From: Prevotella sp.
Lineage (GTDB): Bacteria > Bacteroidota > Bacteroidia > Bacteroidales > Bacteroidaceae
Length of the DNA stretch: 64,000 nt
Assembly: GCA_016291595.1 (NCBI GenBank)
Contig: JAEEXN010000002.1
Span: 50,991-114,990 of the forward strand
Reading direction: 5' to 3'
Part shown: positions 1 to 64,000 of the stretch, one piece after another
Numbering within the stretch: the stretch's first letter is position 1
How the letters are laid out: each line of letters starts with the position of its first letter
The notes under the pieces: generated by a model
What the model saw: the letters and a program-made list of their open reading frames with translations, nothing else
What the model was told of the DNA's origin: nothing
Database searches by the model: none
Made by a program: the position numbers and the translations under genes

Positions 1-317
1 ACCGGCTTATGGTAGGCAGAAGCGGAACTAATAAAGACGTATTGCCGTGTGCGACCGGCAAACAAGCGGAAATCGCGCTCAACCTGCTCAGGCACAAAAC
101 CGATGAACTCGCACACACAGTCGAACTTTATGTCTCCCAGCAAGCGAGATACCTCTGCCTCATCGTTGATGTCTGCCATAATCTGCCTGACTCCTTCGGG
201 AACCTCATCACGTCGGGTCCCACGGTTAAGCAGCCATAACTCATGTTCAGTACGGGTCAGTTGGCGTGTAATGGCACTGCTGATGGTTCCTGTGCCTCCA
301 ATGAAAAGAATTCGCAT
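1..317 (-). CDS. NAD-dependent epimerase/dehydratase family protein, 3' part cut off by window edge
   Basis: This gene is absent from the ORF track because it runs off the left edge; I translated it from the complement. It starts with MRILFIGGTGTISSA and stays open for about 105 codons to base 1. The GGTGTIS stretch is the glycine-rich nucleotide-binding turn of an extended SDR Rossmann fold, and ISSASAY near the cut matches the strand carrying the catalytic Ser region of nucleotide-sugar epimerases. The substrate cannot be inferred. The ATG at 315-317 is the only start near the Rossmann strand. A -7-like TATTTTTG lies about 40 bp upstream. Confidence 0.8.
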   Translation of the reverse strand, partial: MRILFIGGTGTISSAITRQLTRTEHELWLLNRGTRRDEVPEGVRQIMADINDEAEVSRLLGDIKFDCVCEFIGFVPEQVERDFRLFAGRTRQYVFISSASAYHKP

Positions 318-356
318 AATCGAAAAGGTTTATTTTTGTTTTGGTTCTACCACCTG

Positions 357-364
357 CAAAAATA
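357..364 (-). promoter_or_regulatory. Possible -7 element for the epimerase gene
   Basis: The complement reads TATTTTTG, matching the Bacteroidetes TAnnTTTG box, 40 bp before the epimerase start. No good TTG lies 19-21 bp upstream, so only half of the promoter is supported. Confidence 0.3.
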
Positions 365-526
365 AACAAAAAAAAGAAAAAAGAGAATCTTTACGATTGA
401 AAAAATCTAAAACACCTTATCAATAATAAAAAGATGAGTGTCACAACTGCCTGTTAGGTGTTAACAGAGCACAGCCTCAATAAGCTTGTTGAAGTTTGTA
501 TGCAGCAAGATTAACTTATGAAGCAA

Positions 527-1414
527 TTAATATGAATAGTTGTTGGTGTTTTCCCATGCGCCATCGGCACTCAAAGAGAATACGGATGCTCCCGATGTCC
601 CTCCTCCTGAGAAGAACGAACCTTTGTATTGTGATATGGTATTCCGCTTCATTGGCACACTCTCGAATTGAATTTCTTTGACAGCCATATCACTGGCATC
701 AAGTGCTGTTACCGTCATTTTCAACGTTCCCTCATCAGCGTGCAGGAAAGTATAGACAGAGAACTCCTGGCCTTTGGCTGTAGAGTTGACTGTGCGTATT
801 TCCGTCTGCTTCGAGTTCACACAACCATAGCCTGTCAGACCATTGAGAGTGCTGCTTCCGCCAGTGTAATAAAATTTGAACTTCTTCACATTCTCTGGAA
901 TATCGTCGTCTGTCACCAGCTTGAACTTAGATACGATACGTTTCAACTGAACGTCGTAGCTTTTATCGCTATCGACCTGTATTTCAGCAAAATAATAGAA
1001 GGTATCTGTAACCTTATTGTCCGGAAAAGTAATCTTCTCAACATTAGTCGTTGTAGCATTTGCCGAACAACTATGGGCCAAAATGACGACCTTATATGTA
1101 CCTGTCTCAACATTGAAAGAAATCTTTCCGAAATCCTTATCCTCCGACTTCTGATTTACATACTTTAGCCTGGCATTATCCTTGTCGTAAAGGGCAAAAT
1201 TTATCTTGTTGCACAACTCGTTGATATTGGCACGCGTCACATAGGTAGGGTCATTGAAACTGGTCTGTTCAAATTTCATTACATTGAAAGTCAGTTTCAC
1301 ACCTTGCTCCTGCTCGGTATCGTCATCTCTCAAGTCATCAAGATTCACTTTCTCGCATGCCGTAAATACAGCTAATGCGGTTAATAAGGAGAAACAGAGA
1401 AAAAACTTTTTCAT
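527..1414 (-). CDS. FimB/Mfa2-family fimbrial lipoprotein
   Basis: Predicted outer-surface lipoprotein of 295 residues, probably an anchor or accessory subunit of Mfa/Fim-type fimbriae. The ORF track begins 13 codons too early; MKKFFLCFSLLTALAVFTAC is a clear type II signal peptide with lipobox FTAC, so the start at 1414 is chosen. The body has features recalled from Prevotella FimB/Mfa2 proteins: ELCNKINFALYD, GTYKVVILAHS, KKFKFYYTGGSSTL, TGYGCVNSKQT and the late VPMKRNTISQYKG stretch. No partner fimbrillin gene lies beside it in the window, so it is an orphan or belongs to genes elsewhere. Function is inferred from family resemblance only. Confidence 0.75.
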   Translation of the reverse strand: MKKFFLCFSLLTALAVFTACEKVNLDDLRDDDTEQEQGVKLTFNVMKFEQTSFNDPTYVTRANINELCNKINFALYDKDNARLKYVNQKSEDKDFGKISFNVETGTYKVVILAHSCSANATTTNVEKITFPDNKVTDTFYYFAEIQVDSDKSYDVQLKRIVSKFKLVTDDDIPENVKKFKFYYTGGSSTLNGLTGYGCVNSKQTEIRTVNSTAKGQEFSVYTFLHADEGTLKMTVTALDASDMAVKEIQFESVPMKRNTISQYKGSFFSGGGTSGASVFSLSADGAWENTNNYSY

Positions 1415-1450
1415 ATTCAATGATTTATAGGTTTTTCGTATAATTAATGG

Positions 1451-1458
1451 CAAAGATA
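1451..1458 (-). promoter_or_regulatory. Possible -7 element for the fimbrial lipoprotein gene
   Basis: The complement reads TATCTTTG, a full TAnnTTTG match, 37 bp before the chosen ATG. A TTG lies about 24 bp upstream, longer than the usual 19-21, so the promoter is only partly supported. A second CATCTTTG lies just upstream. Confidence 0.35.
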
Positions 1459-1533
1459 ATAATCATTTGGCAAAGATGCGCCCAACACCATAAATGTTTT
1501 ACATTATTTAATCTTTTAGGTCTCGCATGGACA

Positions 1534-1566
1534 CAAAAAAAGCTGGGCCGACAATACGACACAGCT
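1534..1566 (-). terminator. Intrinsic terminator of tmRNA
   Basis: On the minus strand AGCTG pairs with CAGCT across a 16-nt loop and is followed at once by a run of T. It lies about 20 bp past the 3' end of the tmRNA, where its terminator is expected. Confidence 0.6.
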
Positions 1567-1586
1567 ATTCTCATATATACTCATAG

Positions 1587-1982
1587 TGGAGCTGGAGGGA
1601 GTCGAACCCTCGTCCAAACAGGGAAACCATACGTTTTCTACACGCTTATTCCAGCCTTTAATTTTCGTGTTGCGGCAAGACCTGGACCACCAACCACAAC
1701 CTTATCCTCTAAAATTTCATCTAACCACCGAGGCATAGCCAGACTATTTCCGATTTAACTGCACCGCTGGACCCTCAGATTCGGAACAACACCCTTGGAG
1801 CGATGTCTCGTTCTCCTACCTGGTAAGAGAATTAAGCTCAAAATCTACTGTGCTTCGATTAAGCAGCGAGAGCATACTTATTGTTGCCAATTAATTTTTG
1901 TTCACTCAGATTAAGGAGCTAGCCAACGAGGCTCCGCGTGCTTACGTACCATCTCATCCTGCTGTCAAATCCAGTCAACCCC
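1587..1982 (-). ncRNA. ssrA: Transfer-messenger RNA (tmRNA)
   Basis: The minus strand begins GGGGUUGACUGGAUUUGACAG and ends GGUUCGACUCCCUCCAGCUCCA, the diagnostic tmRNA ends with a T-arm. The two ends pair over 7 bp (GGGGUUG with CAGCUCC, including G-U pairs). The discriminator A is at 1587 and the terminal CCA is not encoded. The internal reading frame ends in GNNKYALAA followed by a stop (1859-1888), the proteolysis tag for trans-translation; its resume codon is probably GGC. The RNA rescues stalled ribosomes together with SmpB. About 396 nt is a normal length. A plus-strand ORF at 1447-1758 is a chance frame over it. Confidence 0.95.
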
Positions 1983-1995
1983 AGAATAAGGATTG

Positions 1996-2003
1996 CAAAA
2001 TTA
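1996..2003 (-). promoter_or_regulatory. -7 promoter element of ssrA
   Basis: The complement reads TAATTTTG, a full TAnnTTTG match, ending 13 bp before the mature tmRNA 5' end. No clear TTG lies at the expected upstream spacing. Confidence 0.45.
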
Positions 2004-2193
2004 ATCATTTTTCTAATAAACGGTTCTGCAAATTATAAAAAATAACAAATTTTAAGATTCAATTTTATTCCTACATGAGCCATTTTGACCAGTAACAACA
2101 CCGTCAAGTAGCCGCAGAATAAGGAGAGGCAACAGAATACTAGCTGATTTATGACAATAAATGTAATTTACAGGACAATTTTTCCAAAAAACA

Positions 2194-2225
2194 TTTGTTA
2201 GGTTAAAAAAAATTATATACTTTTG
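2194..2225 (+). promoter_or_regulatory. Promoter of the OmpA-family gene pair
   Basis: TTTG at 2194-2197 and TACTTTTG at 2218-2225 are separated by 20 bp, a complete Bacteroidetes primary sigma promoter. The predicted 5' leader is about 130 nt. Confidence 0.75.
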
Positions 2226-2363
2226 CATCAGAATGCAATTAATAACTCAAATTCTGATAAACAATCTTCAAAAGAGAGCAGACATTTGAGCGAACTTTTG
2301 TGTTTATACTGCTTTAAGTAAATTCAAATCACTGTAGAAACATTAACTAATTATTTAAGAATA

Positions 2364-3533
2364 ATGAAGCACATGAAAAAGCTAGGGCTTTTGTTACTGA
2401 TCGCCTTCATCATCCCCTGCACATCTTTTGCACAGGGTGAGGTTCAAAGTGGCTCAAATTCTACTTATTGGACTGATGAAACCCAAAGTGAATCTGATGG
2501 CAAGATCTTGAACAAGACAAAATTCGGTGACAACTGGTTCATTGGAATTGAGGCTGGTACCCTTTTCAACTGGGGTACGAAGCAGAGTGAGCATGACATC
2601 ATCAAGCGTTTCCGTCCCATGGGAGCCATTCAGCTTGGTAAGTGGATGTCACCATCTATTGGTGCCCGCATTCAGGGTTTCTTCGGTAATAACAGCGACG
2701 TAGTTGGCGCCAACAACGCTGGCAAATACAATTGGAATACGATTGGCGGCTACCTCGACGGTATGTTCAACCTGACCAACATGTTCTGTGGCTACAAAGA
2801 GAGCCGCGGCTTCAATCTGATTGGTTTGCTGGGTGTTGGTTGTGAATATACGCAAGGATTCTGCGACCATGCAGCCCCCCGCGGAGTAGACACAAAGGAG
2901 CAGGAGTTCCTGGGTGGTCGTGTAGGCTTAATGGCCAAGTTCCGTCTGGGTGAGAAATGTGACCTTGATATTGAGGCCACCAACGCATTCCTGGACGACC
3001 ACTACGATGGACAGATTAACAGCAACAAGTTGGACGGCCACATCAATATCCTCGTTGGTCTGACTTATCGTTTTAAGAATCACGATGGTTCACGCCAGTT
3101 TACATTCGCCCGCTACAACCTCAACAAGTTCGACAATCTGAACTCTGAGGTGAATCGTCTGCAGGGTGACCTCAACGCTGCCCGAAACAGAGTCGTTTAC
3201 GAGACGCACACCATTGACGGAAGCCGTGTGAACACCTTCATCGCTTTTGATGACAACTCAGCTAAGATTGACAAGTTGCAGGAAGTGAATGTATTCACAG
3301 CTGCTGAGGAAATGAAAAAGTTGGCTAATGATGGCGACCTTTACATCACTGTGAACAGCGAGGAGCCTTCCAAGAACAATGAGCTCTTCTTGCAGCGCGC
3401 TCAGGCTATCCGCGACGTATTGGTGAACCAGTACAACATTCCTGCCGGACGCATCTTCGTAGAGAGCAATCCTGCTGTTGTAGCTTCTCTTGACAAGAAT
3501 AAGAAATGCGTAGTTGTGTTAATCAACGAATAA
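2364..3533 (+). CDS. OmpA-family outer membrane protein, first of a pair
   Basis: Predicted outer membrane barrel protein of 389 residues. Residues 1-24 form a signal peptide ending SFAQ. A barrel of alternating hydrophobic strands follows (DNWFIGIEAGTLFNWG, SIGARIQGFFGNN, HINILVGLTYRF), then a short coiled coil near residue 260 (NSEVNRLQGDLNAAR) and an OmpA-like C-terminal domain. That domain keeps the RAQAIRDVL helix but has VNSEEPSKN where the next gene has GYADVK, and KNKKCVVVL where the next has WNRVVLF. The Asp and Arg that OmpA domains use to hold peptidoglycan are therefore not evident. It is probably cotranscribed with the next gene, 21 bp downstream. MKHMKK allows a start three codons later. 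Confidence 0.8.
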   Translation: MKHMKKLGLLLLIAFIIPCTSFAQGEVQSGSNSTYWTDETQSESDGKILNKTKFGDNWFIGIEAGTLFNWGTKQSEHDIIKRFRPMGAIQLGKWMSPSIGARIQGFFGNNSDVVGANNAGKYNWNTIGGYLDGMFNLTNMFCGYKESRGFNLIGLLGVGCEYTQGFCDHAAPRGVDTKEQEFLGGRVGLMAKFRLGEKCDLDIEATNAFLDDHYDGQINSNKLDGHINILVGLTYRFKNHDGSRQFTFARYNLNKFDNLNSEVNRLQGDLNAARNRVVYETHTIDGSRVNTFIAFDDNSAKIDKLQEVNVFTAAEEMKKLANDGDLYITVNSEEPSKNNELFLQRAQAIRDVLVNQYNIPAGRIFVESNPAVVASLDKNKKCVVVLINE

Positions 3534-3554
3534 TTACTTAAAGCTTAGAGAACA

Positions 3555-4757
3555 ATGAAGAAAATAGCAATTATCATTGTAACAGTGCTGTGCGCCCTGC
3601 CAATGACAGCTGCCACTCAGCAGTTTGACCTCAAAGCAGATACGATTTCAGGCCTGAAACACTATAAGTTCTGGGACAACTGGTTCTTAGGGTTTCATGC
3701 TGGTGCCAATGCTACTCTGGGCGAGAATGTTCGTCCTCGCGATATTAAAGATGTGATTGCCCCCAGTTTCGGCCTTTCTTTAGGAAAGTATTTCTCCCCG
3801 GCAGTAGGTGCCCGCATTCAGGGTATGTTCAACTTCCAGAACGGTAGAGCTAATCAGGAAGCTATCGACCATAATCCCAAACTATACGACAATGGTGTTT
3901 ACGGTTTCAAGAATATCTCTGCTCACGTAGATGTTTTGTTCAACCTTAGCAATATCATCTCACAGTTCAAAGAGAGTCGCCGTTTTAATGTAGTCACTTT
4001 CTTAGGCCTCGGCTTGAACCACACTTTCGGATTTGATGACATTGTAGAGAAATGGCGTAACATCGGTGGCAGTTATGATGTATGTACCGACAGCCGTAAT
4101 TCTATTGGCATGCGTGCTGGCTTGCAGTTCAACTATCAACTGAGCAATGCCTTTGACCTGGCCCTTGACTTAGCCATGAATGCTGCTGATGATAAGTACA
4201 ACGGCAATATATACGATGACCACTATGATGGCTATGCTTCTGCCATATTTGGCCTGATCTATCATTTCAAGGATCACTACGGAGACCGTCGCTTCAAGGA
4301 GATTAACTGGACTGATTACGAGGAGCTTGCACGCCTGAACCGTAACATCAACAAACTGCGTGAGGATCTGACAAATGCCAAACCACGTGTCGTGGTTCGT
4401 GAGGAGAATCGTTATCTGGACGTTCTGCAGACCACTGTTTCGTTTAGAATCGACAAATATAACATCACAAAGCTTCAGAAAAAGAACATTGCTGAAGTTG
4501 CTAAGTTCCTTGAGAACCATCCCGACCAGAACCTCATTATTTGTGGTTATGCTGATGTCAAGACAGCTTATCCGGAGTACAACCTGAAGCTGTCAGAGAA
4601 ACGTGCAACGGCTGTTTACAATATGCTTGTTGATGAGTTCAACGTACAGCCCGAGCGTCTACGCATTGACTATAAGGGTGATACCATTCAGCCTTACGAC
4701 CTGAAGAATGAGTGGAACCGTGTAGTTCTCTTCATCACAGAGCGTAAAAGTGAGTAA
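3555..4757 (+). CDS. OmpA-family outer membrane protein, second of a pair
   Basis: Paralogue of the preceding gene, 400 residues, with a signal peptide ending MTAATQ. The shared barrel signatures are KFWDNWFLGFHAGANATLG, AVGARIQGMFN and ASAIFGLIYHFKDH, followed by a coiled-coil linker (LNRNINKLREDLTNA) and a complete OmpA/MotB-type C-terminal domain with GYADVKTAYPEYN, LSEKRATAVYNML and WNRVVLF. The Asp of GYAD and the Arg of WNRV are the usual diaminopimelate-contacting positions, so this copy should tether the outer membrane to peptidoglycan. The gene ends the operon, with a strong terminator 22 bp downstream. Confidence 0.85.
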   Translation: MKKIAIIIVTVLCALPMTAATQQFDLKADTISGLKHYKFWDNWFLGFHAGANATLGENVRPRDIKDVIAPSFGLSLGKYFSPAVGARIQGMFNFQNGRANQEAIDHNPKLYDNGVYGFKNISAHVDVLFNLSNIISQFKESRRFNVVTFLGLGLNHTFGFDDIVEKWRNIGGSYDVCTDSRNSIGMRAGLQFNYQLSNAFDLALDLAMNAADDKYNGNIYDDHYDGYASAIFGLIYHFKDHYGDRRFKEINWTDYEELARLNRNINKLREDLTNAKPRVVVREENRYLDVLQTTVSFRIDKYNITKLQKKNIAEVAKFLENHPDQNLIICGYADVKTAYPEYNLKLSEKRATAVYNMLVDEFNVQPERLRIDYKGDTIQPYDLKNEWNRVVLFITERKSE

Positions 4758-4778
4758 ATTCGTTTAACGTAATAACTT

Positions 4779-4820
4779 AATAAAGCAGCAGATAGAAATA
4801 TTTGCTGCTTTATTCTTTTT
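4779..4820 (+). terminator. Intrinsic terminator after the OmpA pair
   Basis: AATAAAGCAGCA pairs perfectly with TGCTGCTTTATT (12 bp, 12-nt loop) and is followed by CTTTTT. Confidence 0.9.
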
Positions 4821-4871
4821 ATGGAGACTGCCGCTCTAATGCCAATCAGCGACATGTCTTCCTAATTAGCC

Positions 4872-5026
4872 ATTAATTAAGTTTGAATTCGTCTATTAAT
4901 TAAAGTCTAAGTAGGCATCAATTGGTGTTCAATTAATCATCGATTACAAGCTAATTGGTCATTAATTGAACCTTAATATGTCTATTAATTGAAATTGCAT
5001 CAGCAATCTATCATCTATTATTAGAT
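4872..5026 (+). repeat. Degenerate tandem array, 22-23 bp period, core ATYRATTRN
   Basis: Copies of an ATTAATTAA/ATTAATTGA-like core begin at 4872, 4895, 4917, 4939, 4961 and 4984, with a weaker one at 5006. Steps are 23, 22, 22, 22, 23 and 22 bp. The rest of each unit is poorly conserved. The array lies in the 704-bp gap between the OmpA terminator and the polysaccharide promoter, and no ORF covers it. Similar periods recur at 25247 and 48073 with other sequences. Function unknown. Confidence 0.65.
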
Positions 5027-5252
5027 AAAACTTCTCCTAATTTATATACTTAATTCATTAATAGCGGGCAGTTAATTTCTATGAAAATAATTAACAAAAC
5101 TGAACAATCTACAGACTGATTAACACCCTGTTATATATTGTCATTCATGTCCGTACACCCTACATTACGGGCATTCACACCTGCCTTGTTCGTCTATACG
5201 AAGATTATTTACCGCCTTCTTTGAAGGCAAACAATAAAAAAACGGAAAAAAT

Positions 5253-5284
5253 GTTGGCAGAATTGTGGAAAAGTGGTAAATTTG
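5253..5284 (+). promoter_or_regulatory. Promoter of the polysaccharide operon
   Basis: TTG at 5254-5256, 20 bp, then TAAATTTG at 5277-5284: a complete Bacteroidetes-type promoter. It implies a leader of about 170 nt before the wza-like gene. No UpxY/NusG-like antiterminator gene and no flanking inverted repeats of an invertible promoter were seen here. Apart from this promoter, the 22-bp array and two small hairpins, the 4821-5461 gap shows nothing else I can support. Confidence 0.7.
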
Positions 5285-5398
5285 GCGTCATAGATATATG
5301 AAACCTGTCACACCATTAAAGTGAGATAGGTAAAATATTTTTACGGCCATCGAATGAAAAAGAATTATTTCTTCCTTCTTCTGTAAAAGCCGTTTCAC

Positions 5399-5436
5399 CC
5401 TTGGGCACAGACCAAGGAGTTTGAATCAAAACCCAA
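5399..5436 (+). promoter_or_regulatory. Possible alternative hairpins in the wza leader
   Basis: CCTTGG (5399-5404) can pair with CCAAGG (5412-5417) over a 7-nt loop. TTGGG (5401-5405) can instead pair with CCCAA (5432-5436). The two pairings exclude each other and lie 25-60 nt before the start codon. There is no U-tract, so any effect would be on translation rather than classical termination. Weak evidence. Confidence 0.3.
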
Positions 5437-5461
5437 AGAAATAACAAAAATCATTAAAGCT

Positions 5462-6286
5462 ATGATGAAAAAATATATCCAATTAGCAAGTCTGGCAGCT
5501 GTAGCATTGCTGTCGATAACATCATGTGTCAGCCACAAGGACATCACCTATCTCCGCGACATGGAAGAAACTCAGGAGTATCCCGTTATCCAGAAGTACG
5601 AGGCTGTCATTCAGCGTGATGACAAATTGAGCATTGTAGTCAACAGTAAAGACCCAGAGCTTGCACTGGCCTTCAATATTCCCGGAACAGGCGGTTACTC
5701 TATTGGGGCAGACGGCACCATTAACACGATTGCCGGCACAAGAATTGCAAACGAAAAGGACAGACCTGGCTATCTGGTGGACATCAACGGAGATATTGAT
5801 TTCCCCATTTTGGGTAAGTTGCGCGTTGAAGGTCTGACCCGTAACCAGCTGACAAATCTTATTAAGAGCAAGCTTATCGACCAGCAATTACTGAAAGATC
5901 CGTTGGTATTAGTTGAGTTCCTGAACTTCAAATTCTCGGTATTGGGTGAGGTCGGACATGTCGGAACGTTCAATGTCTCAGGTGACCGCATCACCATCTT
6001 TGAGGCTATTGCTATGGCAGGAGACTTGAAGGAGACATCCAAGATTGACCGTGTCGCCATCATCCGCGAATATGGTAACAAACGTCGTATTATGCACTTA
6101 GACCTGCGCTCAAAGGATGTATTTCTGTCACCAGGCTACTACCTACAACAGAATGACATTATCTACGTTGAGCCAAACTCATTTAAGACGGACATTCAGT
6201 CGCAGCGCAAGTTGAGTTATTGGACAATGGCACTGTCTACCGTCACAACCCTTACCACATTGGTTCTCTACTTCATCAAAAAATAA
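5462..6286 (+). CDS. wza: Wza-like polysaccharide export lipoprotein
   Basis: Predicted outer-membrane/periplasmic channel component for capsule or exopolysaccharide export, 274 residues. The signal peptide ends LLSITSC, a lipobox, so it is a lipoprotein. Residues 45-140 fit the polysaccharide export domain (YEAVIQRDDKLSIVVNSKDP, IDFPILGKLRVEGLTRNQL). An SLBB domain follows (FSVLGEVGHVGTFNVSG, ITIFEAIAMAGDL). The C-terminus carries a hydrophobic helix (MALSTVTTLTTLVLYFIKK), the short form usual in Bacteroidetes. It is the first gene of the operon, 14 bp before the Wzc-like kinase. Start could also be the second ATG (5465). Confidence 0.9.
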   Translation: MMKKYIQLASLAAVALLSITSCVSHKDITYLRDMEETQEYPVIQKYEAVIQRDDKLSIVVNSKDPELALAFNIPGTGGYSIGADGTINTIAGTRIANEKDRPGYLVDINGDIDFPILGKLRVEGLTRNQLTNLIKSKLIDQQLLKDPLVLVEFLNFKFSVLGEVGHVGTFNVSGDRITIFEAIAMAGDLKETSKIDRVAIIREYGNKRRIMHLDLRSKDVFLSPGYYLQQNDIIYVEPNSFKTDIQSQRKLSYWTMALSTVTTLTTLVLYFIKK

Positions 6287-6300
6287 GCGAACACTGAATC

Positions 6301-8790
6301 ATGGTAAAAATGAGTGCACAGAAAGACTTGTCGCCCGACAAGTCTCTGTCGAATAAAGGTTTAAATATCAATCCGCTTGACATAGCCAAATACCTGCTCA
6401 ACAATTGGTATTGGTTCCTGTTATCTGTGGCTATTTTTGGTGGAGCAGCCTGGTACAAGTTCTCCACCACACAGTATCAGTATTCCAGTTCTGCAGCTGT
6501 AATGTTTCGCGATGCAAAGACCCAGGCACAGGCGGCAGGTTTGGACCGACTGGCTCAAGGCGCATACCAAGTGAATGTCACCAACGAAATTCTGCAGTTC
6601 CAGTCACCCCAGCTCATGCACGATGCTATTTGGCGACTGCATGCAGAGGTCAGCTATTCGGTGATGGACTATCTGCGCGTCAAGGAACTGTATAGCCAAT
6701 CACCTGTGAAAGTATCATTTCTTGATGCCACCGACACACAAGAGTTCTCGCTTGATGTCACTGTTATTGACGACAAGACCGTCGAGGTTTCCAACTTTTC
6801 TGTTGGTAAGTCAGAAGAGCGAAGTGCCACTATCGGTAAGACCTTTCGGACCCCTATGGGTAAGATGCTGATTACCAAGACCCTTTTCTTCAACGAGAAC
6901 TGGTATGGCCGTACCATCAAGGTACTGAAACTCGATGTCAACAAACTGGCGGCAAAACTCCTGACAGGTCTGAACATTTTCCAGGCTGAAGCAGATCGAA
7001 CCAGCACTTTCAACTCTAAGTCCTCTTCCATTCTCAACATGTCGCTCAAGGACGTATCTCCCGAGCGTGCCGCAGATGTGCTCAACATGCTGATTACCAT
7101 CTATAATGAGGAAACTGTTAAGGACAAGAACCAAGCTGCCATTAACACCACCACCTTCATTAACGATCGTCTGGTTATCATCGCCAAGGAACTTGGAGGC
7201 GTAGAGTCTCAGTTACAGAGCTTCAAACAATCCAACAACATGGTGGATTTGGGCAATGAGATGGGAACATCCCTGGGACAGCGCGAGCAATATGCCCAGC
7301 AAGCCAAGGACCTCTATATGCAGGCTAAGATGGGCCAATACATCAAAAGCTATATTACCGACCCGCAAAAAGACCGCGATCTGATTCCCACAGGTACCGG
7401 CATTGCAGACGCAAGTATCGAGGCACAGATTCACCAATACAATGCCACTCTGCAGAAGCGCGATAAATTGTTAGAAGGCAGTAGCGACAAGAACCCTGTT
7501 GTCAGCGACTTGAACAAGTCACTAACCCAGATGCGCCAGAGCATCGTACGGTCAGTCGACAACATGAATGTTACGACGCAGGCCAAGCTACAGGACATCA
7601 CCAGTCGTGCCGGACAAGCCAATGCCCGGGCTTCACGCATACCTAGTCAGCAGCGTCAGTTGCTTTCCATCGAGCGTCAGCAGCGCATCAAGGAAGAGCT
7701 ATACCTCTATTTGCTAAACAAACGCGAGGAGAATGCGCTCAGCATGGCTACTACCGAGACCAATGCCCGTGTATTGCAACCTGCTCAGCCCGTTAACAAT
7801 CCCGTTTCGCCGAGCGAGAAGTCTGTCATGTCGAAAGGCGTAATGGCCGGATTGGCTCTGCCTGCAGCTATTCTACTCTTCATCCTCTTCTTCGACACGC
7901 GCATCAAGAGCCGCAAGGACATTGAGGATGCCGTAAGCGTTCCATTCATTGGAGAGATTCCGAAGCGCAGCCACAAGAAAGACGAGAAGAACAACAACGA
8001 GATTGTTGTGCTCAGCAATGGGCGTGACGTGGTTTCCGAGGCCTTCCGTATTGTCCGTACTAATATGGACTTTATGCGCGTAAAGACCAAGACCATGCAG
8101 GTTGTAACCTTCAGTTCGTTTGGTGCTGGCTCGGGTAAGACCTTCGTTTCAAGTAACTTGGCTGCCAGTTTTGCGCAGATGGGCAAAAAGGTTATCCTCA
8201 TCGACCTCGACATACGTAAGGGAACGCTTAGTGCCCGTACCCGTCACCACCGGGCAAAGGGTATGACAACATTCCTTGCCGGTCAGGCCACACTCGATGA
8301 GATTATCCAGAAGAACAGCCTGTGCGAGAATCTTGACGTGATTCCCGCAGGCTCCGTGGCTCCCAACCCTGCAGAGCTGTTGCTTAGTGAGCAGCTCGAC
8401 GCCATGATTGCCGAACTCCGAAAGACCTACGATTATATCTTTGTTGATAACGTTCCTTATGGGGCAGTTGCCGATGCAGCCATTACCAACCGCATTGCCG
8501 ACCTCACCATCTTCATTGTGCGTGTTGGAAAGCTCGACCGCCGCATGTTGCCAGACTTGGAGAAAATTTATCAGAGTGGTAAGTTGAAGAATATGTCTCT
8601 TATCCTCAACGGTTCAATTCTTAACCACCACGGTTATGGATATGGCTATGGTTACGGTTACGGATATGGCTACGGTTATGGATATGGTTACGGCTATACC
8701 GATGAGGATACTCCGTGGTATAAAAAACTCTTCAAGTTCAAGAAAAAGCGTCGTCATCACAAGAAGAAGAGCGAAAACAAAAAGAGCTAA
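6301..8790 (+). CDS. wzc: Wzc-like chain-length regulator with BY-kinase domain
   Basis: Inner-membrane co-polymerase and bacterial tyrosine kinase, 829 residues. TM1 is near residues 33-52, followed by a Wzz-type periplasmic region with long helices, and TM2 near 515-535 (VMAGLALPAAILLFILFF). The cytoplasmic kinase has Walker A FGAGSGKTF (about 605), Walker A' VILIDLDIRKG and Walker B YIFVDNVP. The tail has eleven consecutive Gly-Tyr pairs (residues 778-799), then TDEDTPWYKK and a Lys/His-rich end. Tyrosine-rich tails are autophosphorylation sites in BY-kinases and control polymer assembly with Wza, Wzx and Wzy. The adjacent PHP phosphatase is the expected antagonist. ATG at 6310 is an alternative start. 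Confidence 0.92.
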   Translation: MVKMSAQKDLSPDKSLSNKGLNINPLDIAKYLLNNWYWFLLSVAIFGGAAWYKFSTTQYQYSSSAAVMFRDAKTQAQAAGLDRLAQGAYQVNVTNEILQFQSPQLMHDAIWRLHAEVSYSVMDYLRVKELYSQSPVKVSFLDATDTQEFSLDVTVIDDKTVEVSNFSVGKSEERSATIGKTFRTPMGKMLITKTLFFNENWYGRTIKVLKLDVNKLAAKLLTGLNIFQAEADRTSTFNSKSSSILNMSLKDVSPERAADVLNMLITIYNEETVKDKNQAAINTTTFINDRLVIIAKELGGVESQLQSFKQSNNMVDLGNEMGTSLGQREQYAQQAKDLYMQAKMGQYIKSYITDPQKDRDLIPTGTGIADASIEAQIHQYNATLQKRDKLLEGSSDKNPVVSDLNKSLTQMRQSIVRSVDNMNVTTQAKLQDITSRAGQANARASRIPSQQRQLLSIERQQRIKEELYLYLLNKREENALSMATTETNARVLQPAQPVNNPVSPSEKSVMSKGVMAGLALPAAILLFILFFDTRIKSRKDIEDAVSVPFIGEIPKRSHKKDEKNNNEIVVLSNGRDVVSEAFRIVRTNMDFMRVKTKTMQVVTFSSFGAGSGKTFVSSNLAASFAQMGKKVILIDLDIRKGTLSARTRHHRAKGMTTFLAGQATLDEIIQKNSLCENLDVIPAGSVAPNPAELLLSEQLDAMIAELRKTYDYIFVDNVPYGAVADAAITNRIADLTIFIVRVGKLDRRMLPDLEKIYQSGKLKNMSLILNGSILNHHGYGYGYGYGYGYGYGYGYGYGYTDEDTPWYKKLFKFKKKRRHHKKKSENKKS
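8632..8697 (+). repeat. In-frame GGN-TAY hexamer repeat encoding (Gly-Tyr)11
   Basis: Eleven consecutive 6-bp units of GGT/GGA/GGC followed by TAT/TAC inside the kinase gene. Third positions vary between units, so the DNA repeat is imperfect although the peptide repeat is perfect. Copy number could vary by slippage without shifting the frame. Confidence 0.95.
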
Positions 8791-9507
8791 ATGTTTGGAA
8801 TTAAATTCAGACATAACCTGCTGAAGTCAGGAATACTCAACGGAAAAACCGACATCCACAGCCACCTGCTTCCTGGCGTGGATGACGGCTCTCCTGACAT
8901 GGAGCATAGTCTTGAGCTTTTAGACTTTATGCAAGAATTGGGATTTGCAGAGGTTTGGCTTACTCCTCATGTGATGTCAGGCTTGCACAACACGGCGGAC
9001 AAACTGCAAGGTCGATTCCAAGAACTCAAAGCACAGTATCGTGGCGCTTTGAAATTGCATCTCGGTTCAGAGTATATGATGGACGCAGATTTTGAGGAAC
9101 GCCTCAACACCGATCCACTCCGTCTGGGCAAGGATCATCTGCTCGTTGAGACCTCTTATATGAGCGGGCCTGCAGATTTAGACAATATTCTGTTGAGAAT
9201 ATGGAACAAAGGAATCCGTCCGCTCATAGCTCATCCGGAGCGATACATGTATATGGAAGACGACGAACTCTGGTCGTTCCACGAACGTGGTTATGAATTC
9301 CAACTCAACCTCATGTCACTTAGCGGCTATTATGGCGGCCGCCCCAAATTACTGGCAGAACAGCTTCTTGACGAAGATTTTTACGATTATGTAGGGACTG
9401 ATCTTCACCATATCGACCGTTACGAAGACTTCATCCGGGATTTAAAACTGACGCGTCGGCAACTTGACAAGTTAGAAGAGCTGCTGGCTAATAATGCCAA
9501 CATATGA
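8791..9507 (+). CDS. CpsB/YwqE-type PHP-family tyrosine phosphatase
   Basis: Predicted metal-dependent protein-tyrosine phosphatase of 238 residues, cytoplasmic, opposing the BY-kinase encoded directly upstream (stop and start are adjacent). PHP-domain metal ligands are visible in order: DIHSHLLPGVDDGS near residue 20, LTPHVM, GSEYMMD, LVETSYM, LIAHPERY and GTDLHHIDRY. This set matches CpsB/Wzb-type phosphatases of the PHP family rather than low-molecular-weight phosphatases. It should dephosphorylate the Gly-Tyr tail of the kinase and so cycle the export machine. Overlap of 4 bp with the next gene indicates translational coupling. Confidence 0.9.
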   Translation: MFGIKFRHNLLKSGILNGKTDIHSHLLPGVDDGSPDMEHSLELLDFMQELGFAEVWLTPHVMSGLHNTADKLQGRFQELKAQYRGALKLHLGSEYMMDADFEERLNTDPLRLGKDHLLVETSYMSGPADLDNILLRIWNKGIRPLIAHPERYMYMEDDELWSFHERGYEFQLNLMSLSGYYGGRPKLLAEQLLDEDFYDYVGTDLHHIDRYEDFIRDLKLTRRQLDKLEELLANNANI

Positions 9508-10541
9508 TCATCATCCGTGTCGTGTTCCTCCTACTGTCAATCGCTTTGGCAGTTCTCCCCTGGTTACCCGCTCCGATAGCCGGCAACCTCATATTGATTT
9601 CGCTGGCAGGCATCCCCATTTTCCTCATTGATATCATCCTTTTGCTTACGATTAGGAAAAAGCACAGGCACCGCCATCATCGTCGCCATCACCACCATCG
9701 CGCATGGTACAAAAAACTTAACGGTTGGCGCATCGCATTCATAGTTGTCATCATAGCTTTGTTTCCGATGCTTCGTGGCTATCTGCCACTTTGGGGCAAC
9801 CAGTCAACGCCCAATACAAAACATCCGACACCTCTGACTATTGTTAGCTGGAATGCCGACAAGTTTTCGTTAAGCAGCAAGACTCTACATGCATCATCCA
9901 TGATTATCGATGAATTTAAGCCAGATATCATTTGCATACAAGAACGTCCGCACGACACACTCATGCCTTGGGACAGTATCAAAGCGGCCTTTCCAAACCA
10001 CCCTTACACCATCAAGAACACACGTGAAGACGAGATTCTGAACCTGGCAGTATTAAGCAAATACCCAATCAGTAATCTCCGAGAATACTATTATCCCAAA
10101 TCCTTTAACAAAGCACTTCGGGTTGACCTGCAAGTAGAAGAACGACAGATTCGCCTTTTTAACATCCATCTTGAAACCACCAGCATGGGAACGAAAGACA
10201 TTGAAGATTCTACTCCCGATGCCGTGAAGATGATAAATAAGAGTGTTTCGCGCAATCAGCAAGCCTTTGAACTTTTCGAAGCCGTTGACCGCAGTACAAG
10301 CCCTGTAATTCTTTGCGGTGATTTCAATGACACCCGATGTGGCTATCCTTACCGACTTTTTACTACACAATTAACCGACTTATCCCGTATAAAACCTTTT
10401 TCAAGTTCTTATCAGGGATATGGCAATCTGTTGAAAATCGATTACATCCTATATAGCAAAGGGTTTACCCCCTCCACATACCAACTTATCGAAAACGAGT
10501 GGAGTGACCATAAGATACAAGTAGGCAAGTTGTATTTTTAA
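9504..10541 (+). CDS. Membrane-anchored endonuclease/exonuclease/phosphatase (EEP) family protein
   Basis: 345 residues with three predicted membrane helices (about 3-20, 26-49 and 74-92) and a C-terminal EEP domain that should lie in the periplasm. EEP signatures are present in order: IVSWNADKF, IICIQERPHD (metal Glu), LSKYPISN, LFNIHLETTS, VILCGDFNDT and ENEWSDHKI (catalytic Asp-His). Between TM2 and TM3 is a striking basic stretch, HRHRHHRRHHHHRAWYKK. The family hydrolyses phosphodiesters or phosphomonoesters of nucleic acids, inositol phosphates or lipids; the substrate here is unknown. It overlaps the phosphatase gene by 4 bp and is the last gene before the internal promoter, so it belongs to the conserved head of the locus. 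Confidence 0.85.
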   Translation: MIIIRVVFLLLSIALAVLPWLPAPIAGNLILISLAGIPIFLIDIILLLTIRKKHRHRHHRRHHHHRAWYKKLNGWRIAFIVVIIALFPMLRGYLPLWGNQSTPNTKHPTPLTIVSWNADKFSLSSKTLHASSMIIDEFKPDIICIQERPHDTLMPWDSIKAAFPNHPYTIKNTREDEILNLAVLSKYPISNLREYYYPKSFNKALRVDLQVEERQIRLFNIHLETTSMGTKDIEDSTPDAVKMINKSVSRNQQAFELFEAVDRSTSPVILCGDFNDTRCGYPYRLFTTQLTDLSRIKPFSSSYQGYGNLLKIDYILYSKGFTPSTYQLIENEWSDHKIQVGKLYF

Positions 10542-10550
10542 ACAGATTCC

Positions 10551-10581
10551 TTTGTGTCATCAGTTTTTTTGACTATCTTTG
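10551..10581 (+). promoter_or_regulatory. Internal promoter before wzx
   Basis: TTTG at 10551-10554, 19 bp, then TATCTTTG at 10574-10581, a complete consensus. Transcription would begin near 10587 and run through the structured leader into wzx. Confidence 0.75.
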
Positions 10582-10591
10582 CACTGTATTC

Positions 10592-10744
10592 TAACTATAT
10601 ATAGTTAAACTGCGGACATCTCGTGTGTCCCTATGCGGCGTAATATTCATAGTTCGATACCCTTCTTGGATAAATGATAATCTGTGTTTTATGTAAAAAA
10701 CGCAGAAAGGAAGGGTGTGGAATCAAGTGGATTAGTATTACGCC
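10592..10744 (+). ncRNA. Structured leader RNA upstream of wzx (candidate cis-regulatory RNA)
   Basis: Four nested or successive pairings lie in 150 nt: a 16-bp palindrome TAACTATATATAGTTA (10592-10607); GGACA/TGTCC (10614-10618 with 10626-10630); an outer stem GGCGTAATA/TATTACGCC (10637-10645 with 10736-10744); within it ATACCCTTC/GAAGGGTGT (10657-10665 with 10710-10718); and innermost CTGTGTTTT/AAAACGCAG (10682-10690 with 10697-10705, one G-U). It begins about 5 nt after the predicted transcription start and ends 39 nt before the wzx start codon. No U-tract follows, so it is not a plain terminator. The rod shape with internal bulges also leaves a 6S-like RNA possible. I do not recognise it as a named family. 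Confidence 0.65.
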
Positions 10745-10783
10745 CTCCATATTTCAGTCTATAGAGTATTATTTCCTGTTTTA

Positions 10784-12304
10784 ATGACAGAAAACCTAAG
10801 GAAAAAAACATTCAAAGGAATTGTATGGAGTTATGTCAGTAAATTTGGAACACAAATTGCTGCCATCTTACCAGCAATGATTCTAACTCGTCTGCTTGAG
10901 CCTTCTGATTACGGACTTATTGCCATGACCGGTATTTTTACTGGCATAGCGTTTTTATTGGCAGATGGTGGATTCGGTACAGCCTTAATTCAAAAGAAAG
11001 ATGCAGATCATTTAGATTATTGCAGTGTTTTCTATTTCAATCTGTCTGTACACATACTAATGTATATTTGTGTGTTCTTTGCTGCCCCATATTGCGCATC
11101 ATATTTTAATGAAGAAAGACTAACACCTATCATAAGGATTAGTGCACTTAACTTGGTGTTTCTGGCAATCGGAAACATTCATGCAAATCTTTTAAAGAAA
11201 CAACTTGAATTCAAGAAGCCTGCCATAAGAAACATTACCGTTCAAATAATCTCTGCCGTTATTGCTATTATACTTGCTTTTGCAGGTTATGGAGTCTGGG
11301 CACTTGTCGTACAGGGATTATGCCAAACACTAATGGGAAGCATCGCCAATTGGATGATTTCCAAGTGGCGTCCCACGATGACTTTTTCATTTTCCAGAAT
11401 ACGACAATTGTTTAAATTCGGATCTAATATTCTCCTGTCTGGAGTAATAGGATATGTATTGGGCAGAGTTTATGATATCATTATAGGCAAATACTATTCA
11501 TCAAAAGACTTAGCTCTATACAACAGAGGTTTCACTACTGCAGCAATATTTAGCGATTCTTTAAGTGGAATGTATACATCTGTTGCTTTTCCGTTATTCT
11601 CTAAAATGCAAAGCGACAAGCAAAGACTATTGCTAAATGTCCGAAGGTTCGTAATTATTAGTTGCATGGTCATGTTTCCTGTGACGATGGTCATGATTGT
11701 CTTAGCATCACCTTTCATTATATTCATGTATTCATCGAAATGGATATTAGTGATTCCTTTTTTCCAATTAGTCTGTATCATGTCGTTGTTTTCTCCCATT
11801 ATAGGACTTTCAGAAACGATGTTGTTGGCCCTTGGCAGCTCGGACAAATACTTAATCCTCTCAATTATAAGAAAGATCTTTTTTGTAATCGCAGCATTGA
11901 TTACATGGCGATATGGAATTATCTATATGCTTCTAGGTCAAATCGCATGTAGGATAATTGAATTGTTGATACTAAACCTTTTTATACGAGAAAAAGTCAA
12001 CTATTCCATGTGGAAGTTTGCAAAAGACCTCGTACCCTATACCTTTATCTCGTTACTTATAATGGCCACAGCTTATGGTGTGGATTATTTAACAAACAGC
12101 CTTCTTACAACATTTCACTTACATGAAATGATTCACTCTGCCATTAGATTGATTGTCTGTGGCGGAATTTCCATTTCATTATTCTTATTGATTTATATAC
12201 GCACAGGGTTATACGGATATAAAGAATTACTTTTATTTGTTAATGATTCCATAGGAAGTAACAGCTTCTTACACAAGCTTGCTCCTAAAGGCATGGATTT
12301 ATGA
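10784..12304 (+). CDS. wzx: Wzx-like polysaccharide flippase (MOP superfamily)
   Basis: Inner membrane protein of 506 residues with about 12-14 hydrophobic segments, expected to flip undecaprenyl-diphosphate-linked repeat units to the periplasm. The N-terminal KTFKGIVWSYVSKFGTQIAAILPAMILTRLL pattern, LLEPSDYGLIAMTG and FGTALIQKKD are typical of the polysaccharide_synt/Wzx group. Codon use is AT-rich relative to the upstream kinase genes, marking the start of the variable part of the locus. It is the first gene after the internal promoter and structured leader. A second flippase is encoded at 40154, so the repeat units handled by the two probably differ. Confidence 0.88.
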   Translation: MTENLRKKTFKGIVWSYVSKFGTQIAAILPAMILTRLLEPSDYGLIAMTGIFTGIAFLLADGGFGTALIQKKDADHLDYCSVFYFNLSVHILMYICVFFAAPYCASYFNEERLTPIIRISALNLVFLAIGNIHANLLKKQLEFKKPAIRNITVQIISAVIAIILAFAGYGVWALVVQGLCQTLMGSIANWMISKWRPTMTFSFSRIRQLFKFGSNILLSGVIGYVLGRVYDIIIGKYYSSKDLALYNRGFTTAAIFSDSLSGMYTSVAFPLFSKMQSDKQRLLLNVRRFVIISCMVMFPVTMVMIVLASPFIIFMYSSKWILVIPFFQLVCIMSLFSPIIGLSETMLLALGSSDKYLILSIIRKIFFVIAALITWRYGIIYMLLGQIACRIIELLILNLFIREKVNYSMWKFAKDLVPYTFISLLIMATAYGVDYLTNSLLTTFHLHEMIHSAIRLIVCGGISISLFLLIYIRTGLYGYKELLLFVNDSIGSNSFLHKLAPKGMDL

Positions 12305-12314
12305 TATTTAAGAT

Positions 12315-13109
12315 ATGCTTTCAATCATTACTATCAATTATAACAACATAAATGGGCTTCAGAACACATTACAGAGCGTTTTCTGTCAGTCTCGTCATGA
12401 TTTCGAATGGATTGTTATCGATGGAGGTTCAACAGACGGCAGCAAAGAATTATTAGAGAAATATACCAACCGGATCAACTATTGGGTTAGTGAACCTGAC
12501 CATGGTATATACGAAGCCATGAACAAAGGAATAAAAGTTGCAAAAGGCGACTATCTGCAGTTCCTCAATTCCGGTGACTGCCTTGCCGACAAGGATATAA
12601 TCAAACAATTCTGTGAAAGAGATAACACAGAGGATGTAATCTACGGAAATGCAATTATAGTAGATTCCAATAACAAAGAGATAAAACATTTTCATGCACC
12701 AGACTTTGTCAGACTCTCCTATTTTTACAGCCATGCACTGAACCATCAAGCTACTTTCTTCTCGAAGCATTGTTTTGAGCATTGCTTGTATAATGAGAAT
12801 AACCGAATAGCCTCTGACTTGGAACTATATATGTATTTGTTATACCATGGTTTCTCTTTTGCTAAGTGGGATCAGTACATTGTTAGGTACGAAAATACAG
12901 GAATAAGCAGTGTTGATACAAGTAATAGTGAGTTTTCCGGAATTACCGACAGAATTCTACCTAAAGGAATTAAAGCCGATTATAAGGAAATGATTCAGTT
13001 CCGTGATGTAGATCTAGCTATTATGATTAAGAGAATCATCAACTCTAACCGCCTTATCAGATATATAGCAAGAATTGTGCTCTATCCAATTTATTGGATT
13101 GCAAAATGA
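12315..13109 (+). CDS. Glycosyltransferase family 2
   Basis: Cytoplasmic GT-A enzyme of 264 residues. It starts directly with the nucleotide-binding strand LSIITINYNN; VIDGGSTDGSKELLE is the first acidic motif and QFLNSGD the metal-site motif (Ser in place of the middle residue of the usual DxD). DHGIYEAMNKGIKVAKGDY is the acceptor-side signature of the WcaA/WfgS-like subgroup. It adds one sugar during repeat-unit assembly; donor and linkage cannot be told. The closest relative in the window by motif is the GT2 at 47131. The stop overlaps the next ATG (ATGA). Confidence 0.85.
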   Translation: MLSIITINYNNINGLQNTLQSVFCQSRHDFEWIVIDGGSTDGSKELLEKYTNRINYWVSEPDHGIYEAMNKGIKVAKGDYLQFLNSGDCLADKDIIKQFCERDNTEDVIYGNAIIVDSNNKEIKHFHAPDFVRLSYFYSHALNHQATFFSKHCFEHCLYNENNRIASDLELYMYLLYHGFSFAKWDQYIVRYENTGISSVDTSNSEFSGITDRILPKGIKADYKEMIQFRDVDLAIMIKRIINSNRLIRYIARIVLYPIYWIAK

Positions 13110-14278
13110 TGAAAAAAATCTTTTTCTTTGTTCACAGCATGAATGTCGGTGGAGTGGAGAAAGCTTTACTTGGTTTGCTATCTGCCATTCCGATGGATAA
13201 ATACGAAGTTCATCTAGGATTAATACATGAAAAAGGTGGTTTCTTGGGCTTTTTACCAAAGGAAGTAATAATACACGAGATATCGGTATATAACAAGTAT
13301 TGGCGATTGATTAATGATCCTCCTTTGTGGAACGTCAAGTCTCTGTTGAAGCAAGGGCATATTATTGAAGCACTGATTCATTTTTTCCTATACATCCAGT
13401 TTAAACTGACGCAGAATCGGTATTGGTTCTATCAATACTTGCTTCGCAAAGAACCTATGATGTCAGAAAAGTTTGATTTAGCAGTATCTTTTGCAGGTCC
13501 TTCACAAATGATGGATTACTATATCTGTGAAAAAGTTAATGCTAAAGTGAAGTGTGGATGGATACATTTTGATGTGTCAAAATTTGGTATCGACAAAGGA
13601 ATGACTGCTAAACTTTATAAAAAGTATCAGAAGATTTTTATCGTTTCTGAAACGGCAAAAGAGATTTTTGATGGAATTTTCCCGCAGTTTAAGAATAAGA
13701 CAGAGGTTTTTTATAATATCGTGTCCCAAAATCAAGTCATTCATCTGGCCGAACAAGGTGACAGCTTTTCTGATCATTTTAATGGCAAGCGCATTCTAAC
13801 TGTGGGACGTATTTTTGAAGAAAAAGGACAGCGAGTGGCAATAGAGGCATTAAAACTACTTTTGGACAAAGGGGTAGATGTTAAGTGGTACTTTGTTGGG
13901 GATGGTAAGGACAAGGAGTTCTGTCAGTTGCTTGCTGAAAACCTGGGGATTGCAGATCATGTCGTATTCCTTGATACACAAACGAACCCATACGGATACA
14001 TGAAAGACTGTGACATTTATATGCAGCCATCACGCCATGAGGGTTTTTGCATCACGCTGGCCGAGGCACTCTGCTTCGGGCACCCTATTGTTGCTACAGA
14101 CTTTACTGGTGCCCGAGAGCAATTAAAAGATAGAGAGAATGGTGTGGTAACGGGCATGTCAGCCAATGAGATAGAAAAAGGGTTAGAGGAAATACTTGCA
14201 TCGGGTTGCAAAAGTTGCTCTGTCCACTCTGTACCAGTACCTGAGATTAAGCCCTTTACCGATTTATTATGTGACTAA
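13106..14278 (+). CDS. Glycosyltransferase family 4 (GT-B)
   Basis: About 390 residues. The track begins at a TTG four codons earlier; the ATG at 13106 overlapping the preceding stop is the better start. The N-terminal FFVHSMNVGGVEKALLGLLS is the donor-loop motif of GT4 enzymes. The C-terminal domain contains ILTVGRIFEEKGQ, WYFVGDG and PSRHEGFCITLAEALCFG, the EX7E motif that binds the nucleotide sugar. It is a retaining transferase of unknown sugar, probably acting on the lipid-linked repeat unit at the inner membrane. It ends 3 bp before the next gene. Confidence 0.85.
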   Translation: MMKKIFFFVHSMNVGGVEKALLGLLSAIPMDKYEVHLGLIHEKGGFLGFLPKEVIIHEISVYNKYWRLINDPPLWNVKSLLKQGHIIEALIHFFLYIQFKLTQNRYWFYQYLLRKEPMMSEKFDLAVSFAGPSQMMDYYICEKVNAKVKCGWIHFDVSKFGIDKGMTAKLYKKYQKIFIVSETAKEIFDGIFPQFKNKTEVFYNIVSQNQVIHLAEQGDSFSDHFNGKRILTVGRIFEEKGQRVAIEALKLLLDKGVDVKWYFVGDGKDKEFCQLLAENLGIADHVVFLDTQTNPYGYMKDCDIYMQPSRHEGFCITLAEALCFGHPIVATDFTGAREQLKDRENGVVTGMSANEIEKGLEEILASGCKSCSVHSVPVPEIKPFTDLLCD

Positions 14279-14280
14279 GC

Positions 14281-15273
14281 ATGAAACAAATATCTGTCAT
14301 CGTTCCCATATACAATGTGCAAGATTATCTTCGAAACTGCCTGGACAGTTTATATAAGCAATGGAATCCCAGCATTGAAGTAATTCTTGTAAACGACGGC
14401 TCGACAGACTTCTCGCTGAGCATATGTAAGGAATATCAAAAAAACTTTCCTGAGACAATTATCATAAATAAGCCAAATGGAGGTCTTTCTGATGCACGGA
14501 ATGCAGGTACAGCGATAGCAACGGGTGAATTTATTTATTACATGGATAGTGATGATTGGTTAGCTGCCGATGCGCTGAAAACTCTATCATGTTTTGCGAT
14601 CAAGAACCATTGTGACGTGGTTCAAGGCGGTTTTTACTATGCCTATGACGATTATTTGCTATTGGATGAAAGATATGTAAAAGCGGGTAAGGAACCATTT
14701 GTGCTGGCAAGGACTGAGGCCATGACCGAATTAATTAAACAACAGTATATCAAGAATTTTGCATGGGGAAAGTTGTACAAGACGGATATTGTAAAGGGAC
14801 ATCCATTTCCCAAAGGAAAATTCTATGAGGATTCTTTTTGGCAGCACCTCATTATTCATGAAACGAAGACATATGGCGTTATTCCTTCCCCACTCTACTA
14901 TTACCGTCAAAGGAAAGGAGGTATTTCGGGTGAGTTCTCAGAGAGAAACATGGACTTACTCATGGGAAATGAGCAACGCCTTTTGTTCATTAGCGACAAC
15001 TATCCTGAGCTGAAAGAGCCTATGGCGGCTATGCTTTGGAAACTTTGCAGTCAATTCAATGACATTGCAAAGAGATGTGGGAAAAAGGATATTAAATTAT
15101 TATATGAGGAGCAACTACAGACTATTGAAAAAAAATACCACCCTCTGCTACATAAAGATGCACAATATCGTATTTCGCATCATTTGCAGGCAGTAAAGCC
15201 TTTATGTCAGTTAGTGACAAGAGTTTACAACCGATTGTTCGGCAAGAAACTAACCAAAATAGAATTATCATGA
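14281..15273 (+). CDS. Glycosyltransferase family 2
   Basis: 330 residues, GT-A fold. ISVIVPIYNVQDYLRNCLDSLYKQ opens the protein, followed by VILVNDGSTDFS (nucleotide contact), GGLSDARNAG and YYMDSDDWL (DxD metal site). The C-terminal half is helical and variable, as usual for the EpsJ/CpsI-like GT2 group. It is tightly packed between a GT4 and the glycerophosphotransferase-like gene; the last 4 bp overlap the next start (ATGA). Donor unknown. Confidence 0.85.
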   Translation: MKQISVIVPIYNVQDYLRNCLDSLYKQWNPSIEVILVNDGSTDFSLSICKEYQKNFPETIIINKPNGGLSDARNAGTAIATGEFIYYMDSDDWLAADALKTLSCFAIKNHCDVVQGGFYYAYDDYLLLDERYVKAGKEPFVLARTEAMTELIKQQYIKNFAWGKLYKTDIVKGHPFPKGKFYEDSFWQHLIIHETKTYGVIPSPLYYYRQRKGGISGEFSERNMDLLMGNEQRLLFISDNYPELKEPMAAMLWKLCSQFNDIAKRCGKKDIKLLYEEQLQTIEKKYHPLLHKDAQYRISHHLQAVKPLCQLVTRVYNRLFGKKLTKIELS

Positions 15274-16394
15274 AGAATATTCTTTTCATAATTATCAATT
15301 GGATTTGCAACCGCCTACCCATCAATCGGAAGAAGATCTTTTTCATGAGCTATTATGGCAGTCAATATGGATGCAATCCTAAATATTTGAGCGAATATTT
15401 TGTGAAGAATCTCCCAGAATGGGATGTGGTCTGGGCCTTTACTGAACCAGATAAGCACGAACATATTGGTATCCGAAAAGTGCGATATATGTCTATGCGC
15501 TTTTTTTACGAATTATGCACAAGCAAAGCACTTGTGACCAACTATAGGATGATAAAGCTATACAAAAAGAGAAAAGAGCAGATATATATTCAGACATGGC
15601 ACAGTTCTTTGCGTTTGAAGATGATTGAAAGCGACGCGGAACAGTCTCTGCCTCCTCATTATGTCGATATGGCAAAAAGAGATTCTAAGCAGATTAGTGC
15701 ATTGCTATCTGGCTGCCGGTTTAGCACAGAAATCTTTAAGCGTTGTTTCTGGTATGATGGACCCATTATCCCTTCCGGAACACCTCGCGAAGACCTTTTA
15801 TTTTCCGATAATGTTTCTCTGAAGAGGGACATTCGGCTGAAACTGGGGGTTGGAATGAATGCCAAACTCTTATTATATGCGCCGACCTTTAGAAAAGACT
15901 ACTCATTAAGATACTATAACATTCAATTCGGGCCATTGATTGAGACGCTTCATGATAAATGGGGAGGCGAATGGATTGTTATTCTACGTTTGCACCCTCA
16001 TCTGAAAGACTTTTCCAAATTGTTGATGAACAATGACAAAAACATTGTTGACGCAACAAGCTATGATGACATTCAAGAATTGCTTTACGTGGCCGATGCG
16101 GTCATATCTGATTATTCAAGTCTCATTTTTGACTTCGCCATTACCCGCCGTCCTTGTTTGCTGTATGTACCAGACTTGGCAGAATACACAGAAAAGGACC
16201 GAACCCTATATTTTGACATTGATAAGTTGCCATTTCCAAAATGCCAAAATCATGACCAATTACTCAAATGCATTGAAACTTTTAACAGAAATGAATATAT
16301 AGCAAAAGTTGATGCATTTATGCAGCAGATTGGTTCATATGAAACAGGAAACTCATGCGAGAACGTTGCCCAATATATTATTGAAAACGTATAA
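15270..16394 (+). CDS. CDP-glycerol glycerophosphotransferase family protein (TagB/TagF-like)
   Basis: 374 residues from the ATG at 15270, which overlaps the preceding stop; the track start 66 bp upstream lies inside the previous gene. Features of the Glyphos_transf family are FMSYYGSQYGCNPKYLSEY, IQTWHSSLRLK (catalytic His region), IPSGTPREDLLF, LLLYAPTFRKDY, VILRLHPHL and VISDYSSLIFDFA. Such enzymes move glycerol phosphate (or ribitol phosphate) from the CDP-activated form, in Gram-positives to make teichoic acids and in some Gram-negatives to decorate or build capsules. The next gene is a CDP-glycerol synthase homologue, which supports glycerol phosphate as substrate. Confidence 0.85.
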   Translation: MKNILFIIINWICNRLPINRKKIFFMSYYGSQYGCNPKYLSEYFVKNLPEWDVVWAFTEPDKHEHIGIRKVRYMSMRFFYELCTSKALVTNYRMIKLYKKRKEQIYIQTWHSSLRLKMIESDAEQSLPPHYVDMAKRDSKQISALLSGCRFSTEIFKRCFWYDGPIIPSGTPREDLLFSDNVSLKRDIRLKLGVGMNAKLLLYAPTFRKDYSLRYYNIQFGPLIETLHDKWGGEWIVILRLHPHLKDFSKLLMNNDKNIVDATSYDDIQELLYVADAVISDYSSLIFDFAITRRPCLLYVPDLAEYTEKDRTLYFDIDKLPFPKCQNHDQLLKCIETFNRNEYIAKVDAFMQQIGSYETGNSCENVAQYIIENV

Positions 16395-16395
16395 T

Positions 16396-16818
16396 ATGGA
16401 AAAAAGAGTTATTGGCTATACTACAGGCGTGTTCGATATGTTCCACATCGGGCATTTGAACATTTTACGCCGAGCTAAAGAGCAGTGTGATTATCTTATC
16501 GTGGGAGTCAGCACAGATGAGCTATGTGCATCATATAAACACAAAAAGCCTATCATTCCCTATGAGGAAAGAAAAGCCATTGTAGAAGCCATCCGTTACG
16601 TTGATGAGGTAGTGCCTCAAATAGATAGAGACAAATATGGTGCATGGGAACGGATCAGATTCGACCGCATGTTTGTTGGAGATGACTGGAAAGGCTCACC
16701 ACTTTTCTCTGAGCTTGAAGAAAAGTTTAAGAAAGTTGGGGTTGAGATAATTTACTTCCCATACACAAGAGGAACCTCATCAACAGAATTGAGAGACAAA
16801 CTAGACCAGCTAGGATGA
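16396..16818 (+). CDS. Glycerol-3-phosphate cytidylyltransferase (TagD/GCT-like)
   Basis: 140 residues from the ATG at 16396, directly after the previous stop; the track start at 16309 is in the previous gene. GYTTGVFDMFHIGHLNILRR contains the HxGH nucleotidyltransferase motif and YTRGTSSTELR corresponds to the RTxGxSTT signature that contacts CTP. VGVSTDELCASYKHKKP and MFVGDDWKGSP also match GCT enzymes. Predicted reaction: CTP plus sn-glycerol-3-phosphate to CDP-glycerol and pyrophosphate. Its length is normal for the family. Product is presumably used by the adjacent TagF-like transferase. A related cytidylyltransferase activity (for example ethanolamine phosphate) cannot be excluded. It overlaps the next gene by 4 bp. 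Confidence 0.88.
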   Translation: MEKRVIGYTTGVFDMFHIGHLNILRRAKEQCDYLIVGVSTDELCASYKHKKPIIPYEERKAIVEAIRYVDEVVPQIDRDKYGAWERIRFDRMFVGDDWKGSPLFSELEEKFKKVGVEIIYFPYTRGTSSTELRDKLDQLG

Positions 16819-17999
16819 GGAAAAAGAAACTTTTGATTGTCATTGAATCTTTAGCAGCTGCTGGAGCTGAGAAAAGCTTGATTTCGTTTCTTTCTGCACT
16901 CGATTACTCGCGTTTTGAGGTTGATCTCCAATTATTTAAATATGGCGGAGAATTTGAGCAGTATTTACCTAATGAGGTTAATCTGCTTTCTCCTCTCGAT
17001 TATACAGTTTTCGTAGAAAAAAGGTTAGGAGCCCAACTTCTTTCCTTCGATTTTAAAAAACTATTGGCAAGAATTAAGTATTCAATTGCTATTAGACAGG
17101 GTATTACTTTTCACATGGACAAAGCACGCATGTACTGGAAACATGTATCTCCATGCTTCCGAACTAATCCAAAAGAATATGACGTTGCTATCGGTTATGC
17201 ACAGGGAATACCTACTTTCTACGTTGTTGATAAAGTCAAAGCTAAACAAAAATGGGGCTGGGTTAACGTCAGTTATAGACCGACTGGTATTAATTATAAG
17301 TTTCAGGAACGTTTCTACGAATCTTTAAGCCACATTGTCACAGTATCCAACTCTGCTTTCGATGTATTTTCAGAGATATACCCGCAGTTTAAACAGAAGA
17401 TGCTGGTCTTATGGGATATGCTCGATGCCAATCTTATCCAAAAGATGGCAGAGATTAAAAAAGAAAGCCAAATAGACAAAAGTATTCCCTCTCTCCTGAC
17501 CATAGCCCGTTTAAACAAGACGCAAAAGGGATATGATATCATATTGGGAGCCTGCAAGATTCTTCGAAACCGTGGTTTACATTTCAAGTGGTATGCCATT
17601 GGCCGTGGAACGTATAAGGAGGAGATGGATCAATTTATAGCTGAGAATCAATTAGAAGAAACCTTTATCTTTTTGGGAACAACACCAAACCCATACCCTT
17701 ATATTAAGGATGCCACCATCTACGTGCAGACGTCCAGACATGAGGGGTATGGATTATCTATTGCCGAGGCACGTATATTAAATACACCTGTCGTAACTAC
17801 TGAATTCGATGCTGTATACAACCAGATGATACCTGAGAAAAACGGATTGGTCGTAAAACAAGATCCTGTAGCAGTAGCAGATGCCATACAACGATTGTTA
17901 ACTGACCAAGAATTATATAATTCTATCGTAGAATATCAGAAACAAGAAAAGAAAGGTAACACGGAAGAAATAGAAAAGTTTTATAATCTTATTCAATGA
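16815..17999 (+). CDS. Glycosyltransferase family 4 (GT-B)
   Basis: 394 residues. LLIVIESLAAAGAEKSLISFLSAL is the N-terminal glycine/glutamate loop of GT4 enzymes. LTIARLNKTQKGYDIILGA, WYAIGRGTYKEEM and TSRHEGYGLSIAEARILNTP (EX7E region) form the C-terminal nucleotide-sugar site. Overlap of 4 bp with the cytidylyltransferase gene indicates one transcript. It is similar in architecture to the next gene, suggesting an old duplication. Sugar unknown. Confidence 0.85.
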   Translation: MRKKKLLIVIESLAAAGAEKSLISFLSALDYSRFEVDLQLFKYGGEFEQYLPNEVNLLSPLDYTVFVEKRLGAQLLSFDFKKLLARIKYSIAIRQGITFHMDKARMYWKHVSPCFRTNPKEYDVAIGYAQGIPTFYVVDKVKAKQKWGWVNVSYRPTGINYKFQERFYESLSHIVTVSNSAFDVFSEIYPQFKQKMLVLWDMLDANLIQKMAEIKKESQIDKSIPSLLTIARLNKTQKGYDIILGACKILRNRGLHFKWYAIGRGTYKEEMDQFIAENQLEETFIFLGTTPNPYPYIKDATIYVQTSRHEGYGLSIAEARILNTPVVTTEFDAVYNQMIPEKNGLVVKQDPVAVADAIQRLLTDQELYNSIVEYQKQEKKGNTEEIEKFYNLIQ

Positions 18000-18063
18000 C
18001 GGAAAATGTCAATTATTGATTAAGTTGCCAATTTCTCGGAATGCCACATCATAGGAATATATA

Positions 18064-19290
18064 ATGAAAAAACGTTTGTTCATAGCCATACACTATCTTG
18101 AGATTGGCGGGGCTGAAATCAGCCTCATTGGTCTGATGCAGGCTTTGGATTACGAAAAATACGACGTAGACCTCTTTGTCTACAGCCATCAGGGCGACTT
18201 GATGCAATATGTTCCTAAGCAGGTACATTTATTGCCAGAGAATCCCACCTATGCTCATATAGAGAAACCGATGAAAGAAGCGTTGAGAAAGGGTTACTAC
18301 GGCATTGTTTGGGGGCGATTGTCAGCACGTCTTAAATATCTGTTTTACAAATGGAGAAAAAAGCCCATTGACAATGCTGCCATCTACCAATATATCTTCA
18401 ATGCTGTAGAGCCTTATTTGCCAAATATCAATCCTGATGTGGAGTACGACTTGGCTATCAGTTTTCTCGCTCCACACAACATTGTACTCAACAAAGTACG
18501 AGCTAAGAAGAAAATCTGCTGGATACACACAGATTACACACACATCGATGTCAACGCCGAGTTGGAATTCCCCATTTGGAGCCGTTTCAATCACATTATT
18601 TCCATTTCGGCTGATGTTACACGCAACTTCCTCAAAGTATTTCCATCGCTTAGGCACAAGATTATCGAGATTGAGAACATCCTATCTTCCAAGTTTGTCA
18701 GACAACGCGCCGATGAGATATCCTTGGAAGAGATTCGTAAAGAGATGCCAGAAGCCGAAGGTGTTGTAAACATCCTTTCTGTGGGACGCTTTTCCTATCC
18801 AAAAAACTACGATAATGTACCGAGTATCTGTAAACGAATAAACCATGAAGCCTCACAAAATTCCAAGTTAGCTTTCCGCTGGTACATCATTGGCTATGGT
18901 GGTGAAGAGGCTCTCATTCGGAAGAAGATAGAAGAAGAAGGAATGCATGACTCCGTCATTCTGCTCGGAAAGAAGAACAACCCCTACCCTTATATCAAAG
19001 CCTGTGACTTTTATGTTCAGCCTTCGCGCTACGAAGGAAAATCGGTTACAGTTCGTGAAGCCCAAATGTTATATAAACCAGTTATCATAACAGACTATCC
19101 CACTGCAAAGAGTCAGATACAAAATGGAATTGACGGTGTCATCGTCCCTATGGAAAATGAACTTTGCGCCAAAGGCATTTACAAAACAATCCTGAATACT
19201 CCTCTCATACAACACATTACCACTTTTCTTCATACCCATGATTATGGGAATATTGAGGAGATAAAGAAACTAGATAAAGTTGCAGAATGA
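18064..19290 (+). CDS. Glycosyltransferase family 4 (GT-B)
   Basis: 408 residues with FIAIHYLEIGGAEISLIGLMQAL at the N-terminus and VGRFSYPKNYDNVPSI, WYIIGYGGEEA and QPSRYEGKSVTVREAQMLYK at the C-terminus. The EX7E motif keeps both glutamates (E in YEGKSV and E in VREAQ). The 64-bp gap before it is longer than most here and shows no terminator. It overlaps the following GT32 gene by 4 bp. Sugar and linkage unknown. Confidence 0.85.
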   Translation: MKKRLFIAIHYLEIGGAEISLIGLMQALDYEKYDVDLFVYSHQGDLMQYVPKQVHLLPENPTYAHIEKPMKEALRKGYYGIVWGRLSARLKYLFYKWRKKPIDNAAIYQYIFNAVEPYLPNINPDVEYDLAISFLAPHNIVLNKVRAKKKICWIHTDYTHIDVNAELEFPIWSRFNHIISISADVTRNFLKVFPSLRHKIIEIENILSSKFVRQRADEISLEEIRKEMPEAEGVVNILSVGRFSYPKNYDNVPSICKRINHEASQNSKLAFRWYIIGYGGEEALIRKKIEEEGMHDSVILLGKKNNPYPYIKACDFYVQPSRYEGKSVTVREAQMLYKPVIITDYPTAKSQIQNGIDGVIVPMENELCAKGIYKTILNTPLIQHITTFLHTHDYGNIEEIKKLDKVAE

Positions 19291-19994
19291 TTCCCAAAAC
19301 TATTCATTATTGCTGGTTCGGGCGGAACCATTTGCCAAAGTCTGCTATCGAGTGTATCGAAAGTTGGAAGAGATACTTCCCTGATTATGAGATCAAAGAA
19401 TGGAATGAAGATAACTTTGATGTGAGTATTATTCCATATACTCGAGATGCATATGAAGCAAAGAAGCATGCATTCGTTAGCGATTATGCACGTTTTTGGA
19501 TTCTCTATCATTATGGTGGCATTTATTTTGATACCGATGTAGAAGTTATTAAACCGATGGACGATTTAATTGCGAATGGAGCGTTTATGGGATGGGAGAA
19601 GCCAAATAGCTTAGGTGAATGGAGTATTGCCCCAGGGTTAGGATTGGCAGCATCACAAGGACAACCATTGTATAAGGAAATCTTGAAACGTTTTGAAAAG
19701 CTTGATTTTTATAATGAGGATGGTGAAAGAAATCCTTATTCAATGATTCCCATGGTGACAGATTTATTAATTCAAAAAGGGCTGAAAAAGGATGGCAGTT
19801 TACAGACAATCGGTTTTGTTACTATTTACCCTTCTGATTATTTCTGTCCTATGGATTCTGTAACAGGAAAAATTGATATTACCCATAACACATGCTCTAT
19901 TCATTGGTATTCAATGTCATGGCTCCCTAAATCCAGGCAATGGCGTGTTAAACTGATGAGAATAATGCGTAATTTATTTTCCCCTAAAAAATGA
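19287..19994 (+). CDS. GT32-like glycosyltransferase (DXD sugar transferase)
   Basis: 235 residues. IPKTIHYCWFGRNHLP is the typical opening of bacterial capsular GT32 proteins, followed by KHAFVSDYARFWILYHYGGIYFDTDVEV, in which DTD is the metal-binding DXD motif; quoted parts are adjacent. SIHWYSMSW near the end supplies the conserved His/Trp. Members transfer hexoses such as mannose or galactose, usually capping or branching the repeat unit. Both ends overlap neighbours by 4 bp. Confidence 0.87.
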   Translation: MIPKTIHYCWFGRNHLPKSAIECIESWKRYFPDYEIKEWNEDNFDVSIIPYTRDAYEAKKHAFVSDYARFWILYHYGGIYFDTDVEVIKPMDDLIANGAFMGWEKPNSLGEWSIAPGLGLAASQGQPLYKEILKRFEKLDFYNEDGERNPYSMIPMVTDLLIQKGLKKDGSLQTIGFVTIYPSDYFCPMDSVTGKIDITHNTCSIHWYSMSWLPKSRQWRVKLMRIMRNLFSPKK

Positions 19995-21109
19995 AAGATC
20001 CTATTCGAGTCTTAATGCTTTTCACGAATATGAACCGTGGTGGTGCGGAGTCGATGGTAATGAGTTACTATCGAAACATTGACCGCTCAAAAGTTCAGTT
20101 CGATTTTCTGGTGCATCGTACAGGAAGGGGAGCATATGAAGATGAGATAGAGCAATTAGGAGGAAGAATATATCGGTTGATTCCTTTTCATCCATTCACT
20201 TTCGGGAAATACAAGAAACTCGTTCGCCAGTTCTTTAATGAACATCCCGAGTATCAGATTATTCATGGACATTGCTCAGAATTAGGTTATTTCATCTACC
20301 AAGAGGCATCACGAAGAGGCATTCCTCATATTATTGCACATGCCCACAATGCACATGCGCTATACGATTTAAAATGGCCCTTCCGCACATGGTTTAAGCA
20401 TCATATGCGAAAATATCTTACACACGAGTTTACTTGTGGCCAGGAAGCAGCGGTTTGGCTTTTTGGGAGAAAGCTAGCGCAGCGAGCTGTGCTTCAGCGC
20501 AATGCGATAGATACGCAGCTTTTCAGTTTTGATATGAGCAATAGAATGCAGATTCGTAAAGAGTTTGGTATTCCTGACGAAACTTTACTTATTGGACATA
20601 TAGGGCGATTTGAGAAGCAGAAGAATCATTCTTTCCTGATTGACGTTTTTGAAAAAGTTATGGCCTTATATCCTCAGGCACGGTTGCTTTTGGTAGGTGG
20701 TACTGGGAACTTGGAAACTGCTATTAAGTCTAAAGTACATAAGAAAGGGTTAACAGATAAAGTTATCTTTGCAGGAACACGTTCTGATGTTCCTAAGATT
20801 CTGTCGGCGATGGATATATTCCTTTTCCCCTCTTTCATGGAAGGTATGTCGCTTTCTATGCTTGAAGCCCAGTGCGCAGGTCTTCCTTGTCTCGTATCAG
20901 ATAGCATTCCAAAAGAAATCTCTGTAACAGATTTGATTGCCTATTATTCTTTGAATAGAAGTGCAGAAGATTGGGCAAGACGCTTATTGGACATTTTAAA
21001 GGGAAAAAGTGATAGAAAGAATTATTATAAGAAGCTGTCTGAAGCAGGTTATGACATCCAAAAGAATGCAGAGTGGCTTCAGAATTATTACTTATCTTTA
21101 GTAAAATAA
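19991..21109 (+). CDS. Glycosyltransferase family 4 (GT-B)
   Basis: 372 residues. VLMLFTNMNRGGAESMVMSY at the start, VHRTGRGAYEDEIEQLGGRI, an IIHGHCSELGYF acceptor-domain strand, then IGHIGRFEKQKNH, LLLVGGTGN and FPSFMEGMSLSMLEAQCAGL (EX7E). This resembles the EpsF/CapM-like GT4 subgroup, often galactosyl or N-acetylhexosaminyl transferases. It shares one base with the next start (TAATG). Confidence 0.86.
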   Translation: MKDPIRVLMLFTNMNRGGAESMVMSYYRNIDRSKVQFDFLVHRTGRGAYEDEIEQLGGRIYRLIPFHPFTFGKYKKLVRQFFNEHPEYQIIHGHCSELGYFIYQEASRRGIPHIIAHAHNAHALYDLKWPFRTWFKHHMRKYLTHEFTCGQEAAVWLFGRKLAQRAVLQRNAIDTQLFSFDMSNRMQIRKEFGIPDETLLIGHIGRFEKQKNHSFLIDVFEKVMALYPQARLLLVGGTGNLETAIKSKVHKKGLTDKVIFAGTRSDVPKILSAMDIFLFPSFMEGMSLSMLEAQCAGLPCLVSDSIPKEISVTDLIAYYSLNRSAEDWARRLLDILKGKSDRKNYYKKLSEAGYDIQKNAEWLQNYYLSLVK

Positions 21110-21996
21110 TGGCGACGCTGACCATATTCACTCCGACATACAATCGAGCTCATACTCTTCATTTAGGTTATGAAGCCCTCAAAAAACAAACATGCAAGGA
21201 TTTTGTCTGGTTGATTGTTGACGATGGCTCAACGGATAACACCCGAGAGTTAGTGCAGGGGTGGATGAATCATGAGAAAGGTTTTAAGATCCGATATGTC
21301 TATCAGGAGAATCAAGGTATGCACGGAGCGCACAATACGGCGTACAGATTGATAGATACCGAACTGAATACATGTATAGATTCGGATGACTACATGCCCG
21401 ATGATGCTGTTGAAAAGATTGTCACATTCTGGGAAAAGAACAAATCAGACGATTTGGCCGGTATTATCGGACTTGACTCTGATTTTGATGGCAACATTAT
21501 TGGAACGAAGTTTGCAAACTCTAAGCTCCGAATCACCTTAAATGGCTTTTATGCTAGAGGAGGAAAAGGAGACAAAAAACTAGTCTACAGAACGGATGTG
21601 ATTAAAAAATACCCAGAGTATCCTTTATTTGAAGGTGAGAAATATGTCTCATTAGGTTATAAATACGAACTGATTGACCAAGACTATGAACTACTCACTT
21701 TGAATGAGACTCTGGCAAGAGTAGAATATCGTACTGACGGCTCAAGTATGAACATGTATCGACAGTACGTCAAAAACCCCAAAGGATTTGCATTCATCAG
21801 GAAATCATCAATGGTACTGGCCCCAACTCGCAAGCGCCGTTTCATAGAGGCTATACACTATGTATCAAGCAGTATCATACTAAAGAACAAGAGTTTCATC
21901 AAAGAGTCACCAAGCAAATGGCTGACTACTTGTGCCATACCTTTTGGAACAGTATTATATGCTTTGATCATGTTCAAAACAAGAAATATCAGATGA
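21109..21996 (+). CDS. Glycosyltransferase family 2
   Basis: 295 residues from the ATG at 21109; the earlier track start is inside the preceding gene. TIFTPTYNRAHTLHLGYEAL, VDDGSTDNTRELV and NTCIDSDDYMPDDAV are the GT-A nucleotide and DxD motifs. The GMHGAHNTAY stretch and a long acceptor region containing YRTDGSSMNMYRQYVKN resemble the group of GT2 proteins annotated near O-antigen clusters of Bacteroidetes. Ends with ATGA overlap to the next gene. Confidence 0.85.
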   Translation: MATLTIFTPTYNRAHTLHLGYEALKKQTCKDFVWLIVDDGSTDNTRELVQGWMNHEKGFKIRYVYQENQGMHGAHNTAYRLIDTELNTCIDSDDYMPDDAVEKIVTFWEKNKSDDLAGIIGLDSDFDGNIIGTKFANSKLRITLNGFYARGGKGDKKLVYRTDVIKKYPEYPLFEGEKYVSLGYKYELIDQDYELLTLNETLARVEYRTDGSSMNMYRQYVKNPKGFAFIRKSSMVLAPTRKRRFIEAIHYVSSSIILKNKSFIKESPSKWLTTCAIPFGTVLYALIMFKTRNIR

Positions 21997-23027
21997 TAAG
22001 TATTATCATTCCTGTATATAATGTTGGTAAATACTTAAGTTGCTGTCTTGATTCACTTATCCAGCAATCATACAACGACTTAGAATTAATTTGTGTAGAT
22101 GACGGTTCTACAGACAATTCTCCTCAAATACTCCAAGACTACGCTTTAAAAGACAAGCGCATCCACATTATCACACAAGAGAACCAAGGTCTATCTGGAG
22201 CTAGAAATACTGGAATAAATGCTGCCAAAGGAGAATGGGTGATGTTTGTCGACAGTGATGATTGGCTTGACACGAACTGCTGCCATGAGGTCTTATCTCA
22301 AATCGAAGACAATACTGACGTCGTATTATTCTCATATATCAGAGAATTCACCAAAGTGTCGTTACCCCAATATCTGTTTGGCAAAAAGAAGATTGTATTC
22401 GACAGCAACCGAGCACAATGGCTTCAACAACGCATCATCGCACCTATTGACGAGGATTTACGCCATCCAGAGAAAATAGACAGTCTTTCAACTGCATGGG
22501 GAAAATTGTACAGGACCAAAATCATACAAGAAAACCATATCACTTTTGAGAGTACGAAAGATATTGGCACCGAGGATTTACTGTTCAACGTTTATTACTT
22601 CACCTACGTTCACAAAGCCATCTATATTCCCAATCCCATGTATCATTACAGAAAGAACAATTTCAAATCTCTTACAAGCACACATAAACCCAAGCTAATA
22701 GAACAATGGGAAGAGCTTTTTAGGAGAATAGAGGATTGGATTAGCCACTGTGAAGCTCCAAGAATGCAAGAGGCATTGGAAAACAGAAGGGCAATGAGTC
22801 TCATTGGTATCGGTTTGAATATTGTGTCATCTCCCGACTCATTAAAAAGCAGGTATGATGCACTTTATGAGTTCATCCATAAAAAATGGTATTGTAAAGC
22901 TATCCAACAACTCTCACTATCTTCATTTCCTCCTCACTGGAAACTATTCTTTTTCAGCGCAAAATATAGATTCACCTTTGTGGTTTTTATCTTGCTATTA
23001 TTCATCAAAATGAAAATTAATCGCTAA
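21993..23027 (+). CDS. Glycosyltransferase family 2
   Basis: 344 residues from the ATG at 21993, which overlaps the previous stop; the track start at 21918 lies upstream in another gene. ISIIIPVYNVGKYLSCCLDSL, CVDDGSTDNSPQILQDYA, GLSGARNTGINAAKG and MFVDSDDWLD give the usual GT-A core. The C-terminal half is Lys/His-rich and ends in a hydrophobic stretch (FVVFILLLFIKM) that may tie it to the membrane. Confidence 0.85.
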   Translation: MISIIIPVYNVGKYLSCCLDSLIQQSYNDLELICVDDGSTDNSPQILQDYALKDKRIHIITQENQGLSGARNTGINAAKGEWVMFVDSDDWLDTNCCHEVLSQIEDNTDVVLFSYIREFTKVSLPQYLFGKKKIVFDSNRAQWLQQRIIAPIDEDLRHPEKIDSLSTAWGKLYRTKIIQENHITFESTKDIGTEDLLFNVYYFTYVHKAIYIPNPMYHYRKNNFKSLTSTHKPKLIEQWEELFRRIEDWISHCEAPRMQEALENRRAMSLIGIGLNIVSSPDSLKSRYDALYEFIHKKWYCKAIQQLSLSSFPPHWKLFFFSAKYRFTFVVFILLLFIKMKINR

Positions 23028-23037
23028 TTATTTATAT

Positions 23038-24156
23038 ATGTTTGATTTCATACCTGTAGCTGATTACACTCTTTATTTCAATATCACAGTATTAATCTTA
23101 GTATTAATTGCTGTATGGCAGTGCCATACGGGAAGCGTGTTTAAGGATGATATCGTTCTGCTCAATGCTGGCTGGGGGTGTATTGTATTGGTTGCGTTGG
23201 TATTATATATGGGGCAGCGACAGGTTAGTGTGTTTTTCGGTGATACCGTGAATTATGCGCATGGCTTTAATATATACGCCAACTCTCCCCTACCGTTTCA
23301 ATGGCAACCCAAAAAGGAATGGCTGTTTGATAATATGATGCAATGGTTCGCAAAATACAGCGACATCCATACCTTTTTTACTTTTTGCTCGCTTATCTAT
23401 ATTGGTTCTCTATGGCTTGCCATGAAAAGGATATTTAAGGGATACTATTACATTCCTTTCATTGTTATCATAAGCATGTTTACGTTCTGGACTTACGGAG
23501 TGAATGGCATACGTAACGGATTAGGGGCGTCATTGTTTATTCTGGCACTCACGTATATTGAGAACCTGCCTGTGGCGATAGCTATATGTATTGTTGCTAT
23601 CGGAATGCATACTTCTGTCTTGCTAATGATAGCAGCAGCTGGTTTAGCCTGGTTTGTAAATAACAGTTATTACTATTTGTCGGGTTGGTTGCTCTCGGTT
23701 GTTGTTTCATACTTCGCCGGCGAAAGGATACAGGCATATCTTGCAGGAATGAGTCTCATCAGAGGAGATGAACGCTTCGCTGGTTATTTAACAGGAGAGA
23801 ATCAAGTAGGAGAGCTTATCCAAACTTCTATGGTGTTCCGCTGGGACTTTCTTCTTTATAGTGCTATGGCGGTTGCTGTGGGGTATTATTTTATATTTAA
23901 AAGGAACTTTAAAGACGAATACTATCATTGGATTTATAATGTATATTTGATTACAAATGCGTTTTGGGTATTAGTTGTTCGTGCCACATACTCCAACCGT
24001 ATTGCCCAAATTTCGTGGTTTATCATGCCTGTCGTATTGATTTATCCTTTTGTAAAAGAACGTTTTTGGCCCGACCATGAAAAAAAGCTTGGATATGCAT
24101 TACTTGCTTTTTATGCATTTGCATTCTATTATAATATTATCAAGACACTGATATAA
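23038..24156 (+). CDS. EpsG-family/Wzy-like polysaccharide polymerase
   Basis: Integral membrane protein of 372 residues with about ten hydrophobic segments. A periplasmic loop after the third segment contains VFFGDTVNYAHGF, and the segment FWTYGVNGIRNGLGASLFIL carries the GIRNGLA-like signature typical of EpsG-family proteins, which polymerise lipid-linked repeat units in Wzx/Wzy systems. It lies in the middle of the glycosyltransferase run. Two more polymerase-like proteins are encoded at 27474 and 38956, so which one builds which polymer is not clear from sequence. Confidence 0.8.
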   Translation: MFDFIPVADYTLYFNITVLILVLIAVWQCHTGSVFKDDIVLLNAGWGCIVLVALVLYMGQRQVSVFFGDTVNYAHGFNIYANSPLPFQWQPKKEWLFDNMMQWFAKYSDIHTFFTFCSLIYIGSLWLAMKRIFKGYYYIPFIVIISMFTFWTYGVNGIRNGLGASLFILALTYIENLPVAIAICIVAIGMHTSVLLMIAAAGLAWFVNNSYYYLSGWLLSVVVSYFAGERIQAYLAGMSLIRGDERFAGYLTGENQVGELIQTSMVFRWDFLLYSAMAVAVGYYFIFKRNFKDEYYHWIYNVYLITNAFWVLVVRATYSNRIAQISWFIMPVVLIYPFVKERFWPDHEKKLGYALLAFYAFAFYYNIIKTLI

Positions 24157-24181
24157 TCCTTTGAATTCTCTTTTGAATCAC

Positions 24182-24217
24182 CCTGTCTCCGTTTGCTACT
24201 CACGGCATTCAGACAGG
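24182..24217 (+). other. Intercistronic stem-loop
   Basis: CCTGTCT pairs with AGACAGG, with inner CCG/CGG, in the 86-bp gap after the EpsG-like gene. No U-tract follows. It may protect an mRNA end or modulate readthrough. Confidence 0.5.
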
Positions 24218-24242
24218 TCAGAGTTATTAACCAAATAGTTTC

Positions 24243-25244
24243 ATGAATCAAAAACTTGTTTCTATCATCGTTCCAGTATATAATGTAGAGGATTACCTAC
24301 AACATTGTCTGGATAGTATTTACTCACAGACCTATAAAAATATAGAGGTTATATTGGTTGATGACGGTTCCACAGACAGGTCGGGAGCTATTTGTGACGA
24401 GTATGCCCGAACGGATCATCGGGCAATCGTTATTCATAAGCCAAACGGCGGCGTATCCTCGGCAAGGAATATGGGACTGAGGAAAGCTTCTGGCGAATGT
24501 ATCTGCTTTGTTGATTCTGATGACTATATCCATCCCCAATATATCGAGGTTTTGCTTCATACATATACTTCGACAAATGCAGATATCGTTATATGTGATT
24601 ATGCCTTTGTCAAGGAGTATCCTTCTACTTTTTGTAGAATAAAAGAACCTGCAGACTTAAACATTATCAGTTACGATCTTTTCTCTAACTATCCCTCTTG
24701 CAAACAAATGATTGTTGTAGCTAAAATCTACAAAGCCAAAATCCTTAAGAATCATTTTTTTGACGAGAATGTTGTTTATAGTGAGGACGGTATCTTTAAC
24801 TATAGTTTAGTATATAGTACAGAAAACCTGAAGATTATTACAATCCCACAGATTTTGTACTATTATTATCAAAGGCCAGATAGTGCAACTCACACTCTTA
24901 CTCGAGATGTCGCGCTGTCTGAGATAGAGTGGTATTTGAGGCATTGGGACGTGTTTCTGAAAGAGCATCAAAAGATTGTGTGCGAGCATGCCATTAAGAC
25001 AATGCTTCAAATCAGGATGGAAACGTATCTTACTCCTGCCTATAACAATGTCATGGAACAGTGGCCAGGGTTTGAAAGAAGTCTGATCAAGAGAATGAAG
25101 GCCATTGGGGACATGCCTAAGTCAAACAAGATAAAATACTACGTATTTCTTAAGTGTTTCTGGCTATACAGGCTATTACTGATTCTTAATGACCCAACGA
25201 TAGTGAAATACGAAAAAAGGAAAAAATCCCAAAAGCCGACTTGA
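24243..25244 (+). CDS. Glycosyltransferase family 2
   Basis: 333 residues. VSIIVPVYNVEDYLQHCLDSI, VILVDDGSTDRSGAICDEYA, GGVSSARNMGLRKASG and CFVDSDDYIHPQY define a GT-A transferase of the EpsJ/WchA-partner type. The next three transferases in this region share the same order of motifs and appear to be diverged copies. Gene start is the ATG at 24243, three bases after TTTC and with no Shine-Dalgarno, as usual in the phylum. Confidence 0.85.
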   Translation: MNQKLVSIIVPVYNVEDYLQHCLDSIYSQTYKNIEVILVDDGSTDRSGAICDEYARTDHRAIVIHKPNGGVSSARNMGLRKASGECICFVDSDDYIHPQYIEVLLHTYTSTNADIVICDYAFVKEYPSTFCRIKEPADLNIISYDLFSNYPSCKQMIVVAKIYKAKILKNHFFDENVVYSEDGIFNYSLVYSTENLKIITIPQILYYYYQRPDSATHTLTRDVALSEIEWYLRHWDVFLKEHQKIVCEHAIKTMLQIRMETYLTPAYNNVMEQWPGFERSLIKRMKAIGDMPKSNKIKYYVFLKCFWLYRLLLILNDPTIVKYEKRKKSQKPT

Positions 25245-25246
25245 TT

Positions 25247-25351
25247 TTCTGTTTTCTGAGCTGGAAGCGTACTTTAGAATCTCAGAAGAGCTCTCCACAA
25301 TGACAGGAACGTACTCCAGAACAATAGAAGCGCACTCCAGAGTATTTAAAT
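25247..25351 (+). repeat. Degenerate tandem array, 21-bp period, core CGYACTCCAGA
   Basis: Units begin at 25268 (CGTACTTTAGAA), 25289 (AGCTCTCCACAA), 25310 (CGTACTCCAGAA) and 25331 (CGCACTCCAGAG), exactly 21 bp apart. Units 1 and 3 end in AGAAG, unit 2 in GGAA. A partial unit ending GGAAG begins at 25247. The array fills the whole 111-bp gap between two GT2 genes. Confidence 0.65.
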
Positions 25352-25355
25352 CACT

Positions 25356-26399
25356 ATGCAAGCAAGACCAAGATTGAGTGTCGTTGTCCCCGTGTATAAC
25401 GTAGAAAGGTTTCTGCGCGTATGCCTTGACTCTTTGTTCCTACAGGGATTGAATGAGAATGAGAATGAGTATGAAATCATTCTGGTTAATGACGGGTCTA
25501 CTGACAACTCGCTGAGTATCTGTGAGGAATATCAAAAGTCGCACCAGAACATCATCATCTTATCACAAGAGAATCAAGGGGTATATGCTGCACGTAATAA
25601 TGGTATACGCAAAGCTCGTGGAGAATGGGTCTGCTTTGTAGATTCTGATGATTATATCAATCCGAATAGCTATTCATACCTTATCTATCATTTCTGTGAT
25701 AAACAAAATGATGTGATAAGATTCTGGACACAAATTCAAGAAGATGCAAACATTCACAAGGAACAAGATTGTACTGGTGATATCAAGTTTGAAGGAACCG
25801 GACATGAATTCATCAAGCAATATGGATTAGACACTTTTTGTATTGCCTATTTCTACAAAAAAGAGTTCCTCGAGAACCATCACATTCTATTCTCACCCTA
25901 TATCATTGGTGAAGATTTTCTATTTGCATCAACCGTATTGTTAGCTAATCCAAAGCTATGCTCCACATCATGCCGAGTGTATCAGTATTTAATACATCCC
26001 AATTCTGCTTCGACGAAACGATCAACCGAGCATGTTAGGAAATGTACTCTCAATCAGTTGTCTGTGAATCATGATATATATGGAATGATCAGCCGATACA
26101 AACATGAAGACACTATGTTGTATGATAAATGCATTGAGACATTACAAAGCAAGATCCCAATGATCTTGAGCCGTATGTTTGGTAGCAATATCACACTAAA
26201 AGAATTTAAGGAGATTGTCAAAAAAGAAAAAGAACTCGGCATTCTTCCTGTCAAATATGATAAAGGTTATAAAGGAAGGATTATTCAATGCATAATTAAT
26301 ACATTATGTGCCACTCCTGCTTTATACAATCCTGCGAAACACATATACCAAAGACTTTTTGTTCCCTATGTTCTTCCTAAGATGAACCGTAACAAATAA
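25356..26399 (+). CDS. Glycosyltransferase family 2
   Basis: 347 residues. LSVVVPVYNVERFLRVCLDSL, ILVNDGSTDNSLSICEEY, QGVYAARNNGIRKARG and CFVDSDDYINPNSY are the GT-A core motifs. The insert NENENEYE after the first strand is a short Asn-Glu repeat encoded by repeated gagaat-like triplets. The start codon follows the 21-bp array by only a few bases, so part of the array would be in the translation initiation region. Confidence 0.85.
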   Translation: MQARPRLSVVVPVYNVERFLRVCLDSLFLQGLNENENEYEIILVNDGSTDNSLSICEEYQKSHQNIIILSQENQGVYAARNNGIRKARGEWVCFVDSDDYINPNSYSYLIYHFCDKQNDVIRFWTQIQEDANIHKEQDCTGDIKFEGTGHEFIKQYGLDTFCIAYFYKKEFLENHHILFSPYIIGEDFLFASTVLLANPKLCSTSCRVYQYLIHPNSASTKRSTEHVRKCTLNQLSVNHDIYGMISRYKHEDTMLYDKCIETLQSKIPMILSRMFGSNITLKEFKEIVKKEKELGILPVKYDKGYKGRIIQCIINTLCATPALYNPAKHIYQRLFVPYVLPKMNRNK

Positions 26400-26411
26400 C
26401 AAGATGACACA

Positions 26412-27389
26412 ATGATTTCAGTAATTGTTCCCATATATAACGTAGATGACTATCTGAGCACATGTATATCTAGTATCATCAATCAGACGTATAAGGACCT
26501 TGAGATAATTCTCGTTGATGACGGCTCAACTGATCATTCCGGGCAAATATGTGAGGAGTTTGACAAACTGGATAATCGTGTTCAAGTTATTCACAAAAAA
26601 AACGAAGGAGTATCTGAGGCAAGAAATGAAGGATTAAGGCATACTCATGGAGAATACATCTCGTTTGTTGATGCAGATGATTTCATTCATCCACAAATGT
26701 TGGAGATCCTTTACAACTTGATAAAAAAAGGAGATTATGATTTTTCCATGATACTTGGAAAAACTGTTTCTCGTAATGAAATCATAGACATGAACCATTC
26801 AGAGATAGGCTTTGAGAATACGCAAGTCTTATCAGATACTGATCTAGTTGAAAGAATATTTGGTCTATCAAGTATAAACACTCAATACCAGGTACTTTGG
26901 AATAAACTTTATAAAAAAGAATTGCTTGAGGACATCTGGTTTGTTAGAACAGCTTCAGAGGACACCCATTATCTTAATAGAGTATATTTGAAAACAAAAA
27001 AGGCGATTCTTCTTGAAAAGGAACTATACTTTTATGTTCAAAGAAGTGCTTCTATTTCGCATGAAGGAGTCTCACCATATTTTGTTGATAAAATAAATTC
27101 TTATGCGCTCTGTTTGGATGATATTCCAAAAGAAAAACCGCATTTCCGAACTTTATGCTTAGAAAAATTGTACAAGGTAATCCTTCATACACGCTACTAT
27201 ACTGCAAAAAGTGAATTAAAAGGAAAGTGTAATCAGATTAGTAAAACCATATATAGAAAAACGATTAAGGAGTATTTAGGCTCTGACATTCACGCAATAA
27301 AGAAATACGGTTTGCTCTGTTTCTACTATTTTCCTTCTTTATATAAACTGTTCATTTGGTATAGTAACTACAGAGCCAAACAAAGATGA
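26412..27389 (+). CDS. Glycosyltransferase family 2
   Basis: 325 residues, with ISVIVPIYNVDDYLSTCISSI, ILVDDGSTDHSGQICEEFD, GVSEARNEGLRHTHGEY and SFVDADDFIHPQM. The middle residue pattern VDADD differs from VDSDD of its neighbours but keeps the metal-binding acids. It follows the preceding gene after 12 bp and is separated from the fused polymerase gene by 84 bp with no visible terminator. It is very AT-rich. Confidence 0.85.
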   Translation: MISVIVPIYNVDDYLSTCISSIINQTYKDLEIILVDDGSTDHSGQICEEFDKLDNRVQVIHKKNEGVSEARNEGLRHTHGEYISFVDADDFIHPQMLEILYNLIKKGDYDFSMILGKTVSRNEIIDMNHSEIGFENTQVLSDTDLVERIFGLSSINTQYQVLWNKLYKKELLEDIWFVRTASEDTHYLNRVYLKTKKAILLEKELYFYVQRSASISHEGVSPYFVDKINSYALCLDDIPKEKPHFRTLCLEKLYKVILHTRYYTAKSELKGKCNQISKTIYRKTIKEYLGSDIHAIKKYGLLCFYYFPSLYKLFIWYSNYRAKQR

Positions 27390-27473
27390 TTACCAAAACA
27401 ACAACTATTTGTTGAATGCATCACATAGAAGAGAATGAGTTAATCATAAAACTCAAGAAGAAAACAAATAAGG

Positions 27474-29450
27474 ATGTTGTCTACTGATATTAAACTGAAA
27501 AAAATTCTTCGATCTGAATTCTGGGCGAAGTTGAATAAACGTGTAGGACCTTGGTTGTTTTACATCGGGTTGTTTTTAATGTTCTTCAACTCAAACTATT
27601 TATGGAATTCAGATAGTATGCCAAAAGAGGTGCTACAATTCTGTTACTACACTTCACAGTGTGGAAGGGGATTTCTTTGCTTACGGTTATTATTGATGAT
27701 GGCGTGTTATCCACGTTACGTTATTGGATGTTCCCTTATCGGATTGGCATCTTTCTATATTCTTACAATTGGAGGAGATTATAGCCTTGTGAATTTGGTA
27801 CTGGTATTGAGTGCTTCGCGTGATGCCAATATACGTGTTATACTACGTATTTTCCTAATAGCACTTATTATTCATCTAATTTCAGCCCGTTTGTTTTATG
27901 CTTTTGGTTGGGCAGAAGACATTATGAGGCACCGATGGAATCTTGTAGGGCATTCTTATGGAACTGCCAATCCAGGTACTTTAGCACAGAAGCTAATGCT
28001 AATAGTGCTGCTCTTATTATTGCTATTTAAGGTGAAGCGTAGGGCAATTATTTGGACGATTTGCATATCAGGGGCAATAAGCATTTGCTATCTAACTCTT
28101 CGAATGTCTGAGACTATGGGGCTACTTTTGATTCCTTTGATATATATTATACTCTGTCGGCACAAGATACCTTCCAATTGGTTAGCCGTCCTTCCTCTAT
28201 TGTGTCTGCTCCTATCAGTTTTATTGGCATATTGGTGTGGGGCAGGTTATGGTTCCACGACATTCGAAAGTCGTTTTAGCATACCCCATTTGATTTACAA
28301 TAATGTAGGACTTAGTTTTCTCAGCCAAGATTGCGGATTGATTGAAAACAGAGATGCTTGGGCTCTTGGAATAAAGCCATTGGCTTTCGACAACATATAT
28401 CTGCGCATTTTTCTATGTGACGGAATAATTATGGGAACAGGAATAATGGTCTTTTTGTCTTACTTACTTTATCGCATCGGGAAGATTGGGAAACCTTTAT
28501 TGACTGCTATAGCTGTGGTATTCATCATAAGTGGGATCATGGAGCATTTACCTCTGGAAGTATTTAAGAATTTCACATTGTTCTACTGTCTATATGATTA
28601 TAAAGGACTAACTACCTTTAGCCTCCGACTAATAAGTTCAATCGCTGCCATTACAGTAGGTATTATATTGTTCTATCTGTATGCCCCATGGGGATTCCGG
28701 CCCTCTTTTTCTTATCATGATGGTCGTATTGATGATATCGCTCCCCCACAAGGATTTGAACGTATTTCGGGAAAGAACTCACTCTATACCGCTTTTATAC
28801 GCAGCCTTCCCTTAGCCCAACCTGATTCTTCACTCATGCATTTTGACCGTACCCCAAATGATTCTCTCCAATTATATAGATATCGGGTACTGGATTTTCC
28901 TTTACTGGACAATTATGAACAATGTGCAGATGTTTGTATGAGACTTCGTGCAGAATATTTGTATTGTAACCGCCGGTTCTTCGACATTTGTTTTACTGAT
29001 ACTCGCCAAAAAGCGCTACATTATTATTTCGGGTATTGCCGACCAGCTTTTAACAAGTTCTTGACAACAGTATACTCATGGGCCAATACCGAATCTATGA
29101 AACTTTCTATGCATGTCCGCAAATTAGCTGACATACAGCCTGGTGATGTATTTGTCTACGATAAATATTCACGGCCGTCTTCTCGCTATGGCCATGCTGT
29201 TTTTGTTGCAGATGTCGCCGTTAACCCGACTACTGGTCAGAAAGCATTCCTACTCATTCAGGGTTCTACCCCTGCTAGTGATATCCACGTTATTCGCAAC
29301 CTGGCGAATCCAGACATTTCTCCTTGGTTCCTTTTGGATCCCAAGTATTTAAAGAAAGATTTCTCTGCAGGAATCCCAGATTCTACATCATGTGTGCTGG
29401 ATTTTGGATGTTCACGATATTACCCTGATGAGCTTCGCCATTTCGACTAG
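27474..29450 (+). CDS. Wzy-like membrane polymerase fused to a C-terminal DUF4846 domain
   Basis: 658 residues in one open frame. Residues 1-410 are an integral membrane region of roughly ten to twelve helices; RHRWNLVGHSYGTANPG and SFLSQDCGLIENRDAWALG followed by DNIYLRIFLCDG fit polymerase/O-antigen-ligase-like proteins with a large periplasmic loop. From about residue 420 (APPQGFERI, NSLYTAFIRSLPL) the protein matches DUF4846: VLDFPLLDNYEQCADVCMRLRAEYLY, QPGDVFVYD, RYGHAVFVADVAVNPTTGQK and LLIQGSTPASDIHV. DUF4846 normally stands alone as a secreted or lipoprotein-type protein. Cys484 before a helix, His574 in GHAV and Gln596 lie in an order reminiscent of papain-like NlpC/P60 enzymes; catalysis is inference. 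The domain should face the periplasm. Confidence 0.78.
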   Translation: MLSTDIKLKKILRSEFWAKLNKRVGPWLFYIGLFLMFFNSNYLWNSDSMPKEVLQFCYYTSQCGRGFLCLRLLLMMACYPRYVIGCSLIGLASFYILTIGGDYSLVNLVLVLSASRDANIRVILRIFLIALIIHLISARLFYAFGWAEDIMRHRWNLVGHSYGTANPGTLAQKLMLIVLLLLLLFKVKRRAIIWTICISGAISICYLTLRMSETMGLLLIPLIYIILCRHKIPSNWLAVLPLLCLLLSVLLAYWCGAGYGSTTFESRFSIPHLIYNNVGLSFLSQDCGLIENRDAWALGIKPLAFDNIYLRIFLCDGIIMGTGIMVFLSYLLYRIGKIGKPLLTAIAVVFIISGIMEHLPLEVFKNFTLFYCLYDYKGLTTFSLRLISSIAAITVGIILFYLYAPWGFRPSFSYHDGRIDDIAPPQGFERISGKNSLYTAFIRSLPLAQPDSSLMHFDRTPNDSLQLYRYRVLDFPLLDNYEQCADVCMRLRAEYLYCNRRFFDICFTDTRQKALHYYFGYCRPAFNKFLTTVYSWANTESMKLSMHVRKLADIQPGDVFVYDKYSRPSSRYGHAVFVADVAVNPTTGQKAFLLIQGSTPASDIHVIRNLANPDISPWFLLDPKYLKKDFSAGIPDSTSCVLDFGCSRYYPDELRHFD

Positions 29451-29489
29451 AATGGTAAAATATGAGAAAAACTAAATAACAAAACATAT

Positions 29490-30083
29490 ATGTACTTATA
29501 CGGAGCAAGCGGTCATGCCCTGGTGATCATCGACATCATTGAGGCTATGGGACTGAGCGTGGAATATCTGTTTGATGATAACCCCGAGATTCATGAACTA
29601 AGAGGAATACCTGTGTCACATGAGTACCATCAGGAAGAACCCCTCATCCTTAGCATCGGAAATAATAGTATCAGGAAACAACTGGCTGAGAAGATGAAAA
29701 ATGTCACTTTCGGAAAGGCCATTCACCCTGCTTCTATTATCTCTCCGCATGCAACTATCGCAGAAGGGACTGTGGTTATGCCTGGTGCTATTATCAATAG
29801 CGGAACTATTATCGGTAAACATTGTATCGTGAATACAAGTGCATCTGTAGACCATGAGTGTAGAATAGATGATTACGCTCATATCTCCCCTAATGTTACA
29901 TTGTGTGGAAATGTGCATATTGGTGAGGGAGCATGGATTGGTGCCGGAACCACCGTAATTCCAGGTATTAAGATTGGGAAATGGGCAGTCATCGGAGCAG
30001 GATCTGTTGTATTAAGAGATATTCCTGACGGTGTGGTAGCATATGGGAATCCTTGTAAAATCAAAAGCAAATTGTTTGAATGA
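29490..30083 (+). CDS. PglD-like sugar O/N-acetyltransferase (left-handed beta-helix)
   Basis: 197 residues. The N-terminal MYLYGASGHALVIIDIIE is the Rossmann-like PglD_N domain that holds the UDP-sugar. From residue about 75 hexapeptide repeats form a left-handed beta-helix (IISPHATIAEGTVVMPGAII, VNTSASVDHECRI, IGAGTTVIPGI); VDHE carries the His expected to deprotonate the 4-amino group. Predicted to use acetyl-CoA to acetylate UDP-4-amino-4,6-dideoxy-GlcNAc. Neighbours at 30080, 31218, 32031 and 33188 complete a Pgl-like route. Overlaps the next gene by 4 bp. Confidence 0.85.
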   Translation: MYLYGASGHALVIIDIIEAMGLSVEYLFDDNPEIHELRGIPVSHEYHQEEPLILSIGNNSIRKQLAEKMKNVTFGKAIHPASIISPHATIAEGTVVMPGAIINSGTIIGKHCIVNTSASVDHECRIDDYAHISPNVTLCGNVHIGEGAWIGAGTTVIPGIKIGKWAVIGAGSVVLRDIPDGVVAYGNPCKIKSKLFE

Positions 30084-31216
30084 AACTGTTTCGGATTACG
30101 ACCTCTGACATCAGCCTTGACTTGCTACTGAAAGGGCAATTGCGATTTCTGAATGAGCATTTCGAAGTTGTTGGTGTGTCTGCAGACAGTGGATTGCTGC
30201 AAAAAGTAGGCAAAAGAGAAGGCATCAGAACCATTCAAGTACCTTTGCATCGCGAAATCTCATTGAAGGCAGACTGGCAATGTCTTTGGCAGTTAGTTAG
30301 AATTCTCAAAAGCGAAAAGCCGGACATCATACATGCGAACACGCCCAAGGGAAGCCTGTTAGCCATGATAGCTGGAAAGATTGCACATGTTCCACATCGC
30401 ATATATACAGTTACCGGTCTTCGATATCAAGGAGCAACTGGTTTTTTACAATGGACTCTGAAAACTATGGAACGGATAACGTGTCTTTGTGCTACGAGAG
30501 TTATTCCAGAAGGGAACGGTGTCTTAAAAACTCTCAGAGAAGACCATATAACAGGAAAAGAACTGCATGTAGTTCATTATGGCAATATTAGCGGTATCGA
30601 TACAAACTATTATTCAAATGAAGGCTATGACAAAAAAAAGGACGACACTTTCCGATTTGTCTTCATTGGAAGGATTGTGAAAGACAAAGGAATTGCTGAG
30701 TTAGCGTCATGCATGCGAAGACTTCACAAGGAAATGAACGAAAATGGAATACGAGTAAAGCTAATTCTTGTAGGACCGTTTGAGCCGGAACAAGCACCAC
30801 TGAATAAAGAGGATGAGGTCTTCTTAAGAAATAGCGAATGCATAGATTATGTTGGATACCAGTCTGATATTCGGCCTTACCTGGCTGCTGCCGACGCATT
30901 GGTATTCCCCAGCTATAGAGAGGGATTCCCGAACGTGGTGCTTCAGGCAGGCAGCATGGGATTACCATCAATCGTAACGAACATCAACGGTTGTAACGAG
31001 ATTATTAAGGACGGACTGAACGGACGGATTATTCAACCGAGAAATGAGCAAGCGCTATATAATACGATGAAATATTTCGTTGAGCATCCTGCTGAAGTGA
31101 AGCGAATGGCTGGTAACGCACGAAGAATGGTACAGGAGAAATATGAGCAGCGAGACGTGTGGCAGGCATTGCTTGAAATGTACAGAAATGAGATTTTAAC
31201 GAACGAAAAATGTTGA
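30080..31216 (+). CDS. Glycosyltransferase family 4, PglA-like
   Basis: 378 residues. The N-terminal FRITTSDISLDLLLKGQLRFL and VSADSGLLQKVGKREGI resemble PglA and WbpH/WsaC-type GT4 enzymes that act on polyprenyl-diphosphate-linked sugars. IIHANTPKGSLLAMIAG, FVFIGRIVKDKGI and FPSYREGFPNVVLQAGSMGLP (with the E of the EX7E region; the second position is Gln) form the active site. It lies between PglD-like and PglC-like genes, so it probably adds the second sugar to the lipid-linked first sugar. Other donors are possible. Confidence 0.82.
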   Translation: MKLFRITTSDISLDLLLKGQLRFLNEHFEVVGVSADSGLLQKVGKREGIRTIQVPLHREISLKADWQCLWQLVRILKSEKPDIIHANTPKGSLLAMIAGKIAHVPHRIYTVTGLRYQGATGFLQWTLKTMERITCLCATRVIPEGNGVLKTLREDHITGKELHVVHYGNISGIDTNYYSNEGYDKKKDDTFRFVFIGRIVKDKGIAELASCMRRLHKEMNENGIRVKLILVGPFEPEQAPLNKEDEVFLRNSECIDYVGYQSDIRPYLAAADALVFPSYREGFPNVVLQAGSMGLPSIVTNINGCNEIIKDGLNGRIIQPRNEQALYNTMKYFVEHPAEVKRMAGNARRMVQEKYEQRDVWQALLEMYRNEILTNEKC

Positions 31217-31217
31217 C

Positions 31218-31889
31218 ATGCCATCTAAAAAAACTTCGTTCTTCATAACTAATTCATCACATTTAGCCAGATTCAGACTTGTGTATAAAAAATATTCCAA
31301 AAGACTGTTAGACTTTTGTATATCGCTAATTGCGATTATCTGCCTATCTCCTATTCTATTGGTTGTGGCCATTTGGTTACACTTTGCGAATAGGGGAAGT
31401 GGAACCTTTTTCCTACAAGAAAGGCCAGGACGTAATGGAAAAATCTTCAAAATAATCAAGTTCAAGACAATGACGGACGAACGGGACGCTGAAGGGAATC
31501 TACTGCCCGACGAGAAACGACTCACATCTTTTGGGAAATTTATCAGATCAACTTCGCTTGACGAACTTCCACAACTGATCAATGTGCTAAAAGGTGATAT
31601 GGCTCTGATTGGCCCCCGCCCCCTATTAGTACAATATCTGTCACTATATTCTCCCGAACAAGCTCGACGACATGAAGTACGGCCGGGAATCACAGGTTGG
31701 GCACAATGCCATGGACGGAATGCTATCAGTTGGAAAGAGAAATTCGAATACGATGTATGGTATGTGGACCATCTTTCTTTTTTAACTGATTTGAAGGTCA
31801 TATATTATACGAGTCTGACTGTGTTTAAACGAGATGGCATCGCCCACGAGGGTAGTATGACCATGGAGCCTTTTAATGGAAAAAACTGA
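31218..31889 (+). CDS. Initiating phosphoglycosyltransferase (PglC/WcaJ-C type)
   Basis: 223 residues. One re-entrant hydrophobic segment (LLDFCISLIAIICLSPILLVVAIWL) is followed by the catalytic domain of monotopic phosphoglycosyltransferases: FLQERPGRNGKIFKIIKFKTM, STSLDELPQLINVLKGDMALIGPRP and HEVRPGITGWAQCHGRN. The Asp-Glu of LDELP is the catalytic dyad. It transfers a phospho-sugar, probably diNAc-bacillosamine phosphate given its neighbours, to undecaprenyl phosphate. A 25-residue basic N-terminal extension precedes the membrane segment, with no later Met available. A second enzyme of this class is encoded at 48398. Confidence 0.88.
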   Translation: MPSKKTSFFITNSSHLARFRLVYKKYSKRLLDFCISLIAIICLSPILLVVAIWLHFANRGSGTFFLQERPGRNGKIFKIIKFKTMTDERDAEGNLLPDEKRLTSFGKFIRSTSLDELPQLINVLKGDMALIGPRPLLVQYLSLYSPEQARRHEVRPGITGWAQCHGRNAISWKEKFEYDVWYVDHLSFLTDLKVIYYTSLTVFKRDGIAHEGSMTMEPFNGKN

Positions 31890-31962
31890 AGAAACAACAA
31901 GAATAAAAACAATTGCATTAACAAATTAAAATAAAGCGAAACATCAATACTATTAGTCCATA

Positions 31963-31992
31963 GTTCTCTGAACTCGAGAATAAATAGAGAAC
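31963..31992 (+). other. Short inverted repeat in intercistronic gap
   Basis: GTTCTCT and AGAGAAC (7 bp) flank 16 nt in the 141-bp gap before the aminotransferase gene. No U-tract and no promoter were identified in the gap. Confidence 0.3.
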
Positions 31993-32030
31993 ATGAACAG
32001 TAGTGAAAAACAGTATAAAAGACTAAACTG

Positions 32031-33191
32031 ATGGGGAAAGGAAACAGAATCTATTTATGCCTGGCCCACATGTCGGGCAATGAGATGAAATACATACAAG
32101 AAGCATTTGATACCAATTGGGTAGTTCCACTTGGCCCTAACGTGAATGCTTTTGAAGAAGATTTGGAACGGTATGTAGGTGAGGACAAAAAGGTGGTCGT
32201 ATTGTCAGCTGGTACTGCAGCCATCCATTTATCATTGGTATATTTGGGCATTCAGTCTGGTGATGAGGTAATCTGCCAGTCATTCACTTTCTCTGCATCT
32301 GCTAACCCAGTGGTCTATCAAGGTGCAACGCCAGTATTTGTAGACTCTGAGAAAGACTCGTGGAATATGGATCCTGAACTGCTGGAAGACGCTATTAAAA
32401 ATCGTGTCAAGAAGACCGGACGCAAGCCAAAGGCTATTATTCCCGTCTATCTGTATGGCATGCCAGCACGCATCACAGAAATTATGGAAATCGCAGAGCG
32501 CTACGATATTCCTGTGATTGAGGATGCAGCTGAAGCTTTTGGTTCAAGGTTTAAAGGACAAGTGTGTGGAACTTTCGGCAAGATGGGAATTATGAGTTTT
32601 AATGGTAATAAAATGATTACCACTAGCGGAGGTGGTGCTCTGATTTGCCCTAATGAAGAGACAAAGCGGAAAATCACTTTCTATGCAACGCAAGCCCGTG
32701 AGAACAAACCATACTATCTCCATGAGGAAATCGGATTTAACTATCGGATGAGTAATATCTGCGCGGGTATTGGGCGTGGGCAGATGACCGTTGCAGACGA
32801 ACATATCGCCCATCACAAGCACCTATGTGACCTATATGTTGAATTGTTGAAAGACTCGGATGAGGTGGTAGTGCATGTAAACCCCACATCTGACTATGAT
32901 TCCAACTATTGGTTGAATACCATTACTTTCCCTAAAGCAGAAAGGACGAAAAATGAACCCGCAGAATTGGTAGAACGAGTAAGGGTACATCTGGAGGAAA
33001 AAGGTATTGAGTCGCGTCCGCTTTGGAAACCGATGCACACGCAACCAGTGTTTAAAGATGCTCCTGCTTACGTTAACGGAGTGTCTGAGCATCTTTTCGA
33101 GATTGGTCTTTGCCTTCCAAGCGGTCCCTTGGTGACTGATGAGGATGCAGGAAGAATTGCCAGTGAAATATTAAAATGTATACATGGATGA
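32031..33191 (+). CDS. DegT/DnrJ-family PLP aminotransferase (PglE-like)
   Basis: 386 residues. IYLCLAHMSGNEMKYIQEAF is the PglE/LegC-type opening, LSAGTAAIHLSLVYLGI binds the cofactor phosphate, and IEDAAEAFGS supplies the Asp that contacts the PLP ring nitrogen. FNGNKMITTSGGG carries the Schiff-base lysine. Expected reaction: glutamate-dependent amination of UDP-4-keto-6-deoxy-GlcNAc to UDP-4-amino-4,6-dideoxy-GlcNAc. Substrate is supplied by the dehydratase encoded next and the product is acetylated by the PglD-like enzyme. Overlaps the next start by 4 bp. Confidence 0.87.
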   Translation: MGKGNRIYLCLAHMSGNEMKYIQEAFDTNWVVPLGPNVNAFEEDLERYVGEDKKVVVLSAGTAAIHLSLVYLGIQSGDEVICQSFTFSASANPVVYQGATPVFVDSEKDSWNMDPELLEDAIKNRVKKTGRKPKAIIPVYLYGMPARITEIMEIAERYDIPVIEDAAEAFGSRFKGQVCGTFGKMGIMSFNGNKMITTSGGGALICPNEETKRKITFYATQARENKPYYLHEEIGFNYRMSNICAGIGRGQMTVADEHIAHHKHLCDLYVELLKDSDEVVVHVNPTSDYDSNYWLNTITFPKAERTKNEPAELVERVRVHLEEKGIESRPLWKPMHTQPVFKDAPAYVNGVSEHLFEIGLCLPSGPLVTDEDAGRIASEILKCIHG

Positions 33192-35128
33192 AAGACTTTA
33201 TAGAAAAATTATTCACCTGGTATTTTGATAGGAAATCATTGCCCTATTGGGCACTAATCATACTTGACTGTCTGATTGTATACCTCTCAGGACTGTATAG
33301 TTACTGGCTCTATAGTCGTGGCGTTGAAACGTTGGCTAATGTTGTGCCTATCACACATACGCTGTTATTGTATTTGGGATTGTACATTATCTCCTTCAGG
33401 GTATTTCACACATATTCAGGTATTATCCGCTATTCGTCGTTCTCTGACCTGAAACGTATCGTATATGCGATGGCATTAGGAACCCTATTAGCATTTATCC
33501 TCCATCGATGGATGTTTACATGGGAGACTACGCAATTCTTCAAACTGGGTGGCAACCATGTTGCAGTAATGGGAATGACGGCCACAGTATTAATGTGTGC
33601 GGTGCGAGTGTTAGTAAAAACCATCTACGATTCGGTGTTTCTGAACAGCAGCGCTGTACCAGCATTAGTGTACGGTGTTAAAGACGGAGGTGTAATGATT
33701 GCGAACACAATCCGAAACGAAAGACCAACACGATTCTTGTTGAAAGGCTTTATCAGTCATGAAAACCAATTTGCCCACCAGCGACTCATTGGTGAAAAAG
33801 TTTTTGCTGCGGACGATGAATTGAAAAAGCATATTGAAAAGAATGGCATTAAAGCGATTCTAGTGTCCCCACTTCGAAATGATGATTTCCGCAACGACCA
33901 AAAACTACAAGAACTTCTGTTGGAAGCTGGTGTACAGATTTATATGGCAAAAGGGCTGGACCTGGGAACAGACAATATTAAGAACTCTCAACAATTGCAG
34001 GAAGTGAGTATTGAGGATTTGTTACCACGTGATGAAATCTCAATCGACATGCATGCAATAGAGGAACAACTGCGCGGAAAAACCATCATGATTACAGGGT
34101 CTGCAGGAAGTATCGGTTTCGAAATTGTAAAACAGGTGGCATCATATAAGCCAAGGCTACTGGTTCTGATTGATCAGGCAGAGACCCCGCAACATGATGT
34201 CCGCTTATATATGAAAAAACAATGGCCTGACATTAAAACAGAGACAATCGTCACATCTATCTGCAAGGAAAAGCGAATGGAGCAGATTTTCAGCGAATAC
34301 CGTCCTGATTATGTGTTCCATGCCGCAGCCTATAAGCACGTACCAATGATGGAAGATAATCCCGCTGAAAGTGTTCAAAACAACATTTTGGGCACAAAGA
34401 TTATTGCAGACTTGGCTGTGAGATATGGAGTGAAAAAATTTGTCATGGTGTCTACCGACAAGGCAGTGAATCCCACAAATGTGATGGGATGTTCAAAGCG
34501 CATCTGTGAGATATATGTACAGTCTCTCGACAAGGCTATTAAAGACGGAAAGTTCGATAGTGCAGTCACTCAGTTTGTGACGACACGCTTCGGTAATGTG
34601 CTTGACTCAAACGGTTCTGTCATACCACTATTCCGCAAGCAGATAGCCTCAGGCGGGCCAATTACTGTGACACACCCAGATATTATACGTTACTTTATGC
34701 TCATCCCCGAAGCCTGTGCTTTGGTGTTAGAGGCAGGGACAAGCGGTCGTGGCGGAGAGGTATTTGCTTTTGATATGGGAAAACCGGTAAAAATAGCTGA
34801 TCTGGCCAAACGAATGATTCAACTGAGTGATGCCAAAAACATAGAAATTGTGTACACTGGACTTCGTCCGGGCGAAAAACTATACGAGGAAGTGTTGAAC
34901 GATGAGGAGCTTACCATTGCCACCACTAATCCCAAAATAAGAATTGCCCGACTAAAGGTATATGAGTATGAGGAAATATGCAAAGAGATTAACAAACTGA
35001 TTGAAACCACATTGCAGTACGACGATATGAAGATTGTAGCAATGATGAAACGGATAGTTCCTGAATACAAAAGCCAAAATTCTATCTATGAGAAATTAGA
35101 TAGTCAGTTGAAAAAAGATAATGATTAG
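33188..35128 (+). CDS. UDP-GlcNAc 4,6-dehydratase, long membrane type (PglF/WbpM/CapD family)
   Basis: 646 residues from the ATG at 33188, which overlaps the preceding stop. The first ~150 residues hold four to five membrane helices; a CoA-binding-like Rossmann domain follows (ALVYGVKDGGVMIANTI), then the catalytic SDR domain with TIMITGSAGSIGFEIVKQV (GxxGxxG) and STDKAVNPTNVMGCSK. Met replaces the usual catalytic Tyr before the Lys (NVMGCSK), the known hallmark of this family. It converts UDP-GlcNAc to UDP-4-keto-6-deoxy sugar at the inner membrane. It is the last gene of the Pgl-like block. Confidence 0.9.
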   Translation: MKDFIEKLFTWYFDRKSLPYWALIILDCLIVYLSGLYSYWLYSRGVETLANVVPITHTLLLYLGLYIISFRVFHTYSGIIRYSSFSDLKRIVYAMALGTLLAFILHRWMFTWETTQFFKLGGNHVAVMGMTATVLMCAVRVLVKTIYDSVFLNSSAVPALVYGVKDGGVMIANTIRNERPTRFLLKGFISHENQFAHQRLIGEKVFAADDELKKHIEKNGIKAILVSPLRNDDFRNDQKLQELLLEAGVQIYMAKGLDLGTDNIKNSQQLQEVSIEDLLPRDEISIDMHAIEEQLRGKTIMITGSAGSIGFEIVKQVASYKPRLLVLIDQAETPQHDVRLYMKKQWPDIKTETIVTSICKEKRMEQIFSEYRPDYVFHAAAYKHVPMMEDNPAESVQNNILGTKIIADLAVRYGVKKFVMVSTDKAVNPTNVMGCSKRICEIYVQSLDKAIKDGKFDSAVTQFVTTRFGNVLDSNGSVIPLFRKQIASGGPITVTHPDIIRYFMLIPEACALVLEAGTSGRGGEVFAFDMGKPVKIADLAKRMIQLSDAKNIEIVYTGLRPGEKLYEEVLNDEELTIATTNPKIRIARLKVYEYEEICKEINKLIETTLQYDDMKIVAMMKRIVPEYKSQNSIYEKLDSQLKKDND

Positions 35129-35283
35129 CCTGGTTTCGTGTTATGTCTTCTCCGTTTTCCATATTATTCACGATTGCGACAAGTAAACTAGCCGCCTATT
35201 CTTGCCTTTTTTCGCAATTATTATGAACCAATAACAATAAAACATGCGAAAACGGGTTATATTTTATATATAAAACTACCATT

Positions 35284-37851
35284 ATGAAAAGAATTATCAT
35301 ACTGACCATATATGCTTTCTTGTTTGCTGTATGTGCCTCAGCACAATCGAGCATGACGGATTCACAGGTAATGCAGATGCTCATTAAAGAAAAAGCCGCA
35401 GGCACATCCCAACAGCAAATCGTTACCAAATTGGTGCAAAGCGGTGTGGACATACAACAAATCCAGCGAGTAAAAAAAATGTATGAGCGGGAAATGAAAG
35501 GCTCTGGTTTAGGCAACCTCTCTTCTTCTACCGACACGCAAGATCGCAGCCGTGTGGCTAATGGGAAAAAACGCGAGGATTATCAGCAACAACAAGAACA
35601 GATTCCTTACAGGATTAAGGATATGAGTACTAAAAAGAGTCCTGTGGTCTATGACGAGACAAATCCTGAATGGCTGCTCATGCAACAGGAACTGGACTCA
35701 TTCATACCCGACTCTACTGCCTTGTTGAAACAACTGATAGCAGAGCGTGACAAAAACAAAAAGAAAGTTTTCGGACGTGATATTTTCAACAACAAAGAAC
35801 TGACATTTGAACCCAACATGAATATAGCCACACCCCAAAATTACCGTCTGGGACCTGGTGATGCCGTATTCATCGATATTTATGGAGCTTCGCAAAAGTC
35901 TATTGAGAGTACGGTATCACCAGATGGCACCGTAACAATTGAAGGCTTCGGTCCTGTGTATGTAAGCGGGATGACTGTCGGTCAGGCAAATGCGCACCTC
36001 CGCTCCACATTAGGATCGCGTTACAGTAGCAGCCAAATCAAGCTAACTGTCGGACAAACCCGTACCATCATGGTAAACATTATGGGTGAGGTGAAAATGC
36101 CTGGAACCTATACTTTGTCAGCATTCGCCACCGTTTTCCATGCACTTTACATGGCAGGAGGCACCAACGATCTGGGTACCCTTCGAAACATTAAAGTTTT
36201 CCGCAACAACAAACTCGTGACTACCGTCGATATATATGACTACATGTTGAATGGGAAACTGACTGGGAATGTACGATTGGCAGATAATGACGTGATTGTC
36301 GTTGGTCCTTACGACTGTCTTGTAAACATTTCGGGTAAGGTGAAACGCCCGATGATTTACGAAATGCGCAAAAATGAAAGCGTTACCACACTGCTGAAAT
36401 ACGCAGGAGGATTTACAGGTGATGCATATACCAAGCAAGTAAGACTAGTACGAAAGACAGGTCGGGAATATTCCGTTCATAACGTTGAGGAGTTCGATTT
36501 CTCATCGTTCCATTTAGCAGATGAAGACTCTGTCAGTGTTGATAGCATTATTTCCAGATTCTCCAATATGGTGGAATTGAAGGGCGCCGTATTCCGTCCG
36601 GGCATGTATCAGGTAGGTGGACAAATCTATAGTGTTCGTTCTCTGCTTGAGAGTGCAGAAGGACTAAAAGAAGAGGCATTCACGGCGCATGCCGTCATGC
36701 ACCGCATGAAAAGCGACCGCTCGTTAGAGGTAATCCCTGTGGATGTAGAAGGCATTTTGAACGGTCAAGTTGCCGACATACCCCTAAAGCCAAACGACGT
36801 ACTGTTTATCCCTACCAAAAGGGAGATGATGGAGGAACAGACCATCACCATTCACGGCGAAGTGCATTATCCAGGTATATACAAATATGCAGAGAATGAG
36901 ACACTAGAGGACTTTGTGTTGCAGGCCGGTGGACTGAAACAGACAGCCTCAACTGTGAAAGTAGATGTGGCCCGTCGTGTAAGAAACCCGAAGGCACTAA
37001 CAACAGACAGTTTGATAGCACAAACGTATAGTTTTGCTCTGAAGGATGGTTTTGTGATTGACGGTGAAAGCGGTTTCAAACTCCAACCCTTCGATGAGGT
37101 ATATGTACGCAAGAGTCCAGGTTACTACGAACAGCAGAATGTCACCATCGAAGGCGAAGTGATGTTCGGTGGTTCATATACCCTCTCTAAGAAAGATCAG
37201 CGATTGAGCGACCTCGTAAAAGCTGCCGGCGGAGTGAACGATCGTGCTTATATCAAGGGTGCAAGACTGGAAAGACGTTATACCAGAGAGGAGCGTCTCC
37301 GTGCGGAGGCTGTATTAAAGAAAGCTCAAGAAGAACTTGAGACTAGTCTCCTTGAACAGGCCGCAAGGACTGGTAACAGCAATCTTAGCAGCCTCAGTAA
37401 CAAAGAACAACTGCGTAAATATGAAGTAGGATCCACCTATCCCGTTGGTATTGAATTAGACAAGGCCTTAGCCAACCCAGGCTGCAACGATGATATTATT
37501 CTGCGCGAAGGCGACCGTTTGGTTGTTCCACAATACGAAGCTACCGTAAAAATCAATGGCGAGGTGATGTATCCTAATACCGTAGGTTATATCAAAGGTA
37601 AAAAGGCGAGCTATTACATCGACCAGGCTGGCGGTTTCTCTAACAAGGCTAAAAAGCGCAAGAGTTATATCATATACATGAACGGCAAGGTTGAGACTGT
37701 CAGCCATAATGCCAAGCCTGAGCCTGGCTGCGAGATTGTAGTACCCTCGAAGTCGCTGAGCAAGACCTCTATCTCTGAGACCTTGAGCATTGCCACGGGA
37801 GTCGGCTCATTTGCTGCCATTATTGCTACATTGGTCAGCTTAATTAAGTAA
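35284..37851 (+). CDS. Large multi-SLBB polysaccharide export protein (Wza-like)
   Basis: 855 residues, three times the size of the Wza-like protein at 5462. Signal peptide ends CASAQS and lacks a lipobox Cys. The polysaccharide export domain is near residues 180-265 (NYRLGPGDAVFIDIYGASQ, GTVTIEGFGPVYVSGM). At least five SLBB modules follow (VNIMGEVKMPGTY, VNISGKVKRPMIY, VELKGAVFRPGMY, ITIHGEVHYPGIY, VTIEGEVMFGGSY, VKINGEVMYPNTV), and a C-terminal membrane helix (SIATGVGSFAAIIATLVSLI). It should form the outer-membrane gate and periplasmic tunnel for a second polymer. It begins a new assembly set, 155 bp after the dehydratase gene. Confidence 0.88.
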   Translation: MKRIIILTIYAFLFAVCASAQSSMTDSQVMQMLIKEKAAGTSQQQIVTKLVQSGVDIQQIQRVKKMYEREMKGSGLGNLSSSTDTQDRSRVANGKKREDYQQQQEQIPYRIKDMSTKKSPVVYDETNPEWLLMQQELDSFIPDSTALLKQLIAERDKNKKKVFGRDIFNNKELTFEPNMNIATPQNYRLGPGDAVFIDIYGASQKSIESTVSPDGTVTIEGFGPVYVSGMTVGQANAHLRSTLGSRYSSSQIKLTVGQTRTIMVNIMGEVKMPGTYTLSAFATVFHALYMAGGTNDLGTLRNIKVFRNNKLVTTVDIYDYMLNGKLTGNVRLADNDVIVVGPYDCLVNISGKVKRPMIYEMRKNESVTTLLKYAGGFTGDAYTKQVRLVRKTGREYSVHNVEEFDFSSFHLADEDSVSVDSIISRFSNMVELKGAVFRPGMYQVGGQIYSVRSLLESAEGLKEEAFTAHAVMHRMKSDRSLEVIPVDVEGILNGQVADIPLKPNDVLFIPTKREMMEEQTITIHGEVHYPGIYKYAENETLEDFVLQAGGLKQTASTVKVDVARRVRNPKALTTDSLIAQTYSFALKDGFVIDGESGFKLQPFDEVYVRKSPGYYEQQNVTIEGEVMFGGSYTLSKKDQRLSDLVKAAGGVNDRAYIKGARLERRYTREERLRAEAVLKKAQEELETSLLEQAARTGNSNLSSLSNKEQLRKYEVGSTYPVGIELDKALANPGCNDDIILREGDRLVVPQYEATVKINGEVMYPNTVGYIKGKKASYYIDQAGGFSNKAKKRKSYIIYMNGKVETVSHNAKPEPGCEIVVPSKSLSKTSISETLSIATGVGSFAAIIATLVSLIK

Positions 37852-37856
37852 AAGAT

Positions 37857-38933
37857 ATGAACGAGAATAACAATACGAACATCATCGACCTCAGAGAAAT
37901 CATCAAAAGGATATGGGACAAGAAGATGGTATTTCTGAAAGTTCTCCCAATCGTCTTTGTTCTGTCATGTGTATATATCCTCCCCGAGCCGAGATATTAT
38001 ACTTCGAACGTGACATTGGCTCCTGAAATGGGGAGTGTCACAGGCGGAGGTTCCCTTACATCGATAGCCTCATCATTCGGTGTCGACTTAGGAACCTTGC
38101 AGAATTCTGATGCCATCTACCCTGACTTATATCCTGATTTGATGGAATCGACAGAATTTGTGGTAAGTTTATTTGATACCAAAGTGACGAATTTAGACGG
38201 AGACATCCAGACAGATTATTTTACGTACCTGGCAAAACACCGTAAACGTTCCATTTGGAAAAAGCCTGGTGACTGGGTTAAAAAGCAAATCAGAAAACTG
38301 ACAGAGCCAAAGCAGATATCTACACCCAATAACAGCGAAAAAGGAGTAAACCCATTCTTTCTGAACAAAAAGCAACATGGAATTGTAGGAGTAATCCGAG
38401 AAAACATCACATGTAATGTAGACAAGAAAACATCGGTCATCACCATTACAGTAAAAGACCAAGACAAGCTGATTTGTGCCAGCATGGCAGACTCTGTCAG
38501 GGTAAGACTACAGGAGTACATTACGAACTATCGTACTCATAAGGCGAAGATTGACGTAGAGCATTACTCGAAACTAACCACTGAGGCCAAGCATATCTAC
38601 GAGAAGGCACGTCAACTCTATGGTAGCTTCTCAGATGCAAACAGCGATGTCATACTCGAAAGCTACCGGGCCAAAAGAAATGACTTGGAAAACGACATGC
38701 AACTGAAGTATAACACCTATACGGCATTAAACACCCAATTGCAGGCTGCAAAGGCAAAACTACAAGAAATCACACCTGCATTCACGGTCATACAGTGTGC
38801 ATCTGTTCCTGAGAAGCCGGCCGGTCCAAAACGAATGCTGTTTGTGCTGGGTATGATTTTCTTTGCTGCAATTGTCACTACATTCTGGTTGATTAAAGAC
38901 ATTTTGGGCATCGTGCCTTTAAATAAAGAGTAG
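37857..38933 (+). CDS. Wzz-family chain-length determinant without kinase domain
   Basis: 358 residues with TM1 near 25-45 (MVFLKVLPIVFVLSCVYIL), a periplasmic region with long helices (EHYSKLTTEAKHIYEKARQL, DLENDMQLKYNTY) and TM2 near 325-345 (MLFVLGMIFFAAIVTTFWLI). The Pro-rich VPEKPAGPKR motif before TM2 is the usual Wzz signature. There is no Walker A motif after TM2, only a short tail, so control cannot be by its own tyrosine phosphorylation. Partner of the large export protein directly upstream (5-bp gap). Confidence 0.87.
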   Translation: MNENNNTNIIDLREIIKRIWDKKMVFLKVLPIVFVLSCVYILPEPRYYTSNVTLAPEMGSVTGGGSLTSIASSFGVDLGTLQNSDAIYPDLYPDLMESTEFVVSLFDTKVTNLDGDIQTDYFTYLAKHRKRSIWKKPGDWVKKQIRKLTEPKQISTPNNSEKGVNPFFLNKKQHGIVGVIRENITCNVDKKTSVITITVKDQDKLICASMADSVRVRLQEYITNYRTHKAKIDVEHYSKLTTEAKHIYEKARQLYGSFSDANSDVILESYRAKRNDLENDMQLKYNTYTALNTQLQAAKAKLQEITPAFTVIQCASVPEKPAGPKRMLFVLGMIFFAAIVTTFWLIKDILGIVPLNKE

Positions 38934-38955
38934 ATATTGCAGAAGAGCTACGCAC

Positions 38956-40152
38956 ATGATTATTGACTTCAAGAAGATTACATGGCTACCTTGTCTTATT
39001 ATCCTTGTCTTGACAATGAGGATGTGCATTGCTTTAGCAGAAATGGAGATGCCAGCGTTATCTTATGGTTTTCTTGCTATAGAGTTGTTATCTTTCCTAC
39101 TCATGTCTTTTCTCTACTTCAAAGATGGAATAATCACAAAATATCTATTTTTTGTCATTCTATACCAGTTGCTCCTGCTGGTTTTCAGCATCCTTAACGG
39201 GACAAATGCAAAAGATAGCTTCTATCTTGGTTGTGGATGCATTCTGATTGTCATCATGATGGAATACTACAAAGAGAGACTCAGCATGATTCTCTTTGCT
39301 TTTTCCATTGCATTTTCCATATGTATATACATGAATTTTTTCCACTTGATAACGCACCCTCATCTATGGCTCATTGACGAGAATAAGTCGCTGACAGGCT
39401 ATCTGCTTGGAAATAACTATAATCAGATGGGATGCCGCCTTTTATGTGCTGTTGCAATCAATATCCTGTGTTTCAGGTTGAAGAAGTTTTGGATCATCAA
39501 TACCATTCCCCTTATTATTGTGTCCGTAGCAACAGTAGCTATCGTACGCTCGATGACCTCGTTGACACTTATTACCCTTTTCCTGGTTTTCTGTTTCTTG
39601 CCTTCAAAGAAATTACAACGAACAGGCATTATTTCACTCCTAGTTTTCTATGTGTTTTTCCAAATATTCGTATGCTTTAATGGGAAAGGACTTGAAAATA
39701 ACGAATTGGCTGTATACTTTATCGAAGATGTTTTGAAGAAAGACATTACTTTCACCAATAGAACAGAATTATGGGATGCAGCAGCTCATGCTTTTATGCA
39801 GTCGCCCATCATTGGATATGGATTTGTTGACAGCGACTGGTATTTCTCCCACATGAGTTCTGCCGCTATGGGACCCCATAATTTTATTTATTCTGTCTTA
39901 ATCAATGGTGGTGTCGTCCTACTATTAGTTTTCATTGCCATCTTCATTCTTGCCACAAAAAAGGCTTTTACGATGAATGACAGAAGCACCAATGTGCTGT
40001 TGGCAGCAACTGCCGTCCTATTGTTTATGATGACGATGGAGGTGTATCCTCTCTCTTTTATTCTTCTCCTGCTGTCGCTAGTCTATTACCGTCCATGCAT
40101 TGACGACAAGCCAAGAAAAGATCTGGAACAGTCTACAATCCAAGTGAGTTAG
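38956..40152 (+). CDS. O-antigen polymerase/ligase-like membrane protein (Wzy)
   Basis: 398 residues with about ten membrane helices. The C-terminal part carries the Wzy/WaaL signature: FTNRTELWDAAAHAFMQSPI, IGYGFVDSD and GPHNFIYSVLINGGVVLLL. The Arg of NRTELW and the His of PHN are the conserved positions of this family. It sits between Wzz and a second flippase, the expected place for the polymerase of the second set. A ligase role cannot be excluded. Confidence 0.8.
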   Translation: MIIDFKKITWLPCLIILVLTMRMCIALAEMEMPALSYGFLAIELLSFLLMSFLYFKDGIITKYLFFVILYQLLLLVFSILNGTNAKDSFYLGCGCILIVIMMEYYKERLSMILFAFSIAFSICIYMNFFHLITHPHLWLIDENKSLTGYLLGNNYNQMGCRLLCAVAINILCFRLKKFWIINTIPLIIVSVATVAIVRSMTSLTLITLFLVFCFLPSKKLQRTGIISLLVFYVFFQIFVCFNGKGLENNELAVYFIEDVLKKDITFTNRTELWDAAAHAFMQSPIIGYGFVDSDWYFSHMSSAAMGPHNFIYSVLINGGVVLLLVFIAIFILATKKAFTMNDRSTNVLLAATAVLLFMMTMEVYPLSFILLLLSLVYYRPCIDDKPRKDLEQSTIQVS

Positions 40153-40153
40153 T

Positions 40154-41662
40154 ATGAAAGAAAACACCAACCAAACTATCATATATAACACAGGGATACT
40201 TTTTATCAGGCTCTTCGTCACGACAATATGTGGTCTGCTTACGACACGCTATGCACTACAGGCACTAGGTATCACCGACTTTGGTGTATTTTCTCTGATT
40301 GGAAGCATTGTCACTTTCATATCCATTTTAAACCAAATCATGATTTCCACATCCAATCGCTTTATATCGATAGAGATTGGCATAGGAAAAACAAAGGATA
40401 TAAATGAACAGTTTAACATCAACTTTATCATCCATGTAGCCATAGCCATAGCCACACTACTGATAGGACTGCCACTGGGGCATTGGTATATTCACAACTT
40501 TGTCAATTTTGACGGCGACATCAACGATGTCATCTTTGTGTTCAACTTGTCAATCATCAGTGCCGCCATTTCGTTTATCGGCATTCCTTACAACGGACTA
40601 CTCATGGCCAAAGAGAGATTCATTGTATTCAGTACGGTTGATGTATTTGTACATATCATCAAAACTATCATCGCATACCTGTTAATAAACTTCTTTGTTG
40701 ATAAACTTCAAGTTTACGCCATTGCACTGAGCATACTTACCGTGCTCCCCGTATTGTTATTCTATCTGTATTGCAGTAAGTATTATCACAAGGAAACTGA
40801 ATTGCACGTTGTCACTAACAAGAAAAAATACAAAAAGGTATTCTCCTTCTCTTCATGGGTGGCATTCGGAGCATTCGTTTCTGTCGGTCAGGGGCAAGGT
40901 GCAGCTATGATTGTCAATGCATTTTTCAATACAGTAATGAATGCAGCCATGGGAATAGCCAATACAGTGAACATACTTATTACATCTTTTGCTAGTAATG
41001 TGTCGCAACCCATTGCCCCGCAGATTACAAAGAGTTATGCTGCCAACAACTATGAGCGATGTGAGGAACTTCTGATTATATCGACTAAATTCACCTTCCT
41101 ATCCATGTTTTTGGTGTCGGCACCACTTATGATTGATGCAAAATGGCTGCTCTCGCTATGGCTTGGACAAGTGCCCCCATACGTTATTACATTTACCTTA
41201 CTAATTGTCATCAACACGCTCATCACGTCAGCCAATTCAGGCATTTCGAATCTTATATTCGCAAGTGGGAAAATTGCGCTATACCAAATTATCGTAAACA
41301 TGCTGAGAATCTTTTCGATGGTAGGTGCATACCTCATTCTGAAAAAAGGATGTGTAGCATATAGTCTGTTCTATGTCTATATTGTTTTTTCGTTTCTCAT
41401 ATTCTTAAGCAGCCAGTGGGTATTAAAAAAGACGATACATTTAGGTTACAGTGTCCTGTTCAAACATTCATACATTCCGTCACTTGCCGTGACTATTTGT
41501 TTCATTCCCGTATGTTTCATCCATTGGAACGTTCATCCTCTCATCCGCATAGTCCTCTTGATGCTATACCTCATGGTAATTGTCTACCATATTGGTCTGT
41601 CTCGCCAAGAACGCAAGTATCTTTATAATTTTCTTACGTCCAAAAACAAACAAACAAGATGA
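40154..41662 (+). CDS. wzx: Second Wzx-like flippase (MOP superfamily)
   Basis: 502 residues with 12-14 hydrophobic segments. LFIRLFVTTICGLLTTRYALQAL, ITDFGVFSLIGSIVTFISIL and FIGIPYNGLLMAKERF are typical of the oligosaccharide flippase group found beside Wzy. Only one base separates it from the polymerase gene. It is unlike the flippase at 10784 in its opening and middle, supporting separate repeat units rather than a recent duplication. It overlaps the GT-D-like gene by 4 bp. Confidence 0.88.
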   Translation: MKENTNQTIIYNTGILFIRLFVTTICGLLTTRYALQALGITDFGVFSLIGSIVTFISILNQIMISTSNRFISIEIGIGKTKDINEQFNINFIIHVAIAIATLLIGLPLGHWYIHNFVNFDGDINDVIFVFNLSIISAAISFIGIPYNGLLMAKERFIVFSTVDVFVHIIKTIIAYLLINFFVDKLQVYAIALSILTVLPVLLFYLYCSKYYHKETELHVVTNKKKYKKVFSFSSWVAFGAFVSVGQGQGAAMIVNAFFNTVMNAAMGIANTVNILITSFASNVSQPIAPQITKSYAANNYERCEELLIISTKFTFLSMFLVSAPLMIDAKWLLSLWLGQVPPYVITFTLLIVINTLITSANSGISNLIFASGKIALYQIIVNMLRIFSMVGAYLILKKGCVAYSLFYVYIVFSFLIFLSSQWVLKKTIHLGYSVLFKHSYIPSLAVTICFIPVCFIHWNVHPLIRIVLLMLYLMVIVYHIGLSRQERKYLYNFLTSKNKQTR

Positions 41663-42627
41663 ACTATCTTTTTGAAAAATCATTGAAATTGATGAGGAAA
41701 AAGATATATCCGCTATTCTTTACACCCGCATCACTCCCCGCAATAGATTATGAAAAAGATCAGAAGAAGATACAGCAAATGATGATACATTTGCTGCAAA
41801 GTAGCCAACCGTGCATGATAGCCAGATTCGGATCGACAGAACTCCTGGCAATTACAAACTATCTGGGCATCAAGAACAATCCACATTCTCCACTAAAGTA
41901 CATCAAGGGAGAAATAGCCGAATGGTGGTGGAACAAAAGCGCCGTTAGGGCTTTACGAGATAATTCAGGATTCTTTCCATTAACAGAATCTAATGTAGGT
42001 CAGTTTTGCGAAATGATGATAAAGGACGCCAAACAAGTAGACATGTTAGGATGCTGGCTACCCGAAGAGTATCATCTCCGACATGAACTGGCAAATGCAA
42101 CAAGAGTCAAGCTTTCCTGTCTGGAACCGCCATATCTGCATGATGATACAAGTATTCCCTCATGGACTTCAGCATTAAAGGGGAAAAAGGTATTGGTTAT
42201 ACACCCTTTTGCAGAAACAATAAGCAGTCAATACGAAAAGCGTGAACATCTCTTCAAACGTAAAGACATCCTGCCAGACTTTGACATAAGAATAATCAAA
42301 GCCGTTCAAAGCCTTGGAGGAGATTCTGGTTTTAAGAATTGGTTCGATGCTTTAGCGTGGATGGAGGATCAAATGGATCATACCAATTATGATACCTGTA
42401 TCATCGGATGTGGTGCCTACGGTTTCCCTCTGGCTGCACATGCAAAACAGACAGGCCACCATGCGATTCACCTGGGTGGTGCTACTCAATTACTTTTTGG
42501 CATCAAAGGGAAGAGATGGGACTTGCGTCCTGAATTCAGGCAAATGTACAACGAGTATTGGGTACGTCCTAGTCAAGATGAGAAACCCAAGATAGCCTCT
42601 CGCGTTGAAGATGCCTGTTATTGGTAA
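41659..42627 (+). CDS. GT-D-fold-like putative glycosyltransferase
   Basis: 322 residues, soluble. It resembles a family found in capsule clusters and labelled as GT-D fold glycosyltransferases: IARFGSTELLAITNY near residue 55, then LKGKKVLVIHPFAETISSQY, FDALAWMEDQM, DTCIIGCGAYGFPLAAHAK and IHLGGATQLLFGIKGKRWD. The Gly-rich GCGAYGFPL and GGATQLLFGIKG stretches are the most conserved parts of the family. If the assignment holds, it transfers a sugar to the growing repeat unit; the donor is unknown. The family assignment is from memory of the motif pattern. Confidence 0.65.
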   Translation: MNYLFEKSLKLMRKKIYPLFFTPASLPAIDYEKDQKKIQQMMIHLLQSSQPCMIARFGSTELLAITNYLGIKNNPHSPLKYIKGEIAEWWWNKSAVRALRDNSGFFPLTESNVGQFCEMMIKDAKQVDMLGCWLPEEYHLRHELANATRVKLSCLEPPYLHDDTSIPSWTSALKGKKVLVIHPFAETISSQYEKREHLFKRKDILPDFDIRIIKAVQSLGGDSGFKNWFDALAWMEDQMDHTNYDTCIIGCGAYGFPLAAHAKQTGHHAIHLGGATQLLFGIKGKRWDLRPEFRQMYNEYWVRPSQDEKPKIASRVEDACYW

Positions 42628-42694
42628 TTTACGAATTTCATAATCAATCATATCAACAACTTTGAAATATTTTAACATAGACTTCGCTAATCCT

Positions 42695-43348
42695 ATGAAA
42701 CTTTTCTGGCGAATATGTCATAGTCTGTATCTGCGCAAAAAAGATATCAGAATTTCACCTTTGGCAAGATGGAACCGACAAACCCGAATAGATGGTTGTA
42801 ATAGGATATTTCCTAAAACTGTTATCAGCAATTCACATATCGGGCGATATACATTCATACGAAGTAACTGCTATTTACCCTCATGTGAGATAGGTTGTTT
42901 CTGCAGCATCGCCAACAATGTCAGGATTATTGCATACCGACATCCTTCTGACACCTATGTTTCAACATCCCCAGTTTTCTACAGCACACTGCGTCAATGC
43001 GTCAAAACTTTTGCAAAAGAACAACGTTTCGAGGAACAAACACTCATTGAAGGTCACTCTGCCATCATCGGGAATGATGTGTGGCTGGGACAAGATGCCC
43101 GAATCATGGAAAGTGTAAGAATAGGAAACGGAGCGATTGTAGCCGCTGGAGCTTTGGTCACGAAGGATGTACCTGCCTATGCGATTGTCGGAGGAATACC
43201 CGCCAAGATTATCCGTTACCGTTTCAACAAAGAACAGATAGATTTTCTGGAAAAACTAAAATGGTGGGAGAAAGACGAAGCGTGGCTTGAAAAGCATGTG
43301 GATGCGTTTGCAGACATCGAACATCTCATGAAGGAGGAACTACAATGA
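42695..43348 (+). CDS. CatB-related O-acetyltransferase (left-handed beta-helix)
   Basis: 217 residues from the ATG at 42695; the track uses a TTG 33 bp upstream, which is possible but less likely. Hexapeptide repeats run through the middle ([40 protein letters not shown]), with the His of AYRHPS expected to be catalytic. The conserved close [49 protein letters not shown] follows. Predicted to acetylate a hydroxyl of the polysaccharide repeat unit using acetyl-CoA. Overlaps the next start (ATGA). Confidence 0.82.
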
Positions 43349-44511
43349 AGACCGCAATCCTATCCGTAGCATACAATCGTGTGGACAGTCTAAAAAGGCT
43401 ATTGACCTCACTGGAAAGGGCTCATTACCCAGAAACGACCACACTCATTATTTCTATTGACAAAAGTGACACAAAAGAAGTAGAGGCATACTGTGACCAT
43501 TACCACTGGTCACATGGTGAGCTACGCGTGGCTAAGCATAACTCGAACATGGGACTTCGTGCTCATATGTTGTCACTGGGGAAGTATTTTGATGAGTTCG
43601 AAGCTTTGATCATCCTTGAAGACGATATCACGGTATCCTCTTCGTTTTACTACTATGCAAAACAATGTATAGACAAATACTACGGAGAACCTCACATTGC
43701 TGGTATCAGTCTGTATGCTTTCCCTGCAAACTATCAGACCTATCTGCCTTTCTCACCCGCAAAGTCGGAGTACGATGTGTATTTTATGAACTGCGCACAG
43801 TCGTGGGGGGAGGTTTGGATGAAACCTCAATGGCAGCGATTCAAGCTGTGGCATGATCAACATGCAGAGCATTTCAGCCTTGAGCATCTACCTTCCTGTC
43901 TGAACCAATGGCCCGACTCATCGTGGCTGAAGTATCATACTCGCTATTGTATTGAAAAAGACCAATACTTCGTTTATCCGTATTATTCACATTCAACAAA
44001 CAATGCTGATCCAGGTACACACAACCGACAGCCAGACACGTTATTCCAAGCGCCTTTACAGGCCACTTTGCAAACAAAGTATCGACTGCCCGGTTTTGAA
44101 GAGACGGATATCAAATACGACGGTTTCTTTCAACCCAAATACTTAGGTAAATCGTTGGAGATTCCTGAAGAAGACCTTTGTGTGGACATGTTCTCCGACA
44201 AGCCTTCATGTTTGTATAAGCACTATTTGCTTACGAACAAACGATTGCCCTTTAAGGTTGTACGATCATTCGCCATGCAGCTGAAACCCATAGAGATGAA
44301 TATCATCGAGCAAAGGAAAGGAAACAGTATATGGTTGTACGACACCACCCAGCCGCAAGTCAAGCCTCATAGCACAGACAGATATGCAGCATTTACCTAT
44401 TTCTACCAGAAAGCATTTTACAAGATACGAACGATGGTTGGTCCTTGCCGTATGTTGTCACTCTACGGCAAGATGGTATTCAATAAAATTGAATCCTTAA
44501 TGAGAAAATAA
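43345..44511 (+). CDS. Glycosyltransferase, GNT-I/GT2-like GT-A fold
   Basis: 388 residues. [21 protein letters not shown] opens a GT-A fold; [16 protein letters not shown] and [20 protein letters not shown] provide the nucleotide and EDD metal motif. [15 protein letters not shown] and NNADPGTHN follow. The arrangement is closer to the GNT-I-like group (LEDD rather than DSDD) than to the EpsJ-type GT2 proteins of the first locus. Sugar unknown. Shares one base with the next gene. Confidence 0.75.
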
Positions 44512-45440
44512 TGAGCACAATACAAATTGCAACCTTACTGACATTTCACAACCGAAAGCATAAAACGCTCTCCTGCCTGAAGAGTCTGTATGACGCCCTA
44601 GACAGTTGGAACAATCTCCATGCAAATGAATTCCCCATCATGATGGAAGTATTCATTACCGACGACGGGAGTTCTGACGGGACAGCAGAATCCATCAGTG
44701 AGCTTTTCTCAGACAGAACCATAAAGATGCTGAAAGGAAATGGGCAACTATTTTGGGCGAAAGGCATGTGCCTAGCATGGAATACAGCTCTCAAGGAACA
44801 TCAGCAGTGGGACTATTACTTACTACTGAATGATGACACCTTCGTACGGCAGAATCTGTTTAATGAGCTTTTCGCAACAGACAATTATAGTCAAGAGCAT
44901 TTCGGCCGTCGGGGAATCTACTCGGGGATTACATGCTCACCTACAGATGTCAGCATCATTACCTATGGAGGTGACATCTTTACGGACAGGACAAAAGGAC
45001 GTACTATTAGGCTTCATCCAACAGGATCCCCACAAATAGCTGACCTGACCAATGCCAATATTTTATTGGTTCACAGATCGGTAGTTGATGCCATTGGCAT
45101 TTTCTATCATGGGTACAAGCATGGATGTGCCGATTATGACTATAGTCTGCGTGCCAGAAAAAAACAATTACCGACACTTGTTACACCAAATGTCTGCGGC
45201 ACCTGTGAGCGAGACCATCACTCAAACGAAGGAGAGATTAAACAGCTAATGAAGATGCCGTTACGCAGTAGGCGTGAGTTTGTCAATAGTCCTACTCACT
45301 CGGACAGTGACTACCTGACTTTCGTCAGAAGGAATATCCCTTTCAAGTATCCTTTCACCTATATTGTTAGGAAGATCAGACTCTACTGGCCAAGGCTATA
45401 CTATTTCATCACTATTGCCAGAGGTGTATATCAGGAATAA
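44511..45440 (+). CDS. Glycosyltransferase family 2 (rhamnosyltransferase-like)
   Basis: 309 residues. IATLLTFHNRKHKTLSCLKSL, FITDDGSSDGTAESI, GNGQLFWAKGMCLAWNTAL and YLLLNDDTFV give a GT-A core with the LNDDT metal motif; the GNGQLFWAGGM-like stretch and GCADYDYSLRARK are typical of WcaA/RfbF-like GT2 enzymes, several of which are rhamnosyl- or galactofuranosyltransferases. The exact donor cannot be set. Confidence 0.8.
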   Translation: MSTIQIATLLTFHNRKHKTLSCLKSLYDALDSWNNLHANEFPIMMEVFITDDGSSDGTAESISELFSDRTIKMLKGNGQLFWAKGMCLAWNTALKEHQQWDYYLLLNDDTFVRQNLFNELFATDNYSQEHFGRRGIYSGITCSPTDVSIITYGGDIFTDRTKGRTIRLHPTGSPQIADLTNANILLVHRSVVDAIGIFYHGYKHGCADYDYSLRARKKQLPTLVTPNVCGTCERDHHSNEGEIKQLMKMPLRSRREFVNSPTHSDSDYLTFVRRNIPFKYPFTYIVRKIRLYWPRLYYFITIARGVYQE

Positions 45441-45491
45441 TCCGAAACATAATAATTCGTACACCCATGGCGTTATTTATTAAAAACAACT

Positions 45492-46418
45492 ATGTATAAC
45501 ATACCCATACTATTTATCATCTTTCGACGAAAAGACACTGCACTCTCCAGCTTTGAAAGAATCAAGAATGTGAAGCCTGCGTATCTCTACATTGCATGCG
45601 ACGGGGCACGGCCGGACGTAGAGGGAGAAGATGAGCTGGTAGAAGAAACTCGGAAAGCAATACTTGATGCTATTGACTGGGACTGCCAAGTGAACACATT
45701 GTTTCAGAAAAATAATCTTGGTTGCAGCCTCGGTGTGTATACCGCCATAAACTGGCTTTTCGAGCATGAGGACAAAGGTATTATTGTAGAAGATGACTGT
45801 GTCTTACAAGAATCATTTTTCCCATTCGTAGAAGAGTTACTTCTAAAATATGACCATGATGAACGAATTGGAATGATTGATGCTGCCAACTATATAAAGA
45901 ACGTCATGACTCCTGACTCATACGGATTCAGCCGATATAAGGCAACCAACGGATGGGCCACATGGAGACGTGCATGGAAGCTGATGGATTTCAATATGGA
46001 CTGGCGCAATTCTCCATACAAAGACTCTATCATTGCCAACATGGGTTATAAGTCGAAAGACATCAAATATTGGAATTACCGTATTCGTGCTGTAGAGCAT
46101 CAGGATGTCAGCGCATGGGACTGGCAATGGTATTTCACCTTAGCCGCATACAACATGTTAGGTATCTATCCCAAATGCAGTCTGATAACGAACATCGGTT
46201 TTGGAGAGGGAGCCACCCACACTTCAGACAGTAAAATTCCTTCATATTATACATCTCAAGATGAAATAGATTTTCCTCTGCAACATCCAAATTACATTGT
46301 TCCATACATACCTTTTGAAAAGGGCTTTTACAACCAAAACAACACGTTGTATACGAACCTTATGAAGTATATCCCTTTCCCTATTAAGAAATGGCTAAAG
46401 AAGACTTTTAAACTCTAA
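45492..46418 (+). CDS. Glycosyltransferase-like GT-A family protein
   Basis: 308 residues. PILFIIFRRKDTALSSFERI and YIACDGARPDVEGEDE resemble the nucleotide-binding half of a GT-A enzyme, and GIIVEDDCVLQESFFPFVEELL supplies the acidic motif EDD. ATNGWATWRRAWKLMDFNMD and WDWQWYFT are conserved in Bacteroidetes relatives usually annotated as nucleotide-diphospho-sugar transferases or hemolytic-like proteins. It is separated by 51 bp from the preceding gene and by 11 bp from licD. Confidence 0.72.
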   Translation: MYNIPILFIIFRRKDTALSSFERIKNVKPAYLYIACDGARPDVEGEDELVEETRKAILDAIDWDCQVNTLFQKNNLGCSLGVYTAINWLFEHEDKGIIVEDDCVLQESFFPFVEELLLKYDHDERIGMIDAANYIKNVMTPDSYGFSRYKATNGWATWRRAWKLMDFNMDWRNSPYKDSIIANMGYKSKDIKYWNYRIRAVEHQDVSAWDWQWYFTLAAYNMLGIYPKCSLITNIGFGEGATHTSDSKIPSYYTSQDEIDFPLQHPNYIVPYIPFEKGFYNQNNTLYTNLMKYIPFPIKKWLKKTFKL

Positions 46419-46429
46419 CTTCTGCGTCA

Positions 46430-47134
46430 ATGTACAAAAGAATAAAAACAAGTAAAGGCACATACCGGTATCAGTTTGTTCCCATCTTCGAAGGGTTTAA
46501 ACTAATTGACAAAAAGATTGCCAACGAGAACTTGCAACTGTTGAAAAAGATCTGCGAACGAAACCAACTGCAGTTTATACTCATGTTCGGCACTCTGCTC
46601 GGAGCAGTGCGCGAACATGATTTTATCGACCATGATGAGGATATAGACTTGGTGATGGACAAGAAAGACCTGCCTGCTTTCCTCGATATGCTGTTTGAAC
46701 TGCGTGAGAACGGATTTGAGATGGCCCGCTACGAGCGCCGAGGTTTTCTTTCCATTATCCGCAAAGGAGAGTATATTGACATCTACTTCTTTCAGCCTTA
46801 TCCGGAGGATGAAACACTAAGATACTGCTGTCAGGATATTTGTGAGAAAAGATTCGTTCAGGAGTTGGTTCCCATCGAATTCTTAGGAGCTTCGTATCTT
46901 GCTCCAAAAGACTATGAGGGATATCTGGAGCATCAATATGGCAAAGACTGGAGAACACCCATAAAATTCTTCACTTATAAAAAACCTGGACTCGGACGAT
47001 ACAAACAGATTGTCATCCAATATATCAAACTAATTCTTCCCACACCTGTCACTGAATGGATTCAGCGCAAGAAAGAACAGCCTATCTTAGATGGCTTTAT
47101 TCAGAAGATTCATCAAAAGAGGCAACGCCCATGA
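46430..47134 (+). CDS. LicD-family phosphotransferase
   Basis: 234 residues. The signature FGTLLGAVREHDFIDHDEDI followed by DLVM is diagnostic of LicD, a nucleotidyltransferase-fold family in which the two Asp residues bind metal. LicD moves phosphocholine from CDP-choline to teichoic acid or LPS; related members use CDP-ribitol or CDP-glycerol or transfer sugar phosphates. No licA (choline kinase) or licC (cytidylyltransferase) is present in the window. The only CDP-alcohol synthase seen is the CDP-glycerol synthase homologue at 16396. The stop overlaps the next ATG. Confidence 0.85.
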   Translation: MYKRIKTSKGTYRYQFVPIFEGFKLIDKKIANENLQLLKKICERNQLQFILMFGTLLGAVREHDFIDHDEDIDLVMDKKDLPAFLDMLFELRENGFEMARYERRGFLSIIRKGEYIDIYFFQPYPEDETLRYCCQDICEKRFVQELVPIEFLGASYLAPKDYEGYLEHQYGKDWRTPIKFFTYKKPGLGRYKQIVIQYIKLILPTPVTEWIQRKKEQPILDGFIQKIHQKRQRP

Positions 47135-47892
47135 AAGTATCAATTATTACTGTCACCTACAACAGCGGCTGCACCATTGCCGATACGCTGGAAAGTGTGC
47201 TCCGACAGACATACCCGGACATCGAGTTGGTAATCGTCGACGGGTTATCGGCCGATAACACCATAGAGGTGGTACGCCAATATGAGTCGAAGTTCTGTGG
47301 TCGCATGAAATATGTATCGGAAAAAGACCGTGGTATCTATGATGCCATGAACAAGGGCATCAGCATGACCACGGGCGACGTAGTGGGCATTCTGAACTCC
47401 GACGATTTCTTCTCCGCCGACAATGTGGTGGAGCGGATGGTCGATGCGTTTACCGATGATGTGGACTTGGTGTTCGGCGACGTGCATTTTGTGCGTGACA
47501 GCAACTTGAAAAAGAGCATCCGTTACTATTCCGGGCGTATTTTCCGGCCATCGATGGTGCGTTGGGGCTTCTTCCCACCCCACCCCTCGCTATATGTACG
47601 CCGCAGCGTCTATGAAAAATACGGGTATTACAAGGACGAATACAAGATTTCAGCCGACTTCGAAATGATTGCCCGATTGTGCTATGTCCGCCGCCTACCC
47701 TACCGATACATCCATATGGACTTCGTCACTATGCGCATGGGCGGGGCTAGCACCGACAGTCTGGGCAGCCGCATTTTGGGCACCGAGGAAGATCTGCGGG
47801 CCTGCCATGAGTTGGGCATCAAGACTAACAAGTTGATGATCTATTGCAAATACTTCATCAAAACGTTCGAAACAATTTTCATCAGACACTGA
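47131..47892 (+). CDS. Glycosyltransferase family 2
   Basis: 253 residues from the ATG at 47131, which overlaps the licD stop; the track start lies inside licD. VSIITVTYNSGCTIADTLESV, VIVDGLSADNTIEVV, DRGIYDAMNKGISMTTGDVV and GILNSDDFFS are GT2 core motifs of the WfgS/WcaA-like subgroup, as in the protein at 12315. The base composition is clearly more GC-rich than the preceding AT-rich genes, resembling the conserved flanks, so it may have a different history. Last gene of the second polysaccharide set. Confidence 0.86.
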   Translation: MKVSIITVTYNSGCTIADTLESVLRQTYPDIELVIVDGLSADNTIEVVRQYESKFCGRMKYVSEKDRGIYDAMNKGISMTTGDVVGILNSDDFFSADNVVERMVDAFTDDVDLVFGDVHFVRDSNLKKSIRYYSGRIFRPSMVRWGFFPPHPSLYVRRSVYEKYGYYKDEYKISADFEMIARLCYVRRLPYRYIHMDFVTMRMGGASTDSLGSRILGTEEDLRACHELGIKTNKLMIYCKYFIKTFETIFIRH

Positions 47893-47899
47893 TATTTCC

Positions 47900-47923
47900 G
47901 GCTTGAAAACTTGCATTCAAGCC
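47900..47923 (+). other. Perfect hairpin at the end of the second operon, overlapping a promoter
   Basis: GGCTTGAA (47900-47907) pairs with TTCAAGCC (47916-47923) across 8 nt, starting 8 bp after the GT2 stop codon. No U-run follows. The loop contains the TTG used as the -33 element of the next promoter, so it could act as an mRNA end, an operator, or both. Confidence 0.6.
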
Positions 47924-47941
47924 AGAATATTTGTATCTTTG
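47911..47941 (+). promoter_or_regulatory. Promoter of the candidate small RNA
   Basis: TTG at 47911-47913, 20 bp, then TATCTTTG at 47934-47941, a complete Bacteroidetes-type promoter directed into a non-coding stretch. Confidence 0.72.
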
Positions 47942-47946
47942 CAGAA

Positions 47947-48043
47947 GAAAAAAGGTAAGCCTCAGCAACAGGAGCAAACCTTACTGAGTTTGGTTTGCAT
48001 TTCCTCTGCTACTGGATAAGTGAATAGTACTTATCCTTTTTTT
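47947..48043 (+). ncRNA. Candidate small RNA (about 97 nt)
   Basis: A promoter lies just upstream and an intrinsic terminator closes the unit. Between them a long stem forms: AGCA/TGCT (47964-47967 with 48007-48010), AGGA/TCCT (47970-47973 with 48002-48005) and GCAAACC/GGTTTGC (47974-47980 with 47992-47998), with small internal loops and an 11-nt apical loop. An alternative pairing CTCAG/CTGAG exists. No ORF of note lies inside. It may be a trans-acting sRNA or a terminated leader for the gene at 48398. I do not recognise a named family. Confidence 0.65.
48014..48043 (+). terminator. Intrinsic terminator of the candidate small RNA
   Basis: GGATAAGT and ACTTATCC pair perfectly over a 7-nt loop and are followed by seven T residues. 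Confidence 0.88.
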
Positions 48044-48072
48044 ATTTTATAAGCACCCTATTGAAAGGCTTT

Positions 48073-48160
48073 CACTGGAGTGAGAGAACCCTATCACTGG
48101 AGTGAAAGCAATCTATCACTGGAGTGAGAGAATCCTATCACTGGAGTGAGAGTTTCTGAA
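48073..48160 (+). repeat. Tandem repeat, four 22-bp units, core CACTGGAGTGAGAGAA
   Basis: Units begin at 48073, 48095, 48117 and 48139, exactly 22 bp apart. CACTGGAGTG is invariant in all four and is nearly palindromic (CACT-GG-AGTG). Most units end in YCTAT. The last unit diverges after GAGAG. The array is non-coding. Confidence 0.9.
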
Positions 48161-48164
48161 TCAG

Positions 48165-48230
48165 CATTATTCGTACCCAAAACTACCATTATCTGTACCG
48201 CGAACAAGCATTGTTTGTACCCAAAATAAC
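48165..48230 (+). repeat. Second tandem array, three 22-bp units, core CATTATNYGTACC
   Basis: Units begin at 48165 (CATTATTCGTACCCAAAA), 48187 (CATTATCTGTACCGCGAA) and 48209 (CATTGTTTGTACCCAAAA), each 22 bp. It follows the first array after 4 bp but its sequence is unrelated. Confidence 0.75.
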
Positions 48231-48282
48231 GGTTTCCGTTTCTTTGCCTATGCACATACCATTCTGAACAAATATCCAATTT

Positions 48283-48319
48283 GGACAATTTTTAGGGGTA
48301 TTAGGACAATTTTTAGGGG
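48283..48319 (+). repeat. Direct repeat GGACAATTTTTAGGGG, two copies 21 bp apart
   Basis: Perfect 16-bp copies at 48283-48298 and 48304-48319 with a 5-bp spacer. It is the third short-period array in the same 505-bp gap, about 80 bp before the next gene. Apart from the promoter, small RNA and repeats, nothing else was identified in the gap. Confidence 0.85.
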
Positions 48320-48397
48320 GGCATCTGACATAATAAGTAGCATTCTTTTTCGTTAAATAGATAAATAATGATTTGGTAAAACACTAATAAAGCACAC

Positions 48398-49027
48398 ATG
48401 ACGGTACTGGAAAGCGGATACGTAGTTGATGGAATGAATGAGTTCGAGCGCAATGCCAAGCGTATAATCGACTTATTTGTTGCCATAATCTGCCTCATTG
48501 TATTCTCCCCGTTATTCCTTATTTGTTATATTGCCGTCAAACGTGAGGATGGCGGTCCTGCCATTTTCAAGCAGGAGCGAATCGGTCGTTTCGGTCGTCC
48601 TTTCTATATTTATAAGTTCCGTAGCATGAGAGTTGATGCTGAGAAGGATGGTCCTGCCTTGTATCAGCATGAGCGTGAAACCCGGATGACCAAAGTAGGC
48701 AAGTTCCTACGTGATCATCATCTGGACGAGCTCCCTCAGTTGTGGAACGTCGTGAAAGGAGAGATGGCATTTATCGGACCGCGTCCGGAACGAAAATTCT
48801 ATATCGACCAGATTATGCAGCGAGATTCACGATATATTTATTTGTATCAGATTCGTCCGGGTGTTACCAGCTATGCCACACTCTACAACGGTTATACCGA
48901 CACGATGGAAAAGATGCTGCGCCGATTGGAACTTGACCTGTATTATCTTGAGAACCGTTCCTGGTGGTTCGATTTTAAGATTCTGACCAAGACTTTCATC
49001 AATATTGTTTTCGGAAAGAAATTCTAA
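48398..49027 (+). CDS. Second initiating phosphoglycosyltransferase (PglC/WcaJ-C type)
   Basis: 209 residues. RIIDLFVAIICLIVFSPLFLICYIAV is the re-entrant membrane segment, followed by FKQERIGRFGRPFYIYKFRS, LRDHHLDELPQLWNVVKGEM, AFIGPRPERKFY and YQIRPGVTSYATLYNGY. The catalytic Asp-Glu pair is in LDELP. The Y-T-S-Y-A-T variant near the end differs from the GWAQ of the enzyme at 31218, suggesting a different sugar. It loads the first sugar phosphate onto undecaprenyl phosphate. ATG at 48434 is an alternative start. It is monocistronic, between the repeat-rich gap and a strong terminator. Confidence 0.88.
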   Translation: MTVLESGYVVDGMNEFERNAKRIIDLFVAIICLIVFSPLFLICYIAVKREDGGPAIFKQERIGRFGRPFYIYKFRSMRVDAEKDGPALYQHERETRMTKVGKFLRDHHLDELPQLWNVVKGEMAFIGPRPERKFYIDQIMQRDSRYIYLYQIRPGVTSYATLYNGYTDTMEKMLRRLELDLYYLENRSWWFDFKILTKTFINIVFGKKF

Positions 49028-49057
49028 GGGTAGACACTCAGAAGAGTTAATTTATAG

Positions 49058-49121
49058 AATAAGGAGTGATATAATCTTTCGCAATCATATGAAAGAATTA
49101 TATCACTCCTTATTTTTTTTT
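49058..49121 (+). terminator. Strong intrinsic terminator after the second phosphoglycosyltransferase
   Basis: AATAAGGAGTGATATAAT pairs with ATTATATCACTCCTTATT, extended by CTTTC/GAAAG around a 10-nt loop, and is followed by a T-tract. It also separates the gene from the convergent minus-strand operon. Confidence 0.9.
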
Positions 49122-49584
49122 ACATTTTCTTGAACCTGAGGCGTAGCTCCGTGGTGCTCAATGTCATGCTGCGACCCAAAAGTTCCTCTACCTGAAATGT
49201 TTCAGTAACGTTGTTGACGCCAAAAGGACTGACCTTATCAACGTTCTCAATCACAGGATCGCCCTCTTCGCGCTTGTCGTTACGCAACTCAATGATGGTA
49301 AGACGATTGTCTTGATAGGAAATACGGCTCACAAAACGTTGTCCGCCAAGCCAGTCGGGAGAGTAAAGTTCCAGTAGTGTGGCCTGGATGGCCCAGAAAT
49401 AACGTTTCTCTCCAAGGTCGGTTGACACTCCATTCGTCAGCGAGTCGACAGTCACGAGATGCCAGTAACCATCCAAGTTACCATTTTCCGAGTGGTCGAA
49501 GTCAACCAGCCCACATGAGTTCAACGAAATGGCGGTTATGCATGTGAGGACTGCGAAGCCCATTGATATGATAATCCTTTTCAT
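49120..49584 (-). CDS. Lipocalin-like lipoprotein of unknown function
   Basis: 154 residues from MKRIIISMGFAVLTCITAIS, whose lipobox LNSC marks a lipoprotein; the track start 21 codons earlier falls within the upstream gene. LDGYWHLVTVDS near residue 38 and the run of short strands ending RSMTLSTTELRLRFKKM look like lipocalin-like beta-barrel lipoproteins of Bacteroidetes. No ligand can be inferred. It follows the Wzi-like gene by 7 bp and is probably the last gene of its operon. Its stop lies in the T-tract of the convergent terminator. Confidence 0.6.
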   Translation of the reverse strand: MKRIIISMGFAVLTCITAISLNSCGLVDFDHSENGNLDGYWHLVTVDSLTNGVSTDLGEKRYFWAIQATLLELYSPDWLGGQRFVSRISYQDNRLTIIELRNDKREEGDPVIENVDKVSPFGVNNVTETFQVEELLGRSMTLSTTELRLRFKKM

Positions 49585-49591
49585 TTTTTCT

Positions 49592-51172
49592 TCACTTTTT
49601 AGTTTTACTAAGCAAACCTGTCTTTGTAACAGTAATCTGACCGCCATAATTGTGACCTAAAATATAGCCAGCGTCCATACCGAAAGCGGCACGCACGCGC
49701 CATCCTTTCGCCATGCGATAGGCTGCTTCGGCCATCACGCTTACGTTGTGATGGCGTTTTGTATAGGGTTGGTCGTATGTTCCGAAACCCTCTTGCCAGG
49801 TTGCCAGCAGCCGATACGAGAGATTGTTGAGCGGCTCGCCAGCAACTCCTAGGTGGAAAGCCATGAAGCGGTTATTCTCAAAGCTGATCTTACCGTCGGA
49901 ATTATAGAGCGGTGATCGGTATAACGGATTACCTATTGCCTGCCCCCAGTGCTGCCAACCGGTATAGATGTAATGATTGTAATAGTTGTCCATACCGCTA
50001 ATATGGTCAGGGAAAGCCTGCGTATGATCGTGATAGGTTGGACCGCTCTGATAACGGGTGTAGATGTATTCCACCACTATATCGCGCAGCCACTCACCGT
50101 ATTTCAGGTTCAGTTCCATACCCAGCATCATGTCTTTCAGATCGTATAGGAAATAACGTCGGTCTTTCTCGATGTTCCATTCCTCACCCGTTCCGTAACC
50201 ATTATAGTCAAGCTGCAGCATCGAGGAATGGTCCTCGAAATACTTGTCGGCATAAAGGCCCAACCGCCAGGTGTCGGAGTTGTAGTTCAATCGCATGAGC
50301 CAGCTGCCCAGCAGGTTACCCTCCGCATTCTGATAGGCTGTACCTTTCTCCGGTGCATCAGAACCTCCAGGCAGGAATGCCTTCCACATACCACTCAGCC
50401 CGCTGTTACCTTTATAAACTCTCGTCTCACCTCCCACCTTATTATAACCGTAGCCTCCAAACGTTGACGCCATTTCGAGTCCTAATTCTACAGAAAATGG
50501 GAAGAAGTTCTCATCTTTTCCAATGCGCAGATAGCCAGCCTTGCTGTGAAAAAGCGCATCTTCGGAGTATTTGCCCTCCTGATGAGTGAAATCTTTCTGC
50601 CAATTATCATCGGTAAACTTGCCATAGGCCACATGCCCCTTCATCTGCACCCAACCGTCAAAAAAAGGTAAAGCCCAATAGTCCTCCAGCCCCAATCGTA
50701 CCTGGGGGACGGGTCTGGCATTGATACCCAACGTCTGTGATCCGCTGCTCAGTTGGTTGTTTTTCAACTGCATAGGCAATTCCTTGCTTCCCACTAGCAG
50801 TGTTCCATGCAGCCATCGCAACTCAGCAAATGCCTGATGGATGATAGGATTTGCAGTATGGTGGTAGGTGCCGACGATGTCAAGACCATAGCCGATGCCC
50901 CAGTGGCGCAATGAATCCTGCTGTAATGGTCTCACCAAGCCAGCCCTCAGATAGCCGTTTGTATTCTCAAGCGAACTAAGTCCGTAGCGGTTGGCGTTGA
51001 GCCAGAGCGGCGTTTTACCTTCAGCGACAGACGCCTGAGCCTCAACAAGGTAGGTGAGTCCTTCCAAAGGACGCATGTTTCCCGCTTCTTCCTCGTTTCC
51101 CAAGGTTGTCTGTGCAACACTTGAGAGCGTTGCCGAGAGAAAAACGGAGATAAAAAACACTTTATGTATCAT
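49592..51172 (-). CDS. wzi: Capsule assembly Wzi-family outer membrane protein
   Basis: 526 residues from MIHKVFFISVFLSATLSSVAQ, a signal peptide. The sequence is a barrel-type outer membrane protein with LTYLVEAQASVAEGKTPLWL and NANRYGLSSLENTNGYLRAG at the start, and WRLGLYADKYFEDHSSML, QLDYNGYGTGEEWNIE later; these match the Bacteroidetes Wzi family. E. coli Wzi is a lectin that attaches capsule to the cell surface; the same role is inferred here. It is cotranscribed with an aminotransferase and a lipoprotein, and lies next to two polysaccharide assembly sets. Confidence 0.85.
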   Translation of the reverse strand: MIHKVFFISVFLSATLSSVAQTTLGNEEEAGNMRPLEGLTYLVEAQASVAEGKTPLWLNANRYGLSSLENTNGYLRAGLVRPLQQDSLRHWGIGYGLDIVGTYHHTANPIIHQAFAELRWLHGTLLVGSKELPMQLKNNQLSSGSQTLGINARPVPQVRLGLEDYWALPFFDGWVQMKGHVAYGKFTDDNWQKDFTHQEGKYSEDALFHSKAGYLRIGKDENFFPFSVELGLEMASTFGGYGYNKVGGETRVYKGNSGLSGMWKAFLPGGSDAPEKGTAYQNAEGNLLGSWLMRLNYNSDTWRLGLYADKYFEDHSSMLQLDYNGYGTGEEWNIEKDRRYFLYDLKDMMLGMELNLKYGEWLRDIVVEYIYTRYQSGPTYHDHTQAFPDHISGMDNYYNHYIYTGWQHWGQAIGNPLYRSPLYNSDGKISFENNRFMAFHLGVAGEPLNNLSYRLLATWQEGFGTYDQPYTKRHHNVSVMAEAAYRMAKGWRVRAAFGMDAGYILGHNYGGQITVTKTGLLSKTKK

Positions 51173-51182
51173 TGAATCTTTA

Positions 51183-52286
51183 TTAAATCGCAAAACTATT
51201 CACTGCATGGATTACCTGTTCCGCCTCCTCTGCTGTCATAGCCGGACTGATGGGCAGACTGAGTTCCTCACGACTGATGCGCTCTGTTATAGGCAGTTCA
51301 AGACCACTATATGCAGCATAGCACTGTTGACGGTGTGGCGGAATGGGATAATGGATGAGCGTCTCGACACCTTGTGACGACAAGTGCTGCTGCAACTGGT
51401 CACGATAAGGGCACAACACAGGAAACAAATGCCACACATTCATCTCCTTCGGCATCTCTGCGGGCAACGTAACGAGTGGATTCTTAATGGCAGCGGAGTA
51501 TCTGCGTGCAATGTCCCAGCGCCGCTCGTTATCTGCGTCCAGATGTTTTAGCTTGACAGAAAGCACAGCAGCCTGCATCTCATCCATGCGCGAGTTGCGC
51601 CCGCAGTAGTTGAAGACATATTTTCTATGCGAGCCATAGTTTCCCAATGAACGCACCACCTCTGCCAGTTCGGCATCATCAGTAGTCACAGCTCCGGCAT
51701 CTCCCATAGCTCCGAGATTCTTTCCGGGATAGAAGCTATGACCGGCAGCATGACCCAGACTTCCCGTAAGCCTGTCTCTGAAGCGGCACCCGTGAGCTTG
51801 CGCATTATCCTCGACGAGCAGCAAGTTGTGCTTCCGGCAGAGTTCCCCTACCCTCTCAGTGTATGCACAGCGGCCATACAGATGAACTATCATCACAGAA
51901 CGCGTACGGGGAGTAAGATGTTGCTCTATCAGCATGTCGTCAATCTCAAGCGTATCAGCCCGTGGTTCCACCAGCACCGGTACAAGTTGGTTCTCTGTGA
52001 TGGCTAAGATTGACGCTATGTAGGTATTGGCCGGAACGATAACCTCATCGCCAGGATGCATCATTCCCATCTCAATATAGGCACGGTAAATGAGCGTTAG
52101 CGCATCGAGCCCGTTGCCAACACCAATGCAATGGCGGCTGCCGATGTAAGAGGCATAAGTCTGTTCAAACCTTTTCACCTCCTCGCCCAGCAGATACCAC
52201 CCTGAGGAAGCCACACGGCACACGGCCTCGCGCAGCTCCTCACCATGCATGGCATTTACTTTTTGCAGATCCAGGAATCTAATCAT
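51183..52286 (-). CDS. DegT/DnrJ-family aminotransferase (FdtB/QdtB-like)
   Basis: 367 residues. IRFLDLQKVNAMHGEELREA, GVGNGLDALTLIYRAY (cofactor phosphate site), EDNAQAHGCRF (Asp contacting the PLP ring) and SFYPGKNLGAMGDAGA (Schiff-base Lys) define the family. The GKNLGAMGDAG form is typical of dTDP-3-keto-6-deoxyhexose 3-aminotransferases (FdtB, QdtB), unlike the PglE-like enzyme at 32031. No dTDP-glucose synthase, dehydratase or ketoisomerase lies in the window, so its substrate comes from genes elsewhere. It is the first gene of the minus-strand Wzi operon, 10 bp before wzi. Confidence 0.85.
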   Translation of the reverse strand: MIRFLDLQKVNAMHGEELREAVCRVASSGWYLLGEEVKRFEQTYASYIGSRHCIGVGNGLDALTLIYRAYIEMGMMHPGDEVIVPANTYIASILAITENQLVPVLVEPRADTLEIDDMLIEQHLTPRTRSVMIVHLYGRCAYTERVGELCRKHNLLLVEDNAQAHGCRFRDRLTGSLGHAAGHSFYPGKNLGAMGDAGAVTTDDAELAEVVRSLGNYGSHRKYVFNYCGRNSRMDEMQAAVLSVKLKHLDADNERRWDIARRYSAAIKNPLVTLPAEMPKEMNVWHLFPVLCPYRDQLQQHLSSQGVETLIHYPIPPHRQQCYAAYSGLELPITERISREELSLPISPAMTAEEAEQVIHAVNSFAI

Positions 52287-52409
52287 CCGGTTCCTCGTTT
52301 TTATTATCTAACGTTCGCGCGCGAGAATTATTGTGTAGCGGTTTCATGAGATAAAATCAACAAAACTAAAACAATAGGGATTTTCCCCTCCCACTTTAGG
52401 GAAAATCCT

Positions 52410-52440
52410 TTTGGAGGGTCATTTTTTTGTTGTTTCTTTG
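52410..52440 (+). promoter_or_regulatory. Probable promoter of the low-complexity secreted protein gene
   Basis: TTTG at 52410-52413, 19 bp, then TTTCTTTG at 52433-52440, one mismatch from TAnnTTTG. CCCTCC and GGAGGG just upstream form an inverted repeat around the -33 region. The divergent gap 52287-52481 holds nothing else clear. Confidence 0.5.
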
Positions 52441-52481
52441 CATCGTAAACAAGAATGTATAACTTAAAAAACATAACGATT

Positions 52482-53633
52482 ATGAAGAAGTTTATCCTTG
52501 CCTTGACAGCACTGTTGACCATGACAGTATCGGCCAACGCCATGAGTTACGAACAGGCACGTGAACAAGCTCTTTTCCTCACGGATAAGATGGCGTATGA
52601 GCTGAACCTAACAGAAGATCAGTATGAGGCTGCATACGAAATCAACCTCGACTATCTGATGAGTATCAACAACTACGACGACCTGTATGGATTGTACTGG
52701 GAGCGCCGTAATATGGATTTGAGCTATATTTTGCTCGACTGGCAGTATCGTGCATACTGCGCCGCCAGCTACTTCTACCGTCCTCTCTACTGGGATCGTG
52801 GCTACTGGCACTTCGGTATCTATGCACGCTATCCGCACCGCACCTATTTCTACTTCGGACGTCCCCACTTCTACGTTACCTATCGTGGCGGCCACAGCTG
52901 GCACATGAATGGCGGACGCAGCTGGTATAACGGACGCAGCTGGGGTATGGCACACCGCAATGTATCTGGCGGACGTGGTTTCGGAATGCGCAACGGTTTC
53001 GACCGTGGTGACTACAGAAATGGTGCCCGTGGAATAGTACACAACGACAGAGGCATTGGTTCACGTGGTAACGGCCGTAGCATTGAGAACCGCGGTAGCA
53101 TGAACCGTGGAGGATTCGGCAACAGCCGCAGCATTGAGAACCGTGGAGGCAACATCAACCGCAACATGGAGCGTGGCGGCAGCATGGAGCGCAGTGGCAG
53201 CCGTAGCATTGAGCATCGTGGTGGTGTAGGTAGTCATAGCATGGAGCGTGGCAGTGTTGGCAGTCACAGCATAGACCGTGGAAACAGCAGTATCAACCGC
53301 AGTGGCAGTTCGTTTGGAGGTGGTCGCAGCAGTTCGATGGGTTCCAGCCGTAGCAGTTCGATGGGTTCCAACCACAACAATTTCTCGGCTCCCAGCCACA
53401 GCAGTTTCGGCAGAAGCTCCGCTCGCCAGAGCAGCACTCGCGCCACATCACCCAGCCGCAGCAGCTTTTCTGCCCCCAGCCGTAGCAGCTCGCACAGCAT
53501 GTCGGCTCCCAGCCGCAGCTTCTCACCCAGCCGCTCGTCTAGCTCGAGCATAGGTTCACGCAGTGGCGGTGGCTCTCACGGAGGTTCACACGGTGGTGGT
53601 CATGGCGGAGGTCACTTCGGTGGTCGTAGATAA
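52482..53633 (+). CDS. Secreted low-complexity Arg/Ser/Gly-rich protein, function unknown
   Basis: 383 residues from MKKFILALTALLTMTVSANA, a signal peptide; the ORF track starts nine codons early. Residues 25-110 form a helical, Tyr/Trp-rich domain (ALFLTDKMAYELNLTEDQYE, RRNMDLSYILLDWQYRAY). From about 110 the chain is low complexity: YWHFGIYARYPHRTYFYFGR, then repeats such as RSIENRG, RGSMNRG, GSHSMERG, RSSSMGSS and APSRSS, ending in Gly/His repeats. I do not recognise a function. The predicted net charge is strongly positive, suggesting binding to nucleic acid or acidic polysaccharide at the surface; this is inference. Confidence 0.6.
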   Translation: MKKFILALTALLTMTVSANAMSYEQAREQALFLTDKMAYELNLTEDQYEAAYEINLDYLMSINNYDDLYGLYWERRNMDLSYILLDWQYRAYCAASYFYRPLYWDRGYWHFGIYARYPHRTYFYFGRPHFYVTYRGGHSWHMNGGRSWYNGRSWGMAHRNVSGGRGFGMRNGFDRGDYRNGARGIVHNDRGIGSRGNGRSIENRGSMNRGGFGNSRSIENRGGNINRNMERGGSMERSGSRSIEHRGGVGSHSMERGSVGSHSIDRGNSSINRSGSSFGGGRSSSMGSSRSSSMGSNHNNFSAPSHSSFGRSSARQSSTRATSPSRSSFSAPSRSSSHSMSAPSRSFSPSRSSSSSIGSRSGGGSHGGSHGGGHGGGHFGGRR

Positions 53634-53674
53634 GAAAATGATTTGTTTTGAGTTAGGTTATGAGAAATGGATGA

Positions 53675-53717
53675 GGAGTTAGAAGTTAGGAAACGATCTT
53701 CTAACTCCTAACTTTTT
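53675..53717. terminator. Terminator between convergent genes
   Basis: GGAGTTAGAAG pairs with CTTCTAACTCC (11 bp) and is followed on the plus strand by AACTTTTTAC. It can serve both the plus-strand gene ending at 53633 and the minus-strand gene ending at 53716. Confidence 0.65.
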
Positions 53718-54231
53718 ACTTCTCATCCAACACAAGTGTCCGACATTCGGCGTTCGTCATACGCGGAATTTCGGGCATTGTTTTTTGGTAGTAGACCGCC
53801 TGGATGGCCTTATTGATAATACCGTGCCCCACAGCCAGAACTGTCTGGTTGGGAAAACGGTTGCGGACGAATGTCAGAAAATCAGCGGCACGGTGCTTCA
53901 AAGCATCCAGACTTTCCACATTCTCGGGAAAGGCGAGTCCCTTCAGGTCGGGAATATAGCGGCCGGTGAAATCGCCCCAGTCGCGCTCTCGCAGCAACGG
54001 AGTCTGCACCACCTCTTTTCCATGAGCACGGGCAATGATAGCACAAGTGTCTAACGAGCGTTTCAAGTCGCTGGACACAAATGCATCTATATGCTCATCA
54101 GCAAACCTGTTACGCAGCATCTCAGCCTGTCTCACTCCTTCTGAAGTCAGCATTCCCTGTGTCTGACCTTGCATCATTTGGTTGACATTATCTACGGTTT
54201 CGCCATGCCTCGCCAGAATCAATTTCGTCAT
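53716..54231 (-). CDS. Histidine phosphatase family protein (phosphoglycerate mutase-like)
   Basis: 171 residues. LILARHGETVDNVNQMMQGQ has the RHGE catalytic His, FVSSDLKRSLDTC is the second basic motif, LLRERDWGDFTGR the Glu-containing loop, and VLAVGHGIINKAI the second catalytic His. The length and motifs fit the CobC/PhoE-like branch of phosphohistidine phosphatases, which act on small phosphoesters; the substrate is not evident. It stands alone between convergent and divergent neighbours. Confidence 0.88.
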   Translation of the reverse strand: MTKLILARHGETVDNVNQMMQGQTQGMLTSEGVRQAEMLRNRFADEHIDAFVSSDLKRSLDTCAIIARAHGKEVVQTPLLRERDWGDFTGRYIPDLKGLAFPENVESLDALKHRAADFLTFVRNRFPNQTVLAVGHGIINKAIQAVYYQKTMPEIPRMTNAECRTLVLDEK

Positions 54232-54346
54232 AAAAATTCATTTTATATTATGCCTCATTCTGCTACGTAGAACCCTCGAAAAATCTGTTCTACAAACACA
54301 TGTAAATTTTTTCTTGCAAAATTACACAATTTCCACAATTTTTTAT

Positions 54347-54354
54347 TATCTTTG
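54347..54354 (+). promoter_or_regulatory. -7 element for the secreted EEP gene
   Basis: TATCTTTG lies 20 bp before the start codon. No TTG is found at the correct upstream spacing, so it is a half-supported promoter with a very short leader. Confidence 0.4.
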
Positions 54355-54374
54355 CTACCAAAACTATAATACAT

Positions 54375-55418
54375 ATGAAAAGATATCTCCTTTTGACGGC
54401 ATTATTACTCCTATTAGGACTGACTGCCTCCGCACAGAAAAAATACTCGGTATACGGAGTTGGGTTCTACAATCAGGAAAATCTCTTCGACACTTGCCAT
54501 GACGAAGGGAAGAATGACTATGAATACCTCCCTACGGGTACAAATAGATGGAGTGAGTTGAAATACACTCACAAGTTAAGAAACATGGCCCGTGTTTTGT
54601 CAGAAATGGGTACCGACGTGCTCCCCGATGTGGGATGTGCGGTGATAGGCCTTTCAGAGGTTGAGAACGCCAGAGTTCTTGACGACCTGACAGCACAGGA
54701 GCCTCTCAAGGCGCGCGGTATTAAATATGTGCATATCGAAGGTCCCGACCGCCGTGGTGTTGACTGTGCCATGCTCTATAATCCGGCATTATTTACCGTC
54801 GACAGCGTCACGCTGTTCCCGTATGTACAGGAATTGGAAAAAGACAGCACACATCTGACCCGTGGTTTTCTCACTGTCAGAGGAAGGATGGCTGGTGAGT
54901 CGATTGTCATTATTGTATGTCACTGGCCCAGCCGCTTCAGCGGTTCGTTCTATCGTGAGTCGGCAGCCAGACAGGTAAAGGTCATCAAAGACAACCTGCT
55001 CGCTGAGGATCCAACGCGTAAGATTTTTGTGATGGGCGACCTGAACGACGATCCTATGAACAAGAGTATGACCGACTATCTGTTGTGTAAGTCTGAGATT
55101 AAGGACACTCGCGACGGTGACATGTACAACCCATGGTACAACGTGCTGAAAAAAGGCAACGGAACCCTGATGTACAACGGCGCATGGAACCTGTTCGACC
55201 AGATTATCATGACTCCGAGCGCCATAGACCGTGAGGGCAACCGCGACTTCAGTACCTTGAAGTATTGGAAATGCCAGATTTTCTCACGCGACTATTTGTT
55301 CCAGTCGGAAGGAAAATATAAAGGAAGTCCGAAGCGCACCCATGCAGGCGGCGTATGGCTCGACGGCTATAGCGACCACCTGCCAACAATCATTTATCTG
55401 GTAAAAGAACAGAATTAA
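54375..55418 (+). CDS. Secreted endonuclease/exonuclease/phosphatase family protein
   Basis: 347 residues. MKRYLLLTALLLLLGLTASAQ is a signal peptide. EEP motifs are GFYNQENLFD (Asn at the active site), CAVIGLSEVENARVL (metal Glu), YVHIEGPDRRGVDCAMLYN, HWPSRFSG, KIFVMGDLNDDP and DGYSDHLPTI (Asp-His pair). FYNQENLFDT and SEVEN are hallmarks of extracellular nuclease/phosphatase proteins of Bacteroidetes. Predicted to cleave phosphodiesters outside the inner membrane. It is 11 bp before uridine kinase, so probably cotranscribed, pointing to nucleotide scavenging. Confidence 0.85.
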   Translation: MKRYLLLTALLLLLGLTASAQKKYSVYGVGFYNQENLFDTCHDEGKNDYEYLPTGTNRWSELKYTHKLRNMARVLSEMGTDVLPDVGCAVIGLSEVENARVLDDLTAQEPLKARGIKYVHIEGPDRRGVDCAMLYNPALFTVDSVTLFPYVQELEKDSTHLTRGFLTVRGRMAGESIVIIVCHWPSRFSGSFYRESAARQVKVIKDNLLAEDPTRKIFVMGDLNDDPMNKSMTDYLLCKSEIKDTRDGDMYNPWYNVLKKGNGTLMYNGAWNLFDQIIMTPSAIDREGNRDFSTLKYWKCQIFSRDYLFQSEGKYKGSPKRTHAGGVWLDGYSDHLPTIIYLVKEQN

Positions 55419-55429
55419 AATACATTAGC

Positions 55430-56053
55430 ATGACTATTATTGGAATTGCAGGCGGTACCGGTTCTGGCAAAACCACCGTCGTCAAGAAAATTGTCCAAGC
55501 ACTGCCTCCCCACTATGTAGCAGTTGTGCCTCTGGACTCTTACTACAACGATACTTCACACATGACAGAAGAGGAGCGTCGCCATATTAATTTCGACCAT
55601 CCCGATGCTTTCGACTGGAAACTGTTGGTGAAGCATATACAACAATTAAGAAACAACGAGGCTATCGAGCAGCCCACTTATTCTTATATATTAAGTAACC
55701 GACTGCCCGAGACAGTGCATGTAGAGCCTAAGCCTGTCATCATTATCGAAGGTATCATGACGCTCATCAACAAGAAACTGCGCGACGTGATGGACCTGAA
55801 GATATTTGTCGACACCGACTCCGACGAGCGGCTCATCCGAAACATCCAGCGTGATGTGGTGGAGAGAGGACGTACGGTAGATATGGTTATTCAGCGATAT
55901 CTGGATATCCTGAAGCCCATGCACGAGCAGTTTATCGAGCCGACTAAGAAATATGCTGACCTGATTATCCCTCAGGGCGGAGAGAATCTGAAAGGCATTG
56001 GTATTCTGTGCAAGTATATCGAGGGACTAGTTCCCGTGGAGGACCGACTATGA
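55430..56053 (+). CDS. udk: Uridine kinase
   Basis: 207 residues. IIGIAGGTGSGKTTVVKKIV contains the P-loop, VPLDSYYNDTSHM and NFDHPDAFDW are the uridine kinase substrate motifs, and IIEGIMTL and DTDSDERLIRNIQRDVVERG complete the family pattern. Reaction: ATP plus uridine (or cytidine) to UMP (or CMP), in the cytoplasm, as the entry step of pyrimidine ribonucleoside salvage. The stop overlaps the start of the DUF308 gene by 4 bp. Confidence 0.95.
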   Translation: MTIIGIAGGTGSGKTTVVKKIVQALPPHYVAVVPLDSYYNDTSHMTEEERRHINFDHPDAFDWKLLVKHIQQLRNNEAIEQPTYSYILSNRLPETVHVEPKPVIIIEGIMTLINKKLRDVMDLKIFVDTDSDERLIRNIQRDVVERGRTVDMVIQRYLDILKPMHEQFIEPTKKYADLIIPQGGENLKGIGILCKYIEGLVPVEDRL

Positions 56054-56751
56054 AGATTTTCCAGAGTTCTCTGTTTAGGGCTCTCTGCGCTATTATCGTA
56101 GGTGCCCTGTTGCTGAAGTACCGTGAGGAGACCGTCACTTGGATTACAATCCTCATTGGTGTGCTCTTCCTATTGTCGGGTATCGTGTCGGTAGTGGCCT
56201 ATTTCACCGCGCGAAAGCGTATGACCGATGTCGAGGTCTTCGACGCGGAAGGGAACCAAATAGCCGGCGGTTCCCCCACATTTCCTATTGTAGGCTTTGG
56301 AAGTATCATCCTCGGTCTGATTCTGGCCCTGAATCCGCACATGTTCATCAATACCCTGATGTACATTCTGGCAGGCGTGCTCATCCTCGGAGCCATCAAC
56401 CAGTATGCATCGCTTGCCAAAGTACGCCGCTACGGGCATCTTCCCTTTGGTTACTGGATATGCCCGTCGCTCATTTTACTGGCTGGTGCTGTCATTATTC
56501 TCCGCCCCCAGTGGGTGGCCAGTGCTCCACTAGTCATTATTGGCGCATTCATGATTCTTTATGGAGTTGTGGAGTGCATCAATGCCCTCAAGATACACGC
56601 TGAGCGCAAGAAGATGGAACGCCAGCAGGCAGAGGCACTGCCCGAGGGAACAGCCGACGAAGGGGCTTCCACTGAGACGCCTGCCGCAGAAGAGCCTGCA
56701 ACTGAGACAACTGACAGCCAACAGAACACCACCGGGTCGTTCGGGATTTAA
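56050..56751 (+). CDS. DUF308 (HdeD-like) membrane protein with acidic tail
   Basis: 233 residues from the ATG at 56050 that overlaps the udk stop; the track start at 56008 is inside udk. Six hydrophobic segments are visible (ALCAIIVGALLL, ITILIGVLFLLSGIVSVVAY, GSIILGLILALN, FINTLMYILAGVLILG, CPSLILLAGAVIIL, APLVIIGAFMILYG), arranged as repeated helix pairs typical of HdeD/DUF308. The last 50 residues are acidic and Glu/Thr-rich (TADEGASTETPAAEEPATET) and probably disordered. HdeD is linked to acid stress in E. coli, but the role here is unknown. Confidence 0.8.
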   Translation: MKIFQSSLFRALCAIIVGALLLKYREETVTWITILIGVLFLLSGIVSVVAYFTARKRMTDVEVFDAEGNQIAGGSPTFPIVGFGSIILGLILALNPHMFINTLMYILAGVLILGAINQYASLAKVRRYGHLPFGYWICPSLILLAGAVIILRPQWVASAPLVIIGAFMILYGVVECINALKIHAERKKMERQQAEALPEGTADEGASTETPAAEEPATETTDSQQNTTGSFGI

Positions 56752-56781
56752 GAAAAATCATTAAAAAATAATCATAACACT

Positions 56782-59349
56782 ATGCAAAAGAAGCTGAAAT
56801 TAGCAGTGATAGCGCTTTGTTTCCCGCCTATGCTATTTGCACAGACCAACGAGACAGAGACGCAAAAGGCCAATACGCTAAGCGAATCGGCTTTCACATT
56901 CACAGAAGCACAGTTGGGAGAAGACGATGACATGTCGCAAAACGTGACGATTATCAACTCAGCCAGCAATGTCTATGCCGGACAAGTTGGTTTCCTATTC
57001 TCTCCTGTCCGCTTCCGCTATCGTGCGTTCAATCAGAAATACAATGATGTTTACATCAATGGTACTCCGATGAACGACATGGAGTCAGGCCAGTTCCGTT
57101 ACTCTTTGGTGGGTGGTCTGAACCAGCAGACAAGAACCGTGGAGTTTGCCCTGCCTTTCGAAAGCAACAACTTTGCCATGACTAACATGGGAGGCTCCAA
57201 CAACTACAACTTCCGAGCAGGAAGCATGGCTGCCGGACAACGCCTGACATTGAGCGCTGCCAACCGCAACTATACGTTACGCGCCATGTACACCTACGCC
57301 TCAGGATTCAACAGCAAGGGATGGGCCATTGCCGCGAACCTGACCTACCGGTGGGCTAATCGCGGCTATGTGGAAGGAACGTTCTATAATGCTCTTTCTT
57401 ATTTCTTTGCAGTTCAGAAGCAATGGAAAAACGGACACTCGCTCTCGCTCTCCACTTGGGGCAATCCTACAGAGCGCTCCACACAGGGAGCCTCTACCGA
57501 TGAGGCTTACTGGCTTGCCAATGACTATTACTACAACCCCTATTGGGGCTATCAGAACGGCCATAAGCGCAACTCGCGCGTAGTGAACGATTTCGCTCCG
57601 TCGGCTATCATGACATGGGATTGGGACATCAACAAGGACACCAAGCTCGTGACTTCTGTCTTCGGCAAGTACTCTTGGTATAAGAGCACCAAACTGAACT
57701 ACAACAATGCGGAGAACCCGCAGCCCGACTACTGGAAAAACTTGCCCAGCAGCTATTATCAGGTTTGGGTAAATCAAGACCAGATTATTCAGAGCAACGA
57801 CGAGACCGCTTTTGCTGACTGGACTCGAGCCTATAACTTCTGGACAGGCTCAAAAGCTAATCGCCAGATTAACTGGGACCGCCTCTACTGGTCCAACAAG
57901 CAGGCTGCCGCAACAGGTGCCGACGCACTCTATTATGTGCAGGCCAAGCACAACGACAACCTGACGTTCAACATTGCCACGACACTGACAACCAAGCCCA
58001 GCAAAAACTCCGTCCTGAACTTCGGCGTGAACTATGGCAACAACAAAGGCCACCATTATCAGACCATGGACGACCTGTTGGGAGGTAACTCGTTCCATAA
58101 TATCAACTCGTATGCGCTCGGAACATACTCTATTGACAACGACTATGTTCAATACGACCTCAACACCATGGGCATCAACCGCCAGGGAAAGCTTATCTAC
58201 GAGGGTGACGTATTCGGATACGATTATGATATCAACGTACAGAAAGGCCAGATGTGGAGCACCTATTCTATCAGCTCCAGCAAGCTGCACTGGATGATTG
58301 CCGGTAAGTTCGGAGGCACCAACATGTACCGCAAGGGTAACATGCGCAACGGTATGTTCCCAGAACTGTCTTATGGAAAGGGACTTTCAGCAGACTTCAC
58401 CGAGGGTGGTGGCAAGACCAGCCTTACCTTTATTCCCGGCCAAGGACAGAAAGTCTCCGTCGGTGTGGGATATGAGTGGCGTGCTCCGTTGGCTACTGCT
58501 GCTTTCGTATCTCCCGAGATGAACAACGACTTCGTGAAGGATCTGAAAAACGAGCGCGTACTCAGCAGTGAGTTCAGCTATCAGTTGCAGACTTCATGGC
58601 TGCGGGCCAGTCTCAATGCCTATTACAGCCGTCTGGACCATGTGACCGAGTGGCAGAACTTCTATTTCGACGACATCAACTCGTTCTCTTACGTCTCAAT
58701 GACAGGCATAGAGAAAGAATACTACGGTGTGGAATTGGGCTTGAGCTTCAAGCTGACCTCATTCCTCGACCTGAATGCCATTGGCACATGGAGCGAGGCG
58801 AAGAACACCAACAACGCCAACGTGCGCTATATGAGTTCCACCAAGCGTACCTATACTGACGACATCGTCATGAACAAAGGCATGCGCGAGGCCAGCACAC
58901 CGCTTACGGCTGCCAACATCGGCCTCAGCTACCACCAGAGCGGATGGTTCATCGACCTGAACGCCAACTATTACGACCGCATCTACCTCTCCTACTCGCC
59001 CAGCATGCGCTACCAGGGAACATTGACCACCATGGGTAATGTCGACAATGATGGAAACTTCATCGTGCCTGAGCAGTCGAAAGGCAAGGGCGGTCTCATG
59101 CTCGATGGCTCTATCGGCCGCAGTCTGCGTCTGAAGAAGGGCCGCACCCTCTCTATCAATTTCATGGTAACCAACATCCTGAACAACCAGAAGATCGTGA
59201 CAGGCGGCTACGAGCAGAGCCGAAGCGACTACACCGTGAAGGACGACGGAACCTTGAACAACATGCGAGTCTATCAGTTCTCGAAGAATCCGAAGAAATA
59301 CTACGTCTTCGGAGTCAACGGAATGTTGAACCTTTCTTACAGATTCTAA
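56782..59349 (+). CDS. TonB-dependent receptor-like outer membrane protein
   Basis: 855 residues. Signal peptide ends MLFAQ. NVTIINSASNVYAGQVGFLF, FRYRAFNQKYNDVYINGTPM and NDMESGQFRYS resemble the plug of TonB-dependent receptors, followed by about 22 beta-strand segments and a C-terminal aromatic end (NGMLNLSYRF). It lacks the CarboxypepD_reg N-terminal domain of SusC proteins, and no SusD follows. The two following lipoprotein genes start 12 bp and 19 bp after the preceding stops, so they form one operon and are likely surface partners. The substrate is not shown by the sequence; the neighbouring nucleases suggest nucleic acid fragments. Confidence 0.8.
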   Translation: MQKKLKLAVIALCFPPMLFAQTNETETQKANTLSESAFTFTEAQLGEDDDMSQNVTIINSASNVYAGQVGFLFSPVRFRYRAFNQKYNDVYINGTPMNDMESGQFRYSLVGGLNQQTRTVEFALPFESNNFAMTNMGGSNNYNFRAGSMAAGQRLTLSAANRNYTLRAMYTYASGFNSKGWAIAANLTYRWANRGYVEGTFYNALSYFFAVQKQWKNGHSLSLSTWGNPTERSTQGASTDEAYWLANDYYYNPYWGYQNGHKRNSRVVNDFAPSAIMTWDWDINKDTKLVTSVFGKYSWYKSTKLNYNNAENPQPDYWKNLPSSYYQVWVNQDQIIQSNDETAFADWTRAYNFWTGSKANRQINWDRLYWSNKQAAATGADALYYVQAKHNDNLTFNIATTLTTKPSKNSVLNFGVNYGNNKGHHYQTMDDLLGGNSFHNINSYALGTYSIDNDYVQYDLNTMGINRQGKLIYEGDVFGYDYDINVQKGQMWSTYSISSSKLHWMIAGKFGGTNMYRKGNMRNGMFPELSYGKGLSADFTEGGGKTSLTFIPGQGQKVSVGVGYEWRAPLATAAFVSPEMNNDFVKDLKNERVLSSEFSYQLQTSWLRASLNAYYSRLDHVTEWQNFYFDDINSFSYVSMTGIEKEYYGVELGLSFKLTSFLDLNAIGTWSEAKNTNNANVRYMSSTKRTYTDDIVMNKGMREASTPLTAANIGLSYHQSGWFIDLNANYYDRIYLSYSPSMRYQGTLTTMGNVDNDGNFIVPEQSKGKGGLMLDGSIGRSLRLKKGRTLSINFMVTNILNNQKIVTGGYEQSRSDYTVKDDGTLNNMRVYQFSKNPKKYYVFGVNGMLNLSYRF

Positions 59350-59361
59350 ATCCATACAGAT

Positions 59362-60597
59362 ATGAAAAAGTTTCAATATATCATACTAGCACTCATCTGC
59401 ACACTCTTTGCATCTTGTATGGGTGAAGACTATGCAGAGCCCAATTTGTCGGAGCCGCCTTACGGAAACAACGAACTGACAGAAAGCGGTGTTGTGACGA
59501 TAGCACAACTGAAACAGAAGTATGCCGGTGTCATTTCGTCCAGCAGCATGGTCGAGGTGACCGAGGACGTTAAGATAAAGGGTATTGTCACCGGCAACGA
59601 CATTGGAGGCAACATCTACAACGAGTTTTCCGTACAGGATGCCACAGGAGCCTTGCTCGTCTGTGTCAGCCAAGGTGGACTGTTCGGTTATCTGCCTGTT
59701 GGTCAGGAGGTACTTATCGACTTGAAAGGACTCATGCTCGGTGGCTACGGACAGCAGCTCGAGATCGGCGGCGTCTACACCAACACCAAGACCGGAGCAA
59801 AATCCATCGGCCGTATGAGCCGTTACCTGTGGAGCACCCACTACAAGCTGATTGGTCATGCCGACCTGAAGAAAGCTGAAGCCCTGCTCGAGGAGTTTGA
59901 TATCGACAAGCTGCGCGACGCCAACTACCTGGAGGCAAATGCAGGAAAACTGATGAGACTCTCGGGTGTGAAGTTGAAAGATGCCAACGGAACAGCTGTA
60001 TATGCTCCCGACGACGGCAGCGTCACACTGACCGCCAACTGCGCCAACCGCGCGTTCGTAGGCTACAGCGCCAGCTACCTCGTGTTGCGCACCAGCACTT
60101 TTTCCGACTTTGCCAACACGGCTATGCCGACCGAATTGATTGATGTGACGGGTATCTTCACCAGATATCGTAACACATGGCAGATTCTGCTTCGCACTAT
60201 CGACGACGTACAACTTACACCAGCGTTCACACTCGACGACCTGCCTGGCTCCGGTTACGGAACAGCACAATCGCCGTTCAATGTGGAGCGCGCTTTGGCA
60301 CTGGTTGAAACCGGTCACAACGACCCGGGTGCAGAGGTGTATGTGAAGGGTATTATCTCCAGCGTGCAGGAAGTTTCTCCACAATACGGAAACACCACTT
60401 ACTTCATCTCCGACGATGGTAAGGAAGACAATCAATTGGAAATCTACCGTGGCAAGTATCTTGACGGAGCGGACATCACAGAAGAGAACAAAGACAACAT
60501 CAAGGTCGGTAAGAAAGTGACCGTTGCCGGTAAGCTCGTGCTCTATAATACTACAATAGAGTTTACCACTGGAAGCAAAATAGTATCAATTGAATAA
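59362..60597 (+). CDS. DUF5689 lipoprotein with C-terminal OB-like module
   Basis: 411 residues. Signal peptide with lipobox FASC. Residues 45-285 are DUF5689 (VVTIAQLKQKYAG, VKIKGIVTGNDIGGNIYNEF, SVQDATGALLV, VLIDLKGLMLGGYGQQLEIG), an OB-like fold commonly beside TonB-dependent receptors. Residues about 300-411 form a DUF6359-like module (GTAQSPFNVERAL, YVKGIISSVQEV, TYFISDDGKEDNQLEIYRGK, VGKKVTVAGKLVLY) that recurs three times in the next protein. Probably exposed at the surface as a binding partner of the receptor. Confidence 0.8.
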   Translation: MKKFQYIILALICTLFASCMGEDYAEPNLSEPPYGNNELTESGVVTIAQLKQKYAGVISSSSMVEVTEDVKIKGIVTGNDIGGNIYNEFSVQDATGALLVCVSQGGLFGYLPVGQEVLIDLKGLMLGGYGQQLEIGGVYTNTKTGAKSIGRMSRYLWSTHYKLIGHADLKKAEALLEEFDIDKLRDANYLEANAGKLMRLSGVKLKDANGTAVYAPDDGSVTLTANCANRAFVGYSASYLVLRTSTFSDFANTAMPTELIDVTGIFTRYRNTWQILLRTIDDVQLTPAFTLDDLPGSGYGTAQSPFNVERALALVETGHNDPGAEVYVKGIISSVQEVSPQYGNTTYFISDDGKEDNQLEIYRGKYLDGADITEENKDNIKVGKKVTVAGKLVLYNTTIEFTTGSKIVSIE

Positions 60598-60616
60598 ACA
60601 AAAAATAAATAAGAAT

Positions 60617-62437
60617 ATGAAAAAGCTATTTTATTCATTATTTGCCCTGGCTATGACAGCCATGACATTCACCGCCTGTGAGGATGTTCCGGCTCCTTAC
60701 GACCTGCCGACAGAAAACAAAGGCGGCGAACCCGGTGAGAGCGTAGAGCCTACGGGAACAGGAACGGAGGCAGACCCGTTCAACATTGCGGCCATCAACA
60801 GCTACACCAAGAACCTTGCCTCTGGCGAGAAGAGCACCGAGAACCTCTACTTCAAAGGAAAAGTCGTTTCTATCAAGGAGAACTTCGACTATGTGAACGA
60901 CAAAGGCCAGAAGTTCGGCAATGCCACCTTCTACATCTCTGACGACGGCACAGCAAAAGACCAGTTCTACTGCTATCGCGTGAAATACCTCGGCAACAAG
61001 ACTTACACAAGCGGTACCCTGCTCAATGTGGGCGACGAAGTGATCATCTGCGGTATTGTGACGAACTACAACAGCACACTGGAGACCGATGCCAACAATG
61101 CATACGTCTACTCGCTTAATGGTGAGACTGGCGGTGGCGGCGACGAGCCTGCAACCACCTATGGCTCAGCAGACAATCCCATCACCGTAGCTAAGGCTCT
61201 GGAGTATATTAATGCACTGGCCGACAACGGGCAGAGCCAGGAATACGCCTACGTGAAGGGAAAGATCGTAAAGATTGAGACCAGCGACGAGAACATCGCC
61301 AAGTACAAGAACATCGACTATATCATCTCCGACGATGGTACCGACAAGAACACCGTCAAAGTGTTCCGCGGCAAGAACCTCAACAACACCGACTTCACCA
61401 AGGCCGGCGAGATTAACGTAGGCGACGAGGTGGTTGTGTACGGTCAGTTCCTCAAATACGTCAAGGACGGTAACACCACTCCTGAACTTGCACAAGGCAA
61501 CTACCTCATCTCTGTGAAGGCTGGCGGAGGCGGTGGCGGAGGCCAGACCGGAACGATGGGCACAAAGGACAATCCTATTACCGTTGCCAAGGCCCTTGAG
61601 TACATCAACGCCCTGGCTGACAATGGCAAGACTGATGAGTACGCCTACGTGAAAGGTAAGATTGCGAAGATTCAAACCACTGACGAGAACATCGCCAAGT
61701 ACAAGAACATCGACTACCTCATCTCCGACGATGGCACCGAGAATAACACCGTCAAAGTGTTCCGCGGTAAGAACCTCAACAACACCGACTTCACGAAGGC
61801 TGGTGAGATTAACGTGGGCGACGAGGTGGTTGTCTACGGTCAGTTGCTGAAATACGTCTCCAATGGCGTTACCACTCCTGAGATTAACCAGGGCAACTAC
61901 CTGGTATCCCTCAATGGCGGCGGCTCAGGCGGCGGTGGCGGCAGCGATACTGAGACTGGCGACAATGGCGACTTTGAGAAATGGGCCGATGGTGCTCCCA
62001 CCAACTGGAAGACTGCTTCGTCGGCTGGTAACGCGACACTCGAGCAGAGTACCGTTGCCCATGGCGGCAGCTACTCGGTGAAAGTGGGTGGCGCAAATTC
62101 CAACAAGCGCCTGGGCTACAAGGAGATGAAGCTGAAGGCCGGCGAATACACCTTGAAGTTCTATGCTAAGGCAGCTGACACAGAAGCAGCTGTATGTCCG
62201 GGCTATGTGCCTGTGACCGACGGCAGCGTGGGCAGCTATGTCTATCAGAAAGGCAGCGATGGCAAGAGCCTCTATACAAATGTCAGCAATAACGGATGGA
62301 CAGAGGTTACCTTTACCTTCACACTGACCGATGACGGCACCTACTGCATTGTCATCATGAACTCAAAGAGTCCCGGTAAGGACGTGCTCATCGACGATGT
62401 GACCCTCACCACCGGCAGCACGAAGGTGATTAAATAG
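60617..62437 (+). CDS. Lipoprotein with three OB-like modules and a C-terminal jelly-roll domain
   Basis: 606 residues from MKKLFYSLFALAMTAMTFTAC (lipobox FTAC), the ORF track starting nine codons early. Three DUF6359-like modules follow near residues 45-175, 183-314 and 315-440, each with YVKGKI, a YxISDDG strand and VGDEVVVYG. Modules two and three are almost identical (132-residue period) and are joined by Gly-rich linkers (GGGGGGG, GGGSGGGGG). Residues 455-606 form a CBM-like/galactose-binding domain (NGDFEKWADGAPTNWKTASS, VLIDDVTLT). Likely a surface adhesin or binding protein of the receptor operon. Confidence 0.75.
   Translation: MKKLFYSLFALAMTAMTFTACEDVPAPYDLPTENKGGEPGESVEPTGTGTEADPFNIAAINSYTKNLASGEKSTENLYFKGKVVSIKENFDYVNDKGQKFGNATFYISDDGTAKDQFYCYRVKYLGNKTYTSGTLLNVGDEVIICGIVTNYNSTLETDANNAYVYSLNGETGGGGDEPATTYGSADNPITVAKALEYINALADNGQSQEYAYVKGKIVKIETSDENIAKYKNIDYIISDDGTDKNTVKVFRGKNLNNTDFTKAGEINVGDEVVVYGQFLKYVKDGNTTPELAQGNYLISVKAGGGGGGGQTGTMGTKDNPITVAKALEYINALADNGKTDEYAYVKGKIAKIQTTDENIAKYKNIDYLISDDGTENNTVKVFRGKNLNNTDFTKAGEINVGDEVVVYGQLLKYVSNGVTTPEINQGNYLVSLNGGGSGGGGGSDTETGDNGDFEKWADGAPTNWKTASSAGNATLEQSTVAHGGSYSVKVGGANSNKRLGYKEMKLKAGEYTLKFYAKAADTEAAVCPGYVPVTDGSVGSYVYQKGSDGKSLYTNVSNNGWTEVTFTFTLTDDGTYCIVIMNSKSPGKDVLIDDVTLTTGSTKVIK
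61163..61936 (+). repeat. Tandem duplication of a 396-bp module inside the lipoprotein gene
   Basis: Units begin at 61163 (GSADNPITVAKALEY) and 61559 (GTKDNPITVAKALEY), 396 bp apart. The encoded modules differ at only a few positions (for example KIETSDEN against KIQTTDEN), indicating a recent duplication or gene conversion. Confidence 0.9.
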
Positions 62438-62447
62438 TAATGAGTGA

Positions 62448-62515
62448 CAAGAGGTGAGAGACGGGCTTTTCTGACTACAAATACCGTTAGCAGAGGCCGT
62501 TCTCCCACCTCTTCT
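62448..62515 (+). terminator. Possible terminator hairpin after the receptor operon
   Basis: AAGAGGTGAGAGACGG can pair with CCGTTCTCCCACCTCTT with small bulges. There is no T-tract directly after it, so it may be Rho-dependent or only a protective stem. Confidence 0.4.
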
Positions 62516-62545
62516 CATCCCAAACTATAAAAAAAACACCAAAAT

Positions 62546-62588
62546 GTTTGGTGGGGTGCGGAATTCTTTGTAATTTTGCACCCCAAAC
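62546..62588 (+). promoter_or_regulatory. Inverted repeat spanning the rpmE2 promoter (possible operator)
   Basis: GTTTGGTGGGGTGC (62546-62559) and GCACCCCAAAC (62578-62588) are inverted copies apart from a TGG insertion in the left arm. The right arm covers the end of the -7 box and the start site, the left arm the -33 element, so a repressor bound here would block transcription. Confidence 0.5.
62547..62578 (+). promoter_or_regulatory. Promoter of rpmE2
   Basis: TTTG at 62547-62550, 20 bp, then TAATTTTG at 62571-62578: a complete consensus promoter about 45 bp before the start codon. Confidence 0.8.
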
Positions 62589-62628
62589 GTGTAAGAGCGT
62601 AATTAAACATTCAATATTTAAAACAAAA

Positions 62629-62883
62629 ATGAAAAAAGGTTTACATCCCGAAAACTATCGCCCCGTCGTGTTCAGAGACATGTCCAACGGCGATATGTTC
62701 CTCTCAAAGTCTACATGCAAGACATCAGAGACAGTAGAGTTTGAAGGCGAAACTTACCCAGTGGTAAAAGTAGAAATCTCCAGCAGCTCGCACCCCTTCT
62801 ATACCGGTAAGAGCAAGCTCGTCGACACCGCAGGTCGTGTTGATAAGTTCATGAGCCGCTACGGCAAGTCTCAGAAGAAGTAA
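62629..62883 (+). CDS. rpmE2: Ribosomal protein bL31, type B
   Basis: 84 residues from the ATG at 62629; the track start 27 codons upstream is not plausible because it lies before the promoter. [40 protein letters not shown] and [10 protein letters not shown] are characteristic of the type B (long, zinc-independent) form of large-subunit protein L31. The CxxC zinc motifs of the type A form are absent; only one Cys (STC) is seen. The type B protein often replaces the zinc form when zinc is scarce. Single-gene unit with its own promoter and terminator. Confidence 0.95.
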
Positions 62884-62917
62884 GATATATATTTTCCACA
62901 AAGTAATAAAAACTCGG

Positions 62918-62963
62918 AAAGTGCGTCCTCGCGTAGTTGCATATGCGCCGGGACGCACTTTTT
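62918..62963 (+). terminator. Intrinsic terminator of rpmE2
   Basis: AAAGTGCGTCC pairs with GGACGCACTTT over a 22-nt loop and runs into TTTAA. Confidence 0.85.
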
Positions 62964-62989
62964 AATTCAACCACCAACACCATTAGCCT

Positions 62990-63910
62990 ATGAAACACCT
63001 TAGAATCCTTATCCCCCTGATTACCCTTTCTTTTGTCCTTGCTGCTTGTTCCAGCGACGATGACGACCCACAGCCTTCGGGCGGCAATACCGTTGTCAAC
63101 AACAATAAGAACAACGCGTCAGTACAACCCGAACTCGCCCGTCTGGAGTTTCCTAAGGTGAAGGGCGGAACCAGCGAAGTGATTATTCATGCTACAAAAG
63201 ACTATGGTATGACCTATGCATTGGAATGGGATCATAACAAAAAAGCACAAAGATGGACTTGTTTTGTGATTAATGCGAAAAACAGAGTAAAGAACTGGTC
63301 GCGCAACCAATGGGAAAGCACCAGTTGGGGAGGAGATCCTTTCCAAATAGACCCTAAAGTTCCTATCAATGAACAACCGCCTGTTTACAATGAGTTCAGC
63401 AAAAGCTACTATCCAGGCACAACAAATGTATACTATCAACGTGGCCACATATGCGCTTCTGAGGACCGAGTATACTCCAAAGAGGCTAATGAACAGACAT
63501 TCTATATGACCAATATGATGCCACAGATAGGCAATTTAAATGGTAAGATATGGCAGAAGATGGAAGACCGCGTCCGCAGTTGGGGAACTCAGAATGATAC
63601 CCTTTACGTATGTAAAGGAGGAACTATTGATGATAGTTTTAATATTATTGGTTATACCAAGAGCGGATTTATAGTTCCAAGATATTTCTTCATGGCCTTG
63701 CTTGCCAAAAATCAATATGGATATAAGGCCATCGCGTTTATAGCAGAACATTTAAATGAAGACCATAGCAAGGATAATCTTGCTGACTATGTTTACAGCA
63801 TAGATGATTTAGAGAAATTTACCGGCATCGACTTCTTCTGCAACCTGCCCGACGATGTTGAGGAGAAGGTGGAAAGCAATGTAGTAGCCAACGCCTGGGG
63901 ATTTAAGTAA
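62990..63910 (+). CDS. DNA/RNA non-specific endonuclease (NUC family) lipoprotein
   Basis: 306 residues. Signal peptide with lipobox LAAC followed by SSDDDD, an acidic sorting-like sequence of surface lipoproteins in Bacteroidetes. The nuclease domain has YYQRGHICASEDR (RGH with the catalytic His, replacing the usual DRGH with QRGH), EANEQTFYMTNMMPQ and GNLNGKIWQKMEDRVRS, where Asn and Glu bind Mg2+. Predicted to cut DNA and RNA outside the cell. It lies 27 bp past the rpmE2 terminator and near the receptor operon. No promoter was recognised. Confidence 0.88.
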   Translation: MKHLRILIPLITLSFVLAACSSDDDDPQPSGGNTVVNNNKNNASVQPELARLEFPKVKGGTSEVIIHATKDYGMTYALEWDHNKKAQRWTCFVINAKNRVKNWSRNQWESTSWGGDPFQIDPKVPINEQPPVYNEFSKSYYPGTTNVYYQRGHICASEDRVYSKEANEQTFYMTNMMPQIGNLNGKIWQKMEDRVRSWGTQNDTLYVCKGGTIDDSFNIIGYTKSGFIVPRYFFMALLAKNQYGYKAIAFIAEHLNEDHSKDNLADYVYSIDDLEKFTGIDFFCNLPDDVEEKVESNVVANAWGFK

Positions 63911-64000
63911 CGGTCCAGATAGTGTTGTAGTAATGCGGAGTTCATTACTAATTTAACGTGAGTTCGACGAATTCAGAATAATGCAAGCTGTGTGTCAGAA

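Follow-up and report, generated by a model that had tools for sequence, protein, structure and literature searches.

We found that a gene on the forward strand at positions 27474–29450 of a Prevotella sp. window (the window being the whole stretch of DNA analysed, 64,000 nucleotides) joins a polytopic membrane domain, probably a glycosyltransferase of the Wzy/WaaL type, in frame to a DUF4846 domain. The fusion is real and recurs. Its N-terminal relatives are strictly linked to DUF4846, and its triad residues are conserved. Our favoured reading, to which we give a probability of roughly 0.45, sees in the protein an envelope enzyme with two functions, in which a wall amidase is tethered to a glycan polymerase or ligase.

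One open frame joins two domains

The frame encodes 658 residues with zero internal stops, and its C-terminal part matches the Pfam DUF4846 profile (PF16138) in two stretches with an E-value of 6.1e-41 and a score of 140.9 bits, against a cut-off of 37. The first-pass annotation had described an in-frame fusion carrying a complete DUF4846 domain at these coordinates, and that description is borne out. The N-terminal domain covers residues 1–404 (27474–28685, forward strand), on the evidence of hydropathy, the structural model, the Foldseek match to WaaL (7tpg) and the family motifs. The DUF4846 domain covers about residues 415–658 (28716–29447, forward strand); from Pfam and the AlphaFold2 model it is predicted to be papain-like and periplasmic. 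Up to residue 404 there are at least nine membrane helices by hydropathy and about 12 in the model, in agreement with the polytopic topology first proposed.

The last of these helices, at about residues 386–404, is the counterpart of the signal anchor in unfused DUF4846 partners. This is seen in the split relative of genome G001 (locus L019, on the same contig as L073), where a 368-aa wzy-like gene ends 23 bp ahead of a DUF4846 gene that encodes a signal-anchor helix of its own. The window protein is 35% identical to the wzy-like half and 52% identical to the DUF4846 half of this pair, and in it the anchor helix persists as the final membrane-spanning segment. From this retained helix we infer that the DUF4846 domain sits in the periplasm, which supports the location suggested by the first reading. 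An internal restart yielding a separate DUF4846 protein was rejected: no ATG or GTG lies in frame at the junction of the two halves, and TTG, at residues 369 and 399, is the only kind of in-frame alternative start nearby. Separately, a second, unfused wzy-like protein (L070:9183–10412) ends in an extra membrane helix like the joining helix of the fusions, followed by a stop; this helix is perhaps the remnant of a former fusion.

The pairing recurs in Bacteroidales

A profile of the N-terminal half, scanned against 84,980 species genomes, recovered seven loci, all from Bacteroidales metagenome assemblies and several with rumen-type isolate names. DUF4846 is fused to the wzy-like protein or encoded within about 1.3 kb of it in all seven, and the same holds for all ten N-terminal relatives found in eight genomes, the window included. 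Two of the loci carry the same fusion, L071 with 652 aa and L074 with at least 515 aa, where the contig end cuts the frame; the remaining loci hold split pairs. DUF4846 is the next gene after the wzy-like gene in L073 and L070, and an acyltransferase-3 gene stands between the two in L068, L069 and L072. An acyltransferase-3 gene is also found beside the pair in L073, and further ones near L070. Both L068 and L070 have a second wzy-like gene, each also less than 1 kb from DUF4846.

In an order-level sample of 393 genomes, N-terminal relatives occur in three, all of them DUF4846 carriers, and DUF4846 itself in 54; a phylum-level sample gave a DUF4846 match in 28 of 396 genomes. Across these two samples, frames well over 360 aa are limited to the window and two M15-fused relatives, and the earlier statement that DUF4846 usually occurs as a secreted protein of its own therefore holds. 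In a family-level sample (349 genomes) the N-terminal part was present only in the window's genome and in G001. The window copy is the only DUF4846 in its assembled genome; two DUF4846 genes lie in tandem in genome G391 (L096:4293–6129).

Chance adjacency of the wzy-like gene and DUF4846 is not credible. The transferase and DUF4846 halves probably work together, because every relative found keeps them fused or side by side. An assembly or frameshift artefact was ruled out by the two further fusions together with the split pairs. That the fusion is present in one genome only of the genus sample would suit a neutral, chance in-frame joining with no joint function, but the same fusion at L071 and L074, the strict adjacency elsewhere and the single origin of the linked DUF4846 copies in the tree below make such an accident, or an artefact, scarcely tenable.

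We built a tree of 62 DUF4846 domains, eight of them wzy-linked, with 200 bootstrap trees. The eight wzy-linked domains are monophyletic (support 100/96, and in 100% of bootstrap trees). Their sister group consists of stand-alone DUF4846s with an N-terminal membrane helix, and the lipoprotein-type DUF4846s found in the window's own genus are distant from them. Being monophyletic and apart from the lipoprotein type of the genus, the wzy-linked copies constitute a distinct lineage. Within this lineage the window clusters with L074 (99/93) and L071 with split forms (97/87). Since fused copies fall in separate groups of the DUF4846 tree, at least two fusions or fissions are needed, although support in the transferase tree is too low to corroborate such repeated events. 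As one part of the favoured reading, and sharing its slightly less than even odds, the wzy-like protein and DUF4846 would make up a rare, recurrent two-part module of Bacteroidales whose parts are joined in some genomes and encoded separately in others.

The N-terminal half resembles the O-antigen ligase WaaL

The N-terminal part has no match in Pfam or NCBIfam, including the Wzy_C, EpsG and O-antigen polymerase families, and the N-terminal parts of the L070 and L071 relatives likewise match no curated family; we therefore assign the protein to none of these families. NCBIfam and PHROGs returned no match for the whole fusion protein, and sequence searches found no solved structure for either half. 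The whole-protein model is of moderate quality (pLDDT 66.5). From this moderate model, the best Foldseek match of the N-terminal half in the PDB is the O-antigen ligase WaaL (7tpg; probability 0.92, E 0.12), and every other PDB fold match listed has a probability of 0.14 or less. Because the best fold match is WaaL, we consider the N-terminal half to be probably a Wzy/WaaL-type (GT-C-like) glycosyltransferase, either a polymerase or a ligase. As the only meaningful match, WaaL also lends support to the original description of this half as Wzy-like.

The elements invariant in the ten relatives include H153, N166-P167, R267 within the motif TTFESRFSIP, and N307. Conserved Arg residues that serve the diphosphate are expected of WaaL/Wzy-type enzymes. 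Adjoining N307 is D306, which is Asp in six relatives and Asn in four. The acceptor site is a His in O-antigen ligases versus an Asp or Glu in polymerases (PMC10920833), and D306 is possibly the equivalent of this residue. Like the WaaL and Wzy proteins (GT-C type, CAZy GT119–GT135; PMC10920833), the fusion is polytopic and has a long loop with an invariant Arg (R267), and WaaL is its best fold match, at the E-value given above; it differs from them in having neither a Pfam Wzy_C nor an NCBIfam match and in carrying an extra, predicted enzyme domain at its C-terminus.

The DUF4846 half is probably a papain-like domain

The DUF4846 domain, modelled by AlphaFold2 with 28 sequences, gave a confident prediction (pLDDT 89.9, pTM 0.88). 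Cys484 (codon 28923–28925, forward strand), the predicted nucleophile, is the first residue of the helix 484–498 and is conserved in 50 of 51 bacterial DUF4846 members. Gly557-Asp558 (29142–29147, forward strand) form the GD motif of NlpC/P60-like enzymes just ahead of the strand 559–562 (G in 51 and D in 47 of the 51). His574 (29193–29195, forward strand) starts the strand 574–583 and is conserved in all 51. The third polar residue, Gln596 (29259–29261, forward strand), is at the end of the strand 590–597; this position is Gln in 46 members and Glu in four. The first-pass annotation had placed Cys484, His574 and Gln596 in conserved blocks, and these counts agree with it. The equivalents of all three are invariant in a 28-row alignment that includes phage members. 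The order of elements in the model, helix with Cys, GD strand, His strand and Gln strand, is the papain-like order.

A 2023 survey of papain-like proteins classed DUF4846 as papain-like and, on the strength of its GD motif, proposed that it acts at the wall in the manner of NlpC/P60 (PMC10318531). Foldseek of the DUF4846 model against the PDB gave no significant match; the best was the catalytic domain of a Clostridioides autolysin (9ubf, E 0.6), and the list includes the NlpC/P60 protein 4fdy at E 0.6 or worse. Against viral structures the top entries were a lysin (E 0.036), a CHAP protein, a DUF2272 protein and an NlpC/P60 protein, at non-significant E-values of 0.036–0.16. Weak CHAP profile matches were found in five of 28 DUF4846 members, the window domain among them (best E 0.0012). 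A papain-like fold is probable, and the likeness to NlpC/P60 enzymes that had been noted stands as far as the papain-like order is concerned but lacks a significant structural match. With the CHAP and NlpC/P60 amidases and endopeptidases the domain shares the order of a Cys at a helix start, a GD strand, a His strand and a polar third residue, together with the weak CHAP match; it departs from them in the stretch of about 60 residues from the Cys helix to the GD strand and in the Foldseek result.

With respect to the DUF4846 family itself (PF16138; PMC10318531), the fusion keeps the Cys-GD-His-Gln signature and scores far over the profile cut-off. The difference is in architecture: family members are usually stand-alone lipoproteins or signal-anchored proteins, and the window copy is fused to a polytopic glycosyltransferase and belongs to a separate, membrane-anchored lineage. 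The domain could instead have lost its enzyme activity and serve the polymerase as an anchor, either structural or through binding to the wall, and inactive papain-like wall binders such as DUF1175 do exist (PMC10318531). However, the Cys, His, Gln and GD are all retained in the window and in the other wzy-linked copies, and we regard a non-catalytic domain as improbable.

Gene context points to peptidoglycan as the probable substrate

The wzy-linked DUF4846 of L068, L069 and L072 carries a fused M15_4 (VanY-type) peptidase domain. Pfam identified this domain in L059 and L060, whose contigs are those of L068 and L072, and a profile built from L059 and L060 then picked out L069. Two distant families show a 4-bp overlap between the DUF4846 gene and a gene for an M23 peptidase (L090:4424–6066 and L063:7220–8625). 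Among the stand-alone copies in the loci listed, no neighbour is conserved beyond M23 in these two and some genes that a few pairs have in common. A membrane protein of unknown family and a small LytTR-like gene recur near stand-alone, membrane-anchored DUF4846 genes (L020:9736–10707 and L061:5849–6811).

DUF4846 is also found in 29 viral-contig loci of IMG/VR. In these phages it follows an Amidase_2 gene in L115 and an M15 endolysin gene in L117, and in L137 a holin gene is one gene away. When 58 phage neighbours were scanned with PHROGs, most of the families recognised were HNH, replication and GroES, with lysis genes beside some copies only, and a search of the published phage genomes in INPHARED with a phage DUF4846 gave no match. 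In the IMG/VR contigs L113–L138 the DUF4846 gene is near locus position 3000–3700. In phages of Bacteroidota, DUF4846 may be a lysis protein that has gone unrecognised.

Three independent contexts, namely the M15 fusion, the M23 coupling and the phage lysis neighbours in some loci, support peptidoglycan as the likely substrate of DUF4846, and the polymer itself, which the first-pass annotation had proposed, is the less likely target. In a reading of this kind the cysteine domain would trim or release the polysaccharide, as first proposed, or acylate it, in some genomes with an acyltransferase-3 partner. The acyltransferase-3 genes between the pair in three loci, beside it in L073 and near L070 would fit such a role. 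The M15 and M23 partners and the phage amidase, endolysin and holin neighbours point instead to wall peptide bonds, and acyltransferase-3 genes of these types are absent from the 64-kb window and from the surroundings of L071 and L074. Modification of the polymer is therefore rather unlikely.

The same peptidoglycan context would also fit a ligase role, in which both domains together link the glycan by a covalent bond to peptidoglycan or to a wall peptide; the cysteine domain would then provide or uncover the acceptor, by acyl-enzyme transfer and not hydrolysis. The fold match is to a ligase, and transferases exist among papain-like families. On the other hand, a 2025 review places covalent attachment of capsule to peptidoglycan in Gram-positives, via LCP enzymes, and describes other retention routes in Gram-negatives. 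Further, D306, a polymerase-type residue, may occupy the ligase His position, which is Asn in four relatives. We consider covalent attachment unlikely.

The fusion is not a standard part of its EPS locus

The window contains what appear to be two tandem EPS loci, at 5462–31889 and 33176–49027, each with export, flippase and initiating-transferase genes, some of them assigned by sequence reading only. EPS locus 1 includes a Poly_export/SLBB_2 gene (5462–6286; Pfam Poly_export and SLBB_2), a Wzx-type flippase (10784–12304; Polysacc_synt_3, E 7e-84), an EpsG-family protein that is a separate polymerase candidate (23038–24156; EpsG, E 1.5e-18) and an initiating sugar phosphotransferase (31218–31889; Bac_transf, E 1.6e-62), all on the forward strand. 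On the same strand, a family-2 glycosyltransferase (26412–27389; Glycos_transf_2, E 1.9e-39) is 84 bp upstream of the fusion, and a PglD-like acetyltransferase (29490–30083; Hexapep and PglD_N) is 39 bp downstream. The two EPS loci together hold three polymerase-like membrane proteins, namely EpsG, the fusion and a Wzy_C protein in EPS locus 2 (38956–40152) that is the only Wzy_C match of the genome, as well as two Bac_transf genes. EPS locus 1 also contains a CDP-glycerol glycerophosphotransferase-like gene (15204–16394), which suggests that its glycan may be decorated with glycerol phosphate.

The genes flanking the fusion recur, without it, in about a third of 100 congeners, and L071 and L074 stand alone, away from EPS genes. 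The fusion module is therefore not a standard part of EPS locus 1. A capsule-specific role is weakened, since homologues in other genomes lie outside EPS operons and EPS locus 1 has its EpsG-type polymerase candidate.

These orphan sites, the patchy distribution across families and the presence of DUF4846 in phages might suggest that the orphan wzy-like, acyltransferase and endolysin-like genes form a mobile cassette that alters the surface glycan, perhaps excluding phages. Seroconverting phages carry O-acetylase and Wzy genes. Yet the phage DUF4846s fall outside the linked lineage in our tree, and in the flanks that were read we noticed neither an integrase nor a structural gene of phages; we regard such serotype conversion as very improbable.

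Discussion

We propose that the fusion combines glycan assembly with local cutting of the wall. The N-terminal half would act as a WaaL/Wzy-type transferase on an undecaprenyl-PP-linked glycan at the periplasmic face of the inner membrane. The C-terminal half would be a tethered papain-like cysteine amidase or endopeptidase, with Cys484, His574 and Gln596 at its active site, that cuts peptidoglycan stem peptides next to the transferase. Such a cut would open the mesh locally, and the growing or released glycan might then pass through the wall or lodge in it. The papain-like fold, the periplasmic site, peptidoglycan as the substrate and the Wzy/WaaL-type transferase are inferred with support. 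The enzymatic activity, the bond specificity and the coupling of the halves are predictions, and that cutting serves the passage or placement of the glycan is conjecture.

Specialised lytic transglycosylases of secretion systems are wall hydrolases dedicated to trans-envelope machines. The fusion would share with them the logic of a local wall cutter serving an envelope machine. Those enzymes, however, are separate proteins that cut glycan strands, whereas here a cysteine peptidase-type domain lies within or beside a glycan transferase. Our literature search found no Wzy protein fused to or acting with a wall hydrolase, and in the main text of the 2025 review of capsule attachment the words "hydrolase" and "fusion" are absent. 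The first-pass annotation knew of no described system of this kind, and the literature searched agrees. The pairing is new; both halves resemble known kinds of protein, and the papain-like class of DUF4846 is already published.

More tentatively than for the enzyme itself, and with odds of only about one in three, the fusion may represent a class of envelope machine not described before in Gram-negatives: a polymerase or ligase with its own cysteine wall amidase would bring glycan assembly and the opening or anchoring of peptidoglycan to one site. If this is true, a single system would embrace the linked DUF4846 lineage, the M15-fused form and the repeated fusion or fission, all as variants of it. 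A transferase joined to a wall-cutting domain would offer a direct handle on how long surface glycans cross or attach to Gram-negative peptidoglycan, as a single Cys mutation would separate the two activities. DUF4846, which is widespread in Bacteroidota and whose function is unknown, would gain a proposed role as a wall hydrolase that is also carried by phages.
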